Shown piece by piece: positions 1 through 64,000 of a stretch of 64,000 bases of DNA. The DNA is from Flavobacterium sp. 83. GTDB taxonomy: Bacteria > Bacteroidota > Bacteroidia > Flavobacteriales > Flavobacteriaceae. The notes beneath the pieces are model-generated. The model was not told where the DNA came from. It saw only the letters and a program-made list of their open reading frames with translations, and made no database searches. The stretch spans positions 3,410,001 to 3,474,000 of the forward strand of contig NZ_JQMS01000001.1 of NCBI RefSeq assembly GCF_000744835.1, written 5' to 3'. A program made the translations under genes and the position numbers. Position 1 is the first letter of the stretch. Each line of letters opens with the position of its first letter.

Positions 1-1
1 T

Positions 2-559
2 TGGCGCAAAGCCTGGGGGACTAACCTACCCTTCTATTATGTTCAATTATCAAGTATTGAGCGACCAACTTGGCCAGCATTCAGAGATATGCAAAATAGA
101 TTGCAAGATAAAATACCAAACAGCGGAATGGCAATTAGCATGGATTATGGAGATGCTCTCAATGTACATCCAATTAAGAAAAAAGAAGTGGCAGATCGTT
201 TGGCGCTTTTGGCCTTGCGGTACACCTATGGAAAAGCTGTAATTGTGAATGGTCCTTCCGCTTTGAAAGCCATACAAAAAGGCGACAACATTCTAGTTTC
301 ATTTGCATTTGCAAAACAATTAACTACTTCGGACAAAAAAGAATTAATTGGTTTTGAATTGGTAAATGACAAGGGAATCCAAACTCAAAGCAATGCAACT
401 ATCGTGAAAAATCAAGTATTAATTACGGTCCCAAAAGGAGAAAAAATAAAAACCGTTTTATATGCATGGAAACCGTTTACTACAGCCAATTTAGTGAATG
501 AAGCAGGACTTCCATGTTCAACTTTCAAACTAGAATTAAATCCTGCTACTGAAAACTAA
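2..559 (+). CDS. Sialate O-acetylesterase, C-terminal part (5' end outside window)
   Basis: The frame is open from the first base of the window and ends at the TAA at 557-559, so only the last 185 residues are present. The segment reading LPFYYVQLSSIERPTWPAF followed by ISMDYGDALNVHP is typical of the C-terminal half of sialate 9-O-acetylesterases (SGNH-hydrolase fold), including the Asp/His block DxxNVHP near the active site. The family removes O-acetyl groups from sialic acids, usually in the periplasm. An ATG at 89 lies inside the conserved domain and is not the true start. The downstream epimerase, NagA and NagB genes fit a sialic-acid/amino-sugar utilisation operon. The family call is confident; the substrate is inferred. 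Confidence 0.85.
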   Translation, partial: WRKAWGTNLPFYYVQLSSIERPTWPAFRDMQNRLQDKIPNSGMAISMDYGDALNVHPIKKKEVADRLALLALRYTYGKAVIVNGPSALKAIQKGDNILVSFAFAKQLTTSDKKELIGFELVNDKGIQTQSNATIVKNQVLITVPKGEKIKTVLYAWKPFTTANLVNEAGLPCSTFKLELNPATEN

Positions 560-654
560 AAAAAGTCAAATCCTTTATTTACTGACTAAACGAGACAAAA
601 AAATAACATCTAGTACAACATAAAAAATACTAGTTACAAAACATATATTAAAAA

Positions 655-1893
655 ATGAGCTATTCAAAAACAGATCTTCTCAGCTTAAAAGATTTTTATC
701 AGAATCAATTATTAAATGATACTGTGCCCTTTTGGTTTCCACGTTCAATCGATACCGAGTTTGGAGGTTATTTATTAATGCGTGATCAAGATGGAAGTTT
801 GATTGATGATGACAAAGCAGTATGGATACAAGGGCGTGCCGCATGGTTATTGGCTACACTTTACAATACAGTCGAACCAAAACAAGAATGGTTAGAAGGT
901 TCTAAAACAGGTATCGATTTTTTAAACAACCATTGCTTTGATACTGATGGACGAATGTTTTTTCACGTAGCACGTGACGGACAACCCATACGCAAACGCC
1001 GTTATTATTTTTCGGAGACTTTTGCGGTTATTGCGATGTCAGCTTACGCAAAAGCAAGCGATGATGAGGCAGCTGCCGAAAAAGCGCGTTTTTTATTCGG
1101 AAAATGCATCGAATATTCAACTTCATCTAGTTTATTAGAACCTAAATTCACCGCTACCAGACCGTCAAAAGGAATTGGAACTCCTATGATTATGATAAAC
1201 ACGGCACAACAGTTACGGGAAAATATTGGTGACCCGCGTTGTGATGAATGGATTGATACATGGATTACTGAAATTGAAACCGATTTTGTAAAAGATGATA
1301 TTAAATGTGTGATGGAACAAGTAGCGCCAGATGGTTCCATTATCGATCATATTGATGGGCGCACGTTGAATCCCGGTCACGCCATTGAAGGAGCTTGGTT
1401 TATTTTACATGAAGCAAAATATCGCAACAATGATCCGCATTTAATTGAATTGGGCTGCAAAATGCTCGATTATATGTGGGAACGCGGATGGGATAAAGAA
1501 CATGGTGGTATTCTATATTACCGTGATGTATATGACAAACCAGTTCAGGAATACTGGCAGGATATGAAGTTCTGGTGGCCTCATAACGAAGTGATTATTG
1601 CAACACTGCTGGCCTACACTATGACAGGCGATGAAAAATATGCAACTTGGCACAAAATGGTACATGATTATGCATACAGCAAATTCCATGATGCAGCAAA
1701 TGGAGAATGGTTTGGATATTTACATAAAGACGGAACCGTTGCCCAAACGGCAAAAGGAAATATGTTCAAAGGACCGTTTCATTTGCCAAGACAGGAATGG
1801 TATTGTTTGCAATTACTTAATGAGTATTTAGAAGACAATAGGAATATTGCCAGCAGTAAACTAGATGTAACACATTTAAATTATAAAAAATGA
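655..1893 (+). CDS. N-acylglucosamine 2-epimerase (AGE/RenBP family)
   Basis: The 412-residue protein has the length and the (alpha/alpha)6-barrel features of AGE-family epimerases, which interconvert N-acetylmannosamine and N-acetylglucosamine (some members use glucose/mannose or cellobiose). Conserved histidines are visible in NPGHAIEGAW (H242), WWPHNE (H310) and FHLPRQEWY (H376), the positions that act in acid/base catalysis in the family. It would connect ManNAc, released from sialic acid, to GlcNAc. Its TGA overlaps the ATG of the next gene by 4 bp (ATGA), indicating translational coupling with NagA. It is cytoplasmic, with no signal peptide. Family assignment is firm; the exact sugar is inferred from the operon. 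Confidence 0.88.
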   Translation: MSYSKTDLLSLKDFYQNQLLNDTVPFWFPRSIDTEFGGYLLMRDQDGSLIDDDKAVWIQGRAAWLLATLYNTVEPKQEWLEGSKTGIDFLNNHCFDTDGRMFFHVARDGQPIRKRRYYFSETFAVIAMSAYAKASDDEAAAEKARFLFGKCIEYSTSSSLLEPKFTATRPSKGIGTPMIMINTAQQLRENIGDPRCDEWIDTWITEIETDFVKDDIKCVMEQVAPDGSIIDHIDGRTLNPGHAIEGAWFILHEAKYRNNDPHLIELGCKMLDYMWERGWDKEHGGILYYRDVYDKPVQEYWQDMKFWWPHNEVIIATLLAYTMTGDEKYATWHKMVHDYAYSKFHDAANGEWFGYLHKDGTVAQTAKGNMFKGPFHLPRQEWYCLQLLNEYLEDNRNIASSKLDVTHLNYKK

Positions 1894-3011
1894 AACAAGC
1901 CATTATTAACGGAATTGTACATACTGGCGAAGAAATAAATAATGATGTCATTATTATAGAAAATGGAATAATTATTTCTGTTCAAAAAGAAATTCCCAGT
2001 ACTATTCCTCTCATTGATTTGAAAGGAAAACACATTGCTGCTGGTTTTATAGACATCCAAATAAATGGTGGAGAGCAACTTTATTTTAGCCAAACTCCAA
2101 CAGAAGAAACCATTCAAGATATTTATGAAACCAGTTTGAAATATGGCACCACTCATGTACTTCCATGCTTGATATCGTCTTCCAAAGAAACCATTCTTGA
2201 AGGAATTGAAGCCATTCGCGTTTATAAAGCTAAATACAATAACGGAGTACTGGGAATGCATCTGGAAGGTCCTTTTCTGAATCCTTTAAAACGTGGTGCA
2301 CATAGTATTAATCAGGTTCGTAAACCTACTAATGCCGAATTGGAAGAGATTATCCGTTACGGTAAAGATGTGATAAAAGTAATCACAATTGCACCGGAAT
2401 GTTTTACAGACGAGCAATTGGATATGCTATTAGAAAGCGACATCGTCATTTCGGCGGGACATTCTACCATGACCTACAAAGAAGCACAATATTACTTTTC
2501 TAAAGGGATTAAATTGGTTACCCATTTGTTTAATGCGATGACTCAATTTGGGCATCGGGAACCCGGTTTAGTTGGTGCAACATTCGAAAATGAATCTGTT
2601 TATGCTCCTGTTATTTTAGATGGTGCGCATTGTGATTATGCCGCTGCTAGATTAGCCTATAAACTAAAGAAAGACAAATTCTTTTTAATCAGTGATGCTG
2701 CTTTTTTAGGACGTAAAGTTTCCAGTTTTAAATGGGAAAATTTTGATGCCCATCTCGATAATGGCTTTTACAGAAATGATGAAGGTAATCTAGCCGGGGC
2801 CAGTATTTCGATGAAAGAAGCGGTTCAGAATGCATTCAATCATTTGAACGTATCAGCTGATGAAGCAATTAAAATGGCGACTTGCCGAGTAGCAGCCGCT
2901 ATTAAAATGGAACATCAATTGGGTAAAATAAAACCCGGATTTCCTGCAAGTTTTGTCACTTTCAATGATAATCTGTCAAGAATAGAAACCGTAAACTATA
3001 ATCCGATTTAA
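1890..3011 (+). CDS. nagA: N-acetylglucosamine-6-phosphate deacetylase NagA
   Basis: NagA removes the acetyl group from GlcNAc-6-phosphate to give glucosamine-6-phosphate. The 373-residue amidohydrolase shows the metal ligand and substrate motifs of the family: HLEGPF (E126), SAGHS (H191), THLFNAM (H212) and the catalytic aspartate in LISDAAF (D269). The start ATG overlaps the stop of the upstream epimerase, and the stop lies 10 bp before the next gene, so it sits in the middle of a tight operon. No GlcNAc kinase is seen nearby, so phosphorylation must come from a kinase elsewhere. Confidence 0.93.
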   Translation: MKQAIINGIVHTGEEINNDVIIIENGIIISVQKEIPSTIPLIDLKGKHIAAGFIDIQINGGEQLYFSQTPTEETIQDIYETSLKYGTTHVLPCLISSSKETILEGIEAIRVYKAKYNNGVLGMHLEGPFLNPLKRGAHSINQVRKPTNAELEEIIRYGKDVIKVITIAPECFTDEQLDMLLESDIVISAGHSTMTYKEAQYYFSKGIKLVTHLFNAMTQFGHREPGLVGATFENESVYAPVILDGAHCDYAAARLAYKLKKDKFFLISDAAFLGRKVSSFKWENFDAHLDNGFYRNDEGNLAGASISMKEAVQNAFNHLNVSADEAIKMATCRVAAAIKMEHQLGKIKPGFPASFVTFNDNLSRIETVNYNPI

Positions 3012-3021
3012 ACACTATATT

Positions 3022-3939
3022 TTGAATACTGCAACTAAAACTATAGCAATTTCAGGTAAAACTAAATCCAAAGAATGGAAACTCATTTTTATTGGAATAG
3101 TGTTTGCTTTTTTATGGGCATCAGCATCAACTGCCACTAAAATAGGGCTAGATTCTGCTCAACCCTTTGTGATTTCTATTTTTAGATTTCTAATTGCCGG
3201 GACAATCATGTTGTTTGTAACGCACCTAGTGATGCGTAATCGAATGCCTTCAAAAAAAGAATGGATACAGATTAGTATTTATGGAGTGTTGAATATTTCA
3301 TTTTACCTTGGTTTGTATGTAATCGCCATGCAACAAGTATCGGCGGGTTTGGGAAGTTTGGCTGTAGCCACTAATCCAGTTTTTATTGCATTGATGTCAG
3401 CAGTTTGGTTATCCCACAAAATCAGGTTCCAAAATATTCTTAGTTTGATACTTTGTTTTGTCGGCGTAATTTTAGCAGCCTATCCCCTTTTGCAAAATAG
3501 CTTTGCAACCCTAAACGGAATACTTATTTTATTGGCAAGCATGATTGCTTATTCTTTAGGAACCATTTACTATTCTCGTTCCAATTGGAACGGGTTGCAT
3601 ATTTTAACTATTAATGGCTGGCAGACGATTATTGGCGGTATTTTTCTGTTGCCTGTTTTAGTGGCAACCTACCAACCCAATCAAAATATTTTTGATGCTA
3701 AATTTTGGGCTTCCGTCTCTTGGTTAGCAATTACGGTATCTATAGGAGCAGTTCAATTTTGGTTACACCTGTTGAAAAACAATCCAATCAAAGCTTCCTA
3801 TTGGCTTTTTTTATGTCCAATATTTGGTTTTATAATTGCTCATTTCATGATGAATGAACCCATTAGTTTATATACTTTTTTGGGTGTTGCCTTTGTGATA
3901 AGCGGATTATATATCAGTATGTCTTTAAAAAATAAATAA
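3022..3939 (+). CDS. EamA/DMT-family permease in the amino-sugar operon
   Basis: The 305-residue protein contains about ten hydrophobic segments in two EamA repeats (FAFLWASASTATKIGLD near residue 30-45 and a second repeat starting near residue 160), which is the drug/metabolite transporter architecture. It starts with TTG 10 bp after the nagA stop; no better ATG lies upstream, and the hydrophobic repeat begins near residue 23. The location between NagA and NagB suggests transport of an amino sugar or related product, but DMT proteins do not reveal their substrate from sequence, so this is inference only. Confidence 0.8.
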   Translation: MNTATKTIAISGKTKSKEWKLIFIGIVFAFLWASASTATKIGLDSAQPFVISIFRFLIAGTIMLFVTHLVMRNRMPSKKEWIQISIYGVLNISFYLGLYVIAMQQVSAGLGSLAVATNPVFIALMSAVWLSHKIRFQNILSLILCFVGVILAAYPLLQNSFATLNGILILLASMIAYSLGTIYYSRSNWNGLHILTINGWQTIIGGIFLLPVLVATYQPNQNIFDAKFWASVSWLAITVSIGAVQFWLHLLKNNPIKASYWLFLCPIFGFIIAHFMMNEPISLYTFLGVAFVISGLYISMSLKNK

Positions 3940-3975
3940 TAAAAACGTAAGTAATTAACTCAAATAGAAAATAAA

Positions 3976-5913
3976 ATGAAAAGTGTTTTAGAAATTAAAC
4001 CTGACATCAGCTATAAAAGTGCCGGTAAATTTGAAGAAACGAGATTTGAAAAAATTCATAACGAAATTTTCAAAAACTCAACAGAAGCCTCTGTAATTGT
4101 AGCACAAGAAATAGCGGCATTAATTAGATCCAAACAAGCCGAAAATAAATCTTGTGTACTTGGTTTAGCTACCGGTTCTTCTCCTATAAAAGTCTATGAA
4201 GAATTGGTACGAATGTATAAAGAAGAAGGCTTAAGCTTTAGTAATGTAGTGACTTTCAATTTGGATGAATACTATCCAATGACTAAAGAAAACAACCAAA
4301 GCTATCATTATTTCATGCATCAGCATCTTTTTAATCATATCGATATTAAACCGGAAAATATAAATGTTCCCGACGGAACGATAGCGATTGATGAACTGAA
4401 TCAATATTGTGTTGATTACGAAATGAAAATTAAAAATGCCGGAGGACTTGATTTTCAATTATTAGGAATCGGACGTACGGGACACGTAGGGTTCAATGAA
4501 CCGGGATCCCACATCAATTCAGGAACCCGAATCATTACTTTGGATCATATCACTAGAATAGATGCATCGTCAGATTTTAATGGTATTGATAACGTTCCTA
4601 AAAGAGCCATTACGATGGGAGTTTCTACTATTTTGAGATCCAAAAGAATTGTATTAATGGCTTGGGGCCAAAATAAAGCATCCATCATAAAGAGAACCAT
4701 TCAGGGAGAAATAAGTTCTGAGGTTCCTGCTACATTTTTGCAAAATCATACCAACACCACTTTCGTTTTAGACCAATCGGCAGCTTCCGAATTAACTCGA
4801 TTTGAAACACCGTGGTTGGTAGGAGAATGCATTTGGACAACAGAATTAAAAAACAAAGCCATTGTTTGGCTTTGCCAAGAAACAAAACAATCGATATTAA
4901 AACTGACCGATAGGGATTACAACAATAACGGAATGTCGGATCTTTTGGCACAAGAAGGTTCTGCATATGATTTGAATATTAATATGTTCAATGTATTGCA
5001 GCATACCATAACAGGATGGCCGGGAGGAAAACCCAATACGGATGATTCCCACAGACCCGAAAGAGCCAATCCTGCCAAAAAAAGAATCATTCTTTTTAGC
5101 CCTCATCCGGATGATGACGTGATTTCTATGGGAGGAACTTTTTCTAAATTGATAAAACAAGGTCATGATGTTCATGTAGTGTATCAAACTTCTGGAAATA
5201 TTGCTGTTACAGATGATGAAGCATTGAAATTTGCTGAAGTTTGCAATGATTTTATTGGAGAAACCGATTGTAATATTGATTTTCCTGCGGTAATCAATTT
5301 CATTAATAACAAAACCGAAAATCAAATTGATTCTCTTGAAGTTCGAAAATTAAAAGGCTTAATCAGACGTCGTGAATCGTATGCTGCAACAAGATACATT
5401 GGGTTAAAAGATGAAAACACGCACTTTTTAGACCTTCCTTTTTATGAAACCGGCCGAGTAAAGAAAAACCCATTGGGCCCTGAAGATGTTGCCATAGTTG
5501 CAGCCATTATTGCAAAAATAAAACCGCATCAGGTTTTTGCAGCAGGAGATTTAGCAGATCCACATGGTACTCATGAAGTTTGCTTGAATGCAATATTTGC
5601 TGCCTTGAAACAACTCAAACCTGAACCTTACATGAATGATTGTTGGTTATGGTTGTACAGAGGTGCTTGGCACGAATGGGATATCCATGAAATAGACATG
5701 GCAGTTCCCTTAAGTCCTGATGAAGTTTTGTTAAAAAGACATGCTATTTTGTACCACCAATCCCAAAAAGACAGGGTTATGTTTCAAGGGAATGACTCAA
5801 GAGAATTTTGGGTTAGAGCCGAAGATCGCAACAAAAATACCGCAAAGATTTACGACGATTTAGGTTTGGCTGAATATGAAGCTATTGAAGCTTTTAAACG
5901 TTTTGATTATTAA
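3976..5913 (+). CDS. nagB: Glucosamine-6-phosphate deaminase fused to PIG-L (LmbE-like) domain
   Basis: NagB converts glucosamine-6-phosphate to fructose-6-phosphate and ammonia, finishing the pathway started upstream. Residues 25-300 form the NagB/SIS-like domain with LGLATGSSP (62-70), FNLDEYYP (94-101) and GIGRTGHVGFNEPG (164-177). Residues 365-640 form a PIG-L/LmbE deacetylase-like domain with the zinc motif SPHPDDD (375-381). At 645 residues it is much longer than the about 266-residue enterobacterial NagB; such fusions are known in Bacteroidetes. The aspartate two residues before the catalytic histidine in the classic GxDGHIAFNEP motif is Thr168 here, while His170 and Glu175 are kept. 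Deaminase activity is therefore likely but not certain. It is the last gene of the operon. Confidence 0.85.
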   Translation: MKSVLEIKPDISYKSAGKFEETRFEKIHNEIFKNSTEASVIVAQEIAALIRSKQAENKSCVLGLATGSSPIKVYEELVRMYKEEGLSFSNVVTFNLDEYYPMTKENNQSYHYFMHQHLFNHIDIKPENINVPDGTIAIDELNQYCVDYEMKIKNAGGLDFQLLGIGRTGHVGFNEPGSHINSGTRIITLDHITRIDASSDFNGIDNVPKRAITMGVSTILRSKRIVLMAWGQNKASIIKRTIQGEISSEVPATFLQNHTNTTFVLDQSAASELTRFETPWLVGECIWTTELKNKAIVWLCQETKQSILKLTDRDYNNNGMSDLLAQEGSAYDLNINMFNVLQHTITGWPGGKPNTDDSHRPERANPAKKRIILFSPHPDDDVISMGGTFSKLIKQGHDVHVVYQTSGNIAVTDDEALKFAEVCNDFIGETDCNIDFPAVINFINNKTENQIDSLEVRKLKGLIRRRESYAATRYIGLKDENTHFLDLPFYETGRVKKNPLGPEDVAIVAAIIAKIKPHQVFAAGDLADPHGTHEVCLNAIFAALKQLKPEPYMNDCWLWLYRGAWHEWDIHEIDMAVPLSPDEVLLKRHAILYHQSQKDRVMFQGNDSREFWVRAEDRNKNTAKIYDDLGLAEYEAIEAFKRFDY

Positions 5914-5937
5914 AAAATAACAGTAAATTCAAATAAC

Positions 5938-5986
5938 AAAACTCAGTTTGAGAACCATGATAAATGGGTTTCAAACTGAGTTTTTT
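5938..5986 (+). terminator. Rho-independent terminator of the amino-sugar operon
   Basis: Perfect 14-bp arms (5938-5951 and 5971-5984) with an extra inner AACC/GGTT pairing (5953-5956 with 5967-5970), followed by a T run to 5986. It lies 25 bp after the NagB-fusion stop codon. The A-rich left arm would also allow some function on the opposite strand, but no gene on that strand ends here. Confidence 0.9.
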
Positions 5987-6057
5987 CAATTGTTGTCCAT
6001 GTATCCATTTAAATTATAAATTTTGTAGTTTTACCCCCACTACTATCTGAATTTTAA

Positions 6058-6909
6058 ATGAAAAATAAATCAATCAACATTCCTCCAATCCCAGCTGTTC
6101 TGTTTGCAATAATAAGTGTGCAGTCAGGAGCAGCTATTGCCAAAGGTCTTTTCCCCGTTATAGGTGCTGCCGGAACTGCTTCTTTGAGAATTGGTATCTC
6201 AGCATTACTATTACTGGCGGTTTACCGACCAAACCTAATGAAGATTACCCCGCAACAATGGAAAATTGTAGTTCCATATGGTTTATCCTTGGGAGCAATG
6301 AATTTGGTCTTTTATCTTGCCATAGAGCGAATTCCTATTGGGCTAGCTGTTACACTAGAATTCATAGGTCCATTATTGGTAGCCGTTTTAGGTTCAAAAC
6401 GGATGATCGATTTTTTCTGGGTCTTGCTGGCAGCCGCAGGAATTGTTTTGATTGCTCCATGGTCAAGTGACGGAATAGATATTTTAGGAGTTTTATTTGC
6501 ACTTTTAGCAGGAGGTCTCTGGGCTGCTTATATTGTTTTGGGCGGGAAAATTTCAAAAATAATGAAAGGCGGAGAGGCTGTAGCAACAGGAATGCTCTTT
6601 GCCGCAATACTAATTGTACCCTTTGGAATTCTGGGAAATGGATTAATCGGTCTTACGCCAAAATTTTTCTTCTTAGGCATAGCGCTCGCTCTTTTATCAA
6701 GTGCTATTCCTTTTACACTGGAAATGAAAGCGCTTGGCCAGCTTCCAGCCCGTACATTTAGTATTTTAATGAGTTTAGAACCTGCAGCAGCATCAATTTG
6801 TGCGTTCCTTTTTTTAAGAGAGCACCTTACTTTTAATGAGGTTTTGGCTGTTCTTTTTGTAGTAATCGCTTCAGCCGGATCAACAATTACTTCCAGAAGC
6901 AAAACGTAA
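6058..6909 (+). CDS. EamA-family exporter, RhtA (threonine/homoserine) type
   Basis: This 283-residue inner-membrane protein has about ten transmembrane segments and two EamA repeats. The stretches ISVQSGAAIAKGLFP (N-terminus) and AIERIPIGLAVTLEFIGPL (residues 88-106) closely resemble the RhtA/YbiF subgroup, which exports threonine, homoserine and other amino acids in enterobacteria. The gene follows a strong terminator, so it is a separate transcription unit. The subgroup call is fairly firm; the exported substrate in this organism is unknown. Confidence 0.82.
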   Translation: MKNKSINIPPIPAVLFAIISVQSGAAIAKGLFPVIGAAGTASLRIGISALLLLAVYRPNLMKITPQQWKIVVPYGLSLGAMNLVFYLAIERIPIGLAVTLEFIGPLLVAVLGSKRMIDFFWVLLAAAGIVLIAPWSSDGIDILGVLFALLAGGLWAAYIVLGGKISKIMKGGEAVATGMLFAAILIVPFGILGNGLIGLTPKFFFLGIALALLSSAIPFTLEMKALGQLPARTFSILMSLEPAAASICAFLFLREHLTFNEVLAVLFVVIASAGSTITSRSKT

Positions 6910-7476
6910 TCTGTTTTGTGGAAACATATTAATTTCTTTAAAAATTCATAGTACAACTCGACCACTTCCGGCAAATATTTATAACAAAAAATCAGTCTGC
7001 AAAATTAAGCTGTCAAAACAGATTTAAAACTTGGTGTTATAATTTGGCCTGATATTACTCTAAATGGTAAAACTTTTTGACCAAATAATTCAGGACAAAA
7101 TAAAGTAAAGTAGCCACTATGGCAAAGGATAAAATAAAACTAACCAGATTTACAACAATATTAGGAATAAACTTCAATCTTGGATGCGTAAAGTAAGGTT
7201 CCCGATGGAGTCTTTCATGAACATGATTCTTTACTATTTTGATTTTCTTTTTGATAATTCTGTTATTTAAGATAATAAAGGAGTAGCCACTACCGTTCCT
7301 TGTTGATTCCTACTTAGAGCACTCTAAATTAAGCAATTAATTTAATATAAAGATTTTATAAATTAAAAAAGAGAATAACCTTGCGGAAATCCTCCTTTAA
7401 GTTGTGATTAATTGAACAATACTATTTTTTGGACTTCATTGTCTTTAAGTAAAACCAAACTCTTGTTAACCGTTAT
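6910..7476. other. 567-bp intergenic stretch
   Basis: The only coding-like content is a reverse-strand frame at 7055-7309, listed separately. The remainder (6910-7054 and 7310-7476) is AT-rich without convincing frames, promoter pairs or hairpins. Confidence 0.6.
7055..7309 (-). pseudogene. Degraded or start-less small membrane-protein frame
   Basis: On the minus strand an 84-codon open frame runs from just after a TAG (7310-7312) to a TAA (7055-7057). It contains no ATG, GTG or TTG at all. The translation is protein-like: a basic region, then HERLHREPYFTHPRLKFIPN, a single strong transmembrane segment (LVSFILSFAIVATLLYFVL) and a short basic tail. Such a clear topology is unlikely in noise. 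It is either the 3' remnant of a gene that lost its start, or a small protein begun at an ATT codon. No family is recognised. Confidence 0.4.
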
Positions 7477-7932
7477 TTAGATTTCTTTCGTATTCCCTTT
7501 ATTTTTCAAGAAGATAACTTCTATAATTTTACTGGTCATTCCAGAATCTATTTTAAGTTCTTTGGATAGCACTTCAATTACGTTTTTTTCCTCTTCTCCA
7601 AGTAAACCATCCGAGAGTAATATTTCCAAGGCAAGTGCAAATACTGTTTCTTTATCTTCTTTTGTTATTTGTTCACAGCAAGCCGCAATGTATTTTAATT
7701 GACCTAATGCTGCTTTTAAATGATACGATTTTACATAAAGAGGTGCAATATCGACTCCTGCAAATTTCTCTTTGGAATATAACAACTTAGATAATGATGC
7801 CGTTTCAGAATCCTTAATTTGATTGTCTGCGGCAATACACGAATATAAAATTCCAACCCAAGCATCCAGTTCTGAGATTACGGGATTTAGGGCTGTATTA
7901 TTTTTTTCTTCAACTTTATCTGATAAACTCAT
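7477..7932 (-). CDS. TerB-like (tellurite-resistance TerB fold) protein
   Basis: A 151-residue acidic, all-helical protein. The layout (ELDAWVGILYSCIAADNQIKD, then SLSKLLYSKEKFAG, then ALEILLSDGLLGEEEKNVIE) resembles the TerB/DjlA helical domain, where two acidic loops (ADNQIKDSE and SDGLLGEEE) can bind metal. I chose the ATG at 7932 over one 13 codons upstream because a -7-like TAACTTTAG lies at 7947-7955, between the two ATGs. Function is unknown; TerB domains occur in stress-response and metal-sensing proteins. It stands alone between intergenic stretches. Confidence 0.6.
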   Translation of the reverse strand: MSLSDKVEEKNNTALNPVISELDAWVGILYSCIAADNQIKDSETASLSKLLYSKEKFAGVDIAPLYVKSYHLKAALGQLKYIAACCEQITKEDKETVFALALEILLSDGLLGEEEKNVIEVLSKELKIDSGMTSKIIEVIFLKNKGNTKEI

Positions 7933-8176
7933 ATTTGTTTTTTTGGCTAAAGTTACTGCGAACCGTTTCACACATTGCTCCGCTTTGGGAATAAATTATC
8001 ATTTGAGCGTTGGGAGAGCTGTGATTTTTAAGGGCAATTTTAAATTAAAAACGGAGACTAAATCTAGTAAAATCTTTGTTAAAGCCCAACTAGAGCAGTT
8101 TGGCATACTCTTTATTTTTTAGTTATATTGGGTATAAATTTTTGAATTATATCCCATTCATTTTCATAATATTTAT

Positions 8177-8221
8177 TAAATCTAAACCTTAACTTATTCA
8201 TTCCTTTACGGTTTCTCGTAA
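8177..8221 (-). promoter_or_regulatory. TTACGG palindrome plus possible -7 element, toward the TerB-like gene
   Basis: The palindrome TTACGGTTTCTCGTAA (8206-8221) differs by one base from the one upstream of the giant adhesin (17392-17407). On the minus strand TAGATTTA (8177-8184) resembles TAnnTTTG, and its distance to the palindrome centre is 36.5 bp, the same as at the adhesin promoter. The predicted transcript would have a leader of more than 200 nt before the TerB-like gene. The palindrome is certain; its promoter role is inference. Confidence 0.4.
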
Positions 8222-8246
8222 TCAACTCTTTTATTCAAAAAATTCC

Positions 8247-8290
8247 ATAAAGAAACCGTCTTATTCCCATAAACAAGACAATTTCTTTAT
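8247..8290 (-). terminator. Terminator-like hairpin after the two-repeat lipoprotein gene
   Basis: Outer arms ATAAAGAAA (8247-8255) and TTTCTTTAT (8282-8290), a 2x2 internal loop, and inner arms GTCTT/AAGAC (8258-8262, 8275-8279). On the minus strand the stem is followed by GGAATTTTTTG, a short T run, and it starts 18 bp after the stop of the lipoprotein gene. Confidence 0.6.
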
Positions 8291-8308
8291 AGTTTTTAAA
8301 CGTTTAGG

Positions 8309-9028
8309 CTACTCGACTATTTTATAGAAAAACATTTCTGGAGCACCTACTACCCCGGCATCCTTCATTAGTTTTTTCTTTGCCTCAGATTTTATATTTT
8401 CTTTGACTTTTTTCATATCGGTAATTGCAAATACGATTGCCACTATATTAGGATCATCTATACTTCGAGCCAAACCTCTGTCAATGAAACCTTCTTCTAA
8501 TCTTTTGGTAGTTCCTTCGGCATCATATACTTTGAGCCAGGCATCAAAATCTTTTACACGGTGCGTTACCATTAATCTGTCTTTCTGGTCAATTTTAGAG
8601 GCATCGTTTCGTATCACTTCATAATAGGTAAATTCAGGTTTACTGATTACTCCCGCTTTTTTCATCTTCTCTTTAAGATCGGGAAGCATACTAAATTCTT
8701 TGGCCTTTGGAACATCATTAATTTTATCAATTATCATAATCATGTTTGCGTCATCAATTCCTCTGCCTATCATATAATGTGAGATTCCATAAGCCATTCG
8801 CATAGAATCATGTGAATTGTATTCCTTTCTCCATTTGTCATAATCAGCCACTTTATGCTTAATACCAATTACTTTAAAAGGTTCAAATACTGCAACAGCT
8901 GTGGCCGTGTCTTTTGGCATTGCTTTTTCCGGTTCGGCTTTCTCAGTTTTATTGTTTTTACAAGATAAAAATGCAACGGTAAAAACTAATATCAAAACTG
9001 GTGTCAAAATTTTTTTAATGTTTTTCAT
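8309..9028 (-). CDS. Lipoprotein with two tandem alpha/beta-barrel-like repeats
   Basis: The 239-residue protein begins with a lipoprotein signal (hydrophobic segment ending LSC, lipidated Cys23) and a charged linker. It then contains two repeats of about 90 residues, near 50-138 and 150-238. The pairs KHKVADYDKWRKEY / THRVKDFDAWLKVY, RGIDDANMIMII / RSIDDPNIVAIV and KKAGVISKPEFTYYEVI / MKDAGVVGAPEMFFYKIV show the duplication. The pattern looks like dimeric alpha/beta-barrel (ABM/EthD-like) folds, where two units make one barrel. No enzymatic residue set is recognised. It probably sits in the outer membrane facing the periplasm. Confidence 0.75.
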   Translation of the reverse strand: MKNIKKILTPVLILVFTVAFLSCKNNKTEKAEPEKAMPKDTATAVAVFEPFKVIGIKHKVADYDKWRKEYNSHDSMRMAYGISHYMIGRGIDDANMIMIIDKINDVPKAKEFSMLPDLKEKMKKAGVISKPEFTYYEVIRNDASKIDQKDRLMVTHRVKDFDAWLKVYDAEGTTKRLEEGFIDRGLARSIDDPNIVAIVFAITDMKKVKENIKSEAKKKLMKDAGVVGAPEMFFYKIVE

Positions 9029-9242
9029 ACTATTATTTTTTAAGTTATTTTTATAACGTAAATATAATAATAAATACTGATAATCAGATAATTACATTTT
9101 TATATATTAAAAAAGGAGGATATAAAAACTATTTTTTTGCTATTTAAAATACTATAAAAAGAATGGTATACTAATCCAATCGAATGTACTGAAATCCATT
9201 TTAAAGCTTAAATAAACTTATAATAAAAAAATAGCTTCGAAC

Positions 9243-9259
9243 TAAAAGCAACGCTTTTA
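9243..9259 (-). terminator. Possible short terminator hairpin overlapping the porP/sprF-like stop codon
   Basis: TAAAAGC (9243-9249) and GCTTTTA (9253-9259) form a 7-bp stem with a 3-nt loop. The stop codon is part of the stem. A T7 run follows on the minus strand at about 9225-9232. The stem is short, so confidence is modest. Confidence 0.4.
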
Positions 9260-10282
9260 ATAATTTCTGCCCCAAGGATGCTTTACCAAATAATTATCAC
9301 AGCTCGAGCATTCACGCCCTATTTGCCAGGTAAGTGAAAGTTCATGTACGCCTTGAGTATTTCCTAGTTTTGAAGTATTAATATCATAAGAATAGCCAAA
9401 AACGAAACGATTTAATTGAATAGATCCAAAAAGATTTACAGATGTAAATAGGTGGCTATTATTGCTTTTCCCTTCTGGATTAGTAGCTGCAATGACACCA
9501 AAAATAAAAGGTTTAATATCTAAAGCTGTTCCAAAATCTAATCTGTTATATTGTGCTTGTTTCATATAATTGGCAGTAAGCAATACATTCGTTTCATCTG
9601 GAAAAAAAGACAAATGGGTATCATCCAAACTCAATGAATAACCTCCATGAAGACTTAAAAACAATTCCAATGGAACGTTTGCATAATCCGTAAATGCAAT
9701 ATTTGGTTTATTCAAGTGTTTTAATGAAGCTCCAAACCAGGCTTTATCACTATAGAGTAGTATCCCTGAAGAAATATCAAAAAAATTAATTTTGCCGTTA
9801 TAGTTTAAAACTCCCGGATCAATACTTCCTCCATTTATTGAGCCATCATTGCTATTGATTTGGTCTTCCAACAGAAGACTGCTAAAATTGAAGTTTTTAT
9901 GACCATATCCTGCTTCAATCCCCAATCGTAATCTCCAATCATTGTTTAGATTAACATTGTATGAATAAACACCATTGATTTGAACATAGTTATAATTAGT
10001 AAAAACTTCCCGTTGATTTAATATAGTCAAACCTAACCCCATTTCTCTTTCACGGCCAATAGGTCCATTAATAAAAGCATATTCAGTGTCAATTCTTCTA
10101 TTCTCATTTGGCCATTGTGATCGATGAATTAGTCCTGTATATCCTGTAACCAAAGTTCCTGTAAATGCTGGATTAAGAGATTCAGGCACCAAAAAATATT
10201 GAGTAAAAATAGGATCCTGTGCCTTAACTTCTATAATCGATACCGAAGTTAATAGTATATATAAAATAAATTTAAATTTCAT
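9257..10282 (-). CDS. Type IX secretion PorP/SprF-family outer-membrane protein
   Basis: The 341-residue protein has a signal peptide ending KAQ at about residue 22, then the family hallmark QDPIFTQYFLVPESLNPAFTGT, and a pattern of alternating beta-strands to the C-terminus, typical of PorP/SprF beta-barrels. SprF-like proteins are needed for surface delivery of their partner SprB-type adhesins through the type IX system. The gene starts 13 bp after the stop of the giant adhesin gene, the usual SprB-SprF pairing, so the two form an operon. Confidence 0.92.
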   Translation of the reverse strand: MKFKFILYILLTSVSIIEVKAQDPIFTQYFLVPESLNPAFTGTLVTGYTGLIHRSQWPNENRRIDTEYAFINGPIGREREMGLGLTILNQREVFTNYNYVQINGVYSYNVNLNNDWRLRLGIEAGYGHKNFNFSSLLLEDQINSNDGSINGGSIDPGVLNYNGKINFFDISSGILLYSDKAWFGASLKHLNKPNIAFTDYANVPLELFLSLHGGYSLSLDDTHLSFFPDETNVLLTANYMKQAQYNRLDFGTALDIKPFIFGVIAATNPEGKSNNSHLFTSVNLFGSIQLNRFVFGYSYDINTSKLGNTQGVHELSLTWQIGRECSSCDNYLVKHPWGRNY

Positions 10283-10295
10283 TCTCTTTGTTTGC

Positions 10296-13200
10296 TTATT
10301 TAATTAATACAAAAGGGTGGTTTTCATTGACAATAGTTCCATAAAAAGTTTCTCCGCTAACTTTACAGTAATAATTACCATTTTCTGCGTTAAAACCTTT
10401 TATTTTGGCATCCCAACCTCTTAAAATAGCTCCTGTCTCTGAATAAATAAGCGAGCCCCAGGTATCATAAATATCCAGCCGAACGTTTTTTAAAGCCTTA
10501 GTCACAGGCCTGAAAGTATCATTGAGATTATCATTGTTAGGAGTAAAAGCATTAGGAACAACGAGCAAGTACCCTTTTCCAACAATAAAAGTAATTTTTT
10601 GGGTATAGATACATCCAAATGGATACGTAACGGTTTGTGTTACTACATAGTCTTTTGGATTAATGAAGGTATGTATTGGATTTTGTTCCGAAGAAAAAGT
10701 ACCATCACCAAAATCCCAGGTTACAGATACAAAGTCACCAGTGGCAGAATTCGTAAACTGTATGGGATCATTTATGGAATAAGTGCCATACGTTGTATAC
10801 CCATAAGAACTAGGACTAAATGAAGGCATTCCAAGTATAGGCAAATCAACATTGAATGTGTAATTTGCTTTACAGCCCATATTATCAGTTACATATAATA
10901 TCGATGTTCCATTTTGATTAGTATTCATCATTTCATTATTCAGACCACTAACTGTTCCGCTTGACCAAACTAATTGGTACGGAGGAACACCACCTGAAAC
11001 TTGGGCGACAAAAGTCTGTTTTACATATTTAGTTTCGCAGTTAAAATCAGTTTTTGTTTCCACGCCAATTACAATTGGCGGTTGTCGGTTAATAACATAT
11101 TGAGCCGTTATTGAACAAGCTCTGCTATCGATTACCGATATCAAATAATTTCCCGCAGGAATGTTAGATAAATCTTCAGTTAATGCTCCATTTGACCAGG
11201 AATACGTAAAAGGTGGAGTTCCTCCGGCAACTAGCAAATTGATAGCACCACTATTCGCATCATCACAGTCGAATGCATGAATAACATTTGCCGAAAGTAT
11301 TAGTTTTTGAGGCTCTTGTATTATAAATGTACTTATAATCGTACAAGGCTTACTATCAATGATAGTAACCGTATAAGAACCTGGTCCCAGATTATTTCTA
11401 GTTAAACCGGCCGCACTACCATCGCTCCACACGAGTCTTAGTGGAGTAATTCCTCCTACTAAATTTAGATTTATACTACCATCGTTCATTCCAAAACAAG
11501 AAATTTGTTTCACTACTGGATTAATAGTGAAAATTGGTGCTTCGGGAATATTAACATTTAATGTTTTAACACAATTATTAGCATCGGTAACAGTAATTAG
11601 ATAATCTCCAGCCGAAAGGTTGTCTTGAAATAATCCGCTTGCTAAAGTATTCCATACAATTTTATAAGGTGCAATTCCACCCGTTATTGAAAGGGTTATA
11701 GAGGCATCATTCCCTCCATAACAAATAATGGGGCTTGTAGTTGCCGTAATTAATATTGCAGTTGGTTGGGTTAATGTAACACTTAATGTTTTAATACAAC
11801 CTAAATTATCTGTAACTAGTAAATTATAAGTTCCAGCTAGAACATTTGTTAAATTTTGATTAGAACTTGTAACACCATTTGGTCCTGTCCAAGAATAAGT
11901 ATATGGCAAAGTACCCCCAACAACATTAACCGTTATAGTTCCTGTTGGCTGTCCAAAACATAATATGTTGTTTTGATTTACCAAATTCACAGCCAAAATG
12001 GGTGGTTCTGTTATGGTAAACGTTGCAGTTTTAGGACTGCAATTATTGGTATCCGAAACCGTTACTACATATATCCCAGGATTTAAATTAGTCAAATCCT
12101 TAGTCGTAGCGAAAGCTATTCCATTTTTAGTCCAAGCAAAAGTATAGCCTAAGGTTCCACCAGTTATTGTGATGGCAATTGCTCCGTTGGCTTCATTAAA
12201 ACAGGTTACGTCTTTTTCTAAATCAGTTGCGATACTTATGTCATTCGGTTCGCTTATGGTATAAGTATTGGTAATGGGACAACCTCCAGCATCTGTAATG
12301 GAAAGAGTATAATCTCCTGGCACTAAATTAGAAATACTCGATGCAGAAGAAGCAAATCCGTTTGGTCCATTCCAAGATATTTGATAAGGCACACCTGAAC
12401 TAAAAGGAATTCCTCCTGTTATATTGGTTTGTATCGTACCATTGTTAATACCAAAACAAGTGCTATTATTAGAATTTACAATTGCCGAAATGGCTGGATT
12501 TACGGTAACTATTACTGTAAAAGAATGACCCATGCAAACTCCTGAAAGTGGCGTAACGGTGTAAATAACTGTCGCAGGACTTGTAGTACTATTGATTAAG
12601 GTTTGGCTGATATTAGTTTGTGGTATCGATTGTGCCGATGCTCCCGTTATGGAGTTTGGCGGATTGATTGTAGGATTCGTCCAAGTATAGGTTGTTCCTA
12701 TTGGTACAATTTCTAAACCAGAATTTACTGGTAAAACAGTAAATGAATTCCCACTACAAATAATGGCAGTTTTATTAAAAACAACGGGGGGTTGATTGAT
12801 AATTACCTTGACTGGACTTGAAATAATTTCAGAACAGTTGCCTGTAATTGACGAAAAAGTAACTACACAATAATAATATTGAGTTCCAGCTGCACTTGCT
12901 GGTGGGTTAAAGGCAGCATTAGTTTCACCCGAAAGTAACGTTCCTCCAGAATTTAAGTTGTTTGGATTGTAATACCATTGATAAATTGGTGATAATGCAT
13001 CGCTATTGGTTACAACTTTTAATTGAGAAGGTATTTGCCCCAAACAAATATCACTTGAAACAAGAGTTGTTGTAAATGCCGGTGCTAGATTAACTGTAAC
13101 CATAGCTGTTACACTTGTAGTATTACAACCTGTTCCAGTTGGTTGTTTAATAACACAATAATAATAAAGTGTGCCTACGTTAGAAGTTGGAGGCAAAAAA

Positions 13201-16200
13201 GTATTATTTATTTCCCCTAAAATTAAAAAACCTCCAATATTTGAATTTGAAATAGAAGAAAACCATTGATAAGAATAATTGGAACCTAATCCTCCAGAAG
13301 CTGCAACCGATAAAACCGTAGCATTAGAATTTTGACAAACAGTTTGTGTTGTTAGTGGTTGTGTTATTACCGTTGGGTCGTTTACAACAACTATCTGTGC
13401 CAAGTTACTTGTAATTGAATTACAACCTCCTCCGCTATAAGTGATAACTACATAATAATTATACGTTTGTACAATAGTTAGAGCCGGAGGTGTATAAGTT
13501 GCCGAATTAGTTCCTACTTGCGTTCCTCCAGTTGGTGAATTGTTTGTAGTACTATACCATTGATAACTTGGTGTGCCAGTTCCTCCAGAAGAAGTTACAG
13601 AAAGTGGAGAAGAAATTGTTCCTCCAACGCAACTATTTTGTGTGGTTAATGGTTGAGTACTTATTGTTGGTTGCGGATTAATAGTTATAATAGCCTTATC
13701 CGAAGTTATACTGGTACATCCTCCAGACGAGAAAGTAATGATGCAGTAATAACTCGTTGTTACCGTATTTGTTGGTCTATAGGTATCAATTGTTGCTCCT
13801 GATTTTGGTCCATTGTCATCATACCATTGATACGTTGCTGTACCAGTTCCATTACTGAAAGCGACCGTTAAAGGAGCAAGAGTTCCAACCCCACAAACAG
13901 CTGCCGATTGTGGATTTATTGTAATTTGTGGTGCCGTCACCACAACTACGGTTGCTATATTGCTTTTTATAGAACATCCTAGACCACTTTGAGAAACCAA
14001 GCAATAGTAATAGAAAGTCCCAACAACATCAGTTGGTGGTAAATAGCTTGAAGAATTTATACCCACTGGATTTCCACCTGTATTTATAGGATTTGAAGTA
14101 GAATACCATTGATAATTAAAGATACCTATTCCGTCAGTAGCCGTTACTATTAATGATGTAGCAGCAGAATTTCTACATTGTGTTTGAGTTACCAATGGTT
14201 GAACAGTAATACTAGGATCAGCAATTACAACTACTTCTGAAAATGTACTAGTAGCGGTTCCGCAACCATTACCATTTGCACTCACTATTGCATAATAATA
14301 AAATGTCCCAATAGCATTAAAAACGGGTAGTGCATAAGTTGACGAATTAGTTCCAACAGGAGTTGCGCCAATTGTAGAATTGGTGGTGTTAGAATACCAT
14401 TGGTAAGTTAACGTTCCGGTTCCGCCAGTTGCCGTGACCGATAACGGCAATGGAATTGATCCTCCCACACATAGATTTTGTGTAGCTGTTGGTTGTGTAT
14501 TTATTGTTACACCCGCATTTACGATGATGGGAACAGCATTTGATTTTATATTCGGACAACTTCCAGAAGAAGAAAAAGTAACTTCACAAAAATAATAAAT
14601 AGTTCCCAAAGTGGATGGAGGTGTATAATTTCCATCAATTGTTGAAGTATTTACTAATGTTGAAGTATTACTATTGGTATCTCCAGTTGTATTTGAATAC
14701 CATTTGTAAGTTGTATTTCCACTTACTGGAGTTGGTGTTATTGAAACTGATAGCGGTGTTGCTATTCCTCCTGAACAAATTGTACTTCCTGTCGGTTGTG
14801 TTATTGTTGGAGCTGGATTTATAATAATATCATAAGTATTTGTCGAAGGACAACCGTTTAAAGTTGAAATAATTGTCAGAGTAACCATTTTGGGTTGATT
14901 ATTTGAATTGCTGATGGTTAACGCTGGAATTGAATTTGCATTTCCTGACGAAGGATTTACACTTACACCAGCAGGAATTGTTGTAGCCGACCAAGAAAAA
15001 GTTGTACCACTTTGAGCCGTTAAAGGTAAAACTGTTGTAGTTGACCCCGAACAAATGGTTTGTGTTGCTGGACTTAAAGTACCTAAAGTTGGTGCGGTAC
15101 CAATAGCAAAAGTCTGAGTACTAGTTACAGAATTTGCACATCCATTGGCAGTAGATATAAATAATGAAACTGTTTTTGAACCTCCTGTAGCATAAGTAAC
15201 TTGTGGCGCAAGCTGACTGGAAGTTACTGGTGTACCCCCCGGAAAACTCCAATTATAAACCAATTCAGAAGTAGCAAAGCCACAGTTTTTAACATTTGCA
15301 GTGGGGCTTATTATTGTTGTTCCTGAACTACCACCACACAAATTCGCAATTGGGTCGACGCTAGCAACGGGCGGTTTTTTAACAATTAAGGTTTGCATAA
15401 TTGATTGAACCATACCACAGGAATTAGTCATTTGCAATTGAATTGAATAATTTCCTGGAGCCGTAAAATTGAATAATGGATTTTGAGAAGCCGAAGTCGT
15501 ACTGTTTAAATAAGTAGGATCTGATGCCAAAACATCACAATCTAAATCGGTATGAGTTACTGTCCATAAATATTGAATGGGTGTAACACAATTTGAAACG
15601 ACATTAGGAGTTGACGCATTTACCGATAAAGGTGCACAATTACTAGCATTAGCTGGCATCAAACTAATTGTTGGCGTTGTTAATGCGGGTTCTATGCAGA
15701 TTGTTTTGGTAATGCTTTTGATATCGCAACTATTCCCAATAAATAATGTTATTGAGTAATTTCCAATAGTATTAAAATTAATTGATGGAGCATTGACTCC
15801 ATTATTCCAACTATCAATATCATTTGCATTGCCTCCTTTACTTCCTAAACCTGTTGCGTTCCAACCCGTTGCAGGCGAAATTACCCAATAAAGTGAAGGG
15901 GATGAAACACAGCCGTTTTGGCCGATTATTGAACCTGAATTAGATGTATTTAAAATATTTACTGTAGTATTAACGCATCCTGGGTTTGGAAAGATTGTAA
16001 AACTTGGAGTTGGTGGTGTATTTACTATAATTGGACCAACTGTTGTAAATGCTGGCGGAAAACAAGGATTGGTAATTGTCATTGACGCCACGAATGAATT
16101 AGGTATGGACCCAGATCCTGTCGGATTATTACCGCAAGATGAAGTGTTGTAAGTATGTGAAACTGACGATGGTGCATTCGGATGAATATAAGTTATAGAT

Positions 16201-17300
16201 TGACCATCTCCAAAATCTATAATATATTGAGTTCCAGGAACATTTCCAGCAGGTGCAATAATTGGAAAATCAATTGTTTTAGGACTGCAACCAGAAAGGT
16301 TACCTGGGTTACCCAAAGAACCAGACGGGGTATTTCCCACAAAAATCCCATAGTTTTTACTGTAGACACAACCTTGATTTGTTGTTAATGATATATTTAA
16401 TGTATAAAAACCTTGATTATAAGTATGTGTTAGGTTTGTTGCAAAACTTGTTAGATTTAGAATCGGACTAGCATCACCCCAATTTAAAGTATAAGACGAA
16501 ACTTGACTTTGATTTAATGTTTCATTTACTATGTTAATTATACCAGTTGGACTAGTAATACATCTTGTAAAATATAATGTGTTTTGAAAAGTAACCGAAG
16601 TAGTACTTCCATTAGCACCCAAAACAGGGTCGATTTTGGAATAAACATTAACTACAATCGATTGGGAAGTTGAAATACAACCATTAGAATTAGTTACTGT
16701 TATAGTGTAATTTCCACTACTAGTAGCAGTATAATTATTTGAAGTTGCATTAGGAATTGCAATATTATTTAAATTCCACTGATAATTCAACCCCGAAACA
16801 TTTGATGTTGAAAGAACAATATTTTTGCCTTCACAGAATGTAGTAGTACCACTACTAATAATTATTGGAACTGCTGGTAGAGCATTTACCGTTACAGTTG
16901 CACTACTAGTACTTGTTTGTTCAATAGTTGGATTTGCAGTATCGTGAACACTAATTAAAGTATAAACAAAACTATCAACCGCACTAGTTGGAGCAGAAAC
17001 GCTAACACTGTTTCCTGAAGTTGTAACAATAGTTTGATTTCCTCCAGTTCCTATCTTATAAGTAAAAGTATAAGGAGCAGTCCCTCCTATTCCTGTAAAA
17101 GTTATTATTGGAGCAATTCCCCCAACACAAACACTAGCATCGTTAGTAGTTATTGTGGCAGTTGGCAATACTAAATTATTAACCTCCTCCTTTATGATTA
17201 TTTTATCTAAACCAAAATGTAGGTGATTACTTTTTGCGTTTAAATTATTAACTGAAATTATTAAGATAAAAAGAAAAATAATCTTGTAAAGGTGTTTCAT
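10296..17300 (-). CDS. Giant SprB-like surface adhesin with type-B T9SS sorting domain
   Basis: A 2334-residue secreted protein. In order: signal peptide (1-22), Ig/PKD-like domains to about residue 800, about seven Ig-like repeats of 80-100 residues (near 830-1500, each with YQWY or YKWY and a C-terminal YYYC-type strand), about seven SprB repeats (near 1600-2150, with CFGxNNGxI-like starts and GGxxPYxxxW cores), a PKD domain (near 2170-2235 with WDFGDGT) and a C-terminal gliding-motility/T9SS type-B sorting domain (about 2243-2334, starting VPNAFTPNNDNLND). Type-B domains need an adjacent SprF-like protein, which is encoded directly downstream. The role is likely surface adhesion or gliding, by analogy with SprB. 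The frame is intact despite the repeats. Confidence 0.93.
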   Translation of the reverse strand: MKHLYKIIFLFILIISVNNLNAKSNHLHFGLDKIIIKEEVNNLVLPTATITTNDASVCVGGIAPIITFTGIGGTAPYTFTYKIGTGGNQTIVTTSGNSVSVSAPTSAVDSFVYTLISVHDTANPTIEQTSTSSATVTVNALPAVPIIISSGTTTFCEGKNIVLSTSNVSGLNYQWNLNNIAIPNATSNNYTATSSGNYTITVTNSNGCISTSQSIVVNVYSKIDPVLGANGSTTSVTFQNTLYFTRCITSPTGIINIVNETLNQSQVSSYTLNWGDASPILNLTSFATNLTHTYNQGFYTLNISLTTNQGCVYSKNYGIFVGNTPSGSLGNPGNLSGCSPKTIDFPIIAPAGNVPGTQYIIDFGDGQSITYIHPNAPSSVSHTYNTSSCGNNPTGSGSIPNSFVASMTITNPCFPPAFTTVGPIIVNTPPTPSFTIFPNPGCVNTTVNILNTSNSGSIIGQNGCVSSPSLYWVISPATGWNATGLGSKGGNANDIDSWNNGVNAPSINFNTIGNYSITLFIGNSCDIKSITKTICIEPALTTPTISLMPANASNCAPLSVNASTPNVVSNCVTPIQYLWTVTHTDLDCDVLASDPTYLNSTTSASQNPLFNFTAPGNYSIQLQMTNSCGMVQSIMQTLIVKKPPVASVDPIANLCGGSSGTTIISPTANVKNCGFATSELVYNWSFPGGTPVTSSQLAPQVTYATGGSKTVSLFISTANGCANSVTSTQTFAIGTAPTLGTLSPATQTICSGSTTTVLPLTAQSGTTFSWSATTIPAGVSVNPSSGNANSIPALTISNSNNQPKMVTLTIISTLNGCPSTNTYDIIINPAPTITQPTGSTICSGGIATPLSVSITPTPVSGNTTYKWYSNTTGDTNSNTSTLVNTSTIDGNYTPPSTLGTIYYFCEVTFSSSGSCPNIKSNAVPIIVNAGVTINTQPTATQNLCVGGSIPLPLSVTATGGTGTLTYQWYSNTTNSTIGATPVGTNSSTYALPVFNAIGTFYYYAIVSANGNGCGTATSTFSEVVVIADPSITVQPLVTQTQCRNSAATSLIVTATDGIGIFNYQWYSTSNPINTGGNPVGINSSSYLPPTDVVGTFYYYCLVSQSGLGCSIKSNIATVVVVTAPQITINPQSAAVCGVGTLAPLTVAFSNGTGTATYQWYDDNGPKSGATIDTYRPTNTVTTSYYCIITFSSGGCTSITSDKAIITINPQPTISTQPLTTQNSCVGGTISSPLSVTSSGGTGTPSYQWYSTTNNSPTGGTQVGTNSATYTPPALTIVQTYNYYVVITYSGGGCNSITSNLAQIVVVNDPTVITQPLTTQTVCQNSNATVLSVAASGGLGSNYSYQWFSSISNSNIGGFLILGEINNTFLPPTSNVGTLYYYCVIKQPTGTGCNTTSVTAMVTVNLAPAFTTTLVSSDICLGQIPSQLKVVTNSDALSPIYQWYYNPNNLNSGGTLLSGETNAAFNPPASAAGTQYYYCVVTFSSITGNCSEIISSPVKVIINQPPVVFNKTAIICSGNSFTVLPVNSGLEIVPIGTTYTWTNPTINPPNSITGASAQSIPQTNISQTLINSTTSPATVIYTVTPLSGVCMGHSFTVIVTVNPAISAIVNSNNSTCFGINNGTIQTNITGGIPFSSGVPYQISWNGPNGFASSASSISNLVPGDYTLSITDAGGCPITNTYTISEPNDISIATDLEKDVTCFNEANGAIAITITGGTLGYTFAWTKNGIAFATTKDLTNLNPGIYVVTVSDTNNCSPKTATFTITEPPILAVNLVNQNNILCFGQPTGTITVNVVGGTLPYTYSWTGPNGVTSSNQNLTNVLAGTYNLLVTDNLGCIKTLSVTLTQPTAILITATTSPIICYGGNDASITLSITGGIAPYKIVWNTLASGLFQDNLSAGDYLITVTDANNCVKTLNVNIPEAPIFTINPVVKQISCFGMNDGSINLNLVGGITPLRLVWSDGSAAGLTRNNLGPGSYTVTIIDSKPCTIISTFIIQEPQKLILSANVIHAFDCDDANSGAINLLVAGGTPPFTYSWSNGALTEDLSNIPAGNYLISVIDSRACSITAQYVINRQPPIVIGVETKTDFNCETKYVKQTFVAQVSGGVPPYQLVWSSGTVSGLNNEMMNTNQNGTSILYVTDNMGCKANYTFNVDLPILGMPSFSPSSYGYTTYGTYSINDPIQFTNSATGDFVSVTWDFGDGTFSSEQNPIHTFINPKDYVVTQTVTYPFGCIYTQKITFIVGKGYLLVVPNAFTPNNDNLNDTFRPVTKALKNVRLDIYDTWGSLIYSETGAILRGWDAKIKGFNAENGNYYCKVSGETFYGTIVNENHPFVLIK

Positions 17301-17314
17301 AATTGTGGTTCAAA

Positions 17315-17328
17315 TTAACCGCGGTTAA
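17315..17328. promoter_or_regulatory. Perfect 14-bp palindrome in the adhesin leader
   Basis: TTAACCGCGGTTAA reads the same on both strands and lies 15-28 nt upstream of the adhesin ATG, downstream of the predicted transcription start. It could bind a dimeric regulator or form an RNA stem near the ribosome-loading region. It is GC-rich in the middle, unlike its surroundings. Confidence 0.5.
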
Positions 17329-17362
17329 GTGTCATTCCGACATAGGAAAAAGCAATTTTCAC

Positions 17363-17407
17363 CAAATGTAACCTAATACTTTTCCATTGTATTACGGTTT
17401 CCCGTAA
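17363..17407 (-). promoter_or_regulatory. Adhesin-operon promoter with upstream TTACGG palindrome
   Basis: On the minus strand TACATTTG (17363-17370) matches the Bacteroidetes -7 consensus TAnnTTTG exactly. No TTG lies at the usual -33 distance. Instead the palindrome TTACGG-TTTC-CCGTAA (17392-17407) is centred 36.5 bp upstream of the end of the TTTG, the place where class II activators bind. The predicted start of transcription is about 17356, giving a leader of about 55 nt. Confidence 0.6.
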
Positions 17408-17483
17408 AGCTGTTTTATTTTTGCGGTTAATAAAAAAACATAACACATTGTTTAAATTGAGTGACAGATAAAAACAGAATTCC

Positions 17484-17519
17484 ATAAAAAAAGCCGTTTC
17501 GCAAAAAACGAAACGGCTT
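17484..17519 (-). terminator. Rho-independent terminator of gapN
   Basis: Perfect 11-bp arms AAGCCGTTTCG (17491-17501) and CGAAACGGCTT (17509-17519) with a 7-nt loop. On the minus strand the stem is followed by T7 (17484-17490). It lies 21 bp beyond the gapN stop. Confidence 0.9.
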
Positions 17520-17540
17520 CTGGTGCAACTTATTTAATAC

Positions 17541-19121
17541 TTACAAAATATAGTCCGTATTAATGAAATTTGATTCTTTGCTGTTTAATAACTCTTGCAA
17601 AATAGCATTGTTATATTCATTGTCCTTAGAAGCAACAAAAGTTCTAATAGAGAATGAACGCAATGCATCGTGAATACTCAATGTTCCCACTGCTGAATCT
17701 TTTCTTCCAGTAAATGGTAAAACATCCGGTCCTCTCTGGCAAGAACTGTTTAAGTTTACTCTACAAACAAGATTCACCAAAGTATCGATAAGCGGCGCAA
17801 TGGTTTTGATGTCTTTGCCAAACAAACTTACTTGTTGTCCGTAATTAGACTCGGCCATATCATTCAATGGTTCTTGAATGTCTTTGAAAGAAATAATAGG
17901 CACAACCGGGCCAAATTGCTCTTCATGGTACACTCGCATTTCCTTGTTTACAGGAAACAAAACTGCTGGAAAAATATAATTATCCGTTTGCTCTCCTCCT
18001 TTTGCATTGATAACTTTTGCACCATTTGCAGTAGCATCATCAATCAATTCCTGGATATAAGCCGGTTTTTCTTTTTCTGGTAAAGGAGTAAGAAAAACTG
18101 ATTTGTCCCAAGGGTTTCCAAAAGTCAATGCATCAACTTTGGTTGCAAATCGTTTATTGAATTCATCTGCAATCGATTCATGTACATATAACACTTTCAA
18201 AGCAGTACAACGCTGTCCATTAAAGGATAATGAACCAGCGATACATTCTTGGATAGCCAAATCTAAATCGGCATCCGGAAGGATTATTGCAGGATTTTTT
18301 GCTTCTAAACCTAGTACCAAACGCAATCTGTTTTTGTTTGGATGTTGGTCTTGCAAAGCAATCGCTGATTTACTGTTTCCTATCAAAGCTAAAATATCAA
18401 CTTTTCCAGATTTCATGATTGGTGAAGCCACTTCACGTCCTCTACCATACACAATATTGATAGCTCCTTTTGGAAAACTGCTTCTAAAAGCTTCTAATAA
18501 AGGAGATAGCAATAAAACACCATGCTTAGCTGGTTTAAAAATTACAGGATTCCCCATAATTAATGCTGGTATAAGCAACGAAAAAGTTTCATTCAACGGA
18601 TAGTTGTAAGGCCCAAGACACAATACAACACCTAGTGGCCCTCTGCGAACCATAGCATTTATTCCTTGTACTTTAGAAAAATGAGCGCTGCGACTGTTTA
18701 ATTCTTTTAAGCTGTCAATAGTATCGTAGATATACTCTACTGTTCTGTCGAATTCCTTTTCAGAATCGCCCAATGATTTTCCAATTTCCCACATCAAATA
18801 TTTAACAACTTCTGTACGTGTTGTTTTCATTTGAGCTACAAAATTTTCCATACATTTGATACGGTCCACAACTTTCATTGTAGGCCACAATCCTTGTCCA
18901 TTATTGTATGCTGCAGATGCCGCTTCAACAGCTTCCATAGCCTCCGCTTCACCCATAAAAGGAATAGAACCTAGTATTGTAGGTTCGTATTTTTCAGTAG
19001 ATGAAATCGTAGAGAAAACTGGCGTTGTTTGACCAGTCCATGTTTTTAATTCACCATTAATTAAATAAGTGTCCTGATTTAGTAACGTATTAATTTGAAA
19101 TTCTTCTGGTATAAAACTCAT
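17541..19121 (-). CDS. gapN: NADP-dependent (non-phosphorylating) glyceraldehyde-3-phosphate dehydrogenase, ALDH family
   Basis: The 526-residue aldehyde dehydrogenase shows the nucleotide-binding/entry motif GPYNYPLNE (about 171-179), the catalytic glutamate in LGLEAKNPA (E273) and the catalytic cysteine in [10 protein letters not shown] (C305). The combination GPYNYPLNE and [10 protein letters not shown] points to the GapN subgroup, which oxidises glyceraldehyde-3-phosphate directly to 3-phosphoglycerate with NADP+, yielding NADPH instead of ATP. It is cytoplasmic. It is followed by a strong terminator. Subgroup assignment is from motif likeness only; another ALDH substrate cannot be fully excluded. 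Confidence 0.82.
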
Positions 19122-19180
19122 TATAGATTAATTATATTTAAAATTTAATAAAAGAGGCCGTAGTATTTATAGTGACAGGG

Positions 19181-19486
19181 TTAAACGATATCGCCATTCC
19201 ATTCTATAATTCCTCCCAGTAAGTTGTAGGTATTTTCAAAACCCAGTTCGTTCATAATTTCACAGGCTTTTGCGCTTCTCATTCCGGAACGGCAATACAC
19301 ATAATAATTTTTGCTTTTGTCCAAAGCCTGTATTTCATCTATAAAACCCTGTCCCTTGTGAATATCAATAAGTATGGCATTAGCTATAATTCCATCATTA
19401 GTTTCGTCTTCGGTTCTCACGTCTAATATTACTGCATTTTCATCAGCTTCGAATTGAGCAACCCAATCTTCTTGTGTTAAATTCAT
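19181..19486 (-). CDS. Single-domain rhodanese (sulfurtransferase)
   Basis: The 101-residue protein is one rhodanese domain with the structural VRTEDE motif near residue 24 and the active-site loop YCRSGMRSA (Cys at about 70). It would carry sulfur as a cysteine persulfide between donors and acceptors such as thiols or cyanide. It lies beside the Crp/Fnr regulator and the sulfide-oxidation cluster and probably belongs to that function. The weak -7-like AATCTTTG upstream (19509-19516, minus strand) has no Crp-type palindrome at the expected distance. Confidence 0.88.
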   Translation of the reverse strand: MNLTQEDWVAQFEADENAVILDVRTEDETNDGIIANAILIDIHKGQGFIDEIQALDKSKNYYVYCRSGMRSAKACEIMNELGFENTYNLLGGIIEWNGDIV

Positions 19487-19563
19487 AGTATCTTTTTTTG
19501 TAAAAATACAAAGATTTTATCAAACTATAAATGCCCCTTTTGTTAATTAGATAATATTCTAAA

Positions 19564-19628
19564 GAAAACGTTTTCGCAAAAGATTAATTATCAATAAACT
19601 ATCATTTAAGACCTTATTTTTGCGAAAA
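19564..19628 (+). promoter_or_regulatory. Promoter region of the crp/fnr gene, with two short palindromes
   Basis: TATTTTTG (19615-19622) matches TAnnTTTG. A perfect 12-bp palindrome GAAAACGTTTTC (19564-19575) lies upstream and an odd-length one TTTTTGCGAAAAA (19616-19628) overlaps the -7 element. The leader to the crp ATG is about 150 nt and holds a 40-codon frame. No TGTRA-N6-TYAC site was found here, so simple autoregulation through that motif is not supported. Confidence 0.45.
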
Positions 19629-19651
19629 ATAGTCCATTAAATCCATCGGAA

Positions 19652-19774
19652 ATGTATAAAGCAAAACATTTGAAAATTTATGTCCCAATCTATTTTTTGA
19701 ATAGTATAATAGCGCTAATAATTTCAGTTTTTAGACTACTTTTACAGTATTGTCCACAAAAAAAATTAAAATAA
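19652..19774 (+). CDS. Possible 40-residue membrane peptide upstream of crp/fnr
   Basis: An ATG-started frame ending 7 bp before the crp start. It encodes a short basic N-terminus, a hydrophobic core (YFLNSIIALIISVFRLLL) and a tail with one Cys (QYCPQKKLK). The topology is that of a small single-span membrane peptide and it lies between the promoter and the regulator gene. No family is recognised; a random frame is possible because the region is AT-rich. Confidence 0.35.
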   Translation: MYKAKHLKIYVPIYFLNSIIALIISVFRLLLQYCPQKKLK

Positions 19775-19781
19775 CAGTAAA

Positions 19782-20408
19782 ATGCTTGATCCTATAAAGA
19801 AACTTTTTCCATCATTTTCTTCAGAATTAGTCAAAGATGTTGATGCTAATGCGACAATTCAATCCTTTAAAACTGGTACTGTTATTATGCGAACCGGGCA
19901 ATATATAAAAAACACGGTATTGGTTATCAGTGGCAAAATTAAAATTTACCGCGAAGACGAAAATGGTGGCGAATTTTTTATGTATTATTTACAACCGGGT
20001 CAAGCGTGTGCCATTTCTATGATTTGTGCCACAAAAAATGAAACGAGCCAAATCATGGCCAAAGTTGTTGAGGATGTTGAACTGATAATGATTCCGTTAC
20101 CTTTAATGGATAAATGGATGATGCAACACCGCAGTTGGTATGAATTTGTAATTGACACCTACCGCAGCCGATTTGAAGAAGTACTGGAAGTCATTGACAG
20201 TATTGCTTTTAGAGCGATGGACGAGCGATTAGAATTTTATTTAAAACGCCATGCCGATGCTTGTGGCTGCAAAGATTTGAAACTTTCGCATCAGGAAATT
20301 GCATCCGAGTTGAATACATCCAGAGAAGTGATTTCCCGTTTGCTCAAAAAAATGGAACAACGGGGATTGGTAAATTTACAACGCAATAACATTGAACTTT
20401 TGAAGTAA
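19782..20408 (+). CDS. Crp/Fnr-family transcriptional regulator
   Basis: The 208-residue protein has an N-terminal cyclic-nucleotide-binding-type beta-roll (about 20-130, with ISGKIKIYREDENGGEFFMYYLQPGQ), a dimerisation helix (about 135-160) and a C-terminal winged helix. The recognition helix TSREVISRLL carries R181, E182 and R186, the RExxxR pattern that in E. coli CRP contacts the GTGA half-site. Conserved Cys residues occur (e.g. CAISMICA, ADACGCKD), which could sense redox or sulfane sulfur, but the classic FNR iron-sulfur cysteine set at the N-terminus is absent. Neighbouring genes and three matching palindromes in the window suggest it controls sulfide/persulfide functions. Confidence 0.88.
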   Translation: MLDPIKKLFPSFSSELVKDVDANATIQSFKTGTVIMRTGQYIKNTVLVISGKIKIYREDENGGEFFMYYLQPGQACAISMICATKNETSQIMAKVVEDVELIMIPLPLMDKWMMQHRSWYEFVIDTYRSRFEEVLEVIDSIAFRAMDERLEFYLKRHADACGCKDLKLSHQEIASELNTSREVISRLLKKMEQRGLVNLQRNNIELLK

Positions 20409-20419
20409 AATGTTCTCAA

Positions 20420-20464
20420 TGTGATAAATGTTACTGTTTGTAAAAAATTTACAGACAACCTTTG
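20420..20464 (+). promoter_or_regulatory. SafE-gene promoter with Crp/Fnr-type operator
   Basis: The operator TGTGATAAATGTTACT (20420-20435) fits TGTRA-N6-TYAC. AACCTTTG (20457-20464) is a near match to the -7 element. The operator centre (20427.5) is 36.5 bp upstream of the end of TTTG, about -41.5 from the expected start of transcription. A TTTG at 20437-20440 might serve as a weak -33 element. The site is only 12 bp past the regulator's own stop codon. Confidence 0.65.
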
Positions 20465-20481
20465 CAATAAAAATTTTTCAA

Positions 20482-21267
20482 ATGGAATATTTAGGCTATT
20501 TTGCATCAATTATCATAGGACTTTCTTTGGGTTTAATAGGCGGTGGTGGTTCAATTCTAACCATTCCTATTTTAGTTTACTTATTTAAGATCAATCCTGA
20601 ACTAGCCACAAGTTACTCTTTATTTATAGTAGGAATCACCGCTTTATTTGGATGCATTAGCCATTACAAAATGGGAAATCTTAAAATTAAATCAGCGTTA
20701 TACTTTGCTATTCCTTCAGTTATTTCAATACTGATAATCAGGGAAGTTATTTTTCCAAAAATAGCCGCAACTTTATTCTCCATTGCTTCCTATCAAGTAT
20801 CAAAAAGTTTTCTCATTATGATTGTTTTTTCAGTTCTGATGATGGCAGCAGCTGTATCCATGATACGCAAAACAAAACCCGTGATTAACGCTCCAAAAAC
20901 AAACTACACGCAACTGGGAATTATTGGGTTTATTGTTGGGATAGTAACTGGTTTTCTGGGTGCTGGTGGCGGATTTTTAATCATACCAGCCTTATTGTTT
21001 TTTGCAAATTTGCCAATGAAACAAGCCGTTGGCACCTCTTTGCTCATTATTTTCATCAACTCTTCCATAGGTTTTGGCGGGGATTTATACATTGGCACAC
21101 CTATAAATTATCCTTTTTTACTTGGAATTTCAGGCGTTGCCTTTTTAGGAATGATTATAGGAACCAAACTTTCGAGAAAAATTGATGGTGCTAAACTAAA
21201 ACCAATCTTTGGTTGGTTCGTATTAGTCATGGGAATTTACATCATTACTAAAGAGATTTTCTTTTAA
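20482..21267 (+). CDS. TauE/SafE-family sulfite/sulfur-anion exporter
   Basis: The 261-residue membrane protein has seven or eight hydrophobic segments and two copies of the TauE/SafE glycine-rich motif (GLSLGLIGGGGSILTIPIL near the start and GIVTGFLGAGGGFLIIPAL in the middle). Members export sulfite, sulfoacetate or other sulfur anions. I chose the ATG at 20482, not one 18 codons upstream, because the upstream segment overlaps the predicted operator and promoter. In this cluster it would export sulfite made by persulfide oxidation; this substrate is inferred. Confidence 0.85.
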   Translation: MEYLGYFASIIIGLSLGLIGGGGSILTIPILVYLFKINPELATSYSLFIVGITALFGCISHYKMGNLKIKSALYFAIPSVISILIIREVIFPKIAATLFSIASYQVSKSFLIMIVFSVLMMAAAVSMIRKTKPVINAPKTNYTQLGIIGFIVGIVTGFLGAGGGFLIIPALLFFANLPMKQAVGTSLLIIFINSSIGFGGDLYIGTPINYPFLLGISGVAFLGMIIGTKLSRKIDGAKLKPIFGWFVLVMGIYIITKEIFF

Positions 21268-21271
21268 AACA

Positions 21272-21300
21272 AAAAAGTATCCCGAGTTGGAATACTTTTT
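21272..21300. terminator. Bidirectional terminator between SafE gene and cydB
   Basis: Arms AAAAAGTAT (21272-21280) and ATACTTTTT (21292-21300) flanked by A and T runs, so it can work for both convergent genes. Confidence 0.8.
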
Positions 21301-21323
21301 CTTTTATCATTTGAGTTTAATTC

Positions 21324-22400
21324 CTAATGTTCCCCATACCCGATATCATCCATTTTACCACTAAAAACTTTATACTGAATTGTAAAGTAAGCAATTACTA
21401 ATACGATTGCAATAACAAACCAATATACTCCAACGGACAATCCATATTCACCTGCAGCAGTATTGTAAATCGTTAATGATGGATTTACCGTATTGGTTGA
21501 AGGTAAAACATTTGGAAAAATAGAAGCTGTTGTTGCTGCAAATCCTCCTACGAGAAACATACTTGAAAACACGAATCCATGACCGTCTTTTTTAAATGAT
21601 TTGACTTTAAACAATCCAAAAATACCAATAAATGCAATCAATGGAAATATCCAAAGAAATGGATTTTCTATAAAGTTATGAAACGGTTTCGGTTCGATTC
21701 GGTGCCAAACTAATAATGAAATAATGACCAATCCTAATAAGACAAAATTGAGTTTGAAAACCACCTCTTTTAATTTTGCATTCAAAGAAGAATTTGTTTT
21801 ATAAATAATCCAATTGGCACCATGAATCGTCAGCGTAACGGCACTAACCACTCCTAAAAATAAGGTAAACCAATCTATAATTCCCAATTGATCTGCTTTT
21901 GGGCTAAAAGTTGGATTCCACAACGGCAAAAAGAAAAAATGAGCCTCCTGTGTTGAAACTCCATTTGCTACCATTCCCAGATTTACACCGCGAACAATGT
22001 TTCCCAAAGCCACGCCAAAAAATATGGCTAATAATAAACTCGCAATCCCAAAAGCTTTGTCCCAAATCACTTCCCACATAGGATGATGGATTTGACCGCG
22101 TAATTCCAACCCTACAGCTCTAAAGATAAGCAACCATAAAATCATCATCAAAGGCAAATAAAATCCACTGAAAGATGAGGCATACAACGTAGGAAAGGCA
22201 AAAAATAAAACTCCGCCTGCAGCAATAAGCCATACTTCATTGGCATCCCAAAAAGGACCAATTGCACTCGTTATTGCTTTTTTATCTTTCTCAGTTTTCG
22301 CAAAAAACAAATGAATAATTCCCGCTCCAAAATCATAGCCATCCAATACAATATAAACGGCTAAAATTCCCATTAAAACTATATACCAAAAGAATTCCAT
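21324..22400 (-). CDS. cydB: Cytochrome bd ubiquinol/menaquinol oxidase subunit II
   Basis: A 358-residue, eight- to nine-span membrane protein with the CydB landmarks GYDFGAGIIHLFF (near residue 22), GPFWDANEVWLIAAGG (about 48-63) and LPLWNPTFSPKA. CydB pairs with CydA in the inner membrane. Its ATG lies 3 bp after the cydA stop, so the two are cotranscribed. Cytochrome bd gives high-affinity, sulfide-insensitive oxygen reduction, which fits the neighbouring sulfide genes. Confidence 0.95.
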   Translation of the reverse strand: MEFFWYIVLMGILAVYIVLDGYDFGAGIIHLFFAKTEKDKKAITSAIGPFWDANEVWLIAAGGVLFFAFPTLYASSFSGFYLPLMMILWLLIFRAVGLELRGQIHHPMWEVIWDKAFGIASLLLAIFFGVALGNIVRGVNLGMVANGVSTQEAHFFFLPLWNPTFSPKADQLGIIDWFTLFLGVVSAVTLTIHGANWIIYKTNSSLNAKLKEVVFKLNFVLLGLVIISLLVWHRIEPKPFHNFIENPFLWIFPLIAFIGIFGLFKVKSFKKDGHGFVFSSMFLVGGFAATTASIFPNVLPSTNTVNPSLTIYNTAAGEYGLSVGVYWFVIAIVLVIAYFTIQYKVFSGKMDDIGYGEH

Positions 22401-22403
22401 AAT

Positions 22404-23735
22404 TTATTTATTTTCTGTTTGAGGTCCTTTATTTATAATCTTACCAACCAAGAGTAAAAACAACATCCCTAATAAGAGATACAATCCTATAAATCCAAGT
22501 AAAGTAAACAATGTATTCCCGGAAGAAACCGTTGGTGAAGCACCTTTTGTAGTGCGTAATAAATTATATACTAACCAAGGTTGTCTTCCTAATTCAGCGG
22601 TGTACCATCCGGTTGTATTGGCGATGTATGGAAATGGAAGCATAAAAAGCAATGACCACAAAATCCATTTGGTTTCGAATAATTTTTTTCGAATGAGCTG
22701 AAAAACCGCTAATGCCATTAATCCGATGAAAACGGTTCCGAGCCCAACCATAATATGATACGCATAATATAACCCTGAAATATTGGTGGGATGATTTTCC
22801 TCTTTAAATTGATCTAAGCCTTTTATTTCGCTATGCCAGTTTCCATAAGTCAAAAAACTCAAAATATTAGGAACGGCAATCTTATTGTCCAGTTTTTTAT
22901 CTTTTACATCAGGCTGACCAATTAGAACAATTTCGGAACCCTTTTTTTCACTGTGAAAAATTCCTTCCATAGCCGCAAAAGTAACGGGTTGATACTTTAC
23001 GACATTTTTAGCTAATAAATCCCCGGTAGGAACAGCAACGATAAGGCTTGAAGCCAATCCGAAAATCACGCCGGTTTTCAAGAATAATTTCCCAAAAGAA
23101 ACATTCTTTTTGCTCAAAATATAAAAAGCACCAATTCCTGCCACAACAAAAGAACTGGTTACCATTGAAGCTGCCTGATTATGAAAATAAGAAGGCCACA
23201 ACCATGGATTTGTAAATAATGCTGCAAAGTTATTCAGGACAAATTTTCCATTGGCTATTATTTCGTAACCAACAGGAAATTGCATCCAGGAATGCGTTGC
23301 TATTATTAAAAAACCACTAGCCCAGGAACCTATAAAAATCAGTAATCCCGTGACAAAATGCCATTTATGCCCGAGTAATTTTTCTCCATATAAAAACAAC
23401 CCTAAAAAGGAGGATTCCAAAAAGAAAGAAAACATACCTTCCATTGCCAACGTTTGTCCAATAATACCCCCTGTTAATTCTGAAAACTTAGCCCAATTGG
23501 TACCAAATTGAAACTCCATTGGAATTCCTGTCACCACGCCCATCGCAAAATTAAGGGCAAATATTTTCATCCAAAAATGAGTTGCCTGATTGTACTGTTC
23601 GTTTTGGGTACGTAAAAACTTCCATTTAAAATAAATAATAATTAAAGAAAGTCCCATGGTCAATTGAGGAAACAAGTAGTGAAAGGTAATCGTAAATGCA
23701 AATTGCATACGGTCGTAAAAAAGCATTTCTTCCAT
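22404..23735 (-). CDS. cydA: Cytochrome bd oxidase subunit I (short Q-loop type)
   Basis: A 443-residue membrane protein. The haem ligands are in place: H19 (b595/d site), H185 (b558) and M329 (b558), as are E99 and E107 of the proton path and K248/E257 of the quinone region. GRQPWLVYNLLRT is the typical C-terminal motif. It is about 80 residues shorter than the E. coli protein because the Q-loop between helices 6 and 7 is short, the class found in many non-enteric bacteria. The gene is divergent from the CstB-like operon. Confidence 0.95.
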   Translation of the reverse strand: MEEMLFYDRMQFAFTITFHYLFPQLTMGLSLIIIYFKWKFLRTQNEQYNQATHFWMKIFALNFAMGVVTGIPMEFQFGTNWAKFSELTGGIIGQTLAMEGMFSFFLESSFLGLFLYGEKLLGHKWHFVTGLLIFIGSWASGFLIIATHSWMQFPVGYEIIANGKFVLNNFAALFTNPWLWPSYFHNQAASMVTSSFVVAGIGAFYILSKKNVSFGKLFLKTGVIFGLASSLIVAVPTGDLLAKNVVKYQPVTFAAMEGIFHSEKKGSEIVLIGQPDVKDKKLDNKIAVPNILSFLTYGNWHSEIKGLDQFKEENHPTNISGLYYAYHIMVGLGTVFIGLMALAVFQLIRKKLFETKWILWSLLFMLPFPYIANTTGWYTAELGRQPWLVYNLLRTTKGASPTVSSGNTLFTLLGFIGLYLLLGMLFLLLVGKIINKGPQTENK

Positions 23736-23761
23736 TCAAATATATTTTATCAGAGGTTTTG

Positions 23762-23769
23762 CAAATTTA
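23762..23769 (-). promoter_or_regulatory. cydAB -7 promoter element
   Basis: On the minus strand TAAATTTG matches TAnnTTTG and lies 27 bp before the cydA ATG. The region 23780-23814 contains several GTRA/TYAC half-sites (for example TTTAC-ATAA-GTGAA at 23791-23804), but none fits the N6 operator at the geometry seen at the three other promoters. Confidence 0.5.
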
Positions 23770-23889
23770 CCCATTATAAGTAACATTTCTTTTACATAAG
23801 TGAACTTTATTATCTTCTAATGGTTACAATTTAAATAAAAAAGCAACAAATACTAATAAGCTGTTTATACTTAAAATCAAAAAAACTTG

Positions 23890-23934
23890 TGTAACTTTAG
23901 TCACCAATTTTATTTGAATACGGCAGTATCTTTG
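23890..23934 (+). promoter_or_regulatory. Promoter of the CstB-like operon with Crp/Fnr-type operator
   Basis: The operator TGTAACTTTAGTCACC (23890-23905) fits TGTRA-N6-TYAC. TATCTTTG (23927-23934) is a perfect -7 element. The centre of the operator (23897.5) is 36.5 bp before the end of TTTG. No TTG is present at -33, so activator dependence is expected. Confidence 0.7.
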
Positions 23935-23959
23935 TCTAGTAAAATAAAAAACTGTAATC

Positions 23960-25375
23960 ATGAAAATCGAACAAATATATACGGGTTGTTTAGCACAAGG
24001 CGCTTACTACATTACTTCAAATGGCGAAGCGGCTATAATTGACCCTCTTCGTGAAATTCAACCTTACTTAGATAGACTGGAACGCGATCAGGTACAACTG
24101 AAATACATTTTTGAAACCCATTTTCATGCTGATTTTGTGTCCGGACATGTTGATTTAAGCAGAGAAACTGGAGCCCCAATTGTTTATGGACCAAATGCAA
24201 AGTGTGAATTTGAATGTGTATCAGCCACTGACGGACAACTATTTACTATTGGAAACATCCAAATAAAAGTGCTTCATACTCCGGGACACACTATGGAAAG
24301 CACAACCTTTTTATTGATTGATGAAAATGGTAAAGATCATGCTATTTTCTCTGGAGACACCCTATTTATTGGTGATGTAGGAAGACCGGATTTAGCCCAA
24401 AAAGCGGCACACATGACTCAGGAACAACTCGCGGCTATATTATACCATTCTTTAAGAGACAAAATAATGACATTGGCGGACGATGTTATTGTATATCCGG
24501 CGCATGGTGCGGGAAGTGCTTGTGGTAAAAACATGAGTAAGGAAACGGTATCTACCATTGGTAACCAAAAAGCAACTAATTATGCTTTGAGAGCCGATAT
24601 GACTGAAGCCGAATTTGTACAAAAAGTAACCGAAGGTTTATTGCCTCCTCCAGCCTATTTTGGGATGAATGTAGCCATGAATAAAAAAGGATATGAAAGT
24701 TTCGAGAATGTATTACACTTGGGAATGCGCGCTTTATCGGTAATTGAATTTGAAGCCGCTGCCGAAGAAACCGGAGCCTTAATTTTAGACACCCGAAAAA
24801 ACACTGATTTTGCCAAAGGATTTATTCCCCAATCTATAAATATTGGAATTGATGGCGATTTTGCTCCCTGGGTTGGTGCTTTAGTTGCCGATGTCAAACA
24901 ACCAATTCTAATCGTTTCCGAAGAAGGACAAGAAGAAGAAACTGTTACGCGCTTGAGTCGTGTGGGTTTTGACAACTTAATCGGTCATCTGGATGGTGGT
25001 TATAATGCTTGGGCAAAAGCGGGAAAAGAAATTGATACCATAAACAGAATTACTGCTGAACAATTTGCCAAAGAAGTAAAAATTGGCGAGAGCAAAGTAA
25101 TCGATGTTCGTAAAGAAAGTGAATATTGTGCTGAACATGTTGAGGAATCCTACAGCAAACCCTTGGCAACAATTAATGACTGGATAAAAGACATTAACCC
25201 AAAAGAACATTTTTACTTGCATTGCGCCGGCGGTTATCGCAGTATGATTGCCGCCTCCATTTTAGAAGCGCGAGGTTTTAGAAATTTCACAGAAATAGAA
25301 GGTGGTTTTAACGCTATTGCAAAGACAAATTTGCCAAAAACAGATTTTGTTTGCCAAAGCAAAGTTTTGAAGTAA
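23960..25375 (+). CDS. CstB-like persulfide dioxygenase fused to pseudo-rhodanese and rhodanese domains
   Basis: The 471-residue protein joins an N-terminal metallo-beta-lactamase-fold persulfide dioxygenase of ETHE1 type (1-240; metal residues H54, H56, D58, H110, D133, H182) to two rhodanese domains. The first (about 255-355) has lost its catalytic cysteine (IVSEEGQEEE at 318-327 where the Cys loop belongs). The second (about 360-460) keeps it in HCAGGYRS (C422). This is the order known from Staphylococcus CstB, which oxidises persulfides and converts the product to thiosulfate. It leads an operon of seven sulfur/thiol-related genes and likely detoxifies sulfide-derived persulfides in the cytoplasm. 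Confidence 0.9.
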   Translation: MKIEQIYTGCLAQGAYYITSNGEAAIIDPLREIQPYLDRLERDQVQLKYIFETHFHADFVSGHVDLSRETGAPIVYGPNAKCEFECVSATDGQLFTIGNIQIKVLHTPGHTMESTTFLLIDENGKDHAIFSGDTLFIGDVGRPDLAQKAAHMTQEQLAAILYHSLRDKIMTLADDVIVYPAHGAGSACGKNMSKETVSTIGNQKATNYALRADMTEAEFVQKVTEGLLPPPAYFGMNVAMNKKGYESFENVLHLGMRALSVIEFEAAAEETGALILDTRKNTDFAKGFIPQSINIGIDGDFAPWVGALVADVKQPILIVSEEGQEEETVTRLSRVGFDNLIGHLDGGYNAWAKAGKEIDTINRITAEQFAKEVKIGESKVIDVRKESEYCAEHVEESYSKPLATINDWIKDINPKEHFYLHCAGGYRSMIAASILEARGFRNFTEIEGGFNAIAKTNLPKTDFVCQSKVLK

Positions 25376-25400
25376 TTGCTAACCAATTAAAATTAATACG

Positions 25401-25604
25401 ATGAAAAAAAACATGGGTTCAACAGACAGAATTATACGTATTGCCGTAGCTGCGATTATAGCAGTATTGTATTTAATGAATGTAATAAGTGGCATTATAG
25501 CAATTGTTTTAGGAGCATTTGCAGTTATTTTATTGCTTACAAGTTTTGTTAGTTTTTGTCCATTATATCTCCCATTTAATCTTTCAACCCGAAAAAAAAT
25601 ATAA
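25401..25604 (+). CDS. DUF2892/YgaP-type small membrane protein
   Basis: The 67-residue protein reads MKKNMGSTDRIIRIAVAAI then a second hydrophobic span and SFCPLYLPFNLSTRK. The N-terminal NMGSxDRxIR and the CPLY motif after the second helix are typical of DUF2892, the membrane part of YgaP-type rhodaneses. It lies 25 bp after the CstB-like gene. It may anchor or serve sulfurtransfer at the membrane; the function is inferred. Confidence 0.82.
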   Translation: MKKNMGSTDRIIRIAVAAIIAVLYLMNVISGIIAIVLGAFAVILLLTSFVSFCPLYLPFNLSTRKKI

Positions 25605-25605
25605 A

Positions 25606-26442
25606 ATGAGTGAGACAAAATGTTGTGTCGTTTCGTGTGAAAAACCGCTTGACGCAGCCTATTGGGAAGCCCAATACAAGGCAAAAGCCACCGGTTGGGA
25701 TTTAGGTAAAGTATCGCCTCCGCTGCAAACATACGTTGATACATTAGAGAATAAAAATATCCGTGTTTTAATTCCTGGCTGCGGAAACAGCTATGAAGCT
25801 GAATATTTTTTGGATCAGGGTTTTACTAACATTACTGTTATTGATATTGCACCAACACCAGTCGCAGATTTAAAAGAGAAGTTCAAAAACAATCCCAATA
25901 TTAAAATTATATTAGGTGATTTTTTTGAACATCAGGGAGAATATGATTTGATTATCGAACAAACCTTTTTCTGTGCCTTACCTCCTGCTATGCGTCAAAA
26001 ATACGTTTGGAAAATGCATCAACTTTTGGATAATGAAGGAAAACTGGTAGGATTGTTATTCAATAGAACATTTGAAGTTAACCCTCCTTTTGGCGGAAGC
26101 AAAGAAGAATATGAGGCCCTATTTAAAGTTGCTTTTGGCTTTTTGAAAATGGATGCTTGTCTAAATTCGATTGCACCACGAGCCAATTCAGAATTATTTA
26201 TTGAATTTAAAAAAAATAACATAGTTACCGTGAATCTTTATGAATTCAACGGTATTACTTGCAGCGGTTGCATGGAAACAGTCACAAAAAAGTTTGCGGT
26301 AATTGATGGTGTTTTAAATGTGAGCATGAGTAGTGATTATATGGAAGTGCTACTTGTCAGTAAAAATGAAATTGCTGTCGCAACACTACAAAATGCAATC
26401 TCTTATGATGAAAAATATCAAATTAAAAAAATAAGTTACTAA
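25606..26442 (+). CDS. TPMT-like SAM methyltransferase fused to a C-terminal HMA domain
   Basis: The 278-residue protein starts right after the previous stop (1-bp gap). Residues 1-205 are a class I methyltransferase of thiopurine/thiol-methyltransferase type with the SAM motif LIPGCGNSYEAEYF and EQTFFCALPP. Residues about 207-278 are a heavy-metal-associated (HMA) ferredoxin-like domain with GITCSGCMETV, the CxxC that binds Cu(I) or other soft metals. The N-terminus adds cysteines (C6, C7, C11). The position suggests methylation of a sulfur, selenium or metalloid compound. The upstream ATG 29 codons earlier overlaps the DUF2892 gene and is not used. The fusion is unusual. Confidence 0.8.
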   Translation: MSETKCCVVSCEKPLDAAYWEAQYKAKATGWDLGKVSPPLQTYVDTLENKNIRVLIPGCGNSYEAEYFLDQGFTNITVIDIAPTPVADLKEKFKNNPNIKIILGDFFEHQGEYDLIIEQTFFCALPPAMRQKYVWKMHQLLDNEGKLVGLLFNRTFEVNPPFGGSKEEYEALFKVAFGFLKMDACLNSIAPRANSELFIEFKKNNIVTVNLYEFNGITCSGCMETVTKKFAVIDGVLNVSMSSDYMEVLLVSKNEIAVATLQNAISYDEKYQIKKISY

Positions 26443-26462
26443 CCCAAGTTAGCTTAAAAAAA

Positions 26463-26669
26463 ATGAAAGAATTATTATTTACAAATTGGCATATTATGCG
26501 CTTTGTTCGTCTCGCATTTGCCTTATTTTTATTTGCTCAAGCCTATATATTACGAGAATGGATGTTTATTGCCTTTGGGTTATTTTTCTTTATTCAAGTA
26601 CTTTTTAATTTAGGTTGTGGTTCTAATGGTTGCACTATTTCAAACAATAAATACAGTAAAAATGAGTAA
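26463..26669 (+). CDS. Small membrane protein with C-x4-C tail (DUF2892-like)
   Basis: The 68-residue protein has two hydrophobic helices (RFVRLAFALFLFAQAYIL and MFIAFGLFFFIQVLF) followed by GCGSNGCTIS, a C-x4-C pair just after the second helix. It resembles DUF2892-type proteins in length and topology. Its end overlaps the thioredoxin start by 8 bp, so translation is probably coupled. A role in membrane thiol or persulfide chemistry is inferred. Confidence 0.7.
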   Translation: MKELLFTNWHIMRFVRLAFALFLFAQAYILREWMFIAFGLFFFIQVLFNLGCGSNGCTISNNKYSKNE

Positions 26670-26964
26670 TTTCAACAGTATTATCCAATCAGAAAAACCC
26701 GTTTTAATAGACTTTTTTGCAACATGGTGCGGACCATGCAAAATGCTTAGCCCTATTTTGAGGGAAGTTAAAGAAAGTTTAGGAGACCGGGTTTCTATCA
26801 TCAAAATTGATGTAGACAAAAACCAACAAGTAGCTTCACAATACCAAGTAAGAGGTGTTCCTACCATGATTTTATTCCAAAACGGAAAACAATTATGGAG
26901 ACAATCCGGAGTATTGACTAAAGAAGAAATAATTAAAACCATAATTGAAAAAAGCAATACATGA
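26662..26964 (+). CDS. trxA: Thioredoxin
   Basis: The 100-residue protein is a complete thioredoxin with the active site ATWCGPCKM (C23, C26), the cis-proline stretch VRGVPTM and a C-terminal helix. I use the ATG at 26662, because the upstream in-frame ATG would lie inside the previous gene. It overlaps both neighbours (8 bp upstream, 4 bp downstream), so it belongs to the operon and likely reduces persulfides or disulfides made there. A housekeeping thioredoxin presumably exists elsewhere. Confidence 0.9.
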   Translation: MSNFNSIIQSEKPVLIDFFATWCGPCKMLSPILREVKESLGDRVSIIKIDVDKNQQVASQYQVRGVPTMILFQNGKQLWRQSGVLTKEEIIKTIIEKSNT

Positions 26965-27149
26965 CCAAAAAAGCGATGCTTATCACCGGATTAGGAATAG
27001 TAATAGGAACCTTCGCGGGTTACCTCTATTATTACTATGTAGGATGTGCTTCAGGGACCTGCGCCATAACTTCTAAGCCCCTAAATAGTTCTTTATATGG
27101 GGGATTAATGGGTGGCTTACTATTGAATATGTTTGTACAGAGTAAATAA
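26961..27149 (+). CDS. DUF6132-like small membrane protein
   Basis: The 62-residue protein has two hydrophobic segments separated by the loop VGCASGTCAITSKPLNSS, which contains a C-x4-C motif. It resembles the DUF6132 family of small Bacteroidetes membrane proteins. It overlaps the thioredoxin stop by 4 bp (ATGA) and ends the tightly packed part of the operon. The function is unknown; the shared Cys pattern with the protein encoded at 26463 suggests both act on the same redox chemistry. Confidence 0.7.
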   Translation: MTKKAMLITGLGIVIGTFAGYLYYYYVGCASGTCAITSKPLNSSLYGGLMGGLLLNMFVQSK

Positions 27150-27178
27150 ATTCGGTTCCTTTATATAACTTTAGCAAT

Positions 27179-27925
27179 ATGAAGAAATTCCCTCAACATT
27201 ACAGGCTATCAAAATCTGAATCTTTATTTGTAAGAGAACCATTATCCCGATTTAAAAACTTAGTTTTCTTATTTAAAGTCCTTTACAACTTCATTAAAGC
27301 ATTTCGTAAAATGCATTTTATTGGCCCATGCGTAACCGTTTTTGGTTCTGCGCGTTTTGGACCGGAAACCAATCATTATCAAGATGCAGTAAAAATTGGG
27401 TCAAAATTAGCTAAACTTGGTTTCACCGTAATGACAGGTGGAGGTCCAGGAATTATGGAAGCAGCAAATAAAGGCGCTTATGAATCCGGTGGCTACTCTG
27501 TAGGCTGTAATATTGTCCTTCCTATAGAACAAAAACCAAATCCTTATCTTCACAAATGGATTTACATCCCCTACTTTTTTGTTAGGAAAGTAATTCTAAT
27601 AAAATATTCTTATGCTTTTGTTGTTATGCCCGGAGGAATAGGTACTTTGGATGAATTATTTGAAGCATTAACACTAATTCAGAATAAAATAATCAACAAT
27701 TTCCCAATAGTAATTTATGATACAAAATACCATGAAGAGCTGATTCACCATATCCAAGTAATGTCCCAAAACGAAAGTATTAGCCCTGAAGACATGAAAC
27801 TTTTATTTGTAACTGATTCTGTAGAAGAATTAATAGCGCACATAAAAAAACATGCTATCAAACAATTTGGTTTAAAGAGACAACCTTATAAATCTAAATG
27901 GCTGTTTGGAGAAAGAAGAAAATGA
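27179..27925 (+). CDS. LOG-family (TIGR00730) nucleotide-5'-monophosphate phosphoribohydrolase
   Basis: The 248-residue protein contains the two LOG-family signatures, TGGGPGIMEAANKGA and PGGIGTLDELFE, of the Rossmann-fold lysine-decarboxylase-like group. Characterised members cleave cytokinin-type or purine nucleotide 5'-monophosphates into base and ribose phosphate. It starts 29 bp after the previous gene, with a -7-like TAACTTTA (27166-27173) in between, so it may have its own promoter. The link to sulfur metabolism is only positional. Confidence 0.85.
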   Translation: MKKFPQHYRLSKSESLFVREPLSRFKNLVFLFKVLYNFIKAFRKMHFIGPCVTVFGSARFGPETNHYQDAVKIGSKLAKLGFTVMTGGGPGIMEAANKGAYESGGYSVGCNIVLPIEQKPNPYLHKWIYIPYFFVRKVILIKYSYAFVVMPGGIGTLDELFEALTLIQNKIINNFPIVIYDTKYHEELIHHIQVMSQNESISPEDMKLLFVTDSVEELIAHIKKHAIKQFGLKRQPYKSKWLFGERRK

Positions 27926-28275
27926 TACAAAAAACGCCTCTTCTTTATTTCATACCCTACTCAACCCGTTGGGCACAATTATTAAAAAACATCAGTTCGA
28001 GAGATCATTTATATTCAAAAAAAACAATATTAAATGACAATACAGCTATCGCGCCAGTTCGGGCAAGTTTTCTAAAAACGCGAACAGCTTTTTCAGAAAA
28101 TTTGTATCGAGAACTATTTTTAATAAAAACGTGTCATGGTAGTGTTTTTTTGGTGTAGTATAACGAAACAAAACTTCTCGATACGCTTAGTATTCGAAGT
28201 AACTTCTATCAAGTCGGTTTTAATACGAATTCTAACTAACGGTTTTATTCCTATTTAAAATCAATTAGTTAAAAA
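27926..28275. other. 350-bp intergenic stretch with IS-end-like and inverted-repeat sequences
   Basis: AACCCGTTGGG-CAC-AATTATT (27963-27983) resembles the terminal repeats of the 998-bp IS found at 33.9 and 35.2 kb, with three consecutive differences. GTATCGAGAA (28104-28113) and TTCTCGATAC (28175-28184) are perfect 10-bp inverted copies, the latter followed by an imperfect palindrome up to CGAAG. A plus-strand frame (27898-28158) shows no protein-like features. Confidence 0.5.
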
Positions 28276-30414
28276 TTATTTTTCTAACCATTTGTGTAAA
28301 ATTAATTCTAAATTCGATTTCACAATTGGTTTAGAGATATAATCATTCATTCCTGATTCTAAACATTTTTCTTTTTCTCCTGATAACATTCCAGCTGTTA
28401 AGGCAATTATAGGGATGTTTTTTGCTTTTTTCAATTTTCTTATTTCAGCTGTTGTTTCATATCCATTTTTAACCGGCATTTGTATGTCCATTAAAATGAG
28501 ATCTAGTTGCTCATTTTTACACAATTTTATTGCCTCAATTCCATCAGAAGTTTCAAATATTATAGAATTAGGAACTATTGATTTAAGCAGTTTTTTTATC
28601 AAAAGTAAATTAATGCTATTATCCTCAACAATTAATATTTTACTATCCTTTAAAATTTCAGTCGAAACAATCTCATTTTCAACATCATTAACGCCTATTT
28701 CATGTTTTGATTTTTCAAGTTCTATCGTAAAGAAAAAATCACTTCCAAATCCATAATTACTAATCAACTCTAATTTACTGTTCATTAAACCTAAAAGTTG
28801 ATTTGAAATCGTTAATCCAAGTCCAGTTCCACCAAACTGACGTGTTATTGAATTATCTTCCTGCACAAAGGATTGGAATATTTTTTCCTGATTTTGTTGT
28901 TTTATACCAATTCCCGTATCTTTTACTGAAAAATTTATATCAGTTTTATTTTTTCGTTTATTCGATTTATTATAAATATCTAATTTGATTTGTCCAGTTT
29001 TAGTAAATTTCAGTGCGTTGCCAATTAAATTCACTAATACCTGTTTCAACCTTACAGAATCAGCCAACACATATTGCGGTACATTTGTATCAATAGTTAA
29101 ACTTAAATCAATATTTTTTAAATTTGCCTGATATTTAAATAGATCGATAACTTGATGAGTTAGTCCAAAGAGATCAACTTCCTCAATATTTAATTCTAAT
29201 TTTCCTGATTCAATTTTCGAAAAATCTAAAATATTATTCACAATATCAGCTAATATTGTTGCTGACTCTTTTACCGTATTCATATATTCCAATTGATTCT
29301 CATCAAGGTTTGATTTCATTAACAAATCAGTGAAACCAATTATTCCATTCAATGGTGTTCTAATTTCATGACTCATATTCATTAGGAAACTCGACTTCGC
29401 TTTATTGGCTGATTCAGCTTGATCTTTTGCTTTTGTCAATTCAATTTCCAGCATTTTTAGCTCTGTGATCTCAATAAAACTGGTTACTGCTTCGATTACT
29501 TCACCTTTATTGTCAAAAACGGGAAAACCATTTAATAGGAGCCATATCGTCTTAGTATTATCTGGTCTTTTGATTCCAAGAATAAAATTTTTGAGAAAAT
29601 TTTTATTTCTTATAATTTGGTTTACCGGATAATTTTCAACTGCTATAGGTTTGTAATTTTCATCAATAAATTTCCACACCGGACTAATTGACTCTTTTCC
29701 TTTCATTTGAATGGTACTCAACCCTATCAATTCAGATGCCTTAGGATTAGACAAAATAATCGAAGTATTACTTGCATGTACAATAACTCCAACATCAATA
29801 TTATTTAACAATCCACGGTATCTTTCCTCACTATCCCTAAGTGCGGATTCCGCTAATTTTAGTTGTGTAATATCCACAACAGAAATTAGCGCAAGTTCTT
29901 TATCCTCAGTAAGAATTCCTGTGAGATAAACATTTGTAACATACGCATTTGCTAATAATAATTTAATTTCACAGCATTCTTTAATGTTGCTATTAAATAT
30001 ATTCTCTAAAAAAAGATTAAAAATAGGCTTAGTCTCATTCGAGACAAAAAATCCAAACTGACTGCCTATCAATCGAGATCTTTCCTTGCCTAACATGCGG
30101 AAACCTGTTAAGTTTAGTGCTGTAACTTTTCCTGATTTTGTTAAAGTAACATATCCTGACGGAGCAAAATCATATAAATCCGCGTATTTTTCAATAGCAA
30201 TTTCAGACTGTTCTTTAGCCAGTATCAATTCTTCATTTTGCATTTCAAGTTCAATCTGATGCACTTCAAATTCATGAATGAGCTTCAAAATATCAACTTC
30301 TGCAATTTCGTAATCTATTTTGGAGGCGTTATTTTTTTGTAATTCCTCAGCTTTTTCACGAAGAATTGTCATGAATTCTGATTTACTTTCTGTTTTTCTC
30401 ATAATTCCCAGCAT
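28276..30414 (-). CDS. Hybrid histidine kinase: PAS-PAS-HisKA-HATPase-REC
   Basis: The 712-residue protein has a coiled N-terminal region (10-85), two PAS domains (about 85-190 and 200-325), a HisKA domain with the phospho-acceptor H349 in [12 protein letters not shown], an HATPase domain (DTGIGI and GGTGLGL boxes, about 460-575) and a C-terminal receiver with D643 in LILMDIQMP. No transmembrane segment is seen, so it is cytoplasmic. Its last PAS, kinase and receiver parts are strikingly like those of the 1875-residue kinase at 36.2-41.9 kb. The next output module (Hpt or DNA-binding regulator) is not encoded nearby. It lies 68 bp after the CheB-CheR-PAS gene and is probably cotranscribed with it. 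Confidence 0.93.
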
Positions 30415-30482
30415 TGTTAAATATTGCCATTTTTACTATCTTGAATCGGAAAACTATTACTCTTATTCTTTTATTTTAAACT

Positions 30483-33400
30483 TTATTTTTCATGAATAAA
30501 ATACTGAACCACTTTTTTACGTCCTAAAGAATAAATTGTGCCTATTAAATCAATTTTTATTTTTCTCTTGTCTGAAGTTTCAATTGCTATATCATGGTAC
30601 TTAATAAATTCCTGTATATTCAATTCATTAAATTTTTCCATATTAGGAATCATATTTTTTAAAGATTCGATTTGCCAAATTTCCTTTCCAATACATTTTT
30701 CTTTGGGTAAACCCAACATATCAGAAGCATAGGAATTAATATCCGTAATTTTCCCGGTTTCATAATCCAAAAATAAAATTCCATCTTTGACATATTCGAC
30801 AAGGTGTTTAAACCTATTTTCTAAAGATATTAATTCATTTTGAACCACTATACGATCTGAAATATCGCGAATAATACATTGCATTACTTTGACATCGTTT
30901 ACTAAAGATACGTTACTTATAAACTCTACGTTTATTTTTTCTCCTTTTGCATCCTCAAGTGGTAAATTTTCATAGCGGACAAATTCCTTTTTTTGTAGTT
31001 CTAAAAATTTATCTTTATTAGCTACTATATCTTTTAAAGAACCTATTTCCCAAATCGATTTTTCAATGAATTGCTCATGTGAATACCCTAACAATTCTTC
31101 CAAATAAGGATTTACATCAATAATCATCCCCGTTTCTGAATTAAGAATCAAAATTCCATCTTTTGCAGATTCGAATAAGCGACGGTACCGATTTTCTTTT
31201 TTCAAGGACTCTTCCGCTTGTTTTGCTGCTGTAATATCAGTAAAAGTAATTACAAGTCCATCTATTCGATCGTCTAAAGTGCGATAGGGCATTATCCTTA
31301 CGTAATAATACCTTTCATCATTTGTTGCTACTTCTTTTTGAATGGAAGATAACGTTCTAATTACCCCTAAAGCATCACTCCCCATATCTGGATAAATCAA
31401 ATCACAAACTAAATCCGTGAAAGGCCTTCCTATATCACTTGCTCTTAATTTAAATATTTTAGTTACCGGATCTGTGTATCGTCGAATATTCAATTCCTTA
31501 TCTAAAAACAGCGTTGCAATTTCAGTACTGTTCAGTAGATTTTTCATGTCGTTATTAGCCTGCTCAAAATCAATCAGCTTACTTTGAAGTTCCGTATTAA
31601 CCGTTTGCAATTCTTCATTTAAGCTCTGTAACTCTTCTTTAGAAGTCGTTAATTCTTCGTTAGTTGATTGTAATTCCTCGTTAGTCGACTGCAACTCTTC
31701 ATTTGTAGATTTCAGTTCTTCCTGTGAGGTTTGCATCTCTTCACGGGTACTGTTCAAATCTTCTTTACAACGGATTAATTCAGCTTCTAATTCTTTTTGT
31801 TTACCGGAAACACCTTGCTTTTTTGGTTTCAAAGTATCTGTATCTGACAATATATTTTTAGTTACATCATTAAAAACCAACATAATCATACCTCTCAAAG
31901 CCTCTGGACTTTCAATTTGTTGGAGAGTTAAATTTACAAAATATTCAGTTTCATTTTCAACTATTTTTACATTTTCAATTTTTATTGGGTCAAAACTTTG
32001 TAAAGCTTTACGGAATGCTGACGGCAACTCATTTCTTAAACCTTCGCGAGCCATAGCGTGTATATTCCAGTTGGCTTTACCGGCAACAGGTTCTAAATAT
32101 TTTCCCGTTCTGCCTGTTATATAAATAATATCACCTTTATTATTGACTAATAGGCTAGCTGGTGAAAAACGTTGAAGCAAGATTTGATCTGCAAGGATTT
32201 GTATGTTTTCAACAACCTTAGTTTCTTTCATAGTATCAGTAGTTAATCTTTTAACTTGGGAAAAAGAACTTGGGAAATTAGTAAATTCTGGAATTACTAC
32301 TTTTGAAGTCCGTTTAAAAATTTTTAATTTGGAGTCAATTACATCAAATCCTTTAATACTGCTTGCAATCGTCTCAGCTGTTCCAAGTACCATTATACCT
32401 CCTGGTTTCAGACTGTAATTAAATAGCATTATTAATTTATTTTGTAATTGCGGCTCCATGTATATTAACATATTTCGACAAGTCAATATATCAAGTTTTG
32501 TAAAAGGTGGATCTTTTATTACATCATGAGGAGCAAATACAATCATTTCACGAATGAACGTGTTTACACGGTAACCTGATTTATCAGGGTAAAAAAACTT
32601 ATTGATTCGCTCCGGAGAAACATCCTTTTCTATATCAGATAAGAACAACCCTTTTCTAGCTTTCTCAATGGCTACTATGTCTAAGTCAGTAGCAAAAATT
32701 TGAAGTTTTATATTCTTATGTTTTCCCATTTCCCCCATCACCTCCTCAAAAAGAATAGCCAATGAATAGGCTTCTTCTCCAGTAGAACAAGCTGGAACCC
32801 ATGCCCGAATAACATATCCGTCAGGAATATCTTTTAATAAATTAGGAATAACTTCTTCTTTTAGTTTTTCCCAAACCGGAGCATCTCTAAAAAAACTGGT
32901 TACACCAATTAATAACTCTTTAAAAAGTAACTCAACCTCTTTTGGATTTTCTTGTAAAAAACGAACATAGGTTTGTATATTATCAATCTGATGTATTCCT
33001 TTTCTTCTTTCGATACGACGCATCAATGTACTTTTCTTGTACATCGAAAAGTCATGTCCGGATTGTTCTCGAAGTAAAATTATAATTTTATCAATACTAC
33101 TTTTACTTTTAACATATACTTCCCCTTCCGTATTTATTTTCGGGAAATATTTTAATAATGCAATTAATTTAGCTGGCAACTCTTCTACAGGAGCTACAAT
33201 ATCAGGCATAACAGCTTCGATTGCATTGCGCGGCATACTATCAAACTTTGCTGAAGCAGGCTCTTGCACAAGTACAAATCCGTTTTTTTCTTTAATTGCT
33301 TTTATTCCTAAACTACCATCAGATCCCATTCCAGAAAGAATGATTCCTATGCTTTTCTCCATGCGATCTAAAGCCAATGATCTAAAAAAAAGATCAACCG

Positions 33401-33791
33401 GCAATCGTAATCCTCTGGATTCTAAAGGATCAAATAAATGTAATTTCCCTTTTAGAATGGACAAACTTTTATTAGGTGGTATTACGTAGACACTGTTTGG
33501 TTTAATTTTTAATGCATCTGTTGCCTGAAAGACCTTCATTTCTGTCATTCTTTGTAATAACTCAGGCATTATTCCAACATGGGTAGGGTCAAGATGTTGA
33601 ATAATTACAAATGCTATACCGGTACCATTAGGCATGTTTTTAAAAAACAAGTCTAATGCCTCAAGTCCTCCTGCCGAGGCTCCAATACCAATAATTGGAA
33701 AATCATTATGATCAGCTCCTGACAAACTTAAATCTGCTTTCAAATCTAATTTTTTGTCTTCCCTTGGACTGATTTGATTTTTTTTTATCAT
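30483..33791 (-). CDS. CheB-CheR-PAS fusion signalling protein
   Basis: The 1102-residue protein starts with a CheB methylesterase domain (about 30-215; triad S39 in GASAGG, H66 in IIQHLDP, D158 in LSGMGSDGS). A CheR methyltransferase domain follows (about 235-490; SAM motif ACSTGEEAYSLA, then CRNMLIYM), then a degraded PAS, a long Glu/Asn-rich coiled coil (about 670-755, repeated STNEELQ) and three PAS domains. No receiver precedes CheB and no kinase domain follows, unlike many relatives that end in a histidine kinase. I start at the ATG at 33791; a GTG one codon earlier is also possible. It is probably a cytoplasmic partner of the adjacent hybrid kinases; no chemoreceptor genes are seen here. 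Confidence 0.9.
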   Translation of the reverse strand: MIKKNQISPREDKKLDLKADLSLSGADHNDFPIIGIGASAGGLEALDLFFKNMPNGTGIAFVIIQHLDPTHVGIMPELLQRMTEMKVFQATDALKIKPNSVYVIPPNKSLSILKGKLHLFDPLESRGLRLPVDLFFRSLALDRMEKSIGIILSGMGSDGSLGIKAIKEKNGFVLVQEPASAKFDSMPRNAIEAVMPDIVAPVEELPAKLIALLKYFPKINTEGEVYVKSKSSIDKIIILLREQSGHDFSMYKKSTLMRRIERRKGIHQIDNIQTYVRFLQENPKEVELLFKELLIGVTSFFRDAPVWEKLKEEVIPNLLKDIPDGYVIRAWVPACSTGEEAYSLAILFEEVMGEMGKHKNIKLQIFATDLDIVAIEKARKGLFLSDIEKDVSPERINKFFYPDKSGYRVNTFIREMIVFAPHDVIKDPPFTKLDILTCRNMLIYMEPQLQNKLIMLFNYSLKPGGIMVLGTAETIASSIKGFDVIDSKLKIFKRTSKVVIPEFTNFPSSFSQVKRLTTDTMKETKVVENIQILADQILLQRFSPASLLVNNKGDIIYITGRTGKYLEPVAGKANWNIHAMAREGLRNELPSAFRKALQSFDPIKIENVKIVENETEYFVNLTLQQIESPEALRGMIMLVFNDVTKNILSDTDTLKPKKQGVSGKQKELEAELIRCKEDLNSTREEMQTSQEELKSTNEELQSTNEELQSTNEELTTSKEELQSLNEELQTVNTELQSKLIDFEQANNDMKNLLNSTEIATLFLDKELNIRRYTDPVTKIFKLRASDIGRPFTDLVCDLIYPDMGSDALGVIRTLSSIQKEVATNDERYYYVRIMPYRTLDDRIDGLVITFTDITAAKQAEESLKKENRYRRLFESAKDGILILNSETGMIIDVNPYLEELLGYSHEQFIEKSIWEIGSLKDIVANKDKFLELQKKEFVRYENLPLEDAKGEKINVEFISNVSLVNDVKVMQCIIRDISDRIVVQNELISLENRFKHLVEYVKDGILFLDYETGKITDINSYASDMLGLPKEKCIGKEIWQIESLKNMIPNMEKFNELNIQEFIKYHDIAIETSDKRKIKIDLIGTIYSLGRKKVVQYFIHEK

Positions 33792-33902
33792 CACAAAATT
33801 AGAATTTCTATATTTTTACTTATGAAGTCAGATTTATATTGTCTTGACCACCTCTTTTCTGTCAGAAATATTTAAAAGGCTAATTTAACCCGTTGGGTGC
33901 AA

Positions 33903-34787
33903 TTAGATTATTTGTGTTTTAATATTGTTTATTGGTCTTTCAAAAATAAATTTATTAATGAATTGTACCAAAGTTAATGCTGTTATTTTAGCTAAAATTC
34001 TTGTTTTAAAACCTTGAAAAGATTTAGCATAATTTCGTCTAATCATAAATTGATCACACAATTGAGAGAATAATGTCTCTATTCTTTTTCTTGATTTTCT
34101 AAATATGTAGGGTTGTTTTTTATACCCAATTTGATTGATTCTCATTGGAGTTTCTAATTTTATATTTGCTGTTTCAAACAAATCTAATTGTAATGGTGAA
34201 GACAAATAACCTCTATCTCCAAGAAGCACACAATCAGACATTTGATATTTTAAATCTTTTAATAAATGTACATCGTGAACACTTGCTTTTGTAATATCTA
34301 TTGATTGAAAAACCCCAGAAACAGTACAAACTCCGTGAAGTTTGTAACCATAAAACCAAGAGTTTTGTGATGCACAAAAACCTTTATCTGGCGCAGTCTG
34401 AAAATCACCCTTACAAATTTTAATCCTATTATGACGAGCCATTTTACAAATCTCAAGTGGCATACTATCAACAACAAAATAGTTCTCAAATTCTGTGAAT
34501 TTTGAATATAAATGTTGTCTGATTTCTTCAGCAAAATGGAATAATTTTTTCCTTCTCTTATTATACTGACTTCGTTCAATTAGATTAGAAATTTGTCCAT
34601 TTTGCAACTGATTAAAAAATGAATTTTCACTGTCAATAGACATAAATTCAGATGTTAAACTTAAAGCAACTACTTCTAAATCAGACATTTTAAACTTTCT
34701 TCCAGCTCGAATTTCTGTATTAAATGCAATATTCAAAGAACTTATAACTTCTAAAACTCTAAAATAATTTTTTACTATATTTGACAT
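33903..34787 (-). CDS. IS982-family transposase, copy 1
   Basis: A 294-residue DDE transposase with catalytic-type motifs VVDSMPLEICK (first Asp, about residue 107), LLGDRGYLS (second Asp, about 193) and RKSRKRIETLFSQL (Glu, about 238). Length and motif spacing fit IS982. It appears intact and identical to copy 2. The start ATG lies next to a strong inverted repeat at 34789-34844, which may limit translation. Confidence 0.93.
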   Translation of the reverse strand: MSNIVKNYFRVLEVISSLNIAFNTEIRAGRKFKMSDLEVVALSLTSEFMSIDSENSFFNQLQNGQISNLIERSQYNKRRKKLFHFAEEIRQHLYSKFTEFENYFVVDSMPLEICKMARHNRIKICKGDFQTAPDKGFCASQNSWFYGYKLHGVCTVSGVFQSIDITKASVHDVHLLKDLKYQMSDCVLLGDRGYLSSPLQLDLFETANIKLETPMRINQIGYKKQPYIFRKSRKRIETLFSQLCDQFMIRRNYAKSFQGFKTRILAKITALTLVQFINKFIFERPINNIKTQII

Positions 34788-34788
34788 A

Positions 34789-34844
34789 GATATTGGTTGT
34801 TTGACGACTTCAAGATACTGAATTTCAGTATCTTGACCAATATC
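34789..34844 (-). repeat. Compound hairpin in the IS transposase leader (copy 1)
   Basis: Perfect 12-bp arms TCAAGATACTGA (34810-34821) and TCAGTATCTTGA (34825-34836) with a 3-nt loop lie within outer arms GATATTGG (34789-34796) and CCAATATC (34837-34844). The outer arm ends 2 nt before the transposase ATG. The same structure is present in copy 2 at 36091-36146. Confidence 0.8.
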
Positions 34845-34892
34845 TAATCAATATTTTTTACTTCAAATAATTACACCCAACGGGTTAATTTA

Positions 34893-35182
34893 GTATGTTT
34901 TTACTGGTTTTTATAACTTTTTAAAAAAGGAAGTTCATTAAATTATCTTCTTTTTAAAAAGAGATTATTAAATTTTAACAACTGATTAGGCTTTTATAAA
35001 AAAACTCTTTTAATTAAAACCTAAAAAAAGCAACTTATCTATAATAAAAAACAAATTTTATTATTTTTCCTTAAAATATTCAACTTAAAAGAAGTTAAAT
35101 GTAATAAAAATAAATGTTTTTAACAAATCAACATCTTTAAAAATCGATAAACAAATAATTAAAAACTTTGCTGTTTATTAAT
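34893..35182. other. 290-bp native spacer between the two IS copies
   Basis: Very AT-rich, without a coding frame or clear promoter pair. Together with 33795-33880 and 36195-36247 it is what remains of the original intergenic region between the giant kinase gene and the CheB-CheR-PAS gene. Confidence 0.6.
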
Positions 35183-35189
35183 TTAGATA

Positions 35190-36187
35190 ACCCGTTGGGT
35201 GCAATTAGATTATTTGTGTTTTAATATTGTTTATTGGTCTTTCAAAAATAAATTTATTAATGAATTGTACCAAAGTTAATGCTGTTATTTTAGCTAAAAT
35301 TCTTGTTTTAAAACCTTGAAAAGATTTAGCATAATTTCGTCTAATCATAAATTGATCACACAATTGAGAGAATAATGTCTCTATTCTTTTTCTTGATTTT
35401 CTAAATATGTAGGGTTGTTTTTTATACCCAATTTGATTGATTCTCATTGGAGTTTCTAATTTTATATTTGCTGTTTCAAACAAATCTAATTGTAATGGTG
35501 AAGACAAATAACCTCTATCTCCAAGAAGCACACAATCAGACATTTGATATTTTAAATCTTTTAATAAATGTACATCGTGAACACTTGCTTTTGTAATATC
35601 TATTGATTGAAAAACCCCAGAAACAGTACAAACTCCGTGAAGTTTGTAACCATAAAACCAAGAGTTTTGTGATGCACAAAAACCTTTATCTGGCGCAGTC
35701 TGAAAATCACCCTTACAAATTTTAATCCTATTATGACGAGCCATTTTACAAATCTCAAGTGGCATACTATCAACAACAAAATAGTTCTCAAATTCTGTGA
35801 ATTTTGAATATAAATGTTGTCTGATTTCTTCAGCAAAATGGAATAATTTTTTCCTTCTCTTATTATACTGACTTCGTTCAATTAGATTAGAAATTTGTCC
35901 ATTTTGCAACTGATTAAAAAATGAATTTTCACTGTCAATAGACATAAATTCAGATGTTAAACTTAAAGCAACTACTTCTAAATCAGACATTTTAAACTTT
36001 CTTCCAGCTCGAATTTCTGTATTAAATGCAATATTCAAAGAACTTATAACTTCTAAAACTCTAAAATAATTTTTTACTATATTTGACATAGATATTGGTT
36101 GTTTGACGACTTCAAGATACTGAATTTCAGTATCTTGACCAATATCTAATCAATATTTTTTACTTCAAATAATTACACCCAACGGGT
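35190..36187 (-). mobile_element. IS982-family insertion sequence, copy 2 (998 bp)
   Basis: Same ends and same length as copy 1, as far as can be read identical in sequence and orientation. It is flanked by a different 7-bp target duplication, TTAGATA (35183-35189 and 36188-36194), which shows that it inserted independently and was not made by a local duplication. Confidence 0.95.
35205..36089 (-). CDS. IS982-family transposase, copy 2
   Basis: A 294-residue protein identical in sequence to copy 1, with the same DDE-type motifs (VVDSMPLEICK, LLGDRGYLS, RIETLFSQL) and the same stop codon within the terminal repeat. Intact, so potentially active. Confidence 0.93.
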   Translation of the reverse strand: MSNIVKNYFRVLEVISSLNIAFNTEIRAGRKFKMSDLEVVALSLTSEFMSIDSENSFFNQLQNGQISNLIERSQYNKRRKKLFHFAEEIRQHLYSKFTEFENYFVVDSMPLEICKMARHNRIKICKGDFQTAPDKGFCASQNSWFYGYKLHGVCTVSGVFQSIDITKASVHDVHLLKDLKYQMSDCVLLGDRGYLSSPLQLDLFETANIKLETPMRINQIGYKKQPYIFRKSRKRIETLFSQLCDQFMIRRNYAKSFQGFKTRILAKITALTLVQFINKFIFERPINNIKTQII

Positions 36188-36202
36188 TTAGATATACTAT
36201 TT

Positions 36203-36237
36203 CACTAAAAAAAAGTGTTTAAATTAATAAACACTTT
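36203..36237 (-). terminator. Rho-independent terminator of the 1875-residue kinase gene
   Basis: Perfect 10-bp arms AAAGTGTTTA (36212-36221) and TAAACACTTT (36228-36237), followed on the minus strand by a T run (36207-36214 region). It lies 11 bp beyond the kinase stop codon. IS copy 2 is inserted just past it, so the terminator is undamaged. Confidence 0.85.
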
Positions 36238-36247
36238 CTATAAAAAC

Positions 36248-39200
36248 TTATTTTCGATCTAACCATTTAAGCAATATTTTTTCTAAATCCGTTTGAATAA
36301 TAGGTTTTGGCAAATAATCATTCATTCCTGCTTCCAGACATTTTTCTTTATCACCTATCATAATTCCGGCTGTTATAGCAATTATAGGAATATTTTTAGA
36401 ATCCTTCAATTTCCTAATTTCATCAGTAGCTTCATATCCATTTTTATTTGGCATTTGAATATCCATCAAAATTACATCAGGCCGTTCTTTAGTATATTGC
36501 TCTATAGCCTCATTTCCATCTTTTGCTTCAAAAATAGTACAATTAGAAACTATTCTTTTCACTAGAGTTTTTGCTAAAAGCATATTGATTTTATTATCCT
36601 CAACTATTAAAATCTTTTTATCTCTTAGAATATCAGTACTAATAAGTCCGTCATTATTGATTGTATCAGTAACAATTGAAGCTATATTTTTTTTATGATT
36701 TACTTTTTTAAATGTAACTATAAAGAAAAAATCACTTCCGTCACCATACTTACTTATTAACTCTAACTTACTGTCCATAAGCGCCAAAAGTTGATTTGAA
36801 ATTGCTAAACCAAGTCCGGTACCACCAAATTTTCGGTTTGTAGAATTATCTTCCTGAACAAATGAATTAAATATTTTTTCATTATTAACACCTTTTATTC
36901 CAATACCGGTGTCCTTGACGGAGAATTTTATGGTAGTTGAATTTTTTTCTAAACAAGGAATTTCATCTATATCTAAACGTATTTCTCCAAAATGGGTAAA
37001 CTTTATGGCATTACTCAATAGATTTACTATAATTTGTTTTAACCTTACAGAATCCGCCAAAATATATTGCGGTACTTTTTCATCAATATTAAGTGTTAAA
37101 TTTATCTTTTTTTGATTGGCTTGGTACTTAAACAAATCGATAACTTGGTTTGTCAATTTAAAAAGATTGACTTCTTCCATATCCAACTCTAATTTTCCCG
37201 ATTCGATTTTAGAGAAATCTAATACATCATTTACAATTTCCATTAATGAAGTTGCAGATTCATTGACTGTAGTCATATATTCTGCCTGATTCTTTTTCAG
37301 ATTGGATTTCATTAACAAATGAGTAAAACCGATAATACCGTTTAATGGAGTTCTAATCTCGTGACTCATATTCGCAAGAAAATCAGTCTTGGCTTTATTA
37401 GCCGCTTCCGCCTGTTCTTTTGCATTTATTAATTCCATTTCCATCATCTTTTGCTCTGTAATATCAATGAAACTAATTACAATTTCGAATATTTCACCGT
37501 TGGAATCTATTTCAGGGAAACCATTAATTAATAGCCAAACTCTATCATTTGTTTCAGGTCGGTTCACTCCAAGTCTAAAATTTTTAATTGCTTGTTTGCT
37601 TTTTAAAATTTGGTTTACTGGATAGTTCTCAATTAGCATCACTGAATTATCTTCATTTAAAAAACTCCAAGCCTCACTAATAGCCTTTTTGCCTTTCATC
37701 TGGCTATCCGTTAATCCTAGCAATTCAGATGCTTTTTGATTGTTAACGATAATAGAAGTATCCGGAGCGTGAACCACTATGCCAGCATCGAGATTATTCA
37801 TCAAACCGCGATAACGTTCTTCACTTTTCAGCAATGCATAATCTGATTCTTTCGCATTGGTTATATCTCTGGAAAGGCAGATAAAATGAATCTCGTGATC
37901 TTCACTTTCTTCCATGGGAGCTATTGAAAGTTCAAACCAGTGTAAACCACTTGGCAACTGCAATGAATATTGCCTTCCTGTAGAAAATCCTCTTTCAGCT
38001 GCTTCCCGTATTGCTGATAAACCTAAATTAGCAGCATCTGGTGGTAATACTTCTGAAAATTTTTTACCTACAAATACTTCGGCAGGCAAAGCCAATAAAT
38101 CATCTCGACGGGAATGATAGCTATAAATCCTGCCCTCTATATCAACTTCAAACATTAAATCAGGGATAGCTTCTAATACTGCCTCTAATTTTTTGTGCAT
38201 TTTCTTAAAGTTGTCTTCTGTCTGTTTTCGTTCACTTACATTTCGCACTATTGCTATGATACGCTCATCAATTAGCATTTTAGCCGTTATTTCTACAGGA
38301 ATCAATGATTGATTATTATGCAGCATTTTACGTTCAATTAAAACTTGCTCTCCACTGAGTAGCTCTTTAACCATTAAAGGTCTCGAATTAAGCTCATCAA
38401 TAGTATATAAATCTGTCATGTTTTTTGCGCAAAGTTCTTCTTTGCTATAGCCAAGCATCAAACAGGCACTTTCGTTTACCTCAAGTAAATTTCCTGAAAT
38501 ATCGTTAATAAAAATAGCATCTGAAGCTTGCTCTATAAGGCTGCGGTATTTTTCTTCACTATTAACAAGCTGTTCTTTTATATTTTTCAGTTCTGTAATT
38601 TCAGTCATGGAACTAATAAAACGCGTAGCTATTCCTGATTGATCTCTTATGATAACAGCACGGTCATAAAAATACCCATAACTTCCGTCTCCTTTTTGAA
38701 AACGAAATTCATCTGACCATATATTAGTAGTTCCTGCATATGTTTCCTCAAGCTTATTAACAACTCTTTCCTTATCATCCGGGTGAAGTCTCGATCTCCA
38801 TATCGCCTTACTATCGGCTGTGCTTGGGTCACCGGTACTCCCAAAATTAAACAGCTCTACAAATGCCTTATTATTCCAGCTTCGACCCGTCAACAAATCA
38901 ACTTCAGCTATTGCATCATTCGTTGCAAACGAAATCCTTTCAAATCGTTCGTTGATAATTTTAATTTTTTCTTCCGCTTTTTTTATTTCAGTAAGATCTA
39001 TTCCCATTCCTAACAGGCATTTTTTTCCTTTATATTCTATCGAATGAGAATTAATGTAATACGGGATTTTATTTTTTGTTTTAGTATAAAACTCAATTTC
39101 AATTCCAGGTAATTTACTTTCTGAGCTTTCTGATTTATATTCTAATACCGTTTTCATTCGTATTCTAACTTTTTCTTTTTCATCTCCATCAAAGAAATCA

Positions 39201-41875
39201 ACAGGACTCATTTGAGCAATTTCTTCTTTATTATATCCAGTGACATCTTCAAAGTTTTTATTCCATTTTAAAAATGTTCCAAATTCATCATAGAGATAAA
39301 AAACACCCGGAAGACTATTAATTATTGTTTCTGAAAGCTGCTTTTCTTTTAAAATTAAATCTCCCGCAATTTTACGATCTGTAATATCAGTTATCGTACC
39401 TACATAGCCCACAATCTCATTTTTTGTATTTTTCTCAGGAATAGCCTGCCCCATTACCCAAGCCGTTGAGCCATCTGGACGAACAAAACGATACTCTGAC
39501 AAGGAAATTTCTTGATTATACGTTGCACTTTCCCAACCATTAAATAATGTCTTCTTATCATCCTCATGAACAGCCGTAAGCCAGCCGTTTCCTAAAGCCT
39601 CCTCATAAGACAATCCTGAAATTTGACACCAACGGGGATTGACATAAGTAGTGAGTCCATTTGAATCCGTTCGAAAAATTCCTGTTGGAGACACTTCAGA
39701 AAGTGTATGATAGCGTTCTTCACTTTCAAAAACCGCCTCTTCTGCTTTTTTGCGTAAAGCTTCTTTCTCAAAAAACTCTAAGGCAAAAGTAACATCTCCA
39801 GTGGCTTCCTCTAGTAACGAAATTTCCTCTGCATCAAAAAAGTTTTTTTCCCCAGCATAAAAAGAAAAGACACCAACTACTTTCCCTAATTTTTTTATTG
39901 GTACTGCTATTGACGAAAGATAACCTCGCACTAAAGCCTCTTCCCTCCAGGGAGCCATGTATAAATCGTTTTCTATATCATTACAAACAACATATTGTTC
40001 CTTCCGGATTGCAGTGCCTATGGGACCTCTACCTTCTGGAATGTCTTCTATTGAAATTGACTTAATCATAGAAAGATAGCCTTTGTCTTCACCAGCAATC
40101 ATTTCTGGAATTACTTTTTTAGTATCTTCATTTACTAAACCAATCCAAGCCATTTTAAACATTCCAATATTCACGGCTATTGTACAAGCTTCTTTAAAAA
40201 GGGTCTGTTGGTCAGTCGTACGAGCAATCATCTGGTTCATCTGACTAATAAATAAATAAAGTCGATTGGCTTTAATGATTTTTTGTTCTACATTTTTTCT
40301 TTCAGTAATATCAGTGATAATACCATGACAAATTATTGTCCCCTCTGGTTCCATTACCGGCAGAGAATTTACTTCATGCCACAACATTCCCTTAGTTGGA
40401 TGAAAGTAACGGTATTCTCCTTTAAGAGGAACCATTTCAGATTTCGTTAAATTGATTTTTCCAATCATGAAATCCAAATCTTCGGGATGTATTAAAGAAA
40501 AAATTTTGTCTAAATCATTCTCAATCTCATCGTGTGAAAAACCATAAATTTCCTCGATAACATTACTGGCATATGGAAAGCTTAATGACCCATTTACATT
40601 TTGGCGCATCGAATAAATTAAGCCCGGGGAAGTAGCAGCAATCTTTGTAAACTTTTCTTTTTCTTCCCTCAAAGCTTCAATAACTTTTTTACTCTCAGTA
40701 ATATCTTTTACAAAACCCAGAAAACGATTTTCTGAAAGTTTTACCGCTTCAACTGACCACCACTTAATTTCTCCCTTTTTTTGAATTGCTTTAATCTCTT
40801 TTTTTGCAATTCCGGAATTTAAGAGATTTCTAAATTCCTTAAAATACTCTTCCTTAGACTCTACAGTTGACAAGTCCCCAAATCGCATTGTCAATAGTTC
40901 TTCTTTTGAATAACCTGTCAATAATGTTGCTGCATGGTTTACATCTAAGTAATTTCCCTTTTCATCCAAAACAAAAACTCCATCTGGTGCATTTTCTATG
41001 TAATTTTTAAATTTAGTATTACTTTCCTCTTCCAGTTTAATCTTATTCGCTTCTTCAATTTGTTTTTTTGTAGTAATATCTTGTGTATTACCTCTTATCG
41101 CATAAACATCTCCATTATCATCCAGTAAGGGAAAAACAGTTTCATTTAACCATTTTATTGTATTATTAATAAAAGAAGTTTTCCTTTCAAATTCAAATGG
41201 TTTTTTATCAATCATTAATTGACCAATTTGCTCTTCAAACAGCATCAAGACTTCCGATGAAAACCGATTTAAATATTCTTGATATAAATCTTGCCCTTCT
41301 TTTTTTTCAATTTCAAAAAGAACATATAATCCATCCGACCAAATTATTTTTTTAGTTTTTAAATTAAACTCCCAAGTACCAATTTTAGCAACTTTTTGAG
41401 CATGATTTAAAAGATTCTCACTTACGATTAGTTTTTCTTGTGTATTTCTTATCTCTGAAATATCTTTTCCAATGGCATAAATATTTTCCGGAGAAATAAG
41501 GTTTGCAGTCCATTGAATGGTTACAAATTCCCCGTTCTTTTTTAAAAATCTATTCTCATAATTTATTGAAGGTATACCTGTGGAAAGCCTTTCAATCTCT
41601 TTTAAGGACCTTTCAAAATCATCCGGATGTAAAAGATGGAGTAAAGAATTGTTAAGTAATTCTTCTTTTGAATAGCCTAAAATTGCAACAAAAGCGGGAT
41701 TAATCTCTTTGAAAAAAGCATCAATTCCTACCACACAAACTAAATCATCAGACTCTTGGATAAAAAACTTAAAACTAGCTAATGACTCTTCTTGTTTTTG
41801 TAAACGATCTATTTCTAACTCTTGGTTTTTCAATTTGTTCAGTAGATCGTTATATGTAGGTTCCGCTTCTTTCAT
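36248..41875 (-). CDS. Giant hybrid histidine kinase with about ten PAS domains and a GAF domain
   Basis: The 1875-residue protein has four PAS domains (about 30-530), a GAF domain (about 552-695, with GPIGTAI and [20 protein letters not shown]), six more PAS domains (about 710-1470), HisKA with H1505 in [12 protein letters not shown], HATPase (DTGIGI, GGTGLGL) and a receiver with D1805 in [12 protein letters not shown] cores such as LGYSKEELL and PAC ends such as GxxxDITERK are repeated. No membrane segments are seen, so it senses internal signals, possibly many at once. Its C-terminal 480 residues match the 712-residue kinase closely, indicating paralogy. No output regulator is adjacent. 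Confidence 0.93.
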
Positions 41876-42007
41876 ACTCCTAAAATTTCATTATTTAGAA
41901 TTTTAAATGTAATAAAAATACCATAACAAATAAAATCAATTAATACAAAATATTATTTAAAAAAATCTATTTTATTTTTTTTTTAAATAATCAATCATTT
42001 TATCTAA

Positions 42008-42052
42008 TGTGACATTAGTTACTGACTACGCATTTTTCACAATTTACCTTTG
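42008..42052 (+). promoter_or_regulatory. Promoter of the TolC-RND efflux operon with Crp/Fnr-type operator
   Basis: The operator TGTGACATTAGTTACT (42008-42023) fits TGTRA-N6-TYAC. TACCTTTG (42045-42052) is a perfect -7 element. The operator centre (42015.5) is 36.5 bp before the end of TTTG, identical to the two sulfur-cluster promoters at 20.4 and 23.9 kb. No TTG is present at -33. Confidence 0.7.
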
Positions 42053-42075
42053 CTTCATCAATTAGAAAAAAAATT

Positions 42076-43389
42076 ATGAAGAAAATAAATTTAATACTGT
42101 TTTTAATCACATTTTCCATTTCGTTTGCGGGATTCAGTCAGGATACCTTACCTATTTCTAAGAAAAAAATTTGGCAAAAAGCTTCTGATAAAAACCTGCA
42201 AATAAAAATGGCCAATCAGGATTTCAAATCGGCACAAGCGGATTACAGACAATCCAATTCGTTATTCTTACCAAGCATTTCAGCTTCGCACACAGCGATT
42301 TCAACTACAAATCCATTAATGGCTTTTGGTTCTAAATTGAATCAGGAAATTTTAACGCAATCAGACTTCAATCCGGCTCTATTGAACAATCCGGCAAGGA
42401 CTAAAAATTTTGCCACCAAAATTGAAGTTTTACAACCTTTAATCAATGTAGACGGATTTTACGGAAGACAAGCCGCCAAGGCAAAAATGCAAGCTTTTCA
42501 ATTGCAGACAGAGCGCACTAAAGAATATTTGGAACTGGAAGTTAATAAAGCTTTCATGGAATTGCAATTGGGTTATAAAGCGGTAAAAGTTTTGGAAAAA
42601 GCCAACACCACTGCTGCAGCCAATCTGAAATTAATCGAAAATTATTTCAAACAAGGAATTCTTCAAAAAACCGATTTGCTTTCGGTGCAGGTTCGTGTCA
42701 ATGAAATCAAAAATCAGTTGCAATATGCCAAAAGTAATGTACAAAATGCTTCGGATTATTTGGGCTTTCTTTTAAATGAAGATACGGCGAATAAAGTCTA
42801 TAAACCCATCGAGGAATTGGAAAATACGATTGTGATTGGTAGCATCAACACCACAGTTTCAGCCAATAGAAAAGACATTCAAGCTATGGATAAATCATCC
42901 GAAGCTTACGCAAAAATGCTACAATCGAGCAAAATGAATTTCCTGCCAAGATTGAATGCTTTTGGAAGTTACGAATTATATGATGATACTTTTTTGGGAA
43001 CCAATGCCAAAGGATATTTAGTTGGTGCGCAACTATCATGGTCTGTTTTTGACGGGTATAAATCGATTGGTAAAATGGAAAAAGCCAAAGCCGATTTCCA
43101 AAAATCAGAAATAGAAAACCAACAATATAAATCCAAAAGCCAATTGGATTTAAACAAAACTAATCGCCAATTAAAAGATGCAGAGAACAAAGTCAATCTT
43201 TCCAAACTGGCTTTAGAACAATCACAAGAAGCCTACAGAATCCGAAGCAATCGCTTTACTCAAGGGCTGGAAAAAACAACAGATTTGTTGCAGGCAGAAA
43301 CCCAAATGTCCCAAAAAGAACTGGAATTGCTGCAAGCCGTTTTTGAGTACAATTTTACTCAGGAATATTTACAGTTTTTAACGAAGTAA
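42076..43389 (+). CDS. TolC-family outer-membrane efflux protein
   Basis: The 437-residue protein has a signal peptide (1-22, ending GFSQ) and two copies of the outer-membrane-efflux helical repeat, with long Gln/Lys-rich helices (e.g. FKSAQADYRQSNSLFLPSI and SQKELELLQAVFEYNFTQ). It forms the outer-membrane channel of the tripartite pump encoded downstream. It is the first gene of the operon and follows the Crp-type promoter. Confidence 0.9.
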   Translation: MKKINLILFLITFSISFAGFSQDTLPISKKKIWQKASDKNLQIKMANQDFKSAQADYRQSNSLFLPSISASHTAISTTNPLMAFGSKLNQEILTQSDFNPALLNNPARTKNFATKIEVLQPLINVDGFYGRQAAKAKMQAFQLQTERTKEYLELEVNKAFMELQLGYKAVKVLEKANTTAAANLKLIENYFKQGILQKTDLLSVQVRVNEIKNQLQYAKSNVQNASDYLGFLLNEDTANKVYKPIEELENTIVIGSINTTVSANRKDIQAMDKSSEAYAKMLQSSKMNFLPRLNAFGSYELYDDTFLGTNAKGYLVGAQLSWSVFDGYKSIGKMEKAKADFQKSEIENQQYKSKSQLDLNKTNRQLKDAENKVNLSKLALEQSQEAYRIRSNRFTQGLEKTTDLLQAETQMSQKELELLQAVFEYNFTQEYLQFLTK

Positions 43390-43391
43390 TC

Positions 43392-43440
43392 GAGAAGTGA
43401 GAAGTGAGAAGTGAGAAGTGAGAAGTGAGAAGTGAGAAGT
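43392..43440 (+). repeat. Seven tandem copies of a 7-bp repeat (GAGAAGT)
   Basis: Seven perfect GAGAAGT units lie between the TolC and HlyD genes, followed by a degenerate eighth (GAATAGT, 43441-43447). It starts 2 bp after the TolC stop and ends 41 bp before the next ATG. The purine-rich tract is a candidate for slipped-strand length change and could alter coupling between the two cistrons. Confidence 0.95.
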
Positions 43441-43481
43441 GAATAGTAATTGACGAAGTACAAATAATTAAAAAAACAGAT

Positions 43482-44561
43482 ATGAAAAAAATAATAGCAA
43501 TCCTTACAATATCAGCAGTTTTCTTATCCTCATGCGGAGGTGACAAAAAAGAACAAATCAAGGCCGAAACAGCAATTCCAGTAAAAGTAAGCGAAATTTC
43601 ATCCGATGATAATAGCCCGTTTGTGACAGCCAGCGGGAAAATAGAAGCCGAAAACAGTGCCAACCTAAGCACAAGAATGATGGGTTATGTCACTAAACTT
43701 CATGTACAGGTAGGACAAAAAGTAGGTGCAGGACAATTATTAGTGAGCATTAATAATACTGATTTGCAAGCCAAAAAAGCGCAAGTTGACGCCAGTATTC
43801 TTCAAGCCACTGCGGGTTACAATAATGCCAAAAAAGACTACGATCGTTTTGTGAATTTATACAAACAACAAAGTGCTTCCCAAAAAGAACTGGATGATAT
43901 GACGGCGCGTTACGAAATGGCAAAAGCCGGTTTAGAAGGTGCCAGACAAATGCGAAACGAAGTAATGGCGCAGTTTTCGTATTCGAATATTACAGCTCCA
44001 TTTTCAGGAACGGTGACCAATACTTTTGTAAAAGAAGGGGATATGGCAAATCCGGGAATGCCTTTAGTAAGTGTGGAAGGTGCTTCAAGATTGCAAGTAA
44101 CAGCTATGGTATCTGAAAATGATATTGCATCGATCAAAAAAGGAATGCCGGTAAATGTTTTAGTAAAATCATCTAATACAAAACTAACCGGAAAAGTGAA
44201 CGAAGTGAGTATTTCGGCTACAAATACCGGTGGACAATATTTGGTAAAAATCAATTTAGATAAAACCGATAATTCGGTGCTTTCAGGAATGTTTGTAAAT
44301 GTGCAATTTCCCATTGAAAACAAAACAAATGCTGTTCAAACCGACCGAGTTTTAGTGCCCGAAAGTGCTTTGATAAAACAAGGACAATTAACTGGAATTT
44401 ACACGATTGGCGAAGGGAATATTGCCATTTTAAGATGGTTACGAACAGGGAAAAACTTTGGAAATCAAGTCGAAATTTTATCAGGTTTATCAGCTAACGA
44501 GCAATATATAGTTTCGGGAGACGGAAAGTTATATAACGGAGCTTTGGTTCATATCCAGTAA
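43482..44561 (+). CDS. RND efflux periplasmic adaptor (HlyD/MFP family lipoprotein)
   Basis: The 359-residue protein begins with a lipoprotein signal (VFLSSCGG, lipidated Cys18). It contains the lipoyl halves around a helical hairpin (VGQKVGAGQLLVSINNTDL near 74-92; YSNITAPFSGTVTNTFVKEGD near 166-186), a beta-barrel and a membrane-proximal domain. It joins the TolC channel to the RND pump. Anchored in the inner membrane, facing the periplasm. Confidence 0.92.
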   Translation: MKKIIAILTISAVFLSSCGGDKKEQIKAETAIPVKVSEISSDDNSPFVTASGKIEAENSANLSTRMMGYVTKLHVQVGQKVGAGQLLVSINNTDLQAKKAQVDASILQATAGYNNAKKDYDRFVNLYKQQSASQKELDDMTARYEMAKAGLEGARQMRNEVMAQFSYSNITAPFSGTVTNTFVKEGDMANPGMPLVSVEGASRLQVTAMVSENDIASIKKGMPVNVLVKSSNTKLTGKVNEVSISATNTGGQYLVKINLDKTDNSVLSGMFVNVQFPIENKTNAVQTDRVLVPESALIKQGQLTGIYTIGEGNIAILRWLRTGKNFGNQVEILSGLSANEQYIVSGDGKLYNGALVHIQ

Positions 44562-44627
44562 AAAGTTGAAAAACAGAAAGACCAAAAAAGCGGCAAATTA
44601 TAAAATAAAAGTTCAATGTTAATTCCC

Positions 44628-44719
44628 GCGTGAGGGATTGAGGCGGCATCCTTTTGTGAAGCGTAGCGGAACAAAAGATACAGCCGAAAGCCCGACCCGA
44701 CCTTTTGGGAGGGTCACGC
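44628..44719 (+). repeat. Structured intergenic repeat, copy A
   Basis: A 92-bp GC-rich element bounded by GCGTGA (44628-44633) and its complement TCACGC (44714-44719). Inside are GGCATCCTTTTGT (start of an inner hairpin closing with ACAAAAG), the tandem CCCGACCCGAC and TTTTGGGAGGG. A 98-bp relative in the opposite orientation lies at 57935-58032. It fills most of the gap before the RND permease gene, ending 18 bp before its ATG. It encodes no protein. Confidence 0.85.
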
Positions 44720-44737
44720 CCAAATAAATAAAATATT

Positions 44738-47700
44738 ATGCAAGAAGGTATATCAGGTAAAATAGCCCATTTTTTCATCAACTCGAAACTAACTATTTTG
44801 TTGATGGTGGCTTTGATGATTATTGGCGTGTACAGTTCGTTTTTGATTCCAAGGGAAGAAGAACCGCAGATTAATGTGCCAATGGCCGACGTGATGGTGG
44901 GTTATCCGGGAGCGAGTCCTACGGAAGTGGAAAGTCGTGTGGCAAAACCATTGGAGAAAATTATTTCGAATATCAAAGGTGTTGAGCATGTACATACGAT
45001 GGCGATGAACGGTCAAGCCATGTTGATTGTACAGTTTTATGTAGGTCAGGATGTGGAGCGTTCCTATGTGAAATTGTATGACGAATTGGCGAAACACGAA
45101 GATATGTTTCCGAAAGGCGTTTACAAGCCTATGGTAAAAACACGTTCTATTGATGATGTTCCTATGTTAGGAATCACGCTTTGGAGCGAAAAACAAGATG
45201 ATTTTCAGTTGCGCCAAATTGCCGAAGAAGTGACTTCGGAAATTGAGAAAGTAAAAGATGTAGCGATTACCAAAGAAATTGGTGGCAGCAATCGCGAATT
45301 GAAAGTGATTCTCGATAAAGATAAAATGGCCGAAAATGGTGTCGATGCTTTGGGCATTATGCAAATGATTCAGGCCAATAACGGAAGTTCACAATCGGGC
45401 AGTTTTGTACAAAATGACCAAGAATATCTAGTTACAACCGGACAGTTTTTATCAAATTCAGAAGATGTAGAAAACTTAGTGGTTGGCGTGAATAAAAACA
45501 GGCCGGTTTATTTGAAGCAAGTGGCAAAAGTACAAGACGGACCTGCCACTGCTAGAAGTTATGTATCTTTTGGATATGGCAAAGCCAATGAAAAATTTAA
45601 AACTGCCAAATCAGAATATCCTGCCGTTACAATTTCAATCGGGAAAGTAAAAGGAGCCGATGCGATGAAGATTTCCGAAAAGATTTTGGAAAAAGTGGCC
45701 CATTTAAAACAAACTATACTTACTGATGATGTTCATGTAGAAGTAACCCGAAACTATGGAGAAACCGCTTCTGACAAAGTAGGGGAATTATTGTTACACC
45801 TTGGAATTGCCATTATTGCCGTAACCGTTTTAGTAATGCTAGCCATGGGATGGCGCGGTGGATTGGTGGTATTCTTTTCGGTGCCTTTAACCTTTGCTTT
45901 GACCTTATTTGCTTATTATTTATTAGGCTATACCTTGAATAGAATTACGCTTTTTGCCCTGGTTTTTGTAGTGGGAATTGTAGTAGACGACAGTATTATC
46001 ATTGCCGAAAACATGCACCGACACTTCAAGATGAAGCGACTGCCTTTTAAACAAGCGGCGATTTATGCAATAAACGAAGTAGGAAATCCAACGATTTTAG
46101 CAACGTTTACGGTTATTGCAGCGATTTTACCAATGGCTTTCGTATCCGGAATGATGGGACCCTATATGAGTCCTATGCCAATTGGCGCTTCAATTGCGAT
46201 GATACTCTCTTTGTTTGTGGCTTTAACGGTAACACCGTATTTGGGGTATCATTTGCTTCAAGAAACCCACAAAAAAGAAAGTTCTTCTTCAAATAAAATA
46301 AAAAAGTGGGTTCCTGACAACCAAAATTTAAATAACATTTCGGAAGAAAAAGACGAGCAACAGCATAAAGAAGCAGAAGGAATGGAAACCAGTCGCATTT
46401 ATAAATTATACAACAAACTGGAACGACCATTCTTAGAAAGCAGTATGAAAAGAAGAGTCTTGCTTGCTGTTACGGTACTCTTATTATTTGGCTCTGTTCT
46501 AATGTTTTTCACTAAATCAGTAGTCGTAAAAATGCTTCCTTTTGATAACAAAAACGAATTTCAAGTCGTAATTGATATGCCAGAAGGAACGACTCTGGAA
46601 AGAACTTCGGCGGTTACTAAGGAAATTGCACAGTATTTATCAACAAAACCAGAAGTAGTAAATTACCAAAATTATATTGGCACCTCTGCTCCTATTACGT
46701 TTAACGGATTGGTGCGTCATTATGATTTGCGTGGCGGTAGCAATATGGCGGACATTCAGGTGAATTTATTGCATAAAGAAGACCGCGATTTACAAAGTCA
46801 TGAAATTGCCAAAGCAATGCGCCCTGAAATTCAGAAAATTGCCAAGAAATATGGTGCGAATGTAAAATTGATTGAAGTGCCGCCAGGACCACCGGTTTTA
46901 TCGACTTTGGTTGCTGAAATTTATGGTCCAAATTACAAAGACCAAATAAAAGTAGCTAATCAAGTAAAAACGATTCTGCAAAACACTTCGGATATTGTGG
47001 ATATCGATTGGATGGTTGAAGATAATCAAACGGAATACAAACTGGAGGTAGATAAAGAAAAAGCGATGCTGAATGGTATTGCACCACAACAAGTAGTTGG
47101 GAATTTGACGTATTTGTTGAAAGAATATCCGGTTTCGAACTTGTATGATGAAAATTCTAATGACAATGTGGGCATCGTTCTTTCGCTTGACGACAAAGAT
47201 AAAACGAGTTTGCAGGACATTCAAAGCCTAAAAATTAAAGGAAGTCAAGGCAATATGATTCCGGTGCGTGATCTAGTAAAAGTAAAAACAGATACGTTAC
47301 AAAAAACTATTTACAGAAAAGACCAGAAACGAGTTGTTTATGTAACGGCTGATATGGCTGGAGCATTAGAAAGTCCTGTATATGCTATTTTAGGAATGAA
47401 TGAAAAATTAGCTAAAATAAAACTACCAAAAGGATACAAAGTTAATGAATTGTATATGGAACAACCTACGGATGAAAGTGATTTCACCGTAAAATGGGAT
47501 GGAGAATGGCAAATTACATTAGAAGTATTTCGTGATTTAGGCGTAGCGTTCATGGTGGTTATTGTTATCATTTATATGTTGATTGTGGGCTGGTTCCAAA
47601 ACTTTAAGACACCAATGGTGATGATGCTTGCAATTCCGCTATCCTTAATTGGAATTGTATTGGGACACTGGCTGTTGAATGCTTATTTCACAGCAACCTC

Positions 47701-48049
47701 TTTTATTGGTATGATTGCTTTAGCAGGTGTAATGGTTCGAAACTCAGTTTTACTGATTGACTTTATCGAAATTCGATTGAATGACGGTGTGCCGTTGAAA
47801 CGCGCCATTATTGAAGCTGGTGCAGTGCGTACAACTCCTATTTTATTGACAACGGGAGCTGTTGTTATTGGAGCATCGATTATTTTGTTTGATCCAATTT
47901 TTCAAGGATTAGCAATATCACTGGTTTTTGGAGCAATCATTTCTACTATTCTAACCTTGATTGTTGTGCCTTTGATTTATTACATCACGGAGAGAAAAAA
48001 ATGGGAATCATCCTCAAATGAAACTGATGAAAAAAATACTAATTCCTAA
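44738..48049 (+). CDS. RND-family efflux permease (AcrB/CusA superfamily)
   Basis: The 1103-residue inner-membrane pump has the standard layout: N-terminal TM1 (12-35), a porter domain with YPGASPTEVE, TM2-6 (about 345-500) containing the proton-relay pair D417-D418 in VVDDSIIIAEN, a second porter domain and TM8-12 (about 900-1080). It exports drugs, metals or metabolites together with the adaptor and TolC-type proteins. A charged insert (about 510-550) follows TM6. Substrate cannot be read from sequence; the Crp-type promoter shared with sulfur genes and the terminal DUF2892-like gene hint at a role in sulfide stress. Confidence 0.93.
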   Translation: MQEGISGKIAHFFINSKLTILLMVALMIIGVYSSFLIPREEEPQINVPMADVMVGYPGASPTEVESRVAKPLEKIISNIKGVEHVHTMAMNGQAMLIVQFYVGQDVERSYVKLYDELAKHEDMFPKGVYKPMVKTRSIDDVPMLGITLWSEKQDDFQLRQIAEEVTSEIEKVKDVAITKEIGGSNRELKVILDKDKMAENGVDALGIMQMIQANNGSSQSGSFVQNDQEYLVTTGQFLSNSEDVENLVVGVNKNRPVYLKQVAKVQDGPATARSYVSFGYGKANEKFKTAKSEYPAVTISIGKVKGADAMKISEKILEKVAHLKQTILTDDVHVEVTRNYGETASDKVGELLLHLGIAIIAVTVLVMLAMGWRGGLVVFFSVPLTFALTLFAYYLLGYTLNRITLFALVFVVGIVVDDSIIIAENMHRHFKMKRLPFKQAAIYAINEVGNPTILATFTVIAAILPMAFVSGMMGPYMSPMPIGASIAMILSLFVALTVTPYLGYHLLQETHKKESSSSNKIKKWVPDNQNLNNISEEKDEQQHKEAEGMETSRIYKLYNKLERPFLESSMKRRVLLAVTVLLLFGSVLMFFTKSVVVKMLPFDNKNEFQVVIDMPEGTTLERTSAVTKEIAQYLSTKPEVVNYQNYIGTSAPITFNGLVRHYDLRGGSNMADIQVNLLHKEDRDLQSHEIAKAMRPEIQKIAKKYGANVKLIEVPPGPPVLSTLVAEIYGPNYKDQIKVANQVKTILQNTSDIVDIDWMVEDNQTEYKLEVDKEKAMLNGIAPQQVVGNLTYLLKEYPVSNLYDENSNDNVGIVLSLDDKDKTSLQDIQSLKIKGSQGNMIPVRDLVKVKTDTLQKTIYRKDQKRVVYVTADMAGALESPVYAILGMNEKLAKIKLPKGYKVNELYMEQPTDESDFTVKWDGEWQITLEVFRDLGVAFMVVIVIIYMLIVGWFQNFKTPMVMMLAIPLSLIGIVLGHWLLNAYFTATSFIGMIALAGVMVRNSVLLIDFIEIRLNDGVPLKRAIIEAGAVRTTPILLTTGAVVIGASIILFDPIFQGLAISLVFGAIISTILTLIVVPLIYYITERKKWESSSNETDEKNTNS

Positions 48050-48067
48050 CTTATAACTAAAACCATT

Positions 48068-48373
48068 ATGAAACTACTCATCATAACCGCTATTTCTGCA
48101 TTTGAAAAAGACATCAAAAAAATGTTGAAACAAGCAGAAGTAAAAACTTTTAGTTACAAAGAAGTAAAAGGATACAAAGACATTTCGGAAGAAGCTTTTG
48201 AAAGTAACTGGTTTGCCAGCGAAATAAACGAAACCGAATCCATTCTCTTTTATGCTTTTGTAAAAAAGGAAAATGTAGATCCGTTATTCGATTTAGTTTC
48301 TTCCTTTAATAGTAAACAAGAAACAGTATCGCATATTCATATAGCCGTTTTAAACATCGAAAAAAACAATTAA
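48068..48373 (+). CDS. Small PII-like protein in the efflux operon
   Basis: The 101-residue protein starts with MKLLIITAISAFEKDIKKML and ends VSHIHIAVLNIEK, a beta-alpha-beta pattern like PII/CutA-type ferredoxin-like folds. Small PII-like proteins (for example DUF3240) often follow RND pump genes and may sense the exported ligand. It lies 18 bp after the pump gene. The fold assignment is by resemblance only. Confidence 0.6.
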   Translation: MKLLIITAISAFEKDIKKMLKQAEVKTFSYKEVKGYKDISEEAFESNWFASEINETESILFYAFVKKENVDPLFDLVSSFNSKQETVSHIHIAVLNIEKNN

Positions 48374-48387
48374 TTAAAAATAAAATT

Positions 48388-48573
48388 ATGAAAAATAGAA
48401 TCGTAAAAGGTATTGCTGGAACTTTCATACTCATTAGTTTACTTTTATCCATTTATATTAATCAAAATTGGTTGTGGTTTACTGTATTTGTGGGAGCCAA
48501 TTTATTACAATCATCCATAACCAAATGGTGTTTAATGGAAGATATCCTGACTAAACTTGGAGTAAAAGATTAA
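48388..48573 (+). CDS. DUF2892-like small membrane protein at the end of the efflux operon
   Basis: The 61-residue protein has an N-terminal IVKGIAGTFILISLLLSIYI helix, a second helix and SSITKWCLMEDILTKLGVK, with one Cys just after the second helix. The pattern matches DUF2892/YgaP-type proteins, which also occur in the CstB-like operon at 25.4 kb. It is 14 bp after the PII-like gene and is followed by a terminator. Confidence 0.75.
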   Translation: MKNRIVKGIAGTFILISLLLSIYINQNWLWFTVFVGANLLQSSITKWCLMEDILTKLGVKD

Positions 48574-48595
48574 AATTACATACAATTATAATCGA

Positions 48596-48625
48596 AAGCT
48601 GAAACAAATGTTTCGGCTTTTTTTA
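48596..48625 (+). terminator. Rho-independent terminator of the efflux operon
   Basis: Ten-bp arms AAGCTGAAAC (48596-48605) and GTTTCGGCTT (48610-48619, one T-G wobble) with a 4-nt loop, then a T run. Confidence 0.88.
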
Positions 48626-48744
48626 TGGAAAATTTTAAAACAATAAGCAAGTCCTAATTATTTTTAAAAACAAAACAATATTAATTAACTACAAAACAAC
48701 ACTTTACAATTAATTAAAAATATTTTAACAAAAAAATAACTAAC

Positions 48745-48791
48745 ATTTGTATATACAAATATAAAAAGCGTTACATTTGTACCGACAAATG
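48745..48791 (+). promoter_or_regulatory. MarR-type double operator over the marR promoter
   Basis: Two palindromes share the half-site ATTTGT: perfect ATTTGTATATACAAAT (48745-48760) and CATTTGT-ACCG-ACAAATG (48774-48791). The second contains the -7 element TACATTTG (48772-48779) and the first supplies a TTTG at 48746-48749 at -33, 22 bp away. Repressor binding would cover both promoter elements. They lie 15 bp upstream of the MarR-family ATG, so autoregulation is expected. Confidence 0.75.
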
Positions 48792-48805
48792 AGATACGAA
48801 AAGGC

Positions 48806-49258
48806 ATGAAAATTGAAGATGAAATAAAAAGTACCGTGGCATTGAACATTTCAAAAAAAATCACATTGAACATTTTATATACTCAAAATGTTATCACAGA
48901 TAATTTCAATGAAATATTGAAACCGTATGACATATCTGGAGAACAATACAATGTATTACGAATATTAAGGGGCCAAAAAGGAAATCCGGCAAATATGTGC
49001 TTAATACAGGACCGTATGTTGGCCAAAACCAGCAACACCACTCGACTTGTAGATAAATTATTATTGAAAGATTTTGTCACTAGAAATGTATGTCCTGAAA
49101 ACCGAAGAAAAATTGAAGTTTTAATTACTCAAAAAGGATTAGACATTTTAGCAGAATTAGATCCTAAAGTAATTGAACACGAAGAATTATTTTCGAAAAA
49201 ATTAAATACCGAAGAATTAGAAAAATTAAATTATTTATTAGAAAAATACAGAAATTAA
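48806..49258 (+). CDS. MarR-family transcriptional regulator
   Basis: The 150-residue protein has the MarR winged-helix fold: dimerisation helices at both ends, GEQYNVLRILRGQKGNPANMCLIQDRM, a recognition helix region (AKTSNTTRLVDKLLLKDFV) and the wing NVCPENRRKIEVLITQKG. It most likely represses its own promoter and the downstream nitroreductase and YceI genes through the palindromes just upstream. The nitroreductase starts 13 bp after its stop, so the genes form an operon. Confidence 0.9.
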   Translation: MKIEDEIKSTVALNISKKITLNILYTQNVITDNFNEILKPYDISGEQYNVLRILRGQKGNPANMCLIQDRMLAKTSNTTRLVDKLLLKDFVTRNVCPENRRKIEVLITQKGLDILAELDPKVIEHEELFSKKLNTEELEKLNYLLEKYRN

Positions 49259-49271
49259 ATACATTAAAATT

Positions 49272-49904
49272 ATGAATACTTTTTTAGAAAATCAAAACTG
49301 GAGATACGCAACAAAAAAATTTGATGCTTCCAAAAAAATAACAACTGAAGATTTAAATACTTTAAAAGAAGCCATTCGTTTGAGTTCCTCTTCTTATGGA
49401 TTACAACCTTACAAAGTTATCATTGTAGAAAATCCAGAATTAAGAGCAAAAATTCAACCAGCTGCTTGGGGACAAGCTCAAATTGTTGACGCTTCACACT
49501 TAATCATTTTTGCTAATGAAACTAATGTTAACGATACAACAATTGATAGCTATTTAAAAAACATCAGTGAAACCAGAAATACTCCAATAGAAGCTTTATC
49601 TGGTTATGGCGATTTTATGAAATCTAAAATTTCTACTTTACCGGAAGACGTAAAAAACATTTGGACAGCAAAACAAACTTATTTAGCCTTAGGAAATTTA
49701 TTAAACGCTGCTGCTGAACTAAAAATTGATGCAACTCCTATGGAAGGATTTGTTCCTGCGCAGGTAAATGAAATATTAGGTTTAGACAAATTAGGCCTAA
49801 ATGCAACGCTAATTGCAACGTTAGGATACAGACATGATGATGACACAACCCAACATTATACAAAAGTTAGAAAATCTAACGAAGACTTATTTATTACATT
49901 ATAA
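49272..49904 (+). CDS. NAD(P)H-dependent nitroreductase-family oxidoreductase
   Basis: The 210-residue protein has the flavin-binding nitroreductase pattern: NWRYATKKFDASKKI at the start, LSSSSYGLQPYKVIIVENPE (FMN contact), and GNLLNAAAELKIDATPMEGF followed by ATLGYRHDDD. It resembles NfnB/DrgA enzymes that reduce nitroaromatics, quinones or flavins. It is controlled with the MarR regulator gene upstream. Confidence 0.9.
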   Translation: MNTFLENQNWRYATKKFDASKKITTEDLNTLKEAIRLSSSSYGLQPYKVIIVENPELRAKIQPAAWGQAQIVDASHLIIFANETNVNDTTIDSYLKNISETRNTPIEALSGYGDFMKSKISTLPEDVKNIWTAKQTYLALGNLLNAAAELKIDATPMEGFVPAQVNEILGLDKLGLNATLIATLGYRHDDDTTQHYTKVRKSNEDLFITL

Positions 49905-49950
49905 TTACTAATTCAAAATCAAATATTAATCCAAAATCAAATTTAAAAAA

Positions 49951-50517
49951 ATGAAAAATTTAAAATCAATTGCATTAGCATTAGTAGTAGTTTTATCTAC
50001 ATTATCAGTAACAGCACAAACTAAAAAAGTAGATGCGACAAACAGTTCAATCAACTGGCATGCAACAAAAGTTACAGGACAACACGTAGGAACTGTAAAC
50101 ATTAAATCAGGTACATTAGTTTTCAAAGGAAAAAAATTAGCAGGAGGAACTTTTGTTGTTGATATGACTTCATTAACAGCTACAGACCTTACAGGTGAAT
50201 ACTTAGGAAAATTGAACGGTCACTTGAAATCAGAAGATTTCTTTGGAACTGAAAAATTCCCAACTGCAACATTAGTATTCAAAAAAATAGGAGTAAAAGC
50301 TCCAAATGTTTACACTGTAACAGGTGATTTAACAATAAAAGGAATAACAAATCCTATCACTTTTGATCTTGCAACAACAAAAAATACTGCTGCAACTACA
50401 TTTAAAGTAGACAGAACAAAATACGATATCAAATACAACTCTGCAAGTATCTTCAGTAGCATTGGAGACAAAGCAATTTCTGATGATTTTGAATTAACAG
50501 TAGCTTTGAAATTCTAA
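49951..50517 (+). CDS. YceI-family periplasmic protein, paralogue 1
   Basis: The 188-residue protein has a signal peptide (1-23, ending TAQ) and a YceI lipocalin-like beta-barrel: SSINWHATKVTGQHVGTVNIKSG, LNGHLKSEDFFGTEKFPTATL, GDLTIKGITNPITFDL and a C-terminal strand. YceI proteins bind isoprenoid-type lipids or quinones and are often induced by stress. It follows the nitroreductase by 46 bp and is terminated by a strong hairpin. Confidence 0.92.
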   Translation: MKNLKSIALALVVVLSTLSVTAQTKKVDATNSSINWHATKVTGQHVGTVNIKSGTLVFKGKKLAGGTFVVDMTSLTATDLTGEYLGKLNGHLKSEDFFGTEKFPTATLVFKKIGVKAPNVYTVTGDLTIKGITNPITFDLATTKNTAATTFKVDRTKYDIKYNSASIFSSIGDKAISDDFELTVALKF

Positions 50518-50539
50518 TATTTTTTTTAAAAAATATACT

Positions 50540-50573
50540 AAACCCCAACAGGAAACTGTTGGGGTTTCTTTTT
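50540..50573 (+). terminator. Rho-independent terminator after YceI paralogue 1
   Basis: Perfect 12-bp arms (50540-50551 and 50556-50567) around a GAAA tetraloop, followed by T-rich sequence. It closes the marR-nitroreductase-yceI unit. Confidence 0.92.
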
Positions 50574-50703
50574 ACAATCACATGAACTTTCTATAAAAAT
50601 AAACAGTTAAACTTCAAAATAAAAATGATTGTGAGAATGTATTTATTAATATTTACACCATATAAAATCCTTTAAAAAAAGTAATTAATATATTTATAAT
50701 CAA

Positions 50704-50736
50704 TTGGTTAATACAAATATTGATTTTGTAACTTTG
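50704..50736 (+). promoter_or_regulatory. Promoter of YceI paralogue 2
   Basis: TTG (50704-50706) and TAACTTTG (50729-50736) are separated by 22 bp, a standard flavobacterial promoter, 68 bp upstream of the ATG. No MarR-type ATTTGT palindrome is seen here, so the two paralogues are probably controlled differently. Confidence 0.6.
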
Positions 50737-50804
50737 ATTTGAATAAATAAATCTGGATCACTATTTTATTATTCAGCTTTGACTTTTAACTTAAAAATAT
50801 CATT

Positions 50805-51371
50805 ATGGAAAATTTAAAAAAAATTAGTTTCGTTCTAATATTCGTTTTCGCATTTATCAAAGTAGAAGCACAAACAAATAAAATTGATGTTTCAAAAAGC
50901 GTCATTAATTGGGTAGGAAAAAAAATAACTGGTCAGCATGAAGGAACAATAAAACTAAAAGATGGGTATCTTATTTTCAAAAACAATAAAGTGGTTGGAG
51001 GAGATTTTAATGCTAATATGAAATCACTATCAAATACAGATCAAACAGGAAAATCAAAATTAAAACTGGAAGGTCATTTAAAATCAGATGATTTTTTTGG
51101 CATAGACAATTATAACACTGCAAATTTAGTTTTCAAAACTATTGGTGATAAAGGCAATAACATTTATGCAGTCACTGCTGATTTAACAATAAAAGGAGTT
51201 ACTAATCCGGTGAAATTTGATTTAATTGTAAAAGGAAATACAGCAACTGCCGCTTTGAAAATAGACCGAACAAAATATGACATAAAATACGGTTCCGGCA
51301 GTTATTTTGATGATTTGGGAGACAAAACAATATACGATGAATTTGAATTAAATGTTGATTTAGTATTTTAG
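50805..51371 (+). CDS. YceI-family periplasmic protein, paralogue 2
   Basis: This 188-residue protein has the same length and block order as paralogue 1 (signal peptide ending VEAQ; NWVGKKITGQHEGTIKLKDG; EGHLKSDDFFGIDNY; ADLTIKGVTNPVKFDL). It is a tandem duplicate that has diverged to perhaps half identity. It has its own promoter, and no strong terminator follows before the trp leader. Confidence 0.92.
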   Translation: MENLKKISFVLIFVFAFIKVEAQTNKIDVSKSVINWVGKKITGQHEGTIKLKDGYLIFKNNKVVGGDFNANMKSLSNTDQTGKSKLKLEGHLKSDDFFGIDNYNTANLVFKTIGDKGNNIYAVTADLTIKGVTNPVKFDLIVKGNTATAALKIDRTKYDIKYGSGSYFDDLGDKTIYDEFELNVDLVF

Positions 51372-51429
51372 CAGTAATTTATTTAACAAAAAAACATTAA
51401 ATTTAATATTTTTTTTTGGCTTTTTATTT

Positions 51430-51459
51430 TTGAATAATCGAAATTCATTTATATATTTG
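51430..51459 (+). promoter_or_regulatory. trp operon promoter
   Basis: TTG (51430-51432) and TATATTTG (51452-51459) are 19 bp apart, an ideal Bacteroidetes promoter. Transcription would start about 51465, just ahead of the leader peptide. Confidence 0.75.
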
Positions 51460-51472
51460 TCACAACAAAAAA

Positions 51473-51532
51473 ATGATGAAAACAACAATAAACAATACTT
51501 GGTGGTGGAACAATTTACGTCAATCGTCGTGA
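51473..51532 (+). CDS. trpL: trp leader peptide with three consecutive Trp codons
   Basis: The 19-codon frame starts ATGATG and contains TGG TGG TGG (51500-51508) before a TGA stop at 51530-51532. Three tandem Trp codons in a short frame between the trp promoter and an attenuator hairpin are the hallmark of ribosome-mediated attenuation: when charged tRNA-Trp is scarce the ribosome stalls there and the terminator does not form. Confidence 0.88.
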   Translation: MMKTTINNTWWWNNLRQSS

Positions 51533-51569
51533 ACTAAGCTTCCTATAGTATTATTAAACTATAAATACA

Positions 51570-51601
51570 AAAGGCTTGTCATCACGACAGGCCTTTTTTT
51601 T
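51570..51601 (+). terminator. trp attenuator (intrinsic terminator in the leader)
   Basis: Arms AAAGGCTTGTC (51570-51580) and GACAGGCCTTT (51586-51596; one T-G wobble), then a T run to 51601. An upstream hairpin TATAGT/ACTATA at about 51544-51563 may be the alternative pairing. It lies 38 bp after the leader-peptide stop and 45 bp before trpE. Confidence 0.88.
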
Positions 51602-51645
51602 GTGCTCATTTTATCACTATTACACAACTCTAAATATCATACAAA

Positions 51646-53046
51646 TTGAAACCTTTTATACTAAACACAAATTACAAGCAAATCCTTGCAGATACCATTA
51701 CTCCTGTAAGTGTATATCTCAAAATTCGTGATAAATTCCCAAATAGTTTATTACTGGAAAGCAGTGATTATCATGGAAATGACAACAGTTTCTCTTACAT
51801 TTGTTGCAATCCTATTGCTTCGATAAAAATAGAAAATGAAATTATCTACAAGACCTTTCCTGACGGAAGTTTTGAAAAAATAAACATTGATAAAACTACT
51901 GATATTCCGCAGGTCATTCAAGAATTCTCAGGTCAGTTTACATCAGAGAAAAATGATTTCAAATTTATCAATAATGGTCTATTTGGTTACATTTCGTATG
52001 ATGCTGTTCGTTATTTCGAAAAAGTGACTATTGCCAAAAAAGACAATAGCATTTCTATTCCTGATGTTTATTATGCAGTGTACCAAAATATAATCGCTAT
52101 CAATCATTTCAAAAATGAAGCTTATATTTTCTGTCATAGTTTGGATGGAAGAAACAACATTTCAGAAATCGAACAATTATTGCAATCCCGAAATATTGCT
52201 TCCTATAAATTCTCGAAAGAAGGAGAAGGTTTTTCTAATTTGACAGACGACGAATTCAAGCATAATGTGGCTTTAGCCAAAAAGCATTGTTACAGAGGTG
52301 ATGTGTTCCAATTGGTTTTATCCAGAAGATTTACCCAAGGTTTCAAGGGAGATGAATTCAATGTATACAGAGCGTTAAGAAGTATCAATCCTTCGCCTTA
52401 TTTATTCTTTTTTGATTATGGTGATTTCAAAATATTTGGTTCTTCACCAGAAGCTCAAATTATTGTAAAAGATCGCAAAGCTGAAATTCATCCTATCGCG
52501 GGAACTTTCAAAAGAACTGGCGATGATGAGAAAGATGCCATACTTGCCAAAGAATTATCTGTAGATAAAAAAGAGAATAGCGAACACGTAATGCTGGTTG
52601 ATTTAGCCAGAAATGATTTGAGCAGAAACGGACATAATGTAAATGTTGAAAAATACAGAGAAGTACAGTTTTTCTCACATGTTATTCACTTGGTTTCAAA
52701 AGTGACTGGACATTTGCACCCTAGCGCGACTACAATGCAAGTGGTAGCGGATACTTTTCCAGCAGGAACATTAAGCGGAGCGCCAAAACACCGAGCGATG
52801 CAACTCATTGAAGATTACGAAAAAACGAATAGAACTTTTTATGGAGGCGCTATTGGTTTTATGGATTTTGAAGGTAATTTTAATCATGCCATTATGATTC
52901 GTACTTTCCTAAGCAAAAATCACCAACTACATTGTCAGGCCGGAGCGGGAATTATAGCCAGTTCAGATGAAGAAAGTGAAATGCAGGAAGTATACAACAA
53001 ATTAAGAGCCTTAAATGCAGCTTTGGATTTAGCGGAAACAATATAA
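51646..53046 (+). CDS. trpE: Anthranilate synthase component I
   Basis: The 466-residue protein makes anthranilate from chorismate with TrpG. It shows the tryptophan-feedback motif LLLESS (L36-S39 core), NPSPYLFFFDYG, GSSPEAQI, the catalytic HPIAGTFKRTG and AGTLSGAPKHRAMQLI. It starts with TTG; no ATG lies nearby upstream in frame and the N-terminus aligns well with the family, so the TTG is credible. First gene of the trp operon after the attenuator. Confidence 0.95.
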   Translation: MKPFILNTNYKQILADTITPVSVYLKIRDKFPNSLLLESSDYHGNDNSFSYICCNPIASIKIENEIIYKTFPDGSFEKINIDKTTDIPQVIQEFSGQFTSEKNDFKFINNGLFGYISYDAVRYFEKVTIAKKDNSISIPDVYYAVYQNIIAINHFKNEAYIFCHSLDGRNNISEIEQLLQSRNIASYKFSKEGEGFSNLTDDEFKHNVALAKKHCYRGDVFQLVLSRRFTQGFKGDEFNVYRALRSINPSPYLFFFDYGDFKIFGSSPEAQIIVKDRKAEIHPIAGTFKRTGDDEKDAILAKELSVDKKENSEHVMLVDLARNDLSRNGHNVNVEKYREVQFFSHVIHLVSKVTGHLHPSATTMQVVADTFPAGTLSGAPKHRAMQLIEDYEKTNRTFYGGAIGFMDFEGNFNHAIMIRTFLSKNHQLHCQAGAGIIASSDEESEMQEVYNKLRALNAALDLAETI

Positions 53047-53074
53047 AATAATTTAAAAATTCAATAATTTAAGA

Positions 53075-53117
53075 ATTTAAAGATTGCTGAAACGTTCTAA
53101 TTTTTCAATCTTTAAAT
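53075..53117 (+). repeat. Hairpin between trpE and trpG
   Basis: Perfect 12-bp arms ATTTAAAGATTG (53075-53086) and CAATCTTTAAAT (53106-53117) with a 19-nt loop, no long T run after it. Rather than a terminator it may be an RNA processing or stability element inside the operon. Confidence 0.7.
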
Positions 53118-53140
53118 CTTTCAATTTTTCAATAATAAAA

Positions 53141-53707
53141 ATGAAAAAAATACTAGTCATAGACAATTACGATAGTTTCACTTACAATTTAGTGCATTAT
53201 CTGGAAGATTTAGATTGCGAAGTAACCGTTTACAGAAACGATGAATTTGATATTGATGAAATTGCAGTTTTTGATAAAATTCTTCTTTCTCCAGGACCTG
53301 GAATCCCGGATGAAGCAGGATTATTGAAAGAAGTCATTAAAAAATACGGACCTACAAAAAGTATCTTTGGCGTATGCTTAGGACAACAAGCGATAGGCGA
53401 AGTTTATGGAGGAACACTTTCTAATTTAGACAAAGTATATCATGGTGTAGCAACAATGGTAAAAACCGTTGTAGATGATGAACTTTTATTCGAAGGATTA
53501 GGAAATGAATTTGAAGTAGGGCGCTATCACTCATGGGTTGTTGATGCTAATTTACCTGATGTTCTTGAAGCAACTTCATTTGACGAAAATGGACAAGTGA
53601 TGTCATTGCGTCACAAAACATTCGATGTGCGCGGTGTACAATTTCATCCCGAAAGTGTGTTGACTCCTAATGGAAAAAAAATATTGGAGAATTGGATAAA
53701 AAATTAG
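53141..53707 (+). CDS. trpG: Anthranilate synthase component II (glutamine amidotransferase)
   Basis: The 188-residue class I amidotransferase supplies ammonia to TrpE. It has the nucleophile C79 in GVCLGQQAIGE, the oxyanion block LSPGPGIP and the catalytic His/Glu in VQFHPESVLT. I start at the ATG at 53141; the in-frame TTG 19 codons upstream would translate the hairpin region and adds no conserved sequence. Confidence 0.95.
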   Translation: MKKILVIDNYDSFTYNLVHYLEDLDCEVTVYRNDEFDIDEIAVFDKILLSPGPGIPDEAGLLKEVIKKYGPTKSIFGVCLGQQAIGEVYGGTLSNLDKVYHGVATMVKTVVDDELLFEGLGNEFEVGRYHSWVVDANLPDVLEATSFDENGQVMSLRHKTFDVRGVQFHPESVLTPNGKKILENWIKN

Positions 53708-53762
53708 AAATCTGTTTTGGTATTTAGTCACAATCGTTCCTTAAATCAATTAAAAAATAGAA

Positions 53763-54170
53763 ATGACAATTACAATTTCCGAAACAAGAGAATTAAATAT
53801 TGACGATATAATAGCGCTTTATAAAGCAAATGAGTGGAGTTCAGCTGACAAACCAGAGCAATTATTCAAAGGTCTTTTAAATTCAGATACTTTAATTACT
53901 GCTTGGGAAAATAAAAAATTAGTTGGACTGGGAAATGCTATTTCTGATGGATATTTAGTTGTTTATTATCCGCATCTACTCGTTCATCCAGACTATCAAG
54001 GAAAAGGAATTGGCAAGATGATTTTTGATAAAATGCAAGAGAAATATTGTAGCTTTCACATGCAAATGCTAACAGCTGATGGAAAAGCTATCGATTTTTA
54101 TAAAAAAAATGGTTTTGAACGGGCTGGACAAACAGAACCGATGTGGATTTACAAAGGAAATGAACATTAA
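53763..54170 (+). CDS. GNAT-family N-acetyltransferase within the trp operon
   Basis: The 135-residue protein has the acetyl-CoA-binding motif HPDYQGKGIGKMIFDKM and the C-terminal FYKKNGFERAGQ strand-helix typical of GNAT enzymes. It acetylates an unknown amine. It is inserted between trpG and trpD in the same direction, with short spacers (55 and 76 bp), so it is cotranscribed. It is not a known tryptophan-pathway enzyme. Confidence 0.88.
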   Translation: MTITISETRELNIDDIIALYKANEWSSADKPEQLFKGLLNSDTLITAWENKKLVGLGNAISDGYLVVYYPHLLVHPDYQGKGIGKMIFDKMQEKYCSFHMQMLTADGKAIDFYKKNGFERAGQTEPMWIYKGNEH

Positions 54171-54246
54171 TAGTTGTGATTTCAAATGTCACATTGTCGA
54201 AAGACTTTAAGACCTTTGAATCTGGACTTTAAGATAAATAATAAAA

Positions 54247-55239
54247 ATGAAAAATATATTAAACAGATTAATTAATCATGAAATGCTTTCAAAAGAAGAA
54301 GCAAAAAATGTATTGGTTAATATATCTAACGGGAGTTACAATACCAGTCAAATTGCTTCTTTTCTTACCGTTTATATGATGCGAAGCATTAGTATAGAAG
54401 AGCTTGCAGGTTTTCGGGAGGCATTGTTGGAACTTTGTATCCGTGTGGATTTATCAGCTTATAATACCATCGATTTGTGTGGAACGGGCGGTGATGGAAA
54501 AGACACCTTCAATATTTCAACTTTGGCTTCTTTTGTGGCTGCAGGAGCAGGAATAAAAGTGGCAAAACACGGAAATTATGGGGTTTCTTCTATTTCTGGT
54601 TCCAGTAATGTGATGGAGAAAATGGGAATCAAGTTCAGTAATGATACTGATTTCCTAGAAAGATGTATCGACCAAGCAGGGATTTGTGTTTTACATGCTC
54701 CGTTATTTCACCCGGCCATGAAAAATGTGGGACCAATTAGAAAAGAATTGGCCGTAAAAACCTTCTTTAATATGTTGGGACCAATGGTTAATCCATCGTT
54801 TCCAAAAAATCAATTAGTCGGTGTTTTTAATTTAGAAATGGCTAGGATGTATGCGTATTTGTACCAAAACACAGATACTAATTTCACCATCTTGCATTCC
54901 CTTGACGGTTATGATGAAGTTTCCTTGACAGGACCTACAAAAACGATTACAAGTTCCATGGAAGGAATGCTAAATCCGGAAGATTTTGGTGTTCGCCTTT
55001 TATCACAAAGCGAAATCGAAGGTGGGAAAACTATCGAAGAATCTGCTCAAATATTTACTGATATCATTTCTGGAAAAGGAACTGAAGCTCAAAACAATGT
55101 AGTTTGTGCTAATGCTGCAATGGCAATTGCAACCGTTACAAAATGTTCTCCTTTAGAAGGATTTCAAATAGCGAAAGAAAGTTTATTATCCGGAAAAGGA
55201 CTTGTAGCTTTGAAGAAATTGAAAGAGTTAAGTGAATAA
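54247..55239 (+). CDS. trpD: Anthranilate phosphoribosyltransferase
   Basis: The 330-residue enzyme joins anthranilate to phosphoribosyl pyrophosphate. It contains LCGTGGDGKDTFNIST (PRPP-binding), VAKHGNYGVSSISGSSNVME, the LGPMVNP block and DGYDEVSLTGPT near the metal site. Length and motifs are complete. It is followed by a spacer hairpin and trpC. Confidence 0.95.
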   Translation: MKNILNRLINHEMLSKEEAKNVLVNISNGSYNTSQIASFLTVYMMRSISIEELAGFREALLELCIRVDLSAYNTIDLCGTGGDGKDTFNISTLASFVAAGAGIKVAKHGNYGVSSISGSSNVMEKMGIKFSNDTDFLERCIDQAGICVLHAPLFHPAMKNVGPIRKELAVKTFFNMLGPMVNPSFPKNQLVGVFNLEMARMYAYLYQNTDTNFTILHSLDGYDEVSLTGPTKTITSSMEGMLNPEDFGVRLLSQSEIEGGKTIEESAQIFTDIISGKGTEAQNNVVCANAAMAIATVTKCSPLEGFQIAKESLLSGKGLVALKKLKELSE

Positions 55240-55243
55240 AATA

Positions 55244-55278
55244 GTTTAAAGTTGTTAAATAATCATAGAACTTTAAAC
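55244..55278 (+). repeat. Hairpin between trpD and trpC
   Basis: Perfect 10-bp arms GTTTAAAGTT (55244-55253) and AACTTTAAAC (55269-55278), loop 15 nt, no T run. Similar in style to the trpE-trpG hairpin (both contain TTTAAAG), so perhaps the same kind of intercistronic element. Confidence 0.65.
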
Positions 55279-55310
55279 CTTAAACAAAGAAAACGTTAAA
55301 CAAATTAAGA

Positions 55311-56090
55311 ATGAACATTTTAGATAAAATCATAGTTGACAAAAAAAGAGAAGTGATTCTCAAGAAATCAATAATTCCTGTTTCACAATTGGAAGGATCG
55401 GTTTTCTTCGAAAAAAAGACGATTTCTTTGAGCGATAATTTAAGAAACAGCAACTCAGGAATTATCGCAGAGCACAAACGCCGTTCACCTTCCAAAGCTG
55501 AAATAAATTATAGCTTCACGGTTGAAGAAGTAACAAAAGGATATGAAAATGCAGGAGCTTGCGGGATTTCAGTTTTAACGGACGGAAAATATTTTGGCGG
55601 TTCATTAGATGATTTACTTTTGGCAAGAGCCACAGTCAACATTCCGTTATTGAGAAAAGAATTCATTGTTGACGAATATCAAATCTTAGAAGCCAAAGCT
55701 CACGGAGCCGATTTAATTTTATTAATTGCAGCCGTTTTAACAAGAGAGGAAATTAAAACCTTATCTGAATTTGCTAAAAGTTTAGGACTGGAAGTTTTAC
55801 TGGAAGTTCACAATCAGGAAGAACTGGAAAAATCGATTATGCCAACATTAGACATGATTGGTGTCAACAATAGAAACCTAAAAACATTTGAAGTAAGTTT
55901 GGATTTCAGCAAGCAATTGGCAGCACAAATCCCAAATGATTTTGTAAAAGTTTCCGAAAGCGGAATTTCATCCATTGAGGCGATTAACGAATTAAAACCT
56001 TTTGGCTACAAAGGATTCTTAATTGGAGAAAACTTTATGAAAACGGATAATGCCGGTAAAGCAGCAACCGAATTTATATCAAAACTATAA
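55311..56090 (+). CDS. trpC: Indole-3-glycerol-phosphate synthase
   Basis: The 259-residue TIM-barrel enzyme closes the indole ring of carboxyphenylaminodeoxyribulose phosphate. It shows IIAEHKRRSPSKAEIN, GISVLTDGKYFGGS, LLRKEFIVDEYQI and VSESGIS, matching the catalytic Lys/Glu set of the family. It ends 2 bp before trpF, so the two genes are tightly coupled but separate proteins. Confidence 0.95.
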   Translation: MNILDKIIVDKKREVILKKSIIPVSQLEGSVFFEKKTISLSDNLRNSNSGIIAEHKRRSPSKAEINYSFTVEEVTKGYENAGACGISVLTDGKYFGGSLDDLLLARATVNIPLLRKEFIVDEYQILEAKAHGADLILLIAAVLTREEIKTLSEFAKSLGLEVLLEVHNQEELEKSIMPTLDMIGVNNRNLKTFEVSLDFSKQLAAQIPNDFVKVSESGISSIEAINELKPFGYKGFLIGENFMKTDNAGKAATEFISKL

Positions 56091-56092
56091 AG

Positions 56093-56716
56093 ATGAAACT
56101 CAAAATCTGCGGTATGAAATATCCCGATAATATACTCGAAGTAGGTTCGCTCCTACCCGATTATATGGGATTTATATTTTGGGAAAAATCTGCACGGTAT
56201 TTTGATGGTGTAATTCCAGAATTGCCAAAATCAATAAAGAAAGTAGGCGTTTTTGTAAACGAAACTGTCGAAATTATTTTGGCGAAAGCCCAGAAATACG
56301 ATTTGCAAGCCATTCAATTACACGGTCAGGAATCGGTTGAGTTTTGTCAGGATTTGAAAAATAAAATAGAGAATTCAGGTGAAATCATAAAAGTATTTTC
56401 GGTAGATGATTCTTTTAATTTTGAAGTATTGAAACCATTTGAAACCGTTTGTGACTATTTCCTTTTTGATACCAAAGGAAAATTACCCGGAGGAAACGGA
56501 ACCACTTTCGACTGGAAAGTTTTGGAAAACTATCCTTCAAGCAAACCATTCTTTTTGAGTGGTGGAATTGGTTTAGAAGAAATCGATTTAACAAAAGAAA
56601 TTTTAACAACAAATTTACCTATTCATGCTTTGGATCTAAATAGCAAATTTGAAATCGAGCCTGGATTAAAAGATAAAAAAATATTGAAAAAGTTTCAGAA
56701 CAATTTGAAACTTTAA
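56093..56716 (+). CDS. trpF: Phosphoribosylanthranilate isomerase
   Basis: The 207-residue TIM-barrel protein starts MKLKICGMKYPDNI with the catalytic Cys in KICGM, has QLHGQE, the catalytic Asp in FLFDTKGKLPGGNGTTFDW and the phosphate-binding FFLSGGIG. It catalyses the Amadori rearrangement between the TrpD and TrpC steps. Confidence 0.95.
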   Translation: MKLKICGMKYPDNILEVGSLLPDYMGFIFWEKSARYFDGVIPELPKSIKKVGVFVNETVEIILAKAQKYDLQAIQLHGQESVEFCQDLKNKIENSGEIIKVFSVDDSFNFEVLKPFETVCDYFLFDTKGKLPGGNGTTFDWKVLENYPSSKPFFLSGGIGLEEIDLTKEILTTNLPIHALDLNSKFEIEPGLKDKKILKKFQNNLKL

Positions 56717-56736
56717 ACTTATAAACTTTAAAAAAA

Positions 56737-57918
56737 ATGAGTTACAACGTCAACGAAAAAGGCTATTACGGAGAATTTGGAGGCGCCTTCATTCCTGAAA
56801 TGTTATATCCAAATGTGGAAGAATTACGCCAAAATTATTTAAAAATCACGGCTGAACCAGAATTTCAGGCTGAATTTGATGCCTTGCTTAAAGATTATGT
56901 AGGTCGCCCTACGCCTCTTTATTTTGCAAAACGCCTATCAGAACAATACAATACTAAAATCTACTTGAAAAGAGAAGATTTATGTCATACAGGCGCACAC
57001 AAAGTAAACAACACGATTGGGCAAATTTTGTTAGCCAAACGCTTGGGCAAAAAACGAATCATTGCTGAAACCGGAGCTGGTCAACATGGAGTTGCAACAG
57101 CTACAGTTTGTGCCTTAATGGGACTGGAATGCATCGTGTACATGGGTGAAGTCGACATCAAGCGTCAGGCGCCAAATGTGGCTCGTATGAAAATGTTGGG
57201 TGCCGAAGTTCGTCCGGCAATGTCAGGTTCAAAAACCTTGAAAGATGCTACTAATGAAGCCATTCGCGACTGGATTAACAATCCTGTTGACACCTATTAT
57301 ATTATCGGATCTGTCGTAGGACCGCATCCATATCCCGATATGGTCGCTCGTTTCCAAAGTGTGATTTCTAAGGAAATTAAAGAACAATTATTAGAAAAAG
57401 AAGGTCGTAAAAATCCGGATTATGTGATTGCCTGCGTAGGTGGTGGTAGCAATGCAGCCGGGACGTATTATCATTTTCTGGATAATGAGAACGTGAATAT
57501 TATTGCAGTTGAAGCAGCAGGTTTAGGAGTTGATTCTGGCGAAAGTGCCGCAACTTCTGCCTTAGGAAAAGTGGGTGTTATTCACGGAAGCAAAACATTG
57601 TTGATGCAAACCACGGATGGACAAATCACCGAACCGTATTCCATTTCAGCAGGACTGGATTATCCGGGAGTTGGTCCTATGCATGCAAATTTATATGCCA
57701 CCGGAAGAGCGCAATTCATCTCAATTACCGATGATCAAGCGATGCAATGGGGAATCAAATTATCTCAAATGGAAGGATTAATTCCCGCCATTGAAAGTGC
57801 GCATGCCTTTGCCGTTCTGGACGAAATGAAATTCAAACCGGAAGATGTGGTAGTCATCAATCTTTCCGGTCGAGGCGATAAAGATTTGAATACGTATATC
57901 GATTATTTTAAATTATAA
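56737..57918 (+). CDS. trpB: Tryptophan synthase beta subunit
   Basis: The 393-residue PLP enzyme condenses indole with serine. It contains the PLP lysine K89 in HTGAHKVNN, the catalytic E111 in [11 protein letters not shown], the phosphate-binding GGGSNAAG and SGRGDKD near the end. It has the normal length of TrpB1-type subunits. It is followed by structured repeat copy B and an unrelated gene before trpA. Confidence 0.96.
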
Positions 57919-57934
57919 CAGAAGAATAATTTGG

Positions 57935-58032
57935 GCGTTACCCTCCCAAAAAAAGTCGGGTCGGGCTATACACTATATCTTTTTTGTGGTAGAAAAAACC
58001 ACAAAAAAGGATGCCGTTCCTATCCCTAACGC
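57935..58032 (-). repeat. Structured intergenic repeat, copy B
   Basis: A 98-bp element related to copy A at 44628-44719, in opposite orientation. Its ends are GCGTTA (57935-57940) and TAACGC (58027-58032). Read on the minus strand it shares GGCATCCTTTT, an inner hairpin (here TTTTTTGTGGT/ACCACAAAAAA), AGCCCGACCCGAC and TTTGGGAGGGT with copy A. It starts 17 bp after the trpB stop. Confidence 0.85.
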
Positions 58033-58059
58033 AAATAAATAACGAGAAAAAATAGTATT

Positions 58060-58377
58060 ATGGAACATATATTCTCTTACGGAACATTACAGTCTAAAGA
58101 AATTCAAATGCAGGTTTTTAACAAGCTATTGACTGGAACACAAGACCAACTCAAAGGCTATAAACTAAAAGATCTGAAAATAGAAGAAGAATTTGGAATG
58201 GCAGATTATTTTGTAGCAACACCAAGCGAAAATCCTTCGGATGAAATAAATGGTATTGTTTTTACTGTTTCAAATGAAGATCTGACTAAAGCAGATCTAT
58301 TCGAATCTAATGCATATAAAAGAATTCAAATAACATTGCAATCTGGACTTTCGGCCTGGATTTATATTGAAAGTTAA
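58060..58377 (+). CDS. Gamma-glutamylcyclotransferase-like (AIG2/GGCT) protein within the trp operon
   Basis: The 105-residue protein has the GGCT-fold signature FSYGTLQ at the start, a small beta-barrel and a candidate catalytic glutamate in ADLFESNAYKR. Family members cyclise gamma-glutamyl peptides or amines to 5-oxoproline, or act on related amide bonds. It sits between trpB and trpA, 27 bp downstream of structured repeat B. No pathway link to tryptophan is known. Confidence 0.82.
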   Translation: MEHIFSYGTLQSKEIQMQVFNKLLTGTQDQLKGYKLKDLKIEEEFGMADYFVATPSENPSDEINGIVFTVSNEDLTKADLFESNAYKRIQITLQSGLSAWIYIES

Positions 58378-58412
58378 TAATCCAGAAAAATAGTTCCGAT
58401 TTAAACAACCTA

Positions 58413-58473
58413 CTAGGTTTCTAAAACCAAATTTTGACTACAAAATAATACCCACAAGGTTTTGGAACCCTAG
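58413..58473 (+). repeat. Imperfect inverted repeat between the GGCT gene and trpA
   Basis: CTAGGTTTCTAAAACC (58413-58428) pairs with GGTTTTGGAACCCTAG (58458-58473), with one mismatch and one wobble, around a 29-nt loop. No T run follows. It may be a second structured intergenic element; no other copy was found in the window. Confidence 0.6.
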
Positions 58474-58498
58474 CGGGAATAAATAAAATTATATTAAA

Positions 58499-59260
58499 AT
58501 GAACAGAATAAATCAAAAATTACAAGAGACTAAAAAGATACTTTCCATTTATTTTTCGGCGGGATATCCTAACCTCAACGATACCGTACAAATCATTCAG
58601 GATTTAGAAAAAAATGGTGTGGACATGATTGAAATTGGATTGCCGTTCAGTGATCCATTGGCCGATGGACCAACGATTCAAGCAAGTTCTACCCAAGCAT
58701 TACACAACGGAATGACGACACAAGTTTTGTTTGACCAACTAAAGGACATTCGTAAAACGGTATCCATTCCTTTAGTGATTATGGGTTATTTCAATCCAAT
58801 GTTACAATACGGAATCGAGAATTTCTGCCAGAAATGTGCCGAAATTGGCATCGATGGATTAATTATTCCAGATCTTCCAGTTGATGTATATGCAGATGAA
58901 TACAAAGCAACTTTTGAAAAATACGGATTAATCAATGTGTTTTTGATTACGCCACAAACTTCTGATGAGCGCATCCATTTTATTGACAGCGTATCTGATG
59001 GTTTTATTTATATGGTGAGTTCCGCCAGTGTTACGGGATCACAATCTGGTTTTGGAATCGTCCAAGAAGATTATTTCAAACGCATTGCAGGAATGAATTT
59101 AAAAAATCCTCAAGTAATTGGCTTTGGAATCAACAATGCTGAAACCTTCAATCAAGCCACTCAATTTGCCAAAGGAGCAATTATAGGAAGTGCTTTTATC
59201 ACCCATTTAACCGAAAACGGAACTGGGAAGATTGCTGAGTTTGTAAAAGCAATTCGATAA
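58499..59260 (+). CDS. trpA: Tryptophan synthase alpha subunit
   Basis: The 253-residue TIM-barrel protein cleaves indole-3-glycerol phosphate to indole, which passes to TrpB. It has the catalytic E45 in MIEIGLPFSDP and D56 in LADGPTIQ, and the phosphate-binding GFGINNAE and GAIIGSAF. It is the last gene of the operon, followed by a strong terminator. Confidence 0.96.
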   Translation: MNRINQKLQETKKILSIYFSAGYPNLNDTVQIIQDLEKNGVDMIEIGLPFSDPLADGPTIQASSTQALHNGMTTQVLFDQLKDIRKTVSIPLVIMGYFNPMLQYGIENFCQKCAEIGIDGLIIPDLPVDVYADEYKATFEKYGLINVFLITPQTSDERIHFIDSVSDGFIYMVSSASVTGSQSGFGIVQEDYFKRIAGMNLKNPQVIGFGINNAETFNQATQFAKGAIIGSAFITHLTENGTGKIAEFVKAIR

Positions 59261-59282
59261 ACAACTTCTTTTATATGAAATT

Positions 59283-59319
59283 AAACGGCGTTTAAATGAA
59301 CTTTAAACGCCGTTTTTTT
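59283..59319 (+). terminator. Rho-independent terminator of the trp operon
   Basis: Perfect 14-bp arms (59283-59296 and 59302-59315) with a 5-nt loop and a run of T residues to 59319. Confidence 0.95.
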
Positions 59320-59695
59320 GTGTTTAAACAATTGTACTTCTAGTCATTTATAAGATTATTTCTATATATTAGCAAAAGCAAAAAAGACCACCATTGTCAG
59401 ACAAAGCGAGCCATATTTGGGGTGATAGGTCTGATGTTGTCAGATATATATACAAGTTATCTACAACTTTTCATCCAACCCTCCAATTTGCACTTAAAGT
59501 GTTGTATTTATTGACTTTATAAAAATGAACAATGCAATTTTAAGCATCAAAAAGCAACTAAATACTTGTTTTGTTATACCTAATGTTGTACCTTCGTATC
59601 ACGATGCACCCAATTGAAAACCTAGTGTTTACAATACTTTCACCACTTTGCATTGCTTTACAAATATAGTATAACATTTCTAAATTCCTAATCTT
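59320..59695. other. 376-bp region upstream of the integrase, with short repeats
   Basis: Contains no coding frame. TTGTCAGA occurs twice in direct orientation (59394-59401 and 59437-59444), and TCAGAC/GTCTGA form inverted copies around 59397-59434. TTGAAAACCTAGTGTTT (59614-59630) resembles TTGAAAACACTAGG (61068-61081) beyond the integrase gene. These are candidate integrase arm or core sites; the exact attachment site cannot be fixed because the other end of the element is outside the window. No tRNA gene lies here. Confidence 0.45.
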
Positions 59696-60913
59696 ATGGC
59701 ATCAGTAAAACTAATTTTAAGAACGCATCAGGCAGACCAAACAGGACACAGCCCTTTGTATATCCGAATTATAAAAGATAGAAAAACGAAATTTATCACT
59801 GCTGGAGTGAAGCTAAAAGAGAACGAGTGGGATGAAGCAAAGCAGAAAGTAAAAAAGAACCATTCCAACAGTGCCCGGATGAATGCTGCATTATCTCAAA
59901 AGATTGCCGATGCTGAAGGTCAGGTTGCCGATATGGAACGTAAAATAAAAACGGTATCAGTTAAAAAACTCAAAGAAGCCATCAAGGGTAAAGAAGTGCC
60001 AAACTTTTTTGAGTATGCCTATAAGAGATTAGAAAAAATTAAAAGCTCCCTATCCTACTCCACCTATAAAGCGTATTCATCACAGGTTGGAAAGTTTGAA
60101 AAATATATGGGAACAAAGGATGTTTATTTTGATGAAGTTACGGTTGCACTTTTGAACGACTATAAATTCTATTTAGCAAACACTTTAAAAAACGGAGCAA
60201 CAACCCAGCGACTTACGATAATTGTACTAGGAACCATTTTCAGAGATGCAATTCGCGAAGAAGTAATTCCCGAAACTATGTTTCCGTTTAGTAAAATCAC
60301 ACTTAAAATTAGTCCTTCTAAAAGATTATTTCTTAACAAAGAACAGATAGATGATTTAACCCAAATAAAGCTAATAGAAGGCAAAAAAGCAATACTATGG
60401 CGGGATTTATTCCTTTTCTCTATCTATGCAGGAGGATTGCGTTTTAGTGATGTTATCGAAATGCAATATTCAAATTACAATGAAGCTGAACATAAAATTC
60501 AAAAACACATTCGTAAAACGGGAAGAGTACACCAGTTCAAAATTGGCAAAGTAGCAATCGATATTTTAGAAAAATACAAAAAGGAAAATGCTAATCACGA
60601 TGATTTTATCTTTCCGATTATTGTGGACAAAGAAGGCTATTTAAACAACGAAGCAAAAAGATATTTTCAAACAGCAGCTTTCAATAAATTGGCAAATTGG
60701 CATCTTAAAAAAATGGGGACAAAAATAAAATTACCTTTCGACCTTTCTTTCCATTTATCTCGACACAGTTTTGCGACAAATGCGTTAAATAACGGAATGA
60801 GAATTGAACACGTGAGTAAGTTAATGGATCACCGCGACATCAGCACCACTCAAGTATATGCCAAAATAATCAGCGAAGAATTGGATAAAGCGGTTGACAA
60901 CTATATTTTTTAA
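59696..60913 (+). CDS. Tyrosine-type site-specific recombinase (integrase)
   Basis: The 405-residue protein has an N-terminal arm-binding-like domain (1-95), a SAM-like core-binding domain (about 100-200) and a catalytic domain with R249 (GGLRFSD), H353-x-x-R356 (HLSRHSFATN), H379 and the nucleophile Y388 (DISTTQVYAKI). This is the Bacteroidetes phage/ICE integrase type. It is intact and transcribed away from the trp operon. Confidence 0.93.
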   Translation: MASVKLILRTHQADQTGHSPLYIRIIKDRKTKFITAGVKLKENEWDEAKQKVKKNHSNSARMNAALSQKIADAEGQVADMERKIKTVSVKKLKEAIKGKEVPNFFEYAYKRLEKIKSSLSYSTYKAYSSQVGKFEKYMGTKDVYFDEVTVALLNDYKFYLANTLKNGATTQRLTIIVLGTIFRDAIREEVIPETMFPFSKITLKISPSKRLFLNKEQIDDLTQIKLIEGKKAILWRDLFLFSIYAGGLRFSDVIEMQYSNYNEAEHKIQKHIRKTGRVHQFKIGKVAIDILEKYKKENANHDDFIFPIIVDKEGYLNNEAKRYFQTAAFNKLANWHLKKMGTKIKLPFDLSFHLSRHSFATNALNNGMRIEHVSKLMDHRDISTTQVYAKIISEELDKAVDNYIF

Positions 60914-61183
60914 ATAACGTGTTAAGTATCTATTTTATTGACATTAAACGATTGTTAATAACTTCATTTAAAATCCATTAACAAGAATTTCTTTTATGTT
61001 ATAAATTTACAACAGAGAAAACGAGTAATTTTTAAAGCATTCGAAACGAGTGATAAATGAACTCTAGTTGAAAACACTAGGACTTCCAAAAAGCAGCAAA
61101 TTAAAAACCGCTTTTAATTACCTTTCAATACCAAATGAATAACAAAAAACACATACCACAATTTGAATTCAAAGGATCAAAAT

Positions 61184-62071
61184 ATGCAAACCGCAGAGTT
61201 TGTAGAATTATTGGCAGTGCCTACGGCTCTAGCCAAAAATCCTTTATTTGATATAATCGTTGAAGACAAAATCAACATTCAAAACTATTGTAATGCTTTA
61301 ATCATTAAAATTTTAGAGCTGCGACAATCTCAATTCCCTGCATTTATAGATTATCAATTCAACCAGGTGAAGAACCCGGAAATATGGTTAAATAAATTTG
61401 AAAAGTTACTGGCTAATAATTCAGAGCAATTTGAGGGGATCAGAAACAATTCAAAATTCATAAAACTCTATACCTTAATTCAAGCAAAACGAACTGAACT
61501 GCAATCTTCAAGCGTAAAAGAAACGGTTGTAAAAACTCCAAAAAGACTAATCAATGCAGAAAGTGAAGACCGTTATTTTTCATTCTCGGAGGTAAAAACC
61601 CATATTGCAGCACTAACAAATTATCCAGATAAAATCCTTTATTTGAATGAGGAGATTTGCGAATACAAACAATCGGAAGTCTATTTTATCAATAATAAAC
61701 TATTGGATTACAAAAAACAATGCAAAGCTTTATTGAAACAAATTCAGAATGAGAAAATCCTAAAATGTCAATTAGAGAAAGAGCAAGCAGACGAAAAAAA
61801 CAAAATGATTTTAGAGAAAAAGCCAACTTTTAAAATTCGTTTGAATGGTCCAATCAATATTTTAACCGATGCCTACAAGCAAATGATGAATGATGTAAAA
61901 CCAAATGGTAAACCTTACATTCAACATAAGATAAAGGAAATTGCAAAATTTATCTGTGATAATTATTTAGACGAAAATGGAAATGAACTTTCAATGCTTA
62001 CAATTCAAACGTATTTATCTCCAACTCGAACCGATAAGAACCCAAATAATGATTGGAAAATAAAACTGTAG
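61184..62071 (+). CDS. Uncharacterised protein of the integrative element
   Basis: A 295-residue, Lys/Glu/Gln-rich, mostly helical protein. I start at the ATG at 61184; an upstream in-frame TTG at 61163 would add seven residues without support. The middle part (about 165-225) is a likely coiled coil. The C-terminus (NILTDAYKQMMNDVKPNGKP, then AKFICDNYLDENGNELS and IQTYLSPTRTDK) looks like a helical DNA-binding domain, perhaps with a regulatory or mobilisation role. I do not recognise a named family. It is followed by a strong terminator. Confidence 0.6.
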   Translation: MQTAEFVELLAVPTALAKNPLFDIIVEDKINIQNYCNALIIKILELRQSQFPAFIDYQFNQVKNPEIWLNKFEKLLANNSEQFEGIRNNSKFIKLYTLIQAKRTELQSSSVKETVVKTPKRLINAESEDRYFSFSEVKTHIAALTNYPDKILYLNEEICEYKQSEVYFINNKLLDYKKQCKALLKQIQNEKILKCQLEKEQADEKNKMILEKKPTFKIRLNGPINILTDAYKQMMNDVKPNGKPYIQHKIKEIAKFICDNYLDENGNELSMLTIQTYLSPTRTDKNPNNDWKIKL

Positions 62072-62134
62072 TCCGATTTTTTCTAAAATTAACATTTCAA
62101 CTTCTCAATACCTATAAGGTCTAACAAACTTTTT

Positions 62135-62173
62135 AGTCCGATAAGACCAAATAAGTCTAATCGGACTTTTTTT
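62135..62173 (+). terminator. Rho-independent terminator within the integrative element
   Basis: Arms AGTCCGATAAGAC (62135-62147) and GTCTAATCGGACT (62155-62167) with one A-A mismatch and a 7-nt loop, then a T run to about 62173. It separates the unknown protein from the HTH gene. Confidence 0.9.
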
Positions 62174-62215
62174 AATTTCTTCCATTTGCACCATAACAAT
62201 TTAAAATTTTTAAAA

Positions 62216-62497
62216 ATGGATGCAATTATCTTCACAAAAGACCAGTTCACAGATCTAATGAGCAAATTAGACACAATTCAATCTCAAATTTCTATCAAGG
62301 CTGACCCGAAAAAAGAAACCTTTCTTGATAATCAAGAATTTCTTTTACTGATGAAAATTTCAAAACGTACAGCTCAAACTTGGAGAGACGAAGGCAAAAT
62401 TTCTTTTAGTCAAGTAGGAAACAAAATCTATTACAAATTGTCCGATGTTGAAAAACTCTTAACAGAGCACTACAACAAATCTTTTAAAGGAAGATAA
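62216..62497 (+). CDS. Excisionase-like helix-turn-helix protein
   Basis: The 93-residue protein ends in a MerR/HTH_17-type DNA-binding module: LDNQEFLLLMKISKRTAQTWRDEGKISFSQVGNKIYYKLSDVEKLL. Such proteins are common second genes of Bacteroidetes mobile elements, acting as excisionases or regulators. The ATG at 62216 is preferred to one ten codons upstream, which lies nearer the terminator and adds no conserved sequence. The next frame starts 2 bp after its stop. Confidence 0.82.
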   Translation: MDAIIFTKDQFTDLMSKLDTIQSQISIKADPKKETFLDNQEFLLLMKISKRTAQTWRDEGKISFSQVGNKIYYKLSDVEKLLTEHYNKSFKGR

Positions 62498-62498
62498 A

Positions 62499-62591
62499 AT
62501 GAAAGAGTGTAACGGAACTTGCGAGAGTTGTGATTGCAAACCAATCACAAAAGGGAAACTTCTAATCTTGAAAATAAATTTTAAAACCTAA
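62499..62591 (+). CDS. Possible 30-residue Cys-rich mini-protein
   Basis: An ATG-started frame fills the gap between the HTH gene (2 bp away) and the VirE_N/VapE gene (3 bp away). It reads MKECNGTCESCDCKPITKGK, with four cysteines in nine residues (CxxxCxxCxC), a likely metal-binding knuckle, then a short hydrophobic/basic tail. Tight packing supports a real gene, but length allows chance. Confidence 0.45.
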   Translation: MKECNGTCESCDCKPITKGKLLILKINFKT

Positions 62592-62594
62592 AAA

Positions 62595-64000
62595 ATGGTA
62601 ACAGTCTTTAAAAACTTCAACGAGGTTGTAGAACACAAAACAATTTCAACAATTTTAGAAGAAATCAAAACAGGAAAGTACAAACATTCAATTGTTTACT
62701 TGAGAAAATCATTACTTGAGAAAAAGGAAGAGGCTTACAACAAAGCCAAAAAATCACTTCCAGCATTCACACCTTCGGGTAAGTTTGTTGGAGGTCGAAA
62801 ATTGGAATTCCTAGCGGATTATTCAAATTGTATTATTCTAGACATCGACAAATTAAGTAAAACCGATTTGCAAAATGCTTCGCATTTGGCCAATCAAAGT
62901 GAGTTCACTTTTGCCAGTTTCATAAGTCCATCTGGAAACGGATTGAAAATTCTAGTCAAAATCAATTCAGATAAAGCCAATCACAAAGAAGCGTTTCTAT
63001 TGGTACAAGCACATTATGAGAATATTTTAAAATTGGAAATAGACAAATCAGGGAAAGATGTAACAAGATTATGTTTCTATTCTTTTGATGAAAATCTATA
63101 TCTAAATGAGAACGCTTCCGTTTTTATTACATCAATTCCAGTCGAAATTCCCGAGATTGTCATTCCAAGCATAGACAAAGGAACTCAACCAGAACCAGTC
63201 CAAGACCAATATGCAATATACAACCACTGCATAAAATTCACTGAAAAAAAAGTGCAATTCGAGAATGGTAGTCGCAACGTATTCGTCCATCAATTAGCGT
63301 GTAACCTAAACCGTAAAGGCGTATCGCTTCAAGAAGCTCTAGGATATATTTTAACCGATTTTGGATATGATGAAAAAGAAGTAACTCAAGCAGTAAATAG
63401 TGCCTATGGAAATATTCACGAGTTCGGTAAAAATGAGAAATTTGAAGCTCCTAAAAAACCAACTCAAAAACCCCAAAAAACAACAACTATTTTAGATGAT
63501 GAAGACGACGAAGACAAACCAAAACCAACACAAATTGACCGTTTAGAGTTGTTTTTATCAAACAAATATGTATTTCGGCACAATATCGTTTCTGGTAAAT
63601 TAGAGTTCCAATATTTCGGTAAAAAGAAGTGGAATGTAATGAATGATTTTATAGAAAACTCTATGCTTAGAGAGTGTTTAAAAGGTCGAATTAAAACCAA
63701 TCTTTCATCATTACGAAACTTGCTTTATTCTGATTTTTGTGTGCTGTTCAATCCATTTGAAGATTACTTTTTCAACTTACCAACTTATGATGAAAAGACC
63801 GATTACATTACCGAATTAGCCAACACCATAACAACCACAAAACAAGAACTTTGGCAGCAATGTTTCAAAAAATGGTTAGTAGCAATGGTAGGTTGTGTTC
63901 TCGATGATAAAGTAATCAATCACACTGTAATTGTATTTAGTGGTAAACAAGGTTTAGGTAAAACGACTTGGGTAGAGAAACTCGTTCCCAAACCTTTGAA
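62595..64000 (+). CDS. VirE_N (BT4734-like) / VapE replication protein, 3' end outside window
   Basis: The frame is open from the ATG at 62595 to the end of the window (468 codons, no stop). The N-terminal part (about 1-200) resembles the VirE N-terminal/BT4734-like primase-type domain with YSNCIILDIDKLSK, FISPSGNGLKILVKI and DVTRLCFYSFD. A helical segment (about 205-270) and an acidic linker (DDEDDEDKPKP) follow. The last part begins a VapE-type P-loop ATPase with Walker A SGKQGLGKTTW (K456). Together they suggest a primase-helicase for replication of the element. Confidence 0.85.
   Translation, partial: MVTVFKNFNEVVEHKTISTILEEIKTGKYKHSIVYLRKSLLEKKEEAYNKAKKSLPAFTPSGKFVGGRKLEFLADYSNCIILDIDKLSKTDLQNASHLANQSEFTFASFISPSGNGLKILVKINSDKANHKEAFLLVQAHYENILKLEIDKSGKDVTRLCFYSFDENLYLNENASVFITSIPVEIPEIVIPSIDKGTQPEPVQDQYAIYNHCIKFTEKKVQFENGSRNVFVHQLACNLNRKGVSLQEALGYILTDFGYDEKEVTQAVNSAYGNIHEFGKNEKFEAPKKPTQKPQKTTTILDDEDDEDKPKPTQIDRLELFLSNKYVFRHNIVSGKLEFQYFGKKKWNVMNDFIENSMLRECLKGRIKTNLSSLRNLLYSDFCVLFNPFEDYFFNLPTYDEKTDYITELANTITTTKQELWQQCFKKWLVAMVGCVLDDKVINHTVIVFSGKQGLGKTTWVEKLVPKPL

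Follow-up and report, generated by a model that had tools for sequence, protein, structure and literature searches.

A Crp/Fnr-family regulator and a fixed-spacing operator at predicted sulfide and persulfide detoxification genes of Flavobacterium

The 64-kb window analysed here, the whole stretch of DNA from Flavobacterium sp. 83, encodes a protein that we read as a class II Crp/Fnr activator of sulfide and persulfide detoxification genes, with reactive sulfur as its most likely signal; we put the probability of this reading at about 0.8. The operator, its spacing, the set of target genes and the link between regulator and sites are supported by sequence comparison across genomes, from which we infer physical binding, activation, the signal, the chemistry of its sensing and the role of a pump.

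Three operators at one spacing from the -7 element

A first-pass annotation of the window had noted three Crp-type sites, each with its centre 36.5 bp upstream of the last TTTG base of a -7 element. All three were read where it had placed them (Table 1), and the distance is true of each. The core that it gave, TGTRA-N6-TYAC, fits the three sites, but a better form is TGTRAC-N4-GTYAC, with operator 1 carrying T at position 6. On both strands of the window, TGTRAY-N4-RTYAC occurs at these three sites only, in every case at the exact spacing. The looser TGTRA-N6-TYAC has seven window matches against 2.77 expected, and because seven or more were reached in 5 of 100 shuffles, the signal sits in the spacing.

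The spacing also held up in a scan of the whole genome (one contig, 3,790,620 bp), which gave seven exact-spacing matches, three of them in the window, against two for the reversed-pattern control. From this control, 0.034 exact-spacing matches would be expected in the window, and the probability of three or more is approximately 6e-6. A fourth exact-spacing site (C1:40977-41021) lies upstream of two small tandem rhodanese genes. The remaining three matches (L002-L004) fall inside open frames of 297, 421 and 267 codons and were dropped as chance. When up to three mismatches were allowed there were 53 matches against 69 in the control, and no further targets are claimed in this genome on that basis; six identical one-mismatch matches were dropped as copies of a repeated element, perhaps rRNA operons as judged by eye.

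At E. coli CRP promoters, -41.5 is the class II activator position. The same geometry had been proposed for the three sites here, and the 36.5 bp to the end of TTTG and the position of TAnnTTTG in a relative agree on it: in the F. psychrophilum promoters described in PMC9723704, TAnnTTTG spans -12 to -5, so the operator centre would lie at about -41.5. The accompanying remark, that none of the three has a TTG at -33 at the usual spacing apart from a weak TTTG at the first, needs a correction: T16 and G17, roughly at the expected end of a -33 TTG, are present in two of them. Each of these two bases occurs in 51% of 136 non-redundant sites, and the operator arms hold most of the information outside the -7 box.

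Table 1. Positions in the window of the regulator, the operators with their -7 elements, and the genes discussed
Feature	Position	Strand	Remarks
Divergent single-domain rhodanese beside the regulator	19181..19486	-	Pfam Rhodanese
Crp/Fnr-family regulator, 208 aa	19782..20408	+	Pfam cNMP_binding PF00027 and HTH_Crp_2 PF13545, above cut-off
Operator 1, TGTGATAAATGTTACT	20420..20435	+	11 bp downstream of the regulator stop codon; same placement in relatives
-7 element of operator 1, AACCTTTG	20457..20464	+	TTTG ends at 20464
TauE/SafE-family transporter, 261 aa	20482..21267	+	Pfam TauE on the longer frame; likely start 20482
Operator 2, TGTAACTTTAGTCACC	23890..23905	+	Also at orthologous promoters
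-7 element of operator 2, TATCTTTG	23927..23934	+	TTTG ends at 23934
Metallo-beta-lactamase/rhodanese fusion, persulfide dioxygenase type	23960..25375	+	Pfam Lactamase_B and Rhodanese
Operator 3, TGTGACATTAGTTACT	42008..42023	+	
-7 element of operator 3, TACCTTTG	42045..42052	+	TTTG ends at 42052
Outer-membrane efflux protein (OEP), first gene of the RND operon	42076..43389	+	Pfam OEP
HlyD/CusB-type periplasmic adaptor, RND operon	43482..44561	+	
RND permease	44738..48049	+	
101-aa protein, weakly PG0541-family / P-II-like	48068..48373	+	Below curated cut-offs; downstream of the RND permease

The operator is conserved in the genus and beyond

Conservation of the sites in relatives was borne out. 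Across 120 genomes, that of Flavobacterium sp. 83 included, TGTRAC-N4-GTYAC-N26-TTTG has 115 matches, spread over 65 genomes, against 4 for the control; the genomes are related and such counts are not independent. TAnnTTTG is present at 95 of the 115 sites, though the search behind nearly all of them required TTTG only. With 31 gap values allowed and TAnnTTTG required, the gap between operator and -7 element is 22 bp in 98 of the 148 pairs found in 81 genomes of the genus, one base shorter in 12 and one base longer in 11. The reversed-pattern control gave 12 matches over all 31 gaps.

Individual promoters follow the same pattern. The best orthologues of the persulfide dioxygenase have an exact site at gap 22 in 27 of 30 promoters, and the remaining three, read by eye, have AGTAA for TGTAA at the same gap. 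Among the promoters of 27 OEP orthologues in the genus, 21 carry an exact site, another 5 differ from it by one base with the gap unchanged, and 1 has no site; for aldehyde dehydrogenase, exact sites were found in 0 of 30 promoters. We fetched 20 of the 50 off-spacing pairs. Five of these stand upstream of DUF983 genes, at 44 bp in four cases and at 46 bp in the fifth, so the DUF983 promoter may tolerate a one-base shift in spacing. One more lies upstream of a persulfide dioxygenase at 46 bp, and others, judged by eye, consist of repeats or of what seems to be coding sequence.

A scan with the regulator alignment extended the comparison to at least 80 named Bacteroidota-type loci, comprising 28 from Flavobacterium and Flavobacteriaceae (L216-L243) and 52 with lower scores (L244-L295). 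Nearly all of the latter are from other genera, L246 being labelled Flavobacterium, and those listed include Chitinophagaceae, Pedobacter, Niastella, Dyadobacter, Pontibacter and Telluribacter. Among the matches listed for the 52 lower-scoring loci, the gap is 22 in 49 of 83 operator/TTTG pairs and 23 in 6, and their reversed sequences hold 3 pairs in all. A site lies within 200 bp downstream of the regulator gene in 37 of the 80 loci and anywhere in the stretch in 56, against 0 of 80 for the reversed control, again among the matches listed; in the other 24 loci no site was found within the stretch examined. Judged from the first 45 residues, the genes downstream of the sites in the listed loci are mostly TauE, persulfide dioxygenase, rhodanese and sulphur-transport genes.

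Genes downstream of the sites

In the window, the fusion protein downstream of operator 2, which has 3tp9, 3r2u and ETHE1 as PDB relatives, is one that we take to be CstB-like. The TauE/SafE-family transporter probably starts at the ATG at 20482, the start of its open reading frame at 20428 falling inside operator 1. The window scan with TGTRAY-N4-RTYAC found no operator for the divergent rhodanese gene beside the regulator.

The 115 distinct strict sites in the fetched loci yielded 112 first genes, three sites having no open frame by the rule used. A rhodanese, OEP (RND efflux), TauE or DUF983 domain is encoded by 90 of the 112. Among the best 25 of 41 Pfam families, the counts are 47 for rhodanese, 31 for metallo-beta-lactamase, 20 for OEP, 12 for TauE and 11 for DUF983, followed by sulphur transport (3) and by sulfate permease, DsrE, YgaP-like and AhpC (2 each). 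The figure for TauE is too low, since T stands at position 6 in many TauE sites; of 22 such sites before TauE genes, 12 are strict. The first genes also include an SQR-type flavoprotein. OEP and DUF983 genes, which have no proven sulfur role, make up 31 of the 112, and a few first genes are of neither kind (multicopper oxidase, peroxiredoxin, porin-like). At the 20 loci with a site upstream of an OEP gene, an adaptor is present in 13 and a permease in 11; the other seven stretches end soon after the OEP gene. DUF983 genes recur as putative regulon members (L072, L085, L088, L093, L103 and others).

Other features of the window lie near these genes. The cydAB genes (21324-23735) are on the opposite strand, between two of the putatively regulated genes, and have no site of the motif TGTRAY-N4-RTYAC in the window; one relative (G070) has a site upstream of cydA. 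The persulfide-dioxygenase cluster is separated from the RND operon by a stretch that contains two DDE transposase genes (33903-34787 and 35205-36089), identical at 885 of 885 bases. Near one another are genes for a 1,875-residue hybrid histidine kinase with many PAS domains (36248-41875), a second hybrid kinase (28276-30414) and a CheB-CheR-PAS protein (30483-33794). At 9257-17300, a 2,334-residue SprB-repeat protein with a type IX secretion signal is encoded next to a PorP/SprF gene.

The Crp/Fnr protein as the likely reader of the sites

That the Crp/Fnr protein encoded beside operator 1 reads the sites had been suggested in the first-pass annotation, and its adjacency to sites, its co-occurrence with them and the way in which the operator letters vary with its residue 182 argue for it. 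Of the 81 genomes of the genus, 71 have a regulator match (E <= 1e-25). An exact-spacing TAnnTTTG site occurs in 58 of these 71 and is missing from 13, and it occurs in none of the 10 genomes lacking a regulator match. Four of the ten are less than 90% complete; seven of the ten have a persulfide-dioxygenase homologue.

Position 182 is E in some regulators and V in others, and the operator differs with it. G4 or C13 is found in 54 of 66 sites from E182 genomes against 5 of 42 from V182 genomes, or in 28 of 35 against 5 of 29 distinct 16-mers; left out of this comparison are three sites from genomes in which the helix was not read and the four sites of G063. Two of the five exceptional V182 sites come from G031, a genome with an additional, partial E-group protein in which the helix was not read. 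G063 itself carries a regulator of each type, and directly downstream of each is a site of the matching kind, while its two other sites, away from the regulators, have mixed letters. Fisher values of 6e-7 for co-occurrence and 3e-13 for co-variation are overstated, the genomes being related, and we regard the pair within one genome and the distant loci as better evidence. The co-variation agrees with the rule reported by Rodionov et al. 2005 (PMC1274295) that R180 and E181 of Crp/Fnr proteins correlate with letters of the DNA site.

The recognition helix had been described as R181-E182-xxx-R186, and this is correct: it reads NTSREVISRLL, and the three residues align with CRP R180, E181 and R185. 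The only cysteines of the protein are at 76, 82, 161 and 163. C76 and C82 lie in the cyclic-nucleotide cassette at the places of CRP I70 and F76. With three more distant Crp/Fnr rows of the alignment left out, C76 is conserved in 58 of 58 family members and C82 in 54 of 58. The four members without C82 (L057, L102, L150 and L151) still sit beside sites; alignment A1, in which both cysteines are invariant, was chosen by hand without them. The regulator is probably thiol-based.

CRP contacts cAMP through E72, R82, S83, T127 and S128. In each of 20 aligned regulators, I, L, M or F stands in place of E72 and both T127 and S128 differ; R82 is kept in 2 of them and S83 in 20. We rejected an identity as CRP on this loss of most cAMP-contacting residues and on a score of 45.8 bits with the NCBIfam CRP model (cut-off 266). 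FNR (4Fe-4S) is marked by an N-terminal cysteine cluster. The regulator has none, and with the NCBIfam Fnr model it scores 20.8 bits against a cut-off of 228. An identity as HcpR2 was set aside too, residue 182 being E or V and not P in the helices read, with no hcp family among the best 25 of 41 families of the first genes. Pfam matches at E 0.001 included none of the ArsR, CsoR or sigma-54 activator folds of SqrR/BigR, CstR and FisR.

The best PDB sequence match is 3dv8, a distant Crp/Fnr protein of the Firmicute Eubacterium rectale that also has a C-x5-C pair, and a wider thiol-bearing branch of Crp/Fnr proteins may exist. Given that 3dv8 shares it, the pair may be older than this regulon. 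Together with the members that lack C82 and still sit beside sites, 3dv8 suggests that C76 and C82 could be conserved for a reason other than sensing.

Alternative explanations

The sites might be chance matches of the motif or conserved coding sequence: long open frames enclose three of the seven exact-spacing matches in the genome, and by eye some off-spacing matches belong to repeats or coding sequence. The controls contradict this (115 matches against 4; reversed loci 0 of 80 among the matches listed), as does the spacer, which is about 48% identical in 23 orthologous promoters that keep the operator and -7 element, where the search pattern itself had fixed the arms and TTTG; we give such an origin next to no chance. 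We likewise hold it very improbable that the reader of the sites is a different Crp/Fnr paralogue of the genome. Candidates exist, as a search with HTH_Crp_2 gave seven matches, of which five, the window regulator included, are above cut-off. The two paralogues read among the four others above cut-off have different recognition helices (TATESCIRLL and TSRQTATQLL), however, and it is this regulator that the site adjoins in distant loci, whose residue 182 co-varies with the operator, and without which none of the ten genus genomes has sites.

A further possibility is that the regulator does bind the sites but, in the manner of HcpR or PgRsp of Porphyromonas, responds by way of haem or by other means to nitric oxide, redox state or low oxygen, with the sulfur genes lying downstream of that stress. 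Only the signal is at issue here, so that this overlaps with our reading; it is in our judgement unlikely. HcpR2, a Crp/Fnr regulator that occurs in Bacteroides, shares the motif GTAACnnnnGTTAC as described in PMC1274295; most of the genomes named there have an hcp-only regulon, with P at residue 181, whereas the corresponding residue here is E or V and the first genes are mostly sulfide and persulfide genes. PgRsp of Porphyromonas gingivalis is likewise a Bacteroidota Crp/Fnr redox regulator, modelled on 3dv8. It is reported to bind haem (PMC6955866), which would favour a signal of this kind; its reported action in oxidative stress and virulence differs from the role proposed here. The cydAB genes between the window targets, and the one relative with a cydA site, would suit a signal of this kind; against it, the window cydAB has no site of the motif and the cysteine pair is nearly invariant. 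Among persulfide, nitric oxide and low oxygen, the predicted target genes favour persulfide or sulfide. The protein might also be a repressor at the sites, relieved by sulfur, which would dispute the sign only and strikes us as distinctly improbable. CstR and SqrR are repressors. As sensors of reactive sulfur in the account of PMC9774590 they offer precedents, yet the fixed -41.5 position and poor -33 fit activation, and one exact spacing in many lineages would not be expected of a repressor.

Discussion

In the mechanism that we favour, the protein would be an activator of the Crp/Fnr family, presumably dimeric like its relatives there, that binds TGTRAC-N4-GTYAC centred at approximately -41.5, overlapping the place of the -33 element, and brings the Bacteroidota RNA polymerase to promoters whose TAnnTTTG is good and whose -33 is poor. 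The targets, namely the CstB-like persulfide dioxygenase-rhodanese, the rhodaneses, the TauE/SafE transporter and the RND efflux operon, would serve to oxidise reactive sulfur, to transfer it and to export it. As the signal we consider a persulfide or polysulfide most likely, with the C76/C82 pair, predicted to sit where CRP holds the cAMP phosphate, as its point of action. More broadly, the Crp/Fnr fold would here carry a thiol-based sensor of persulfide, its cassette turned into a C-x5-C switch; this sensor would be a widespread activator of sulfide detoxification in Bacteroidota, and the RND pump, as part of that response, would export a reactive sulfur product. This wider picture is an even bet.

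The regulator resembles E. coli CRP in its Crp fold, its R-E-x3-R helix, its TGTGA-like half-sites and the centre at -41.5, but differs from it in the cAMP contacts (E72, T127 and S128 changed in 20 of 20, R82 in 18 of 20), in having two cassette cysteines and in its mainly sulfur targets. CstR and SqrR control sulfide- and persulfide-oxidising genes. So does FisR, as described in PMC9774590. All three belong to other protein families and have other operators, in contrast to the Crp/Fnr protein with class II geometry found here. A Crp of Acinetobacter is reported to be persulfidated, with an effect given as unknown (PMC7315123). Among the open-licence PMC papers listed for the question, none showed a Crp/Fnr regulator of persulfide or sulfide genes in Bacteroidota.

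Gut, soil and sediment all harbour Bacteroidota in abundance, and persulfide dioxygenases occur in many of them. With a named regulator, a fixed-spacing operator and a list of targets, the response becomes testable in one mutant. The comparison also links an RND pump and DUF983 genes with reactive sulfur, and it shows clearly how specificity can change with residue 182 in a Crp-type helix. Taken together, these results point to a regulatory switch, so far uncharacterised, with which Flavobacterium and its relatives would cope with reactive sulfur.
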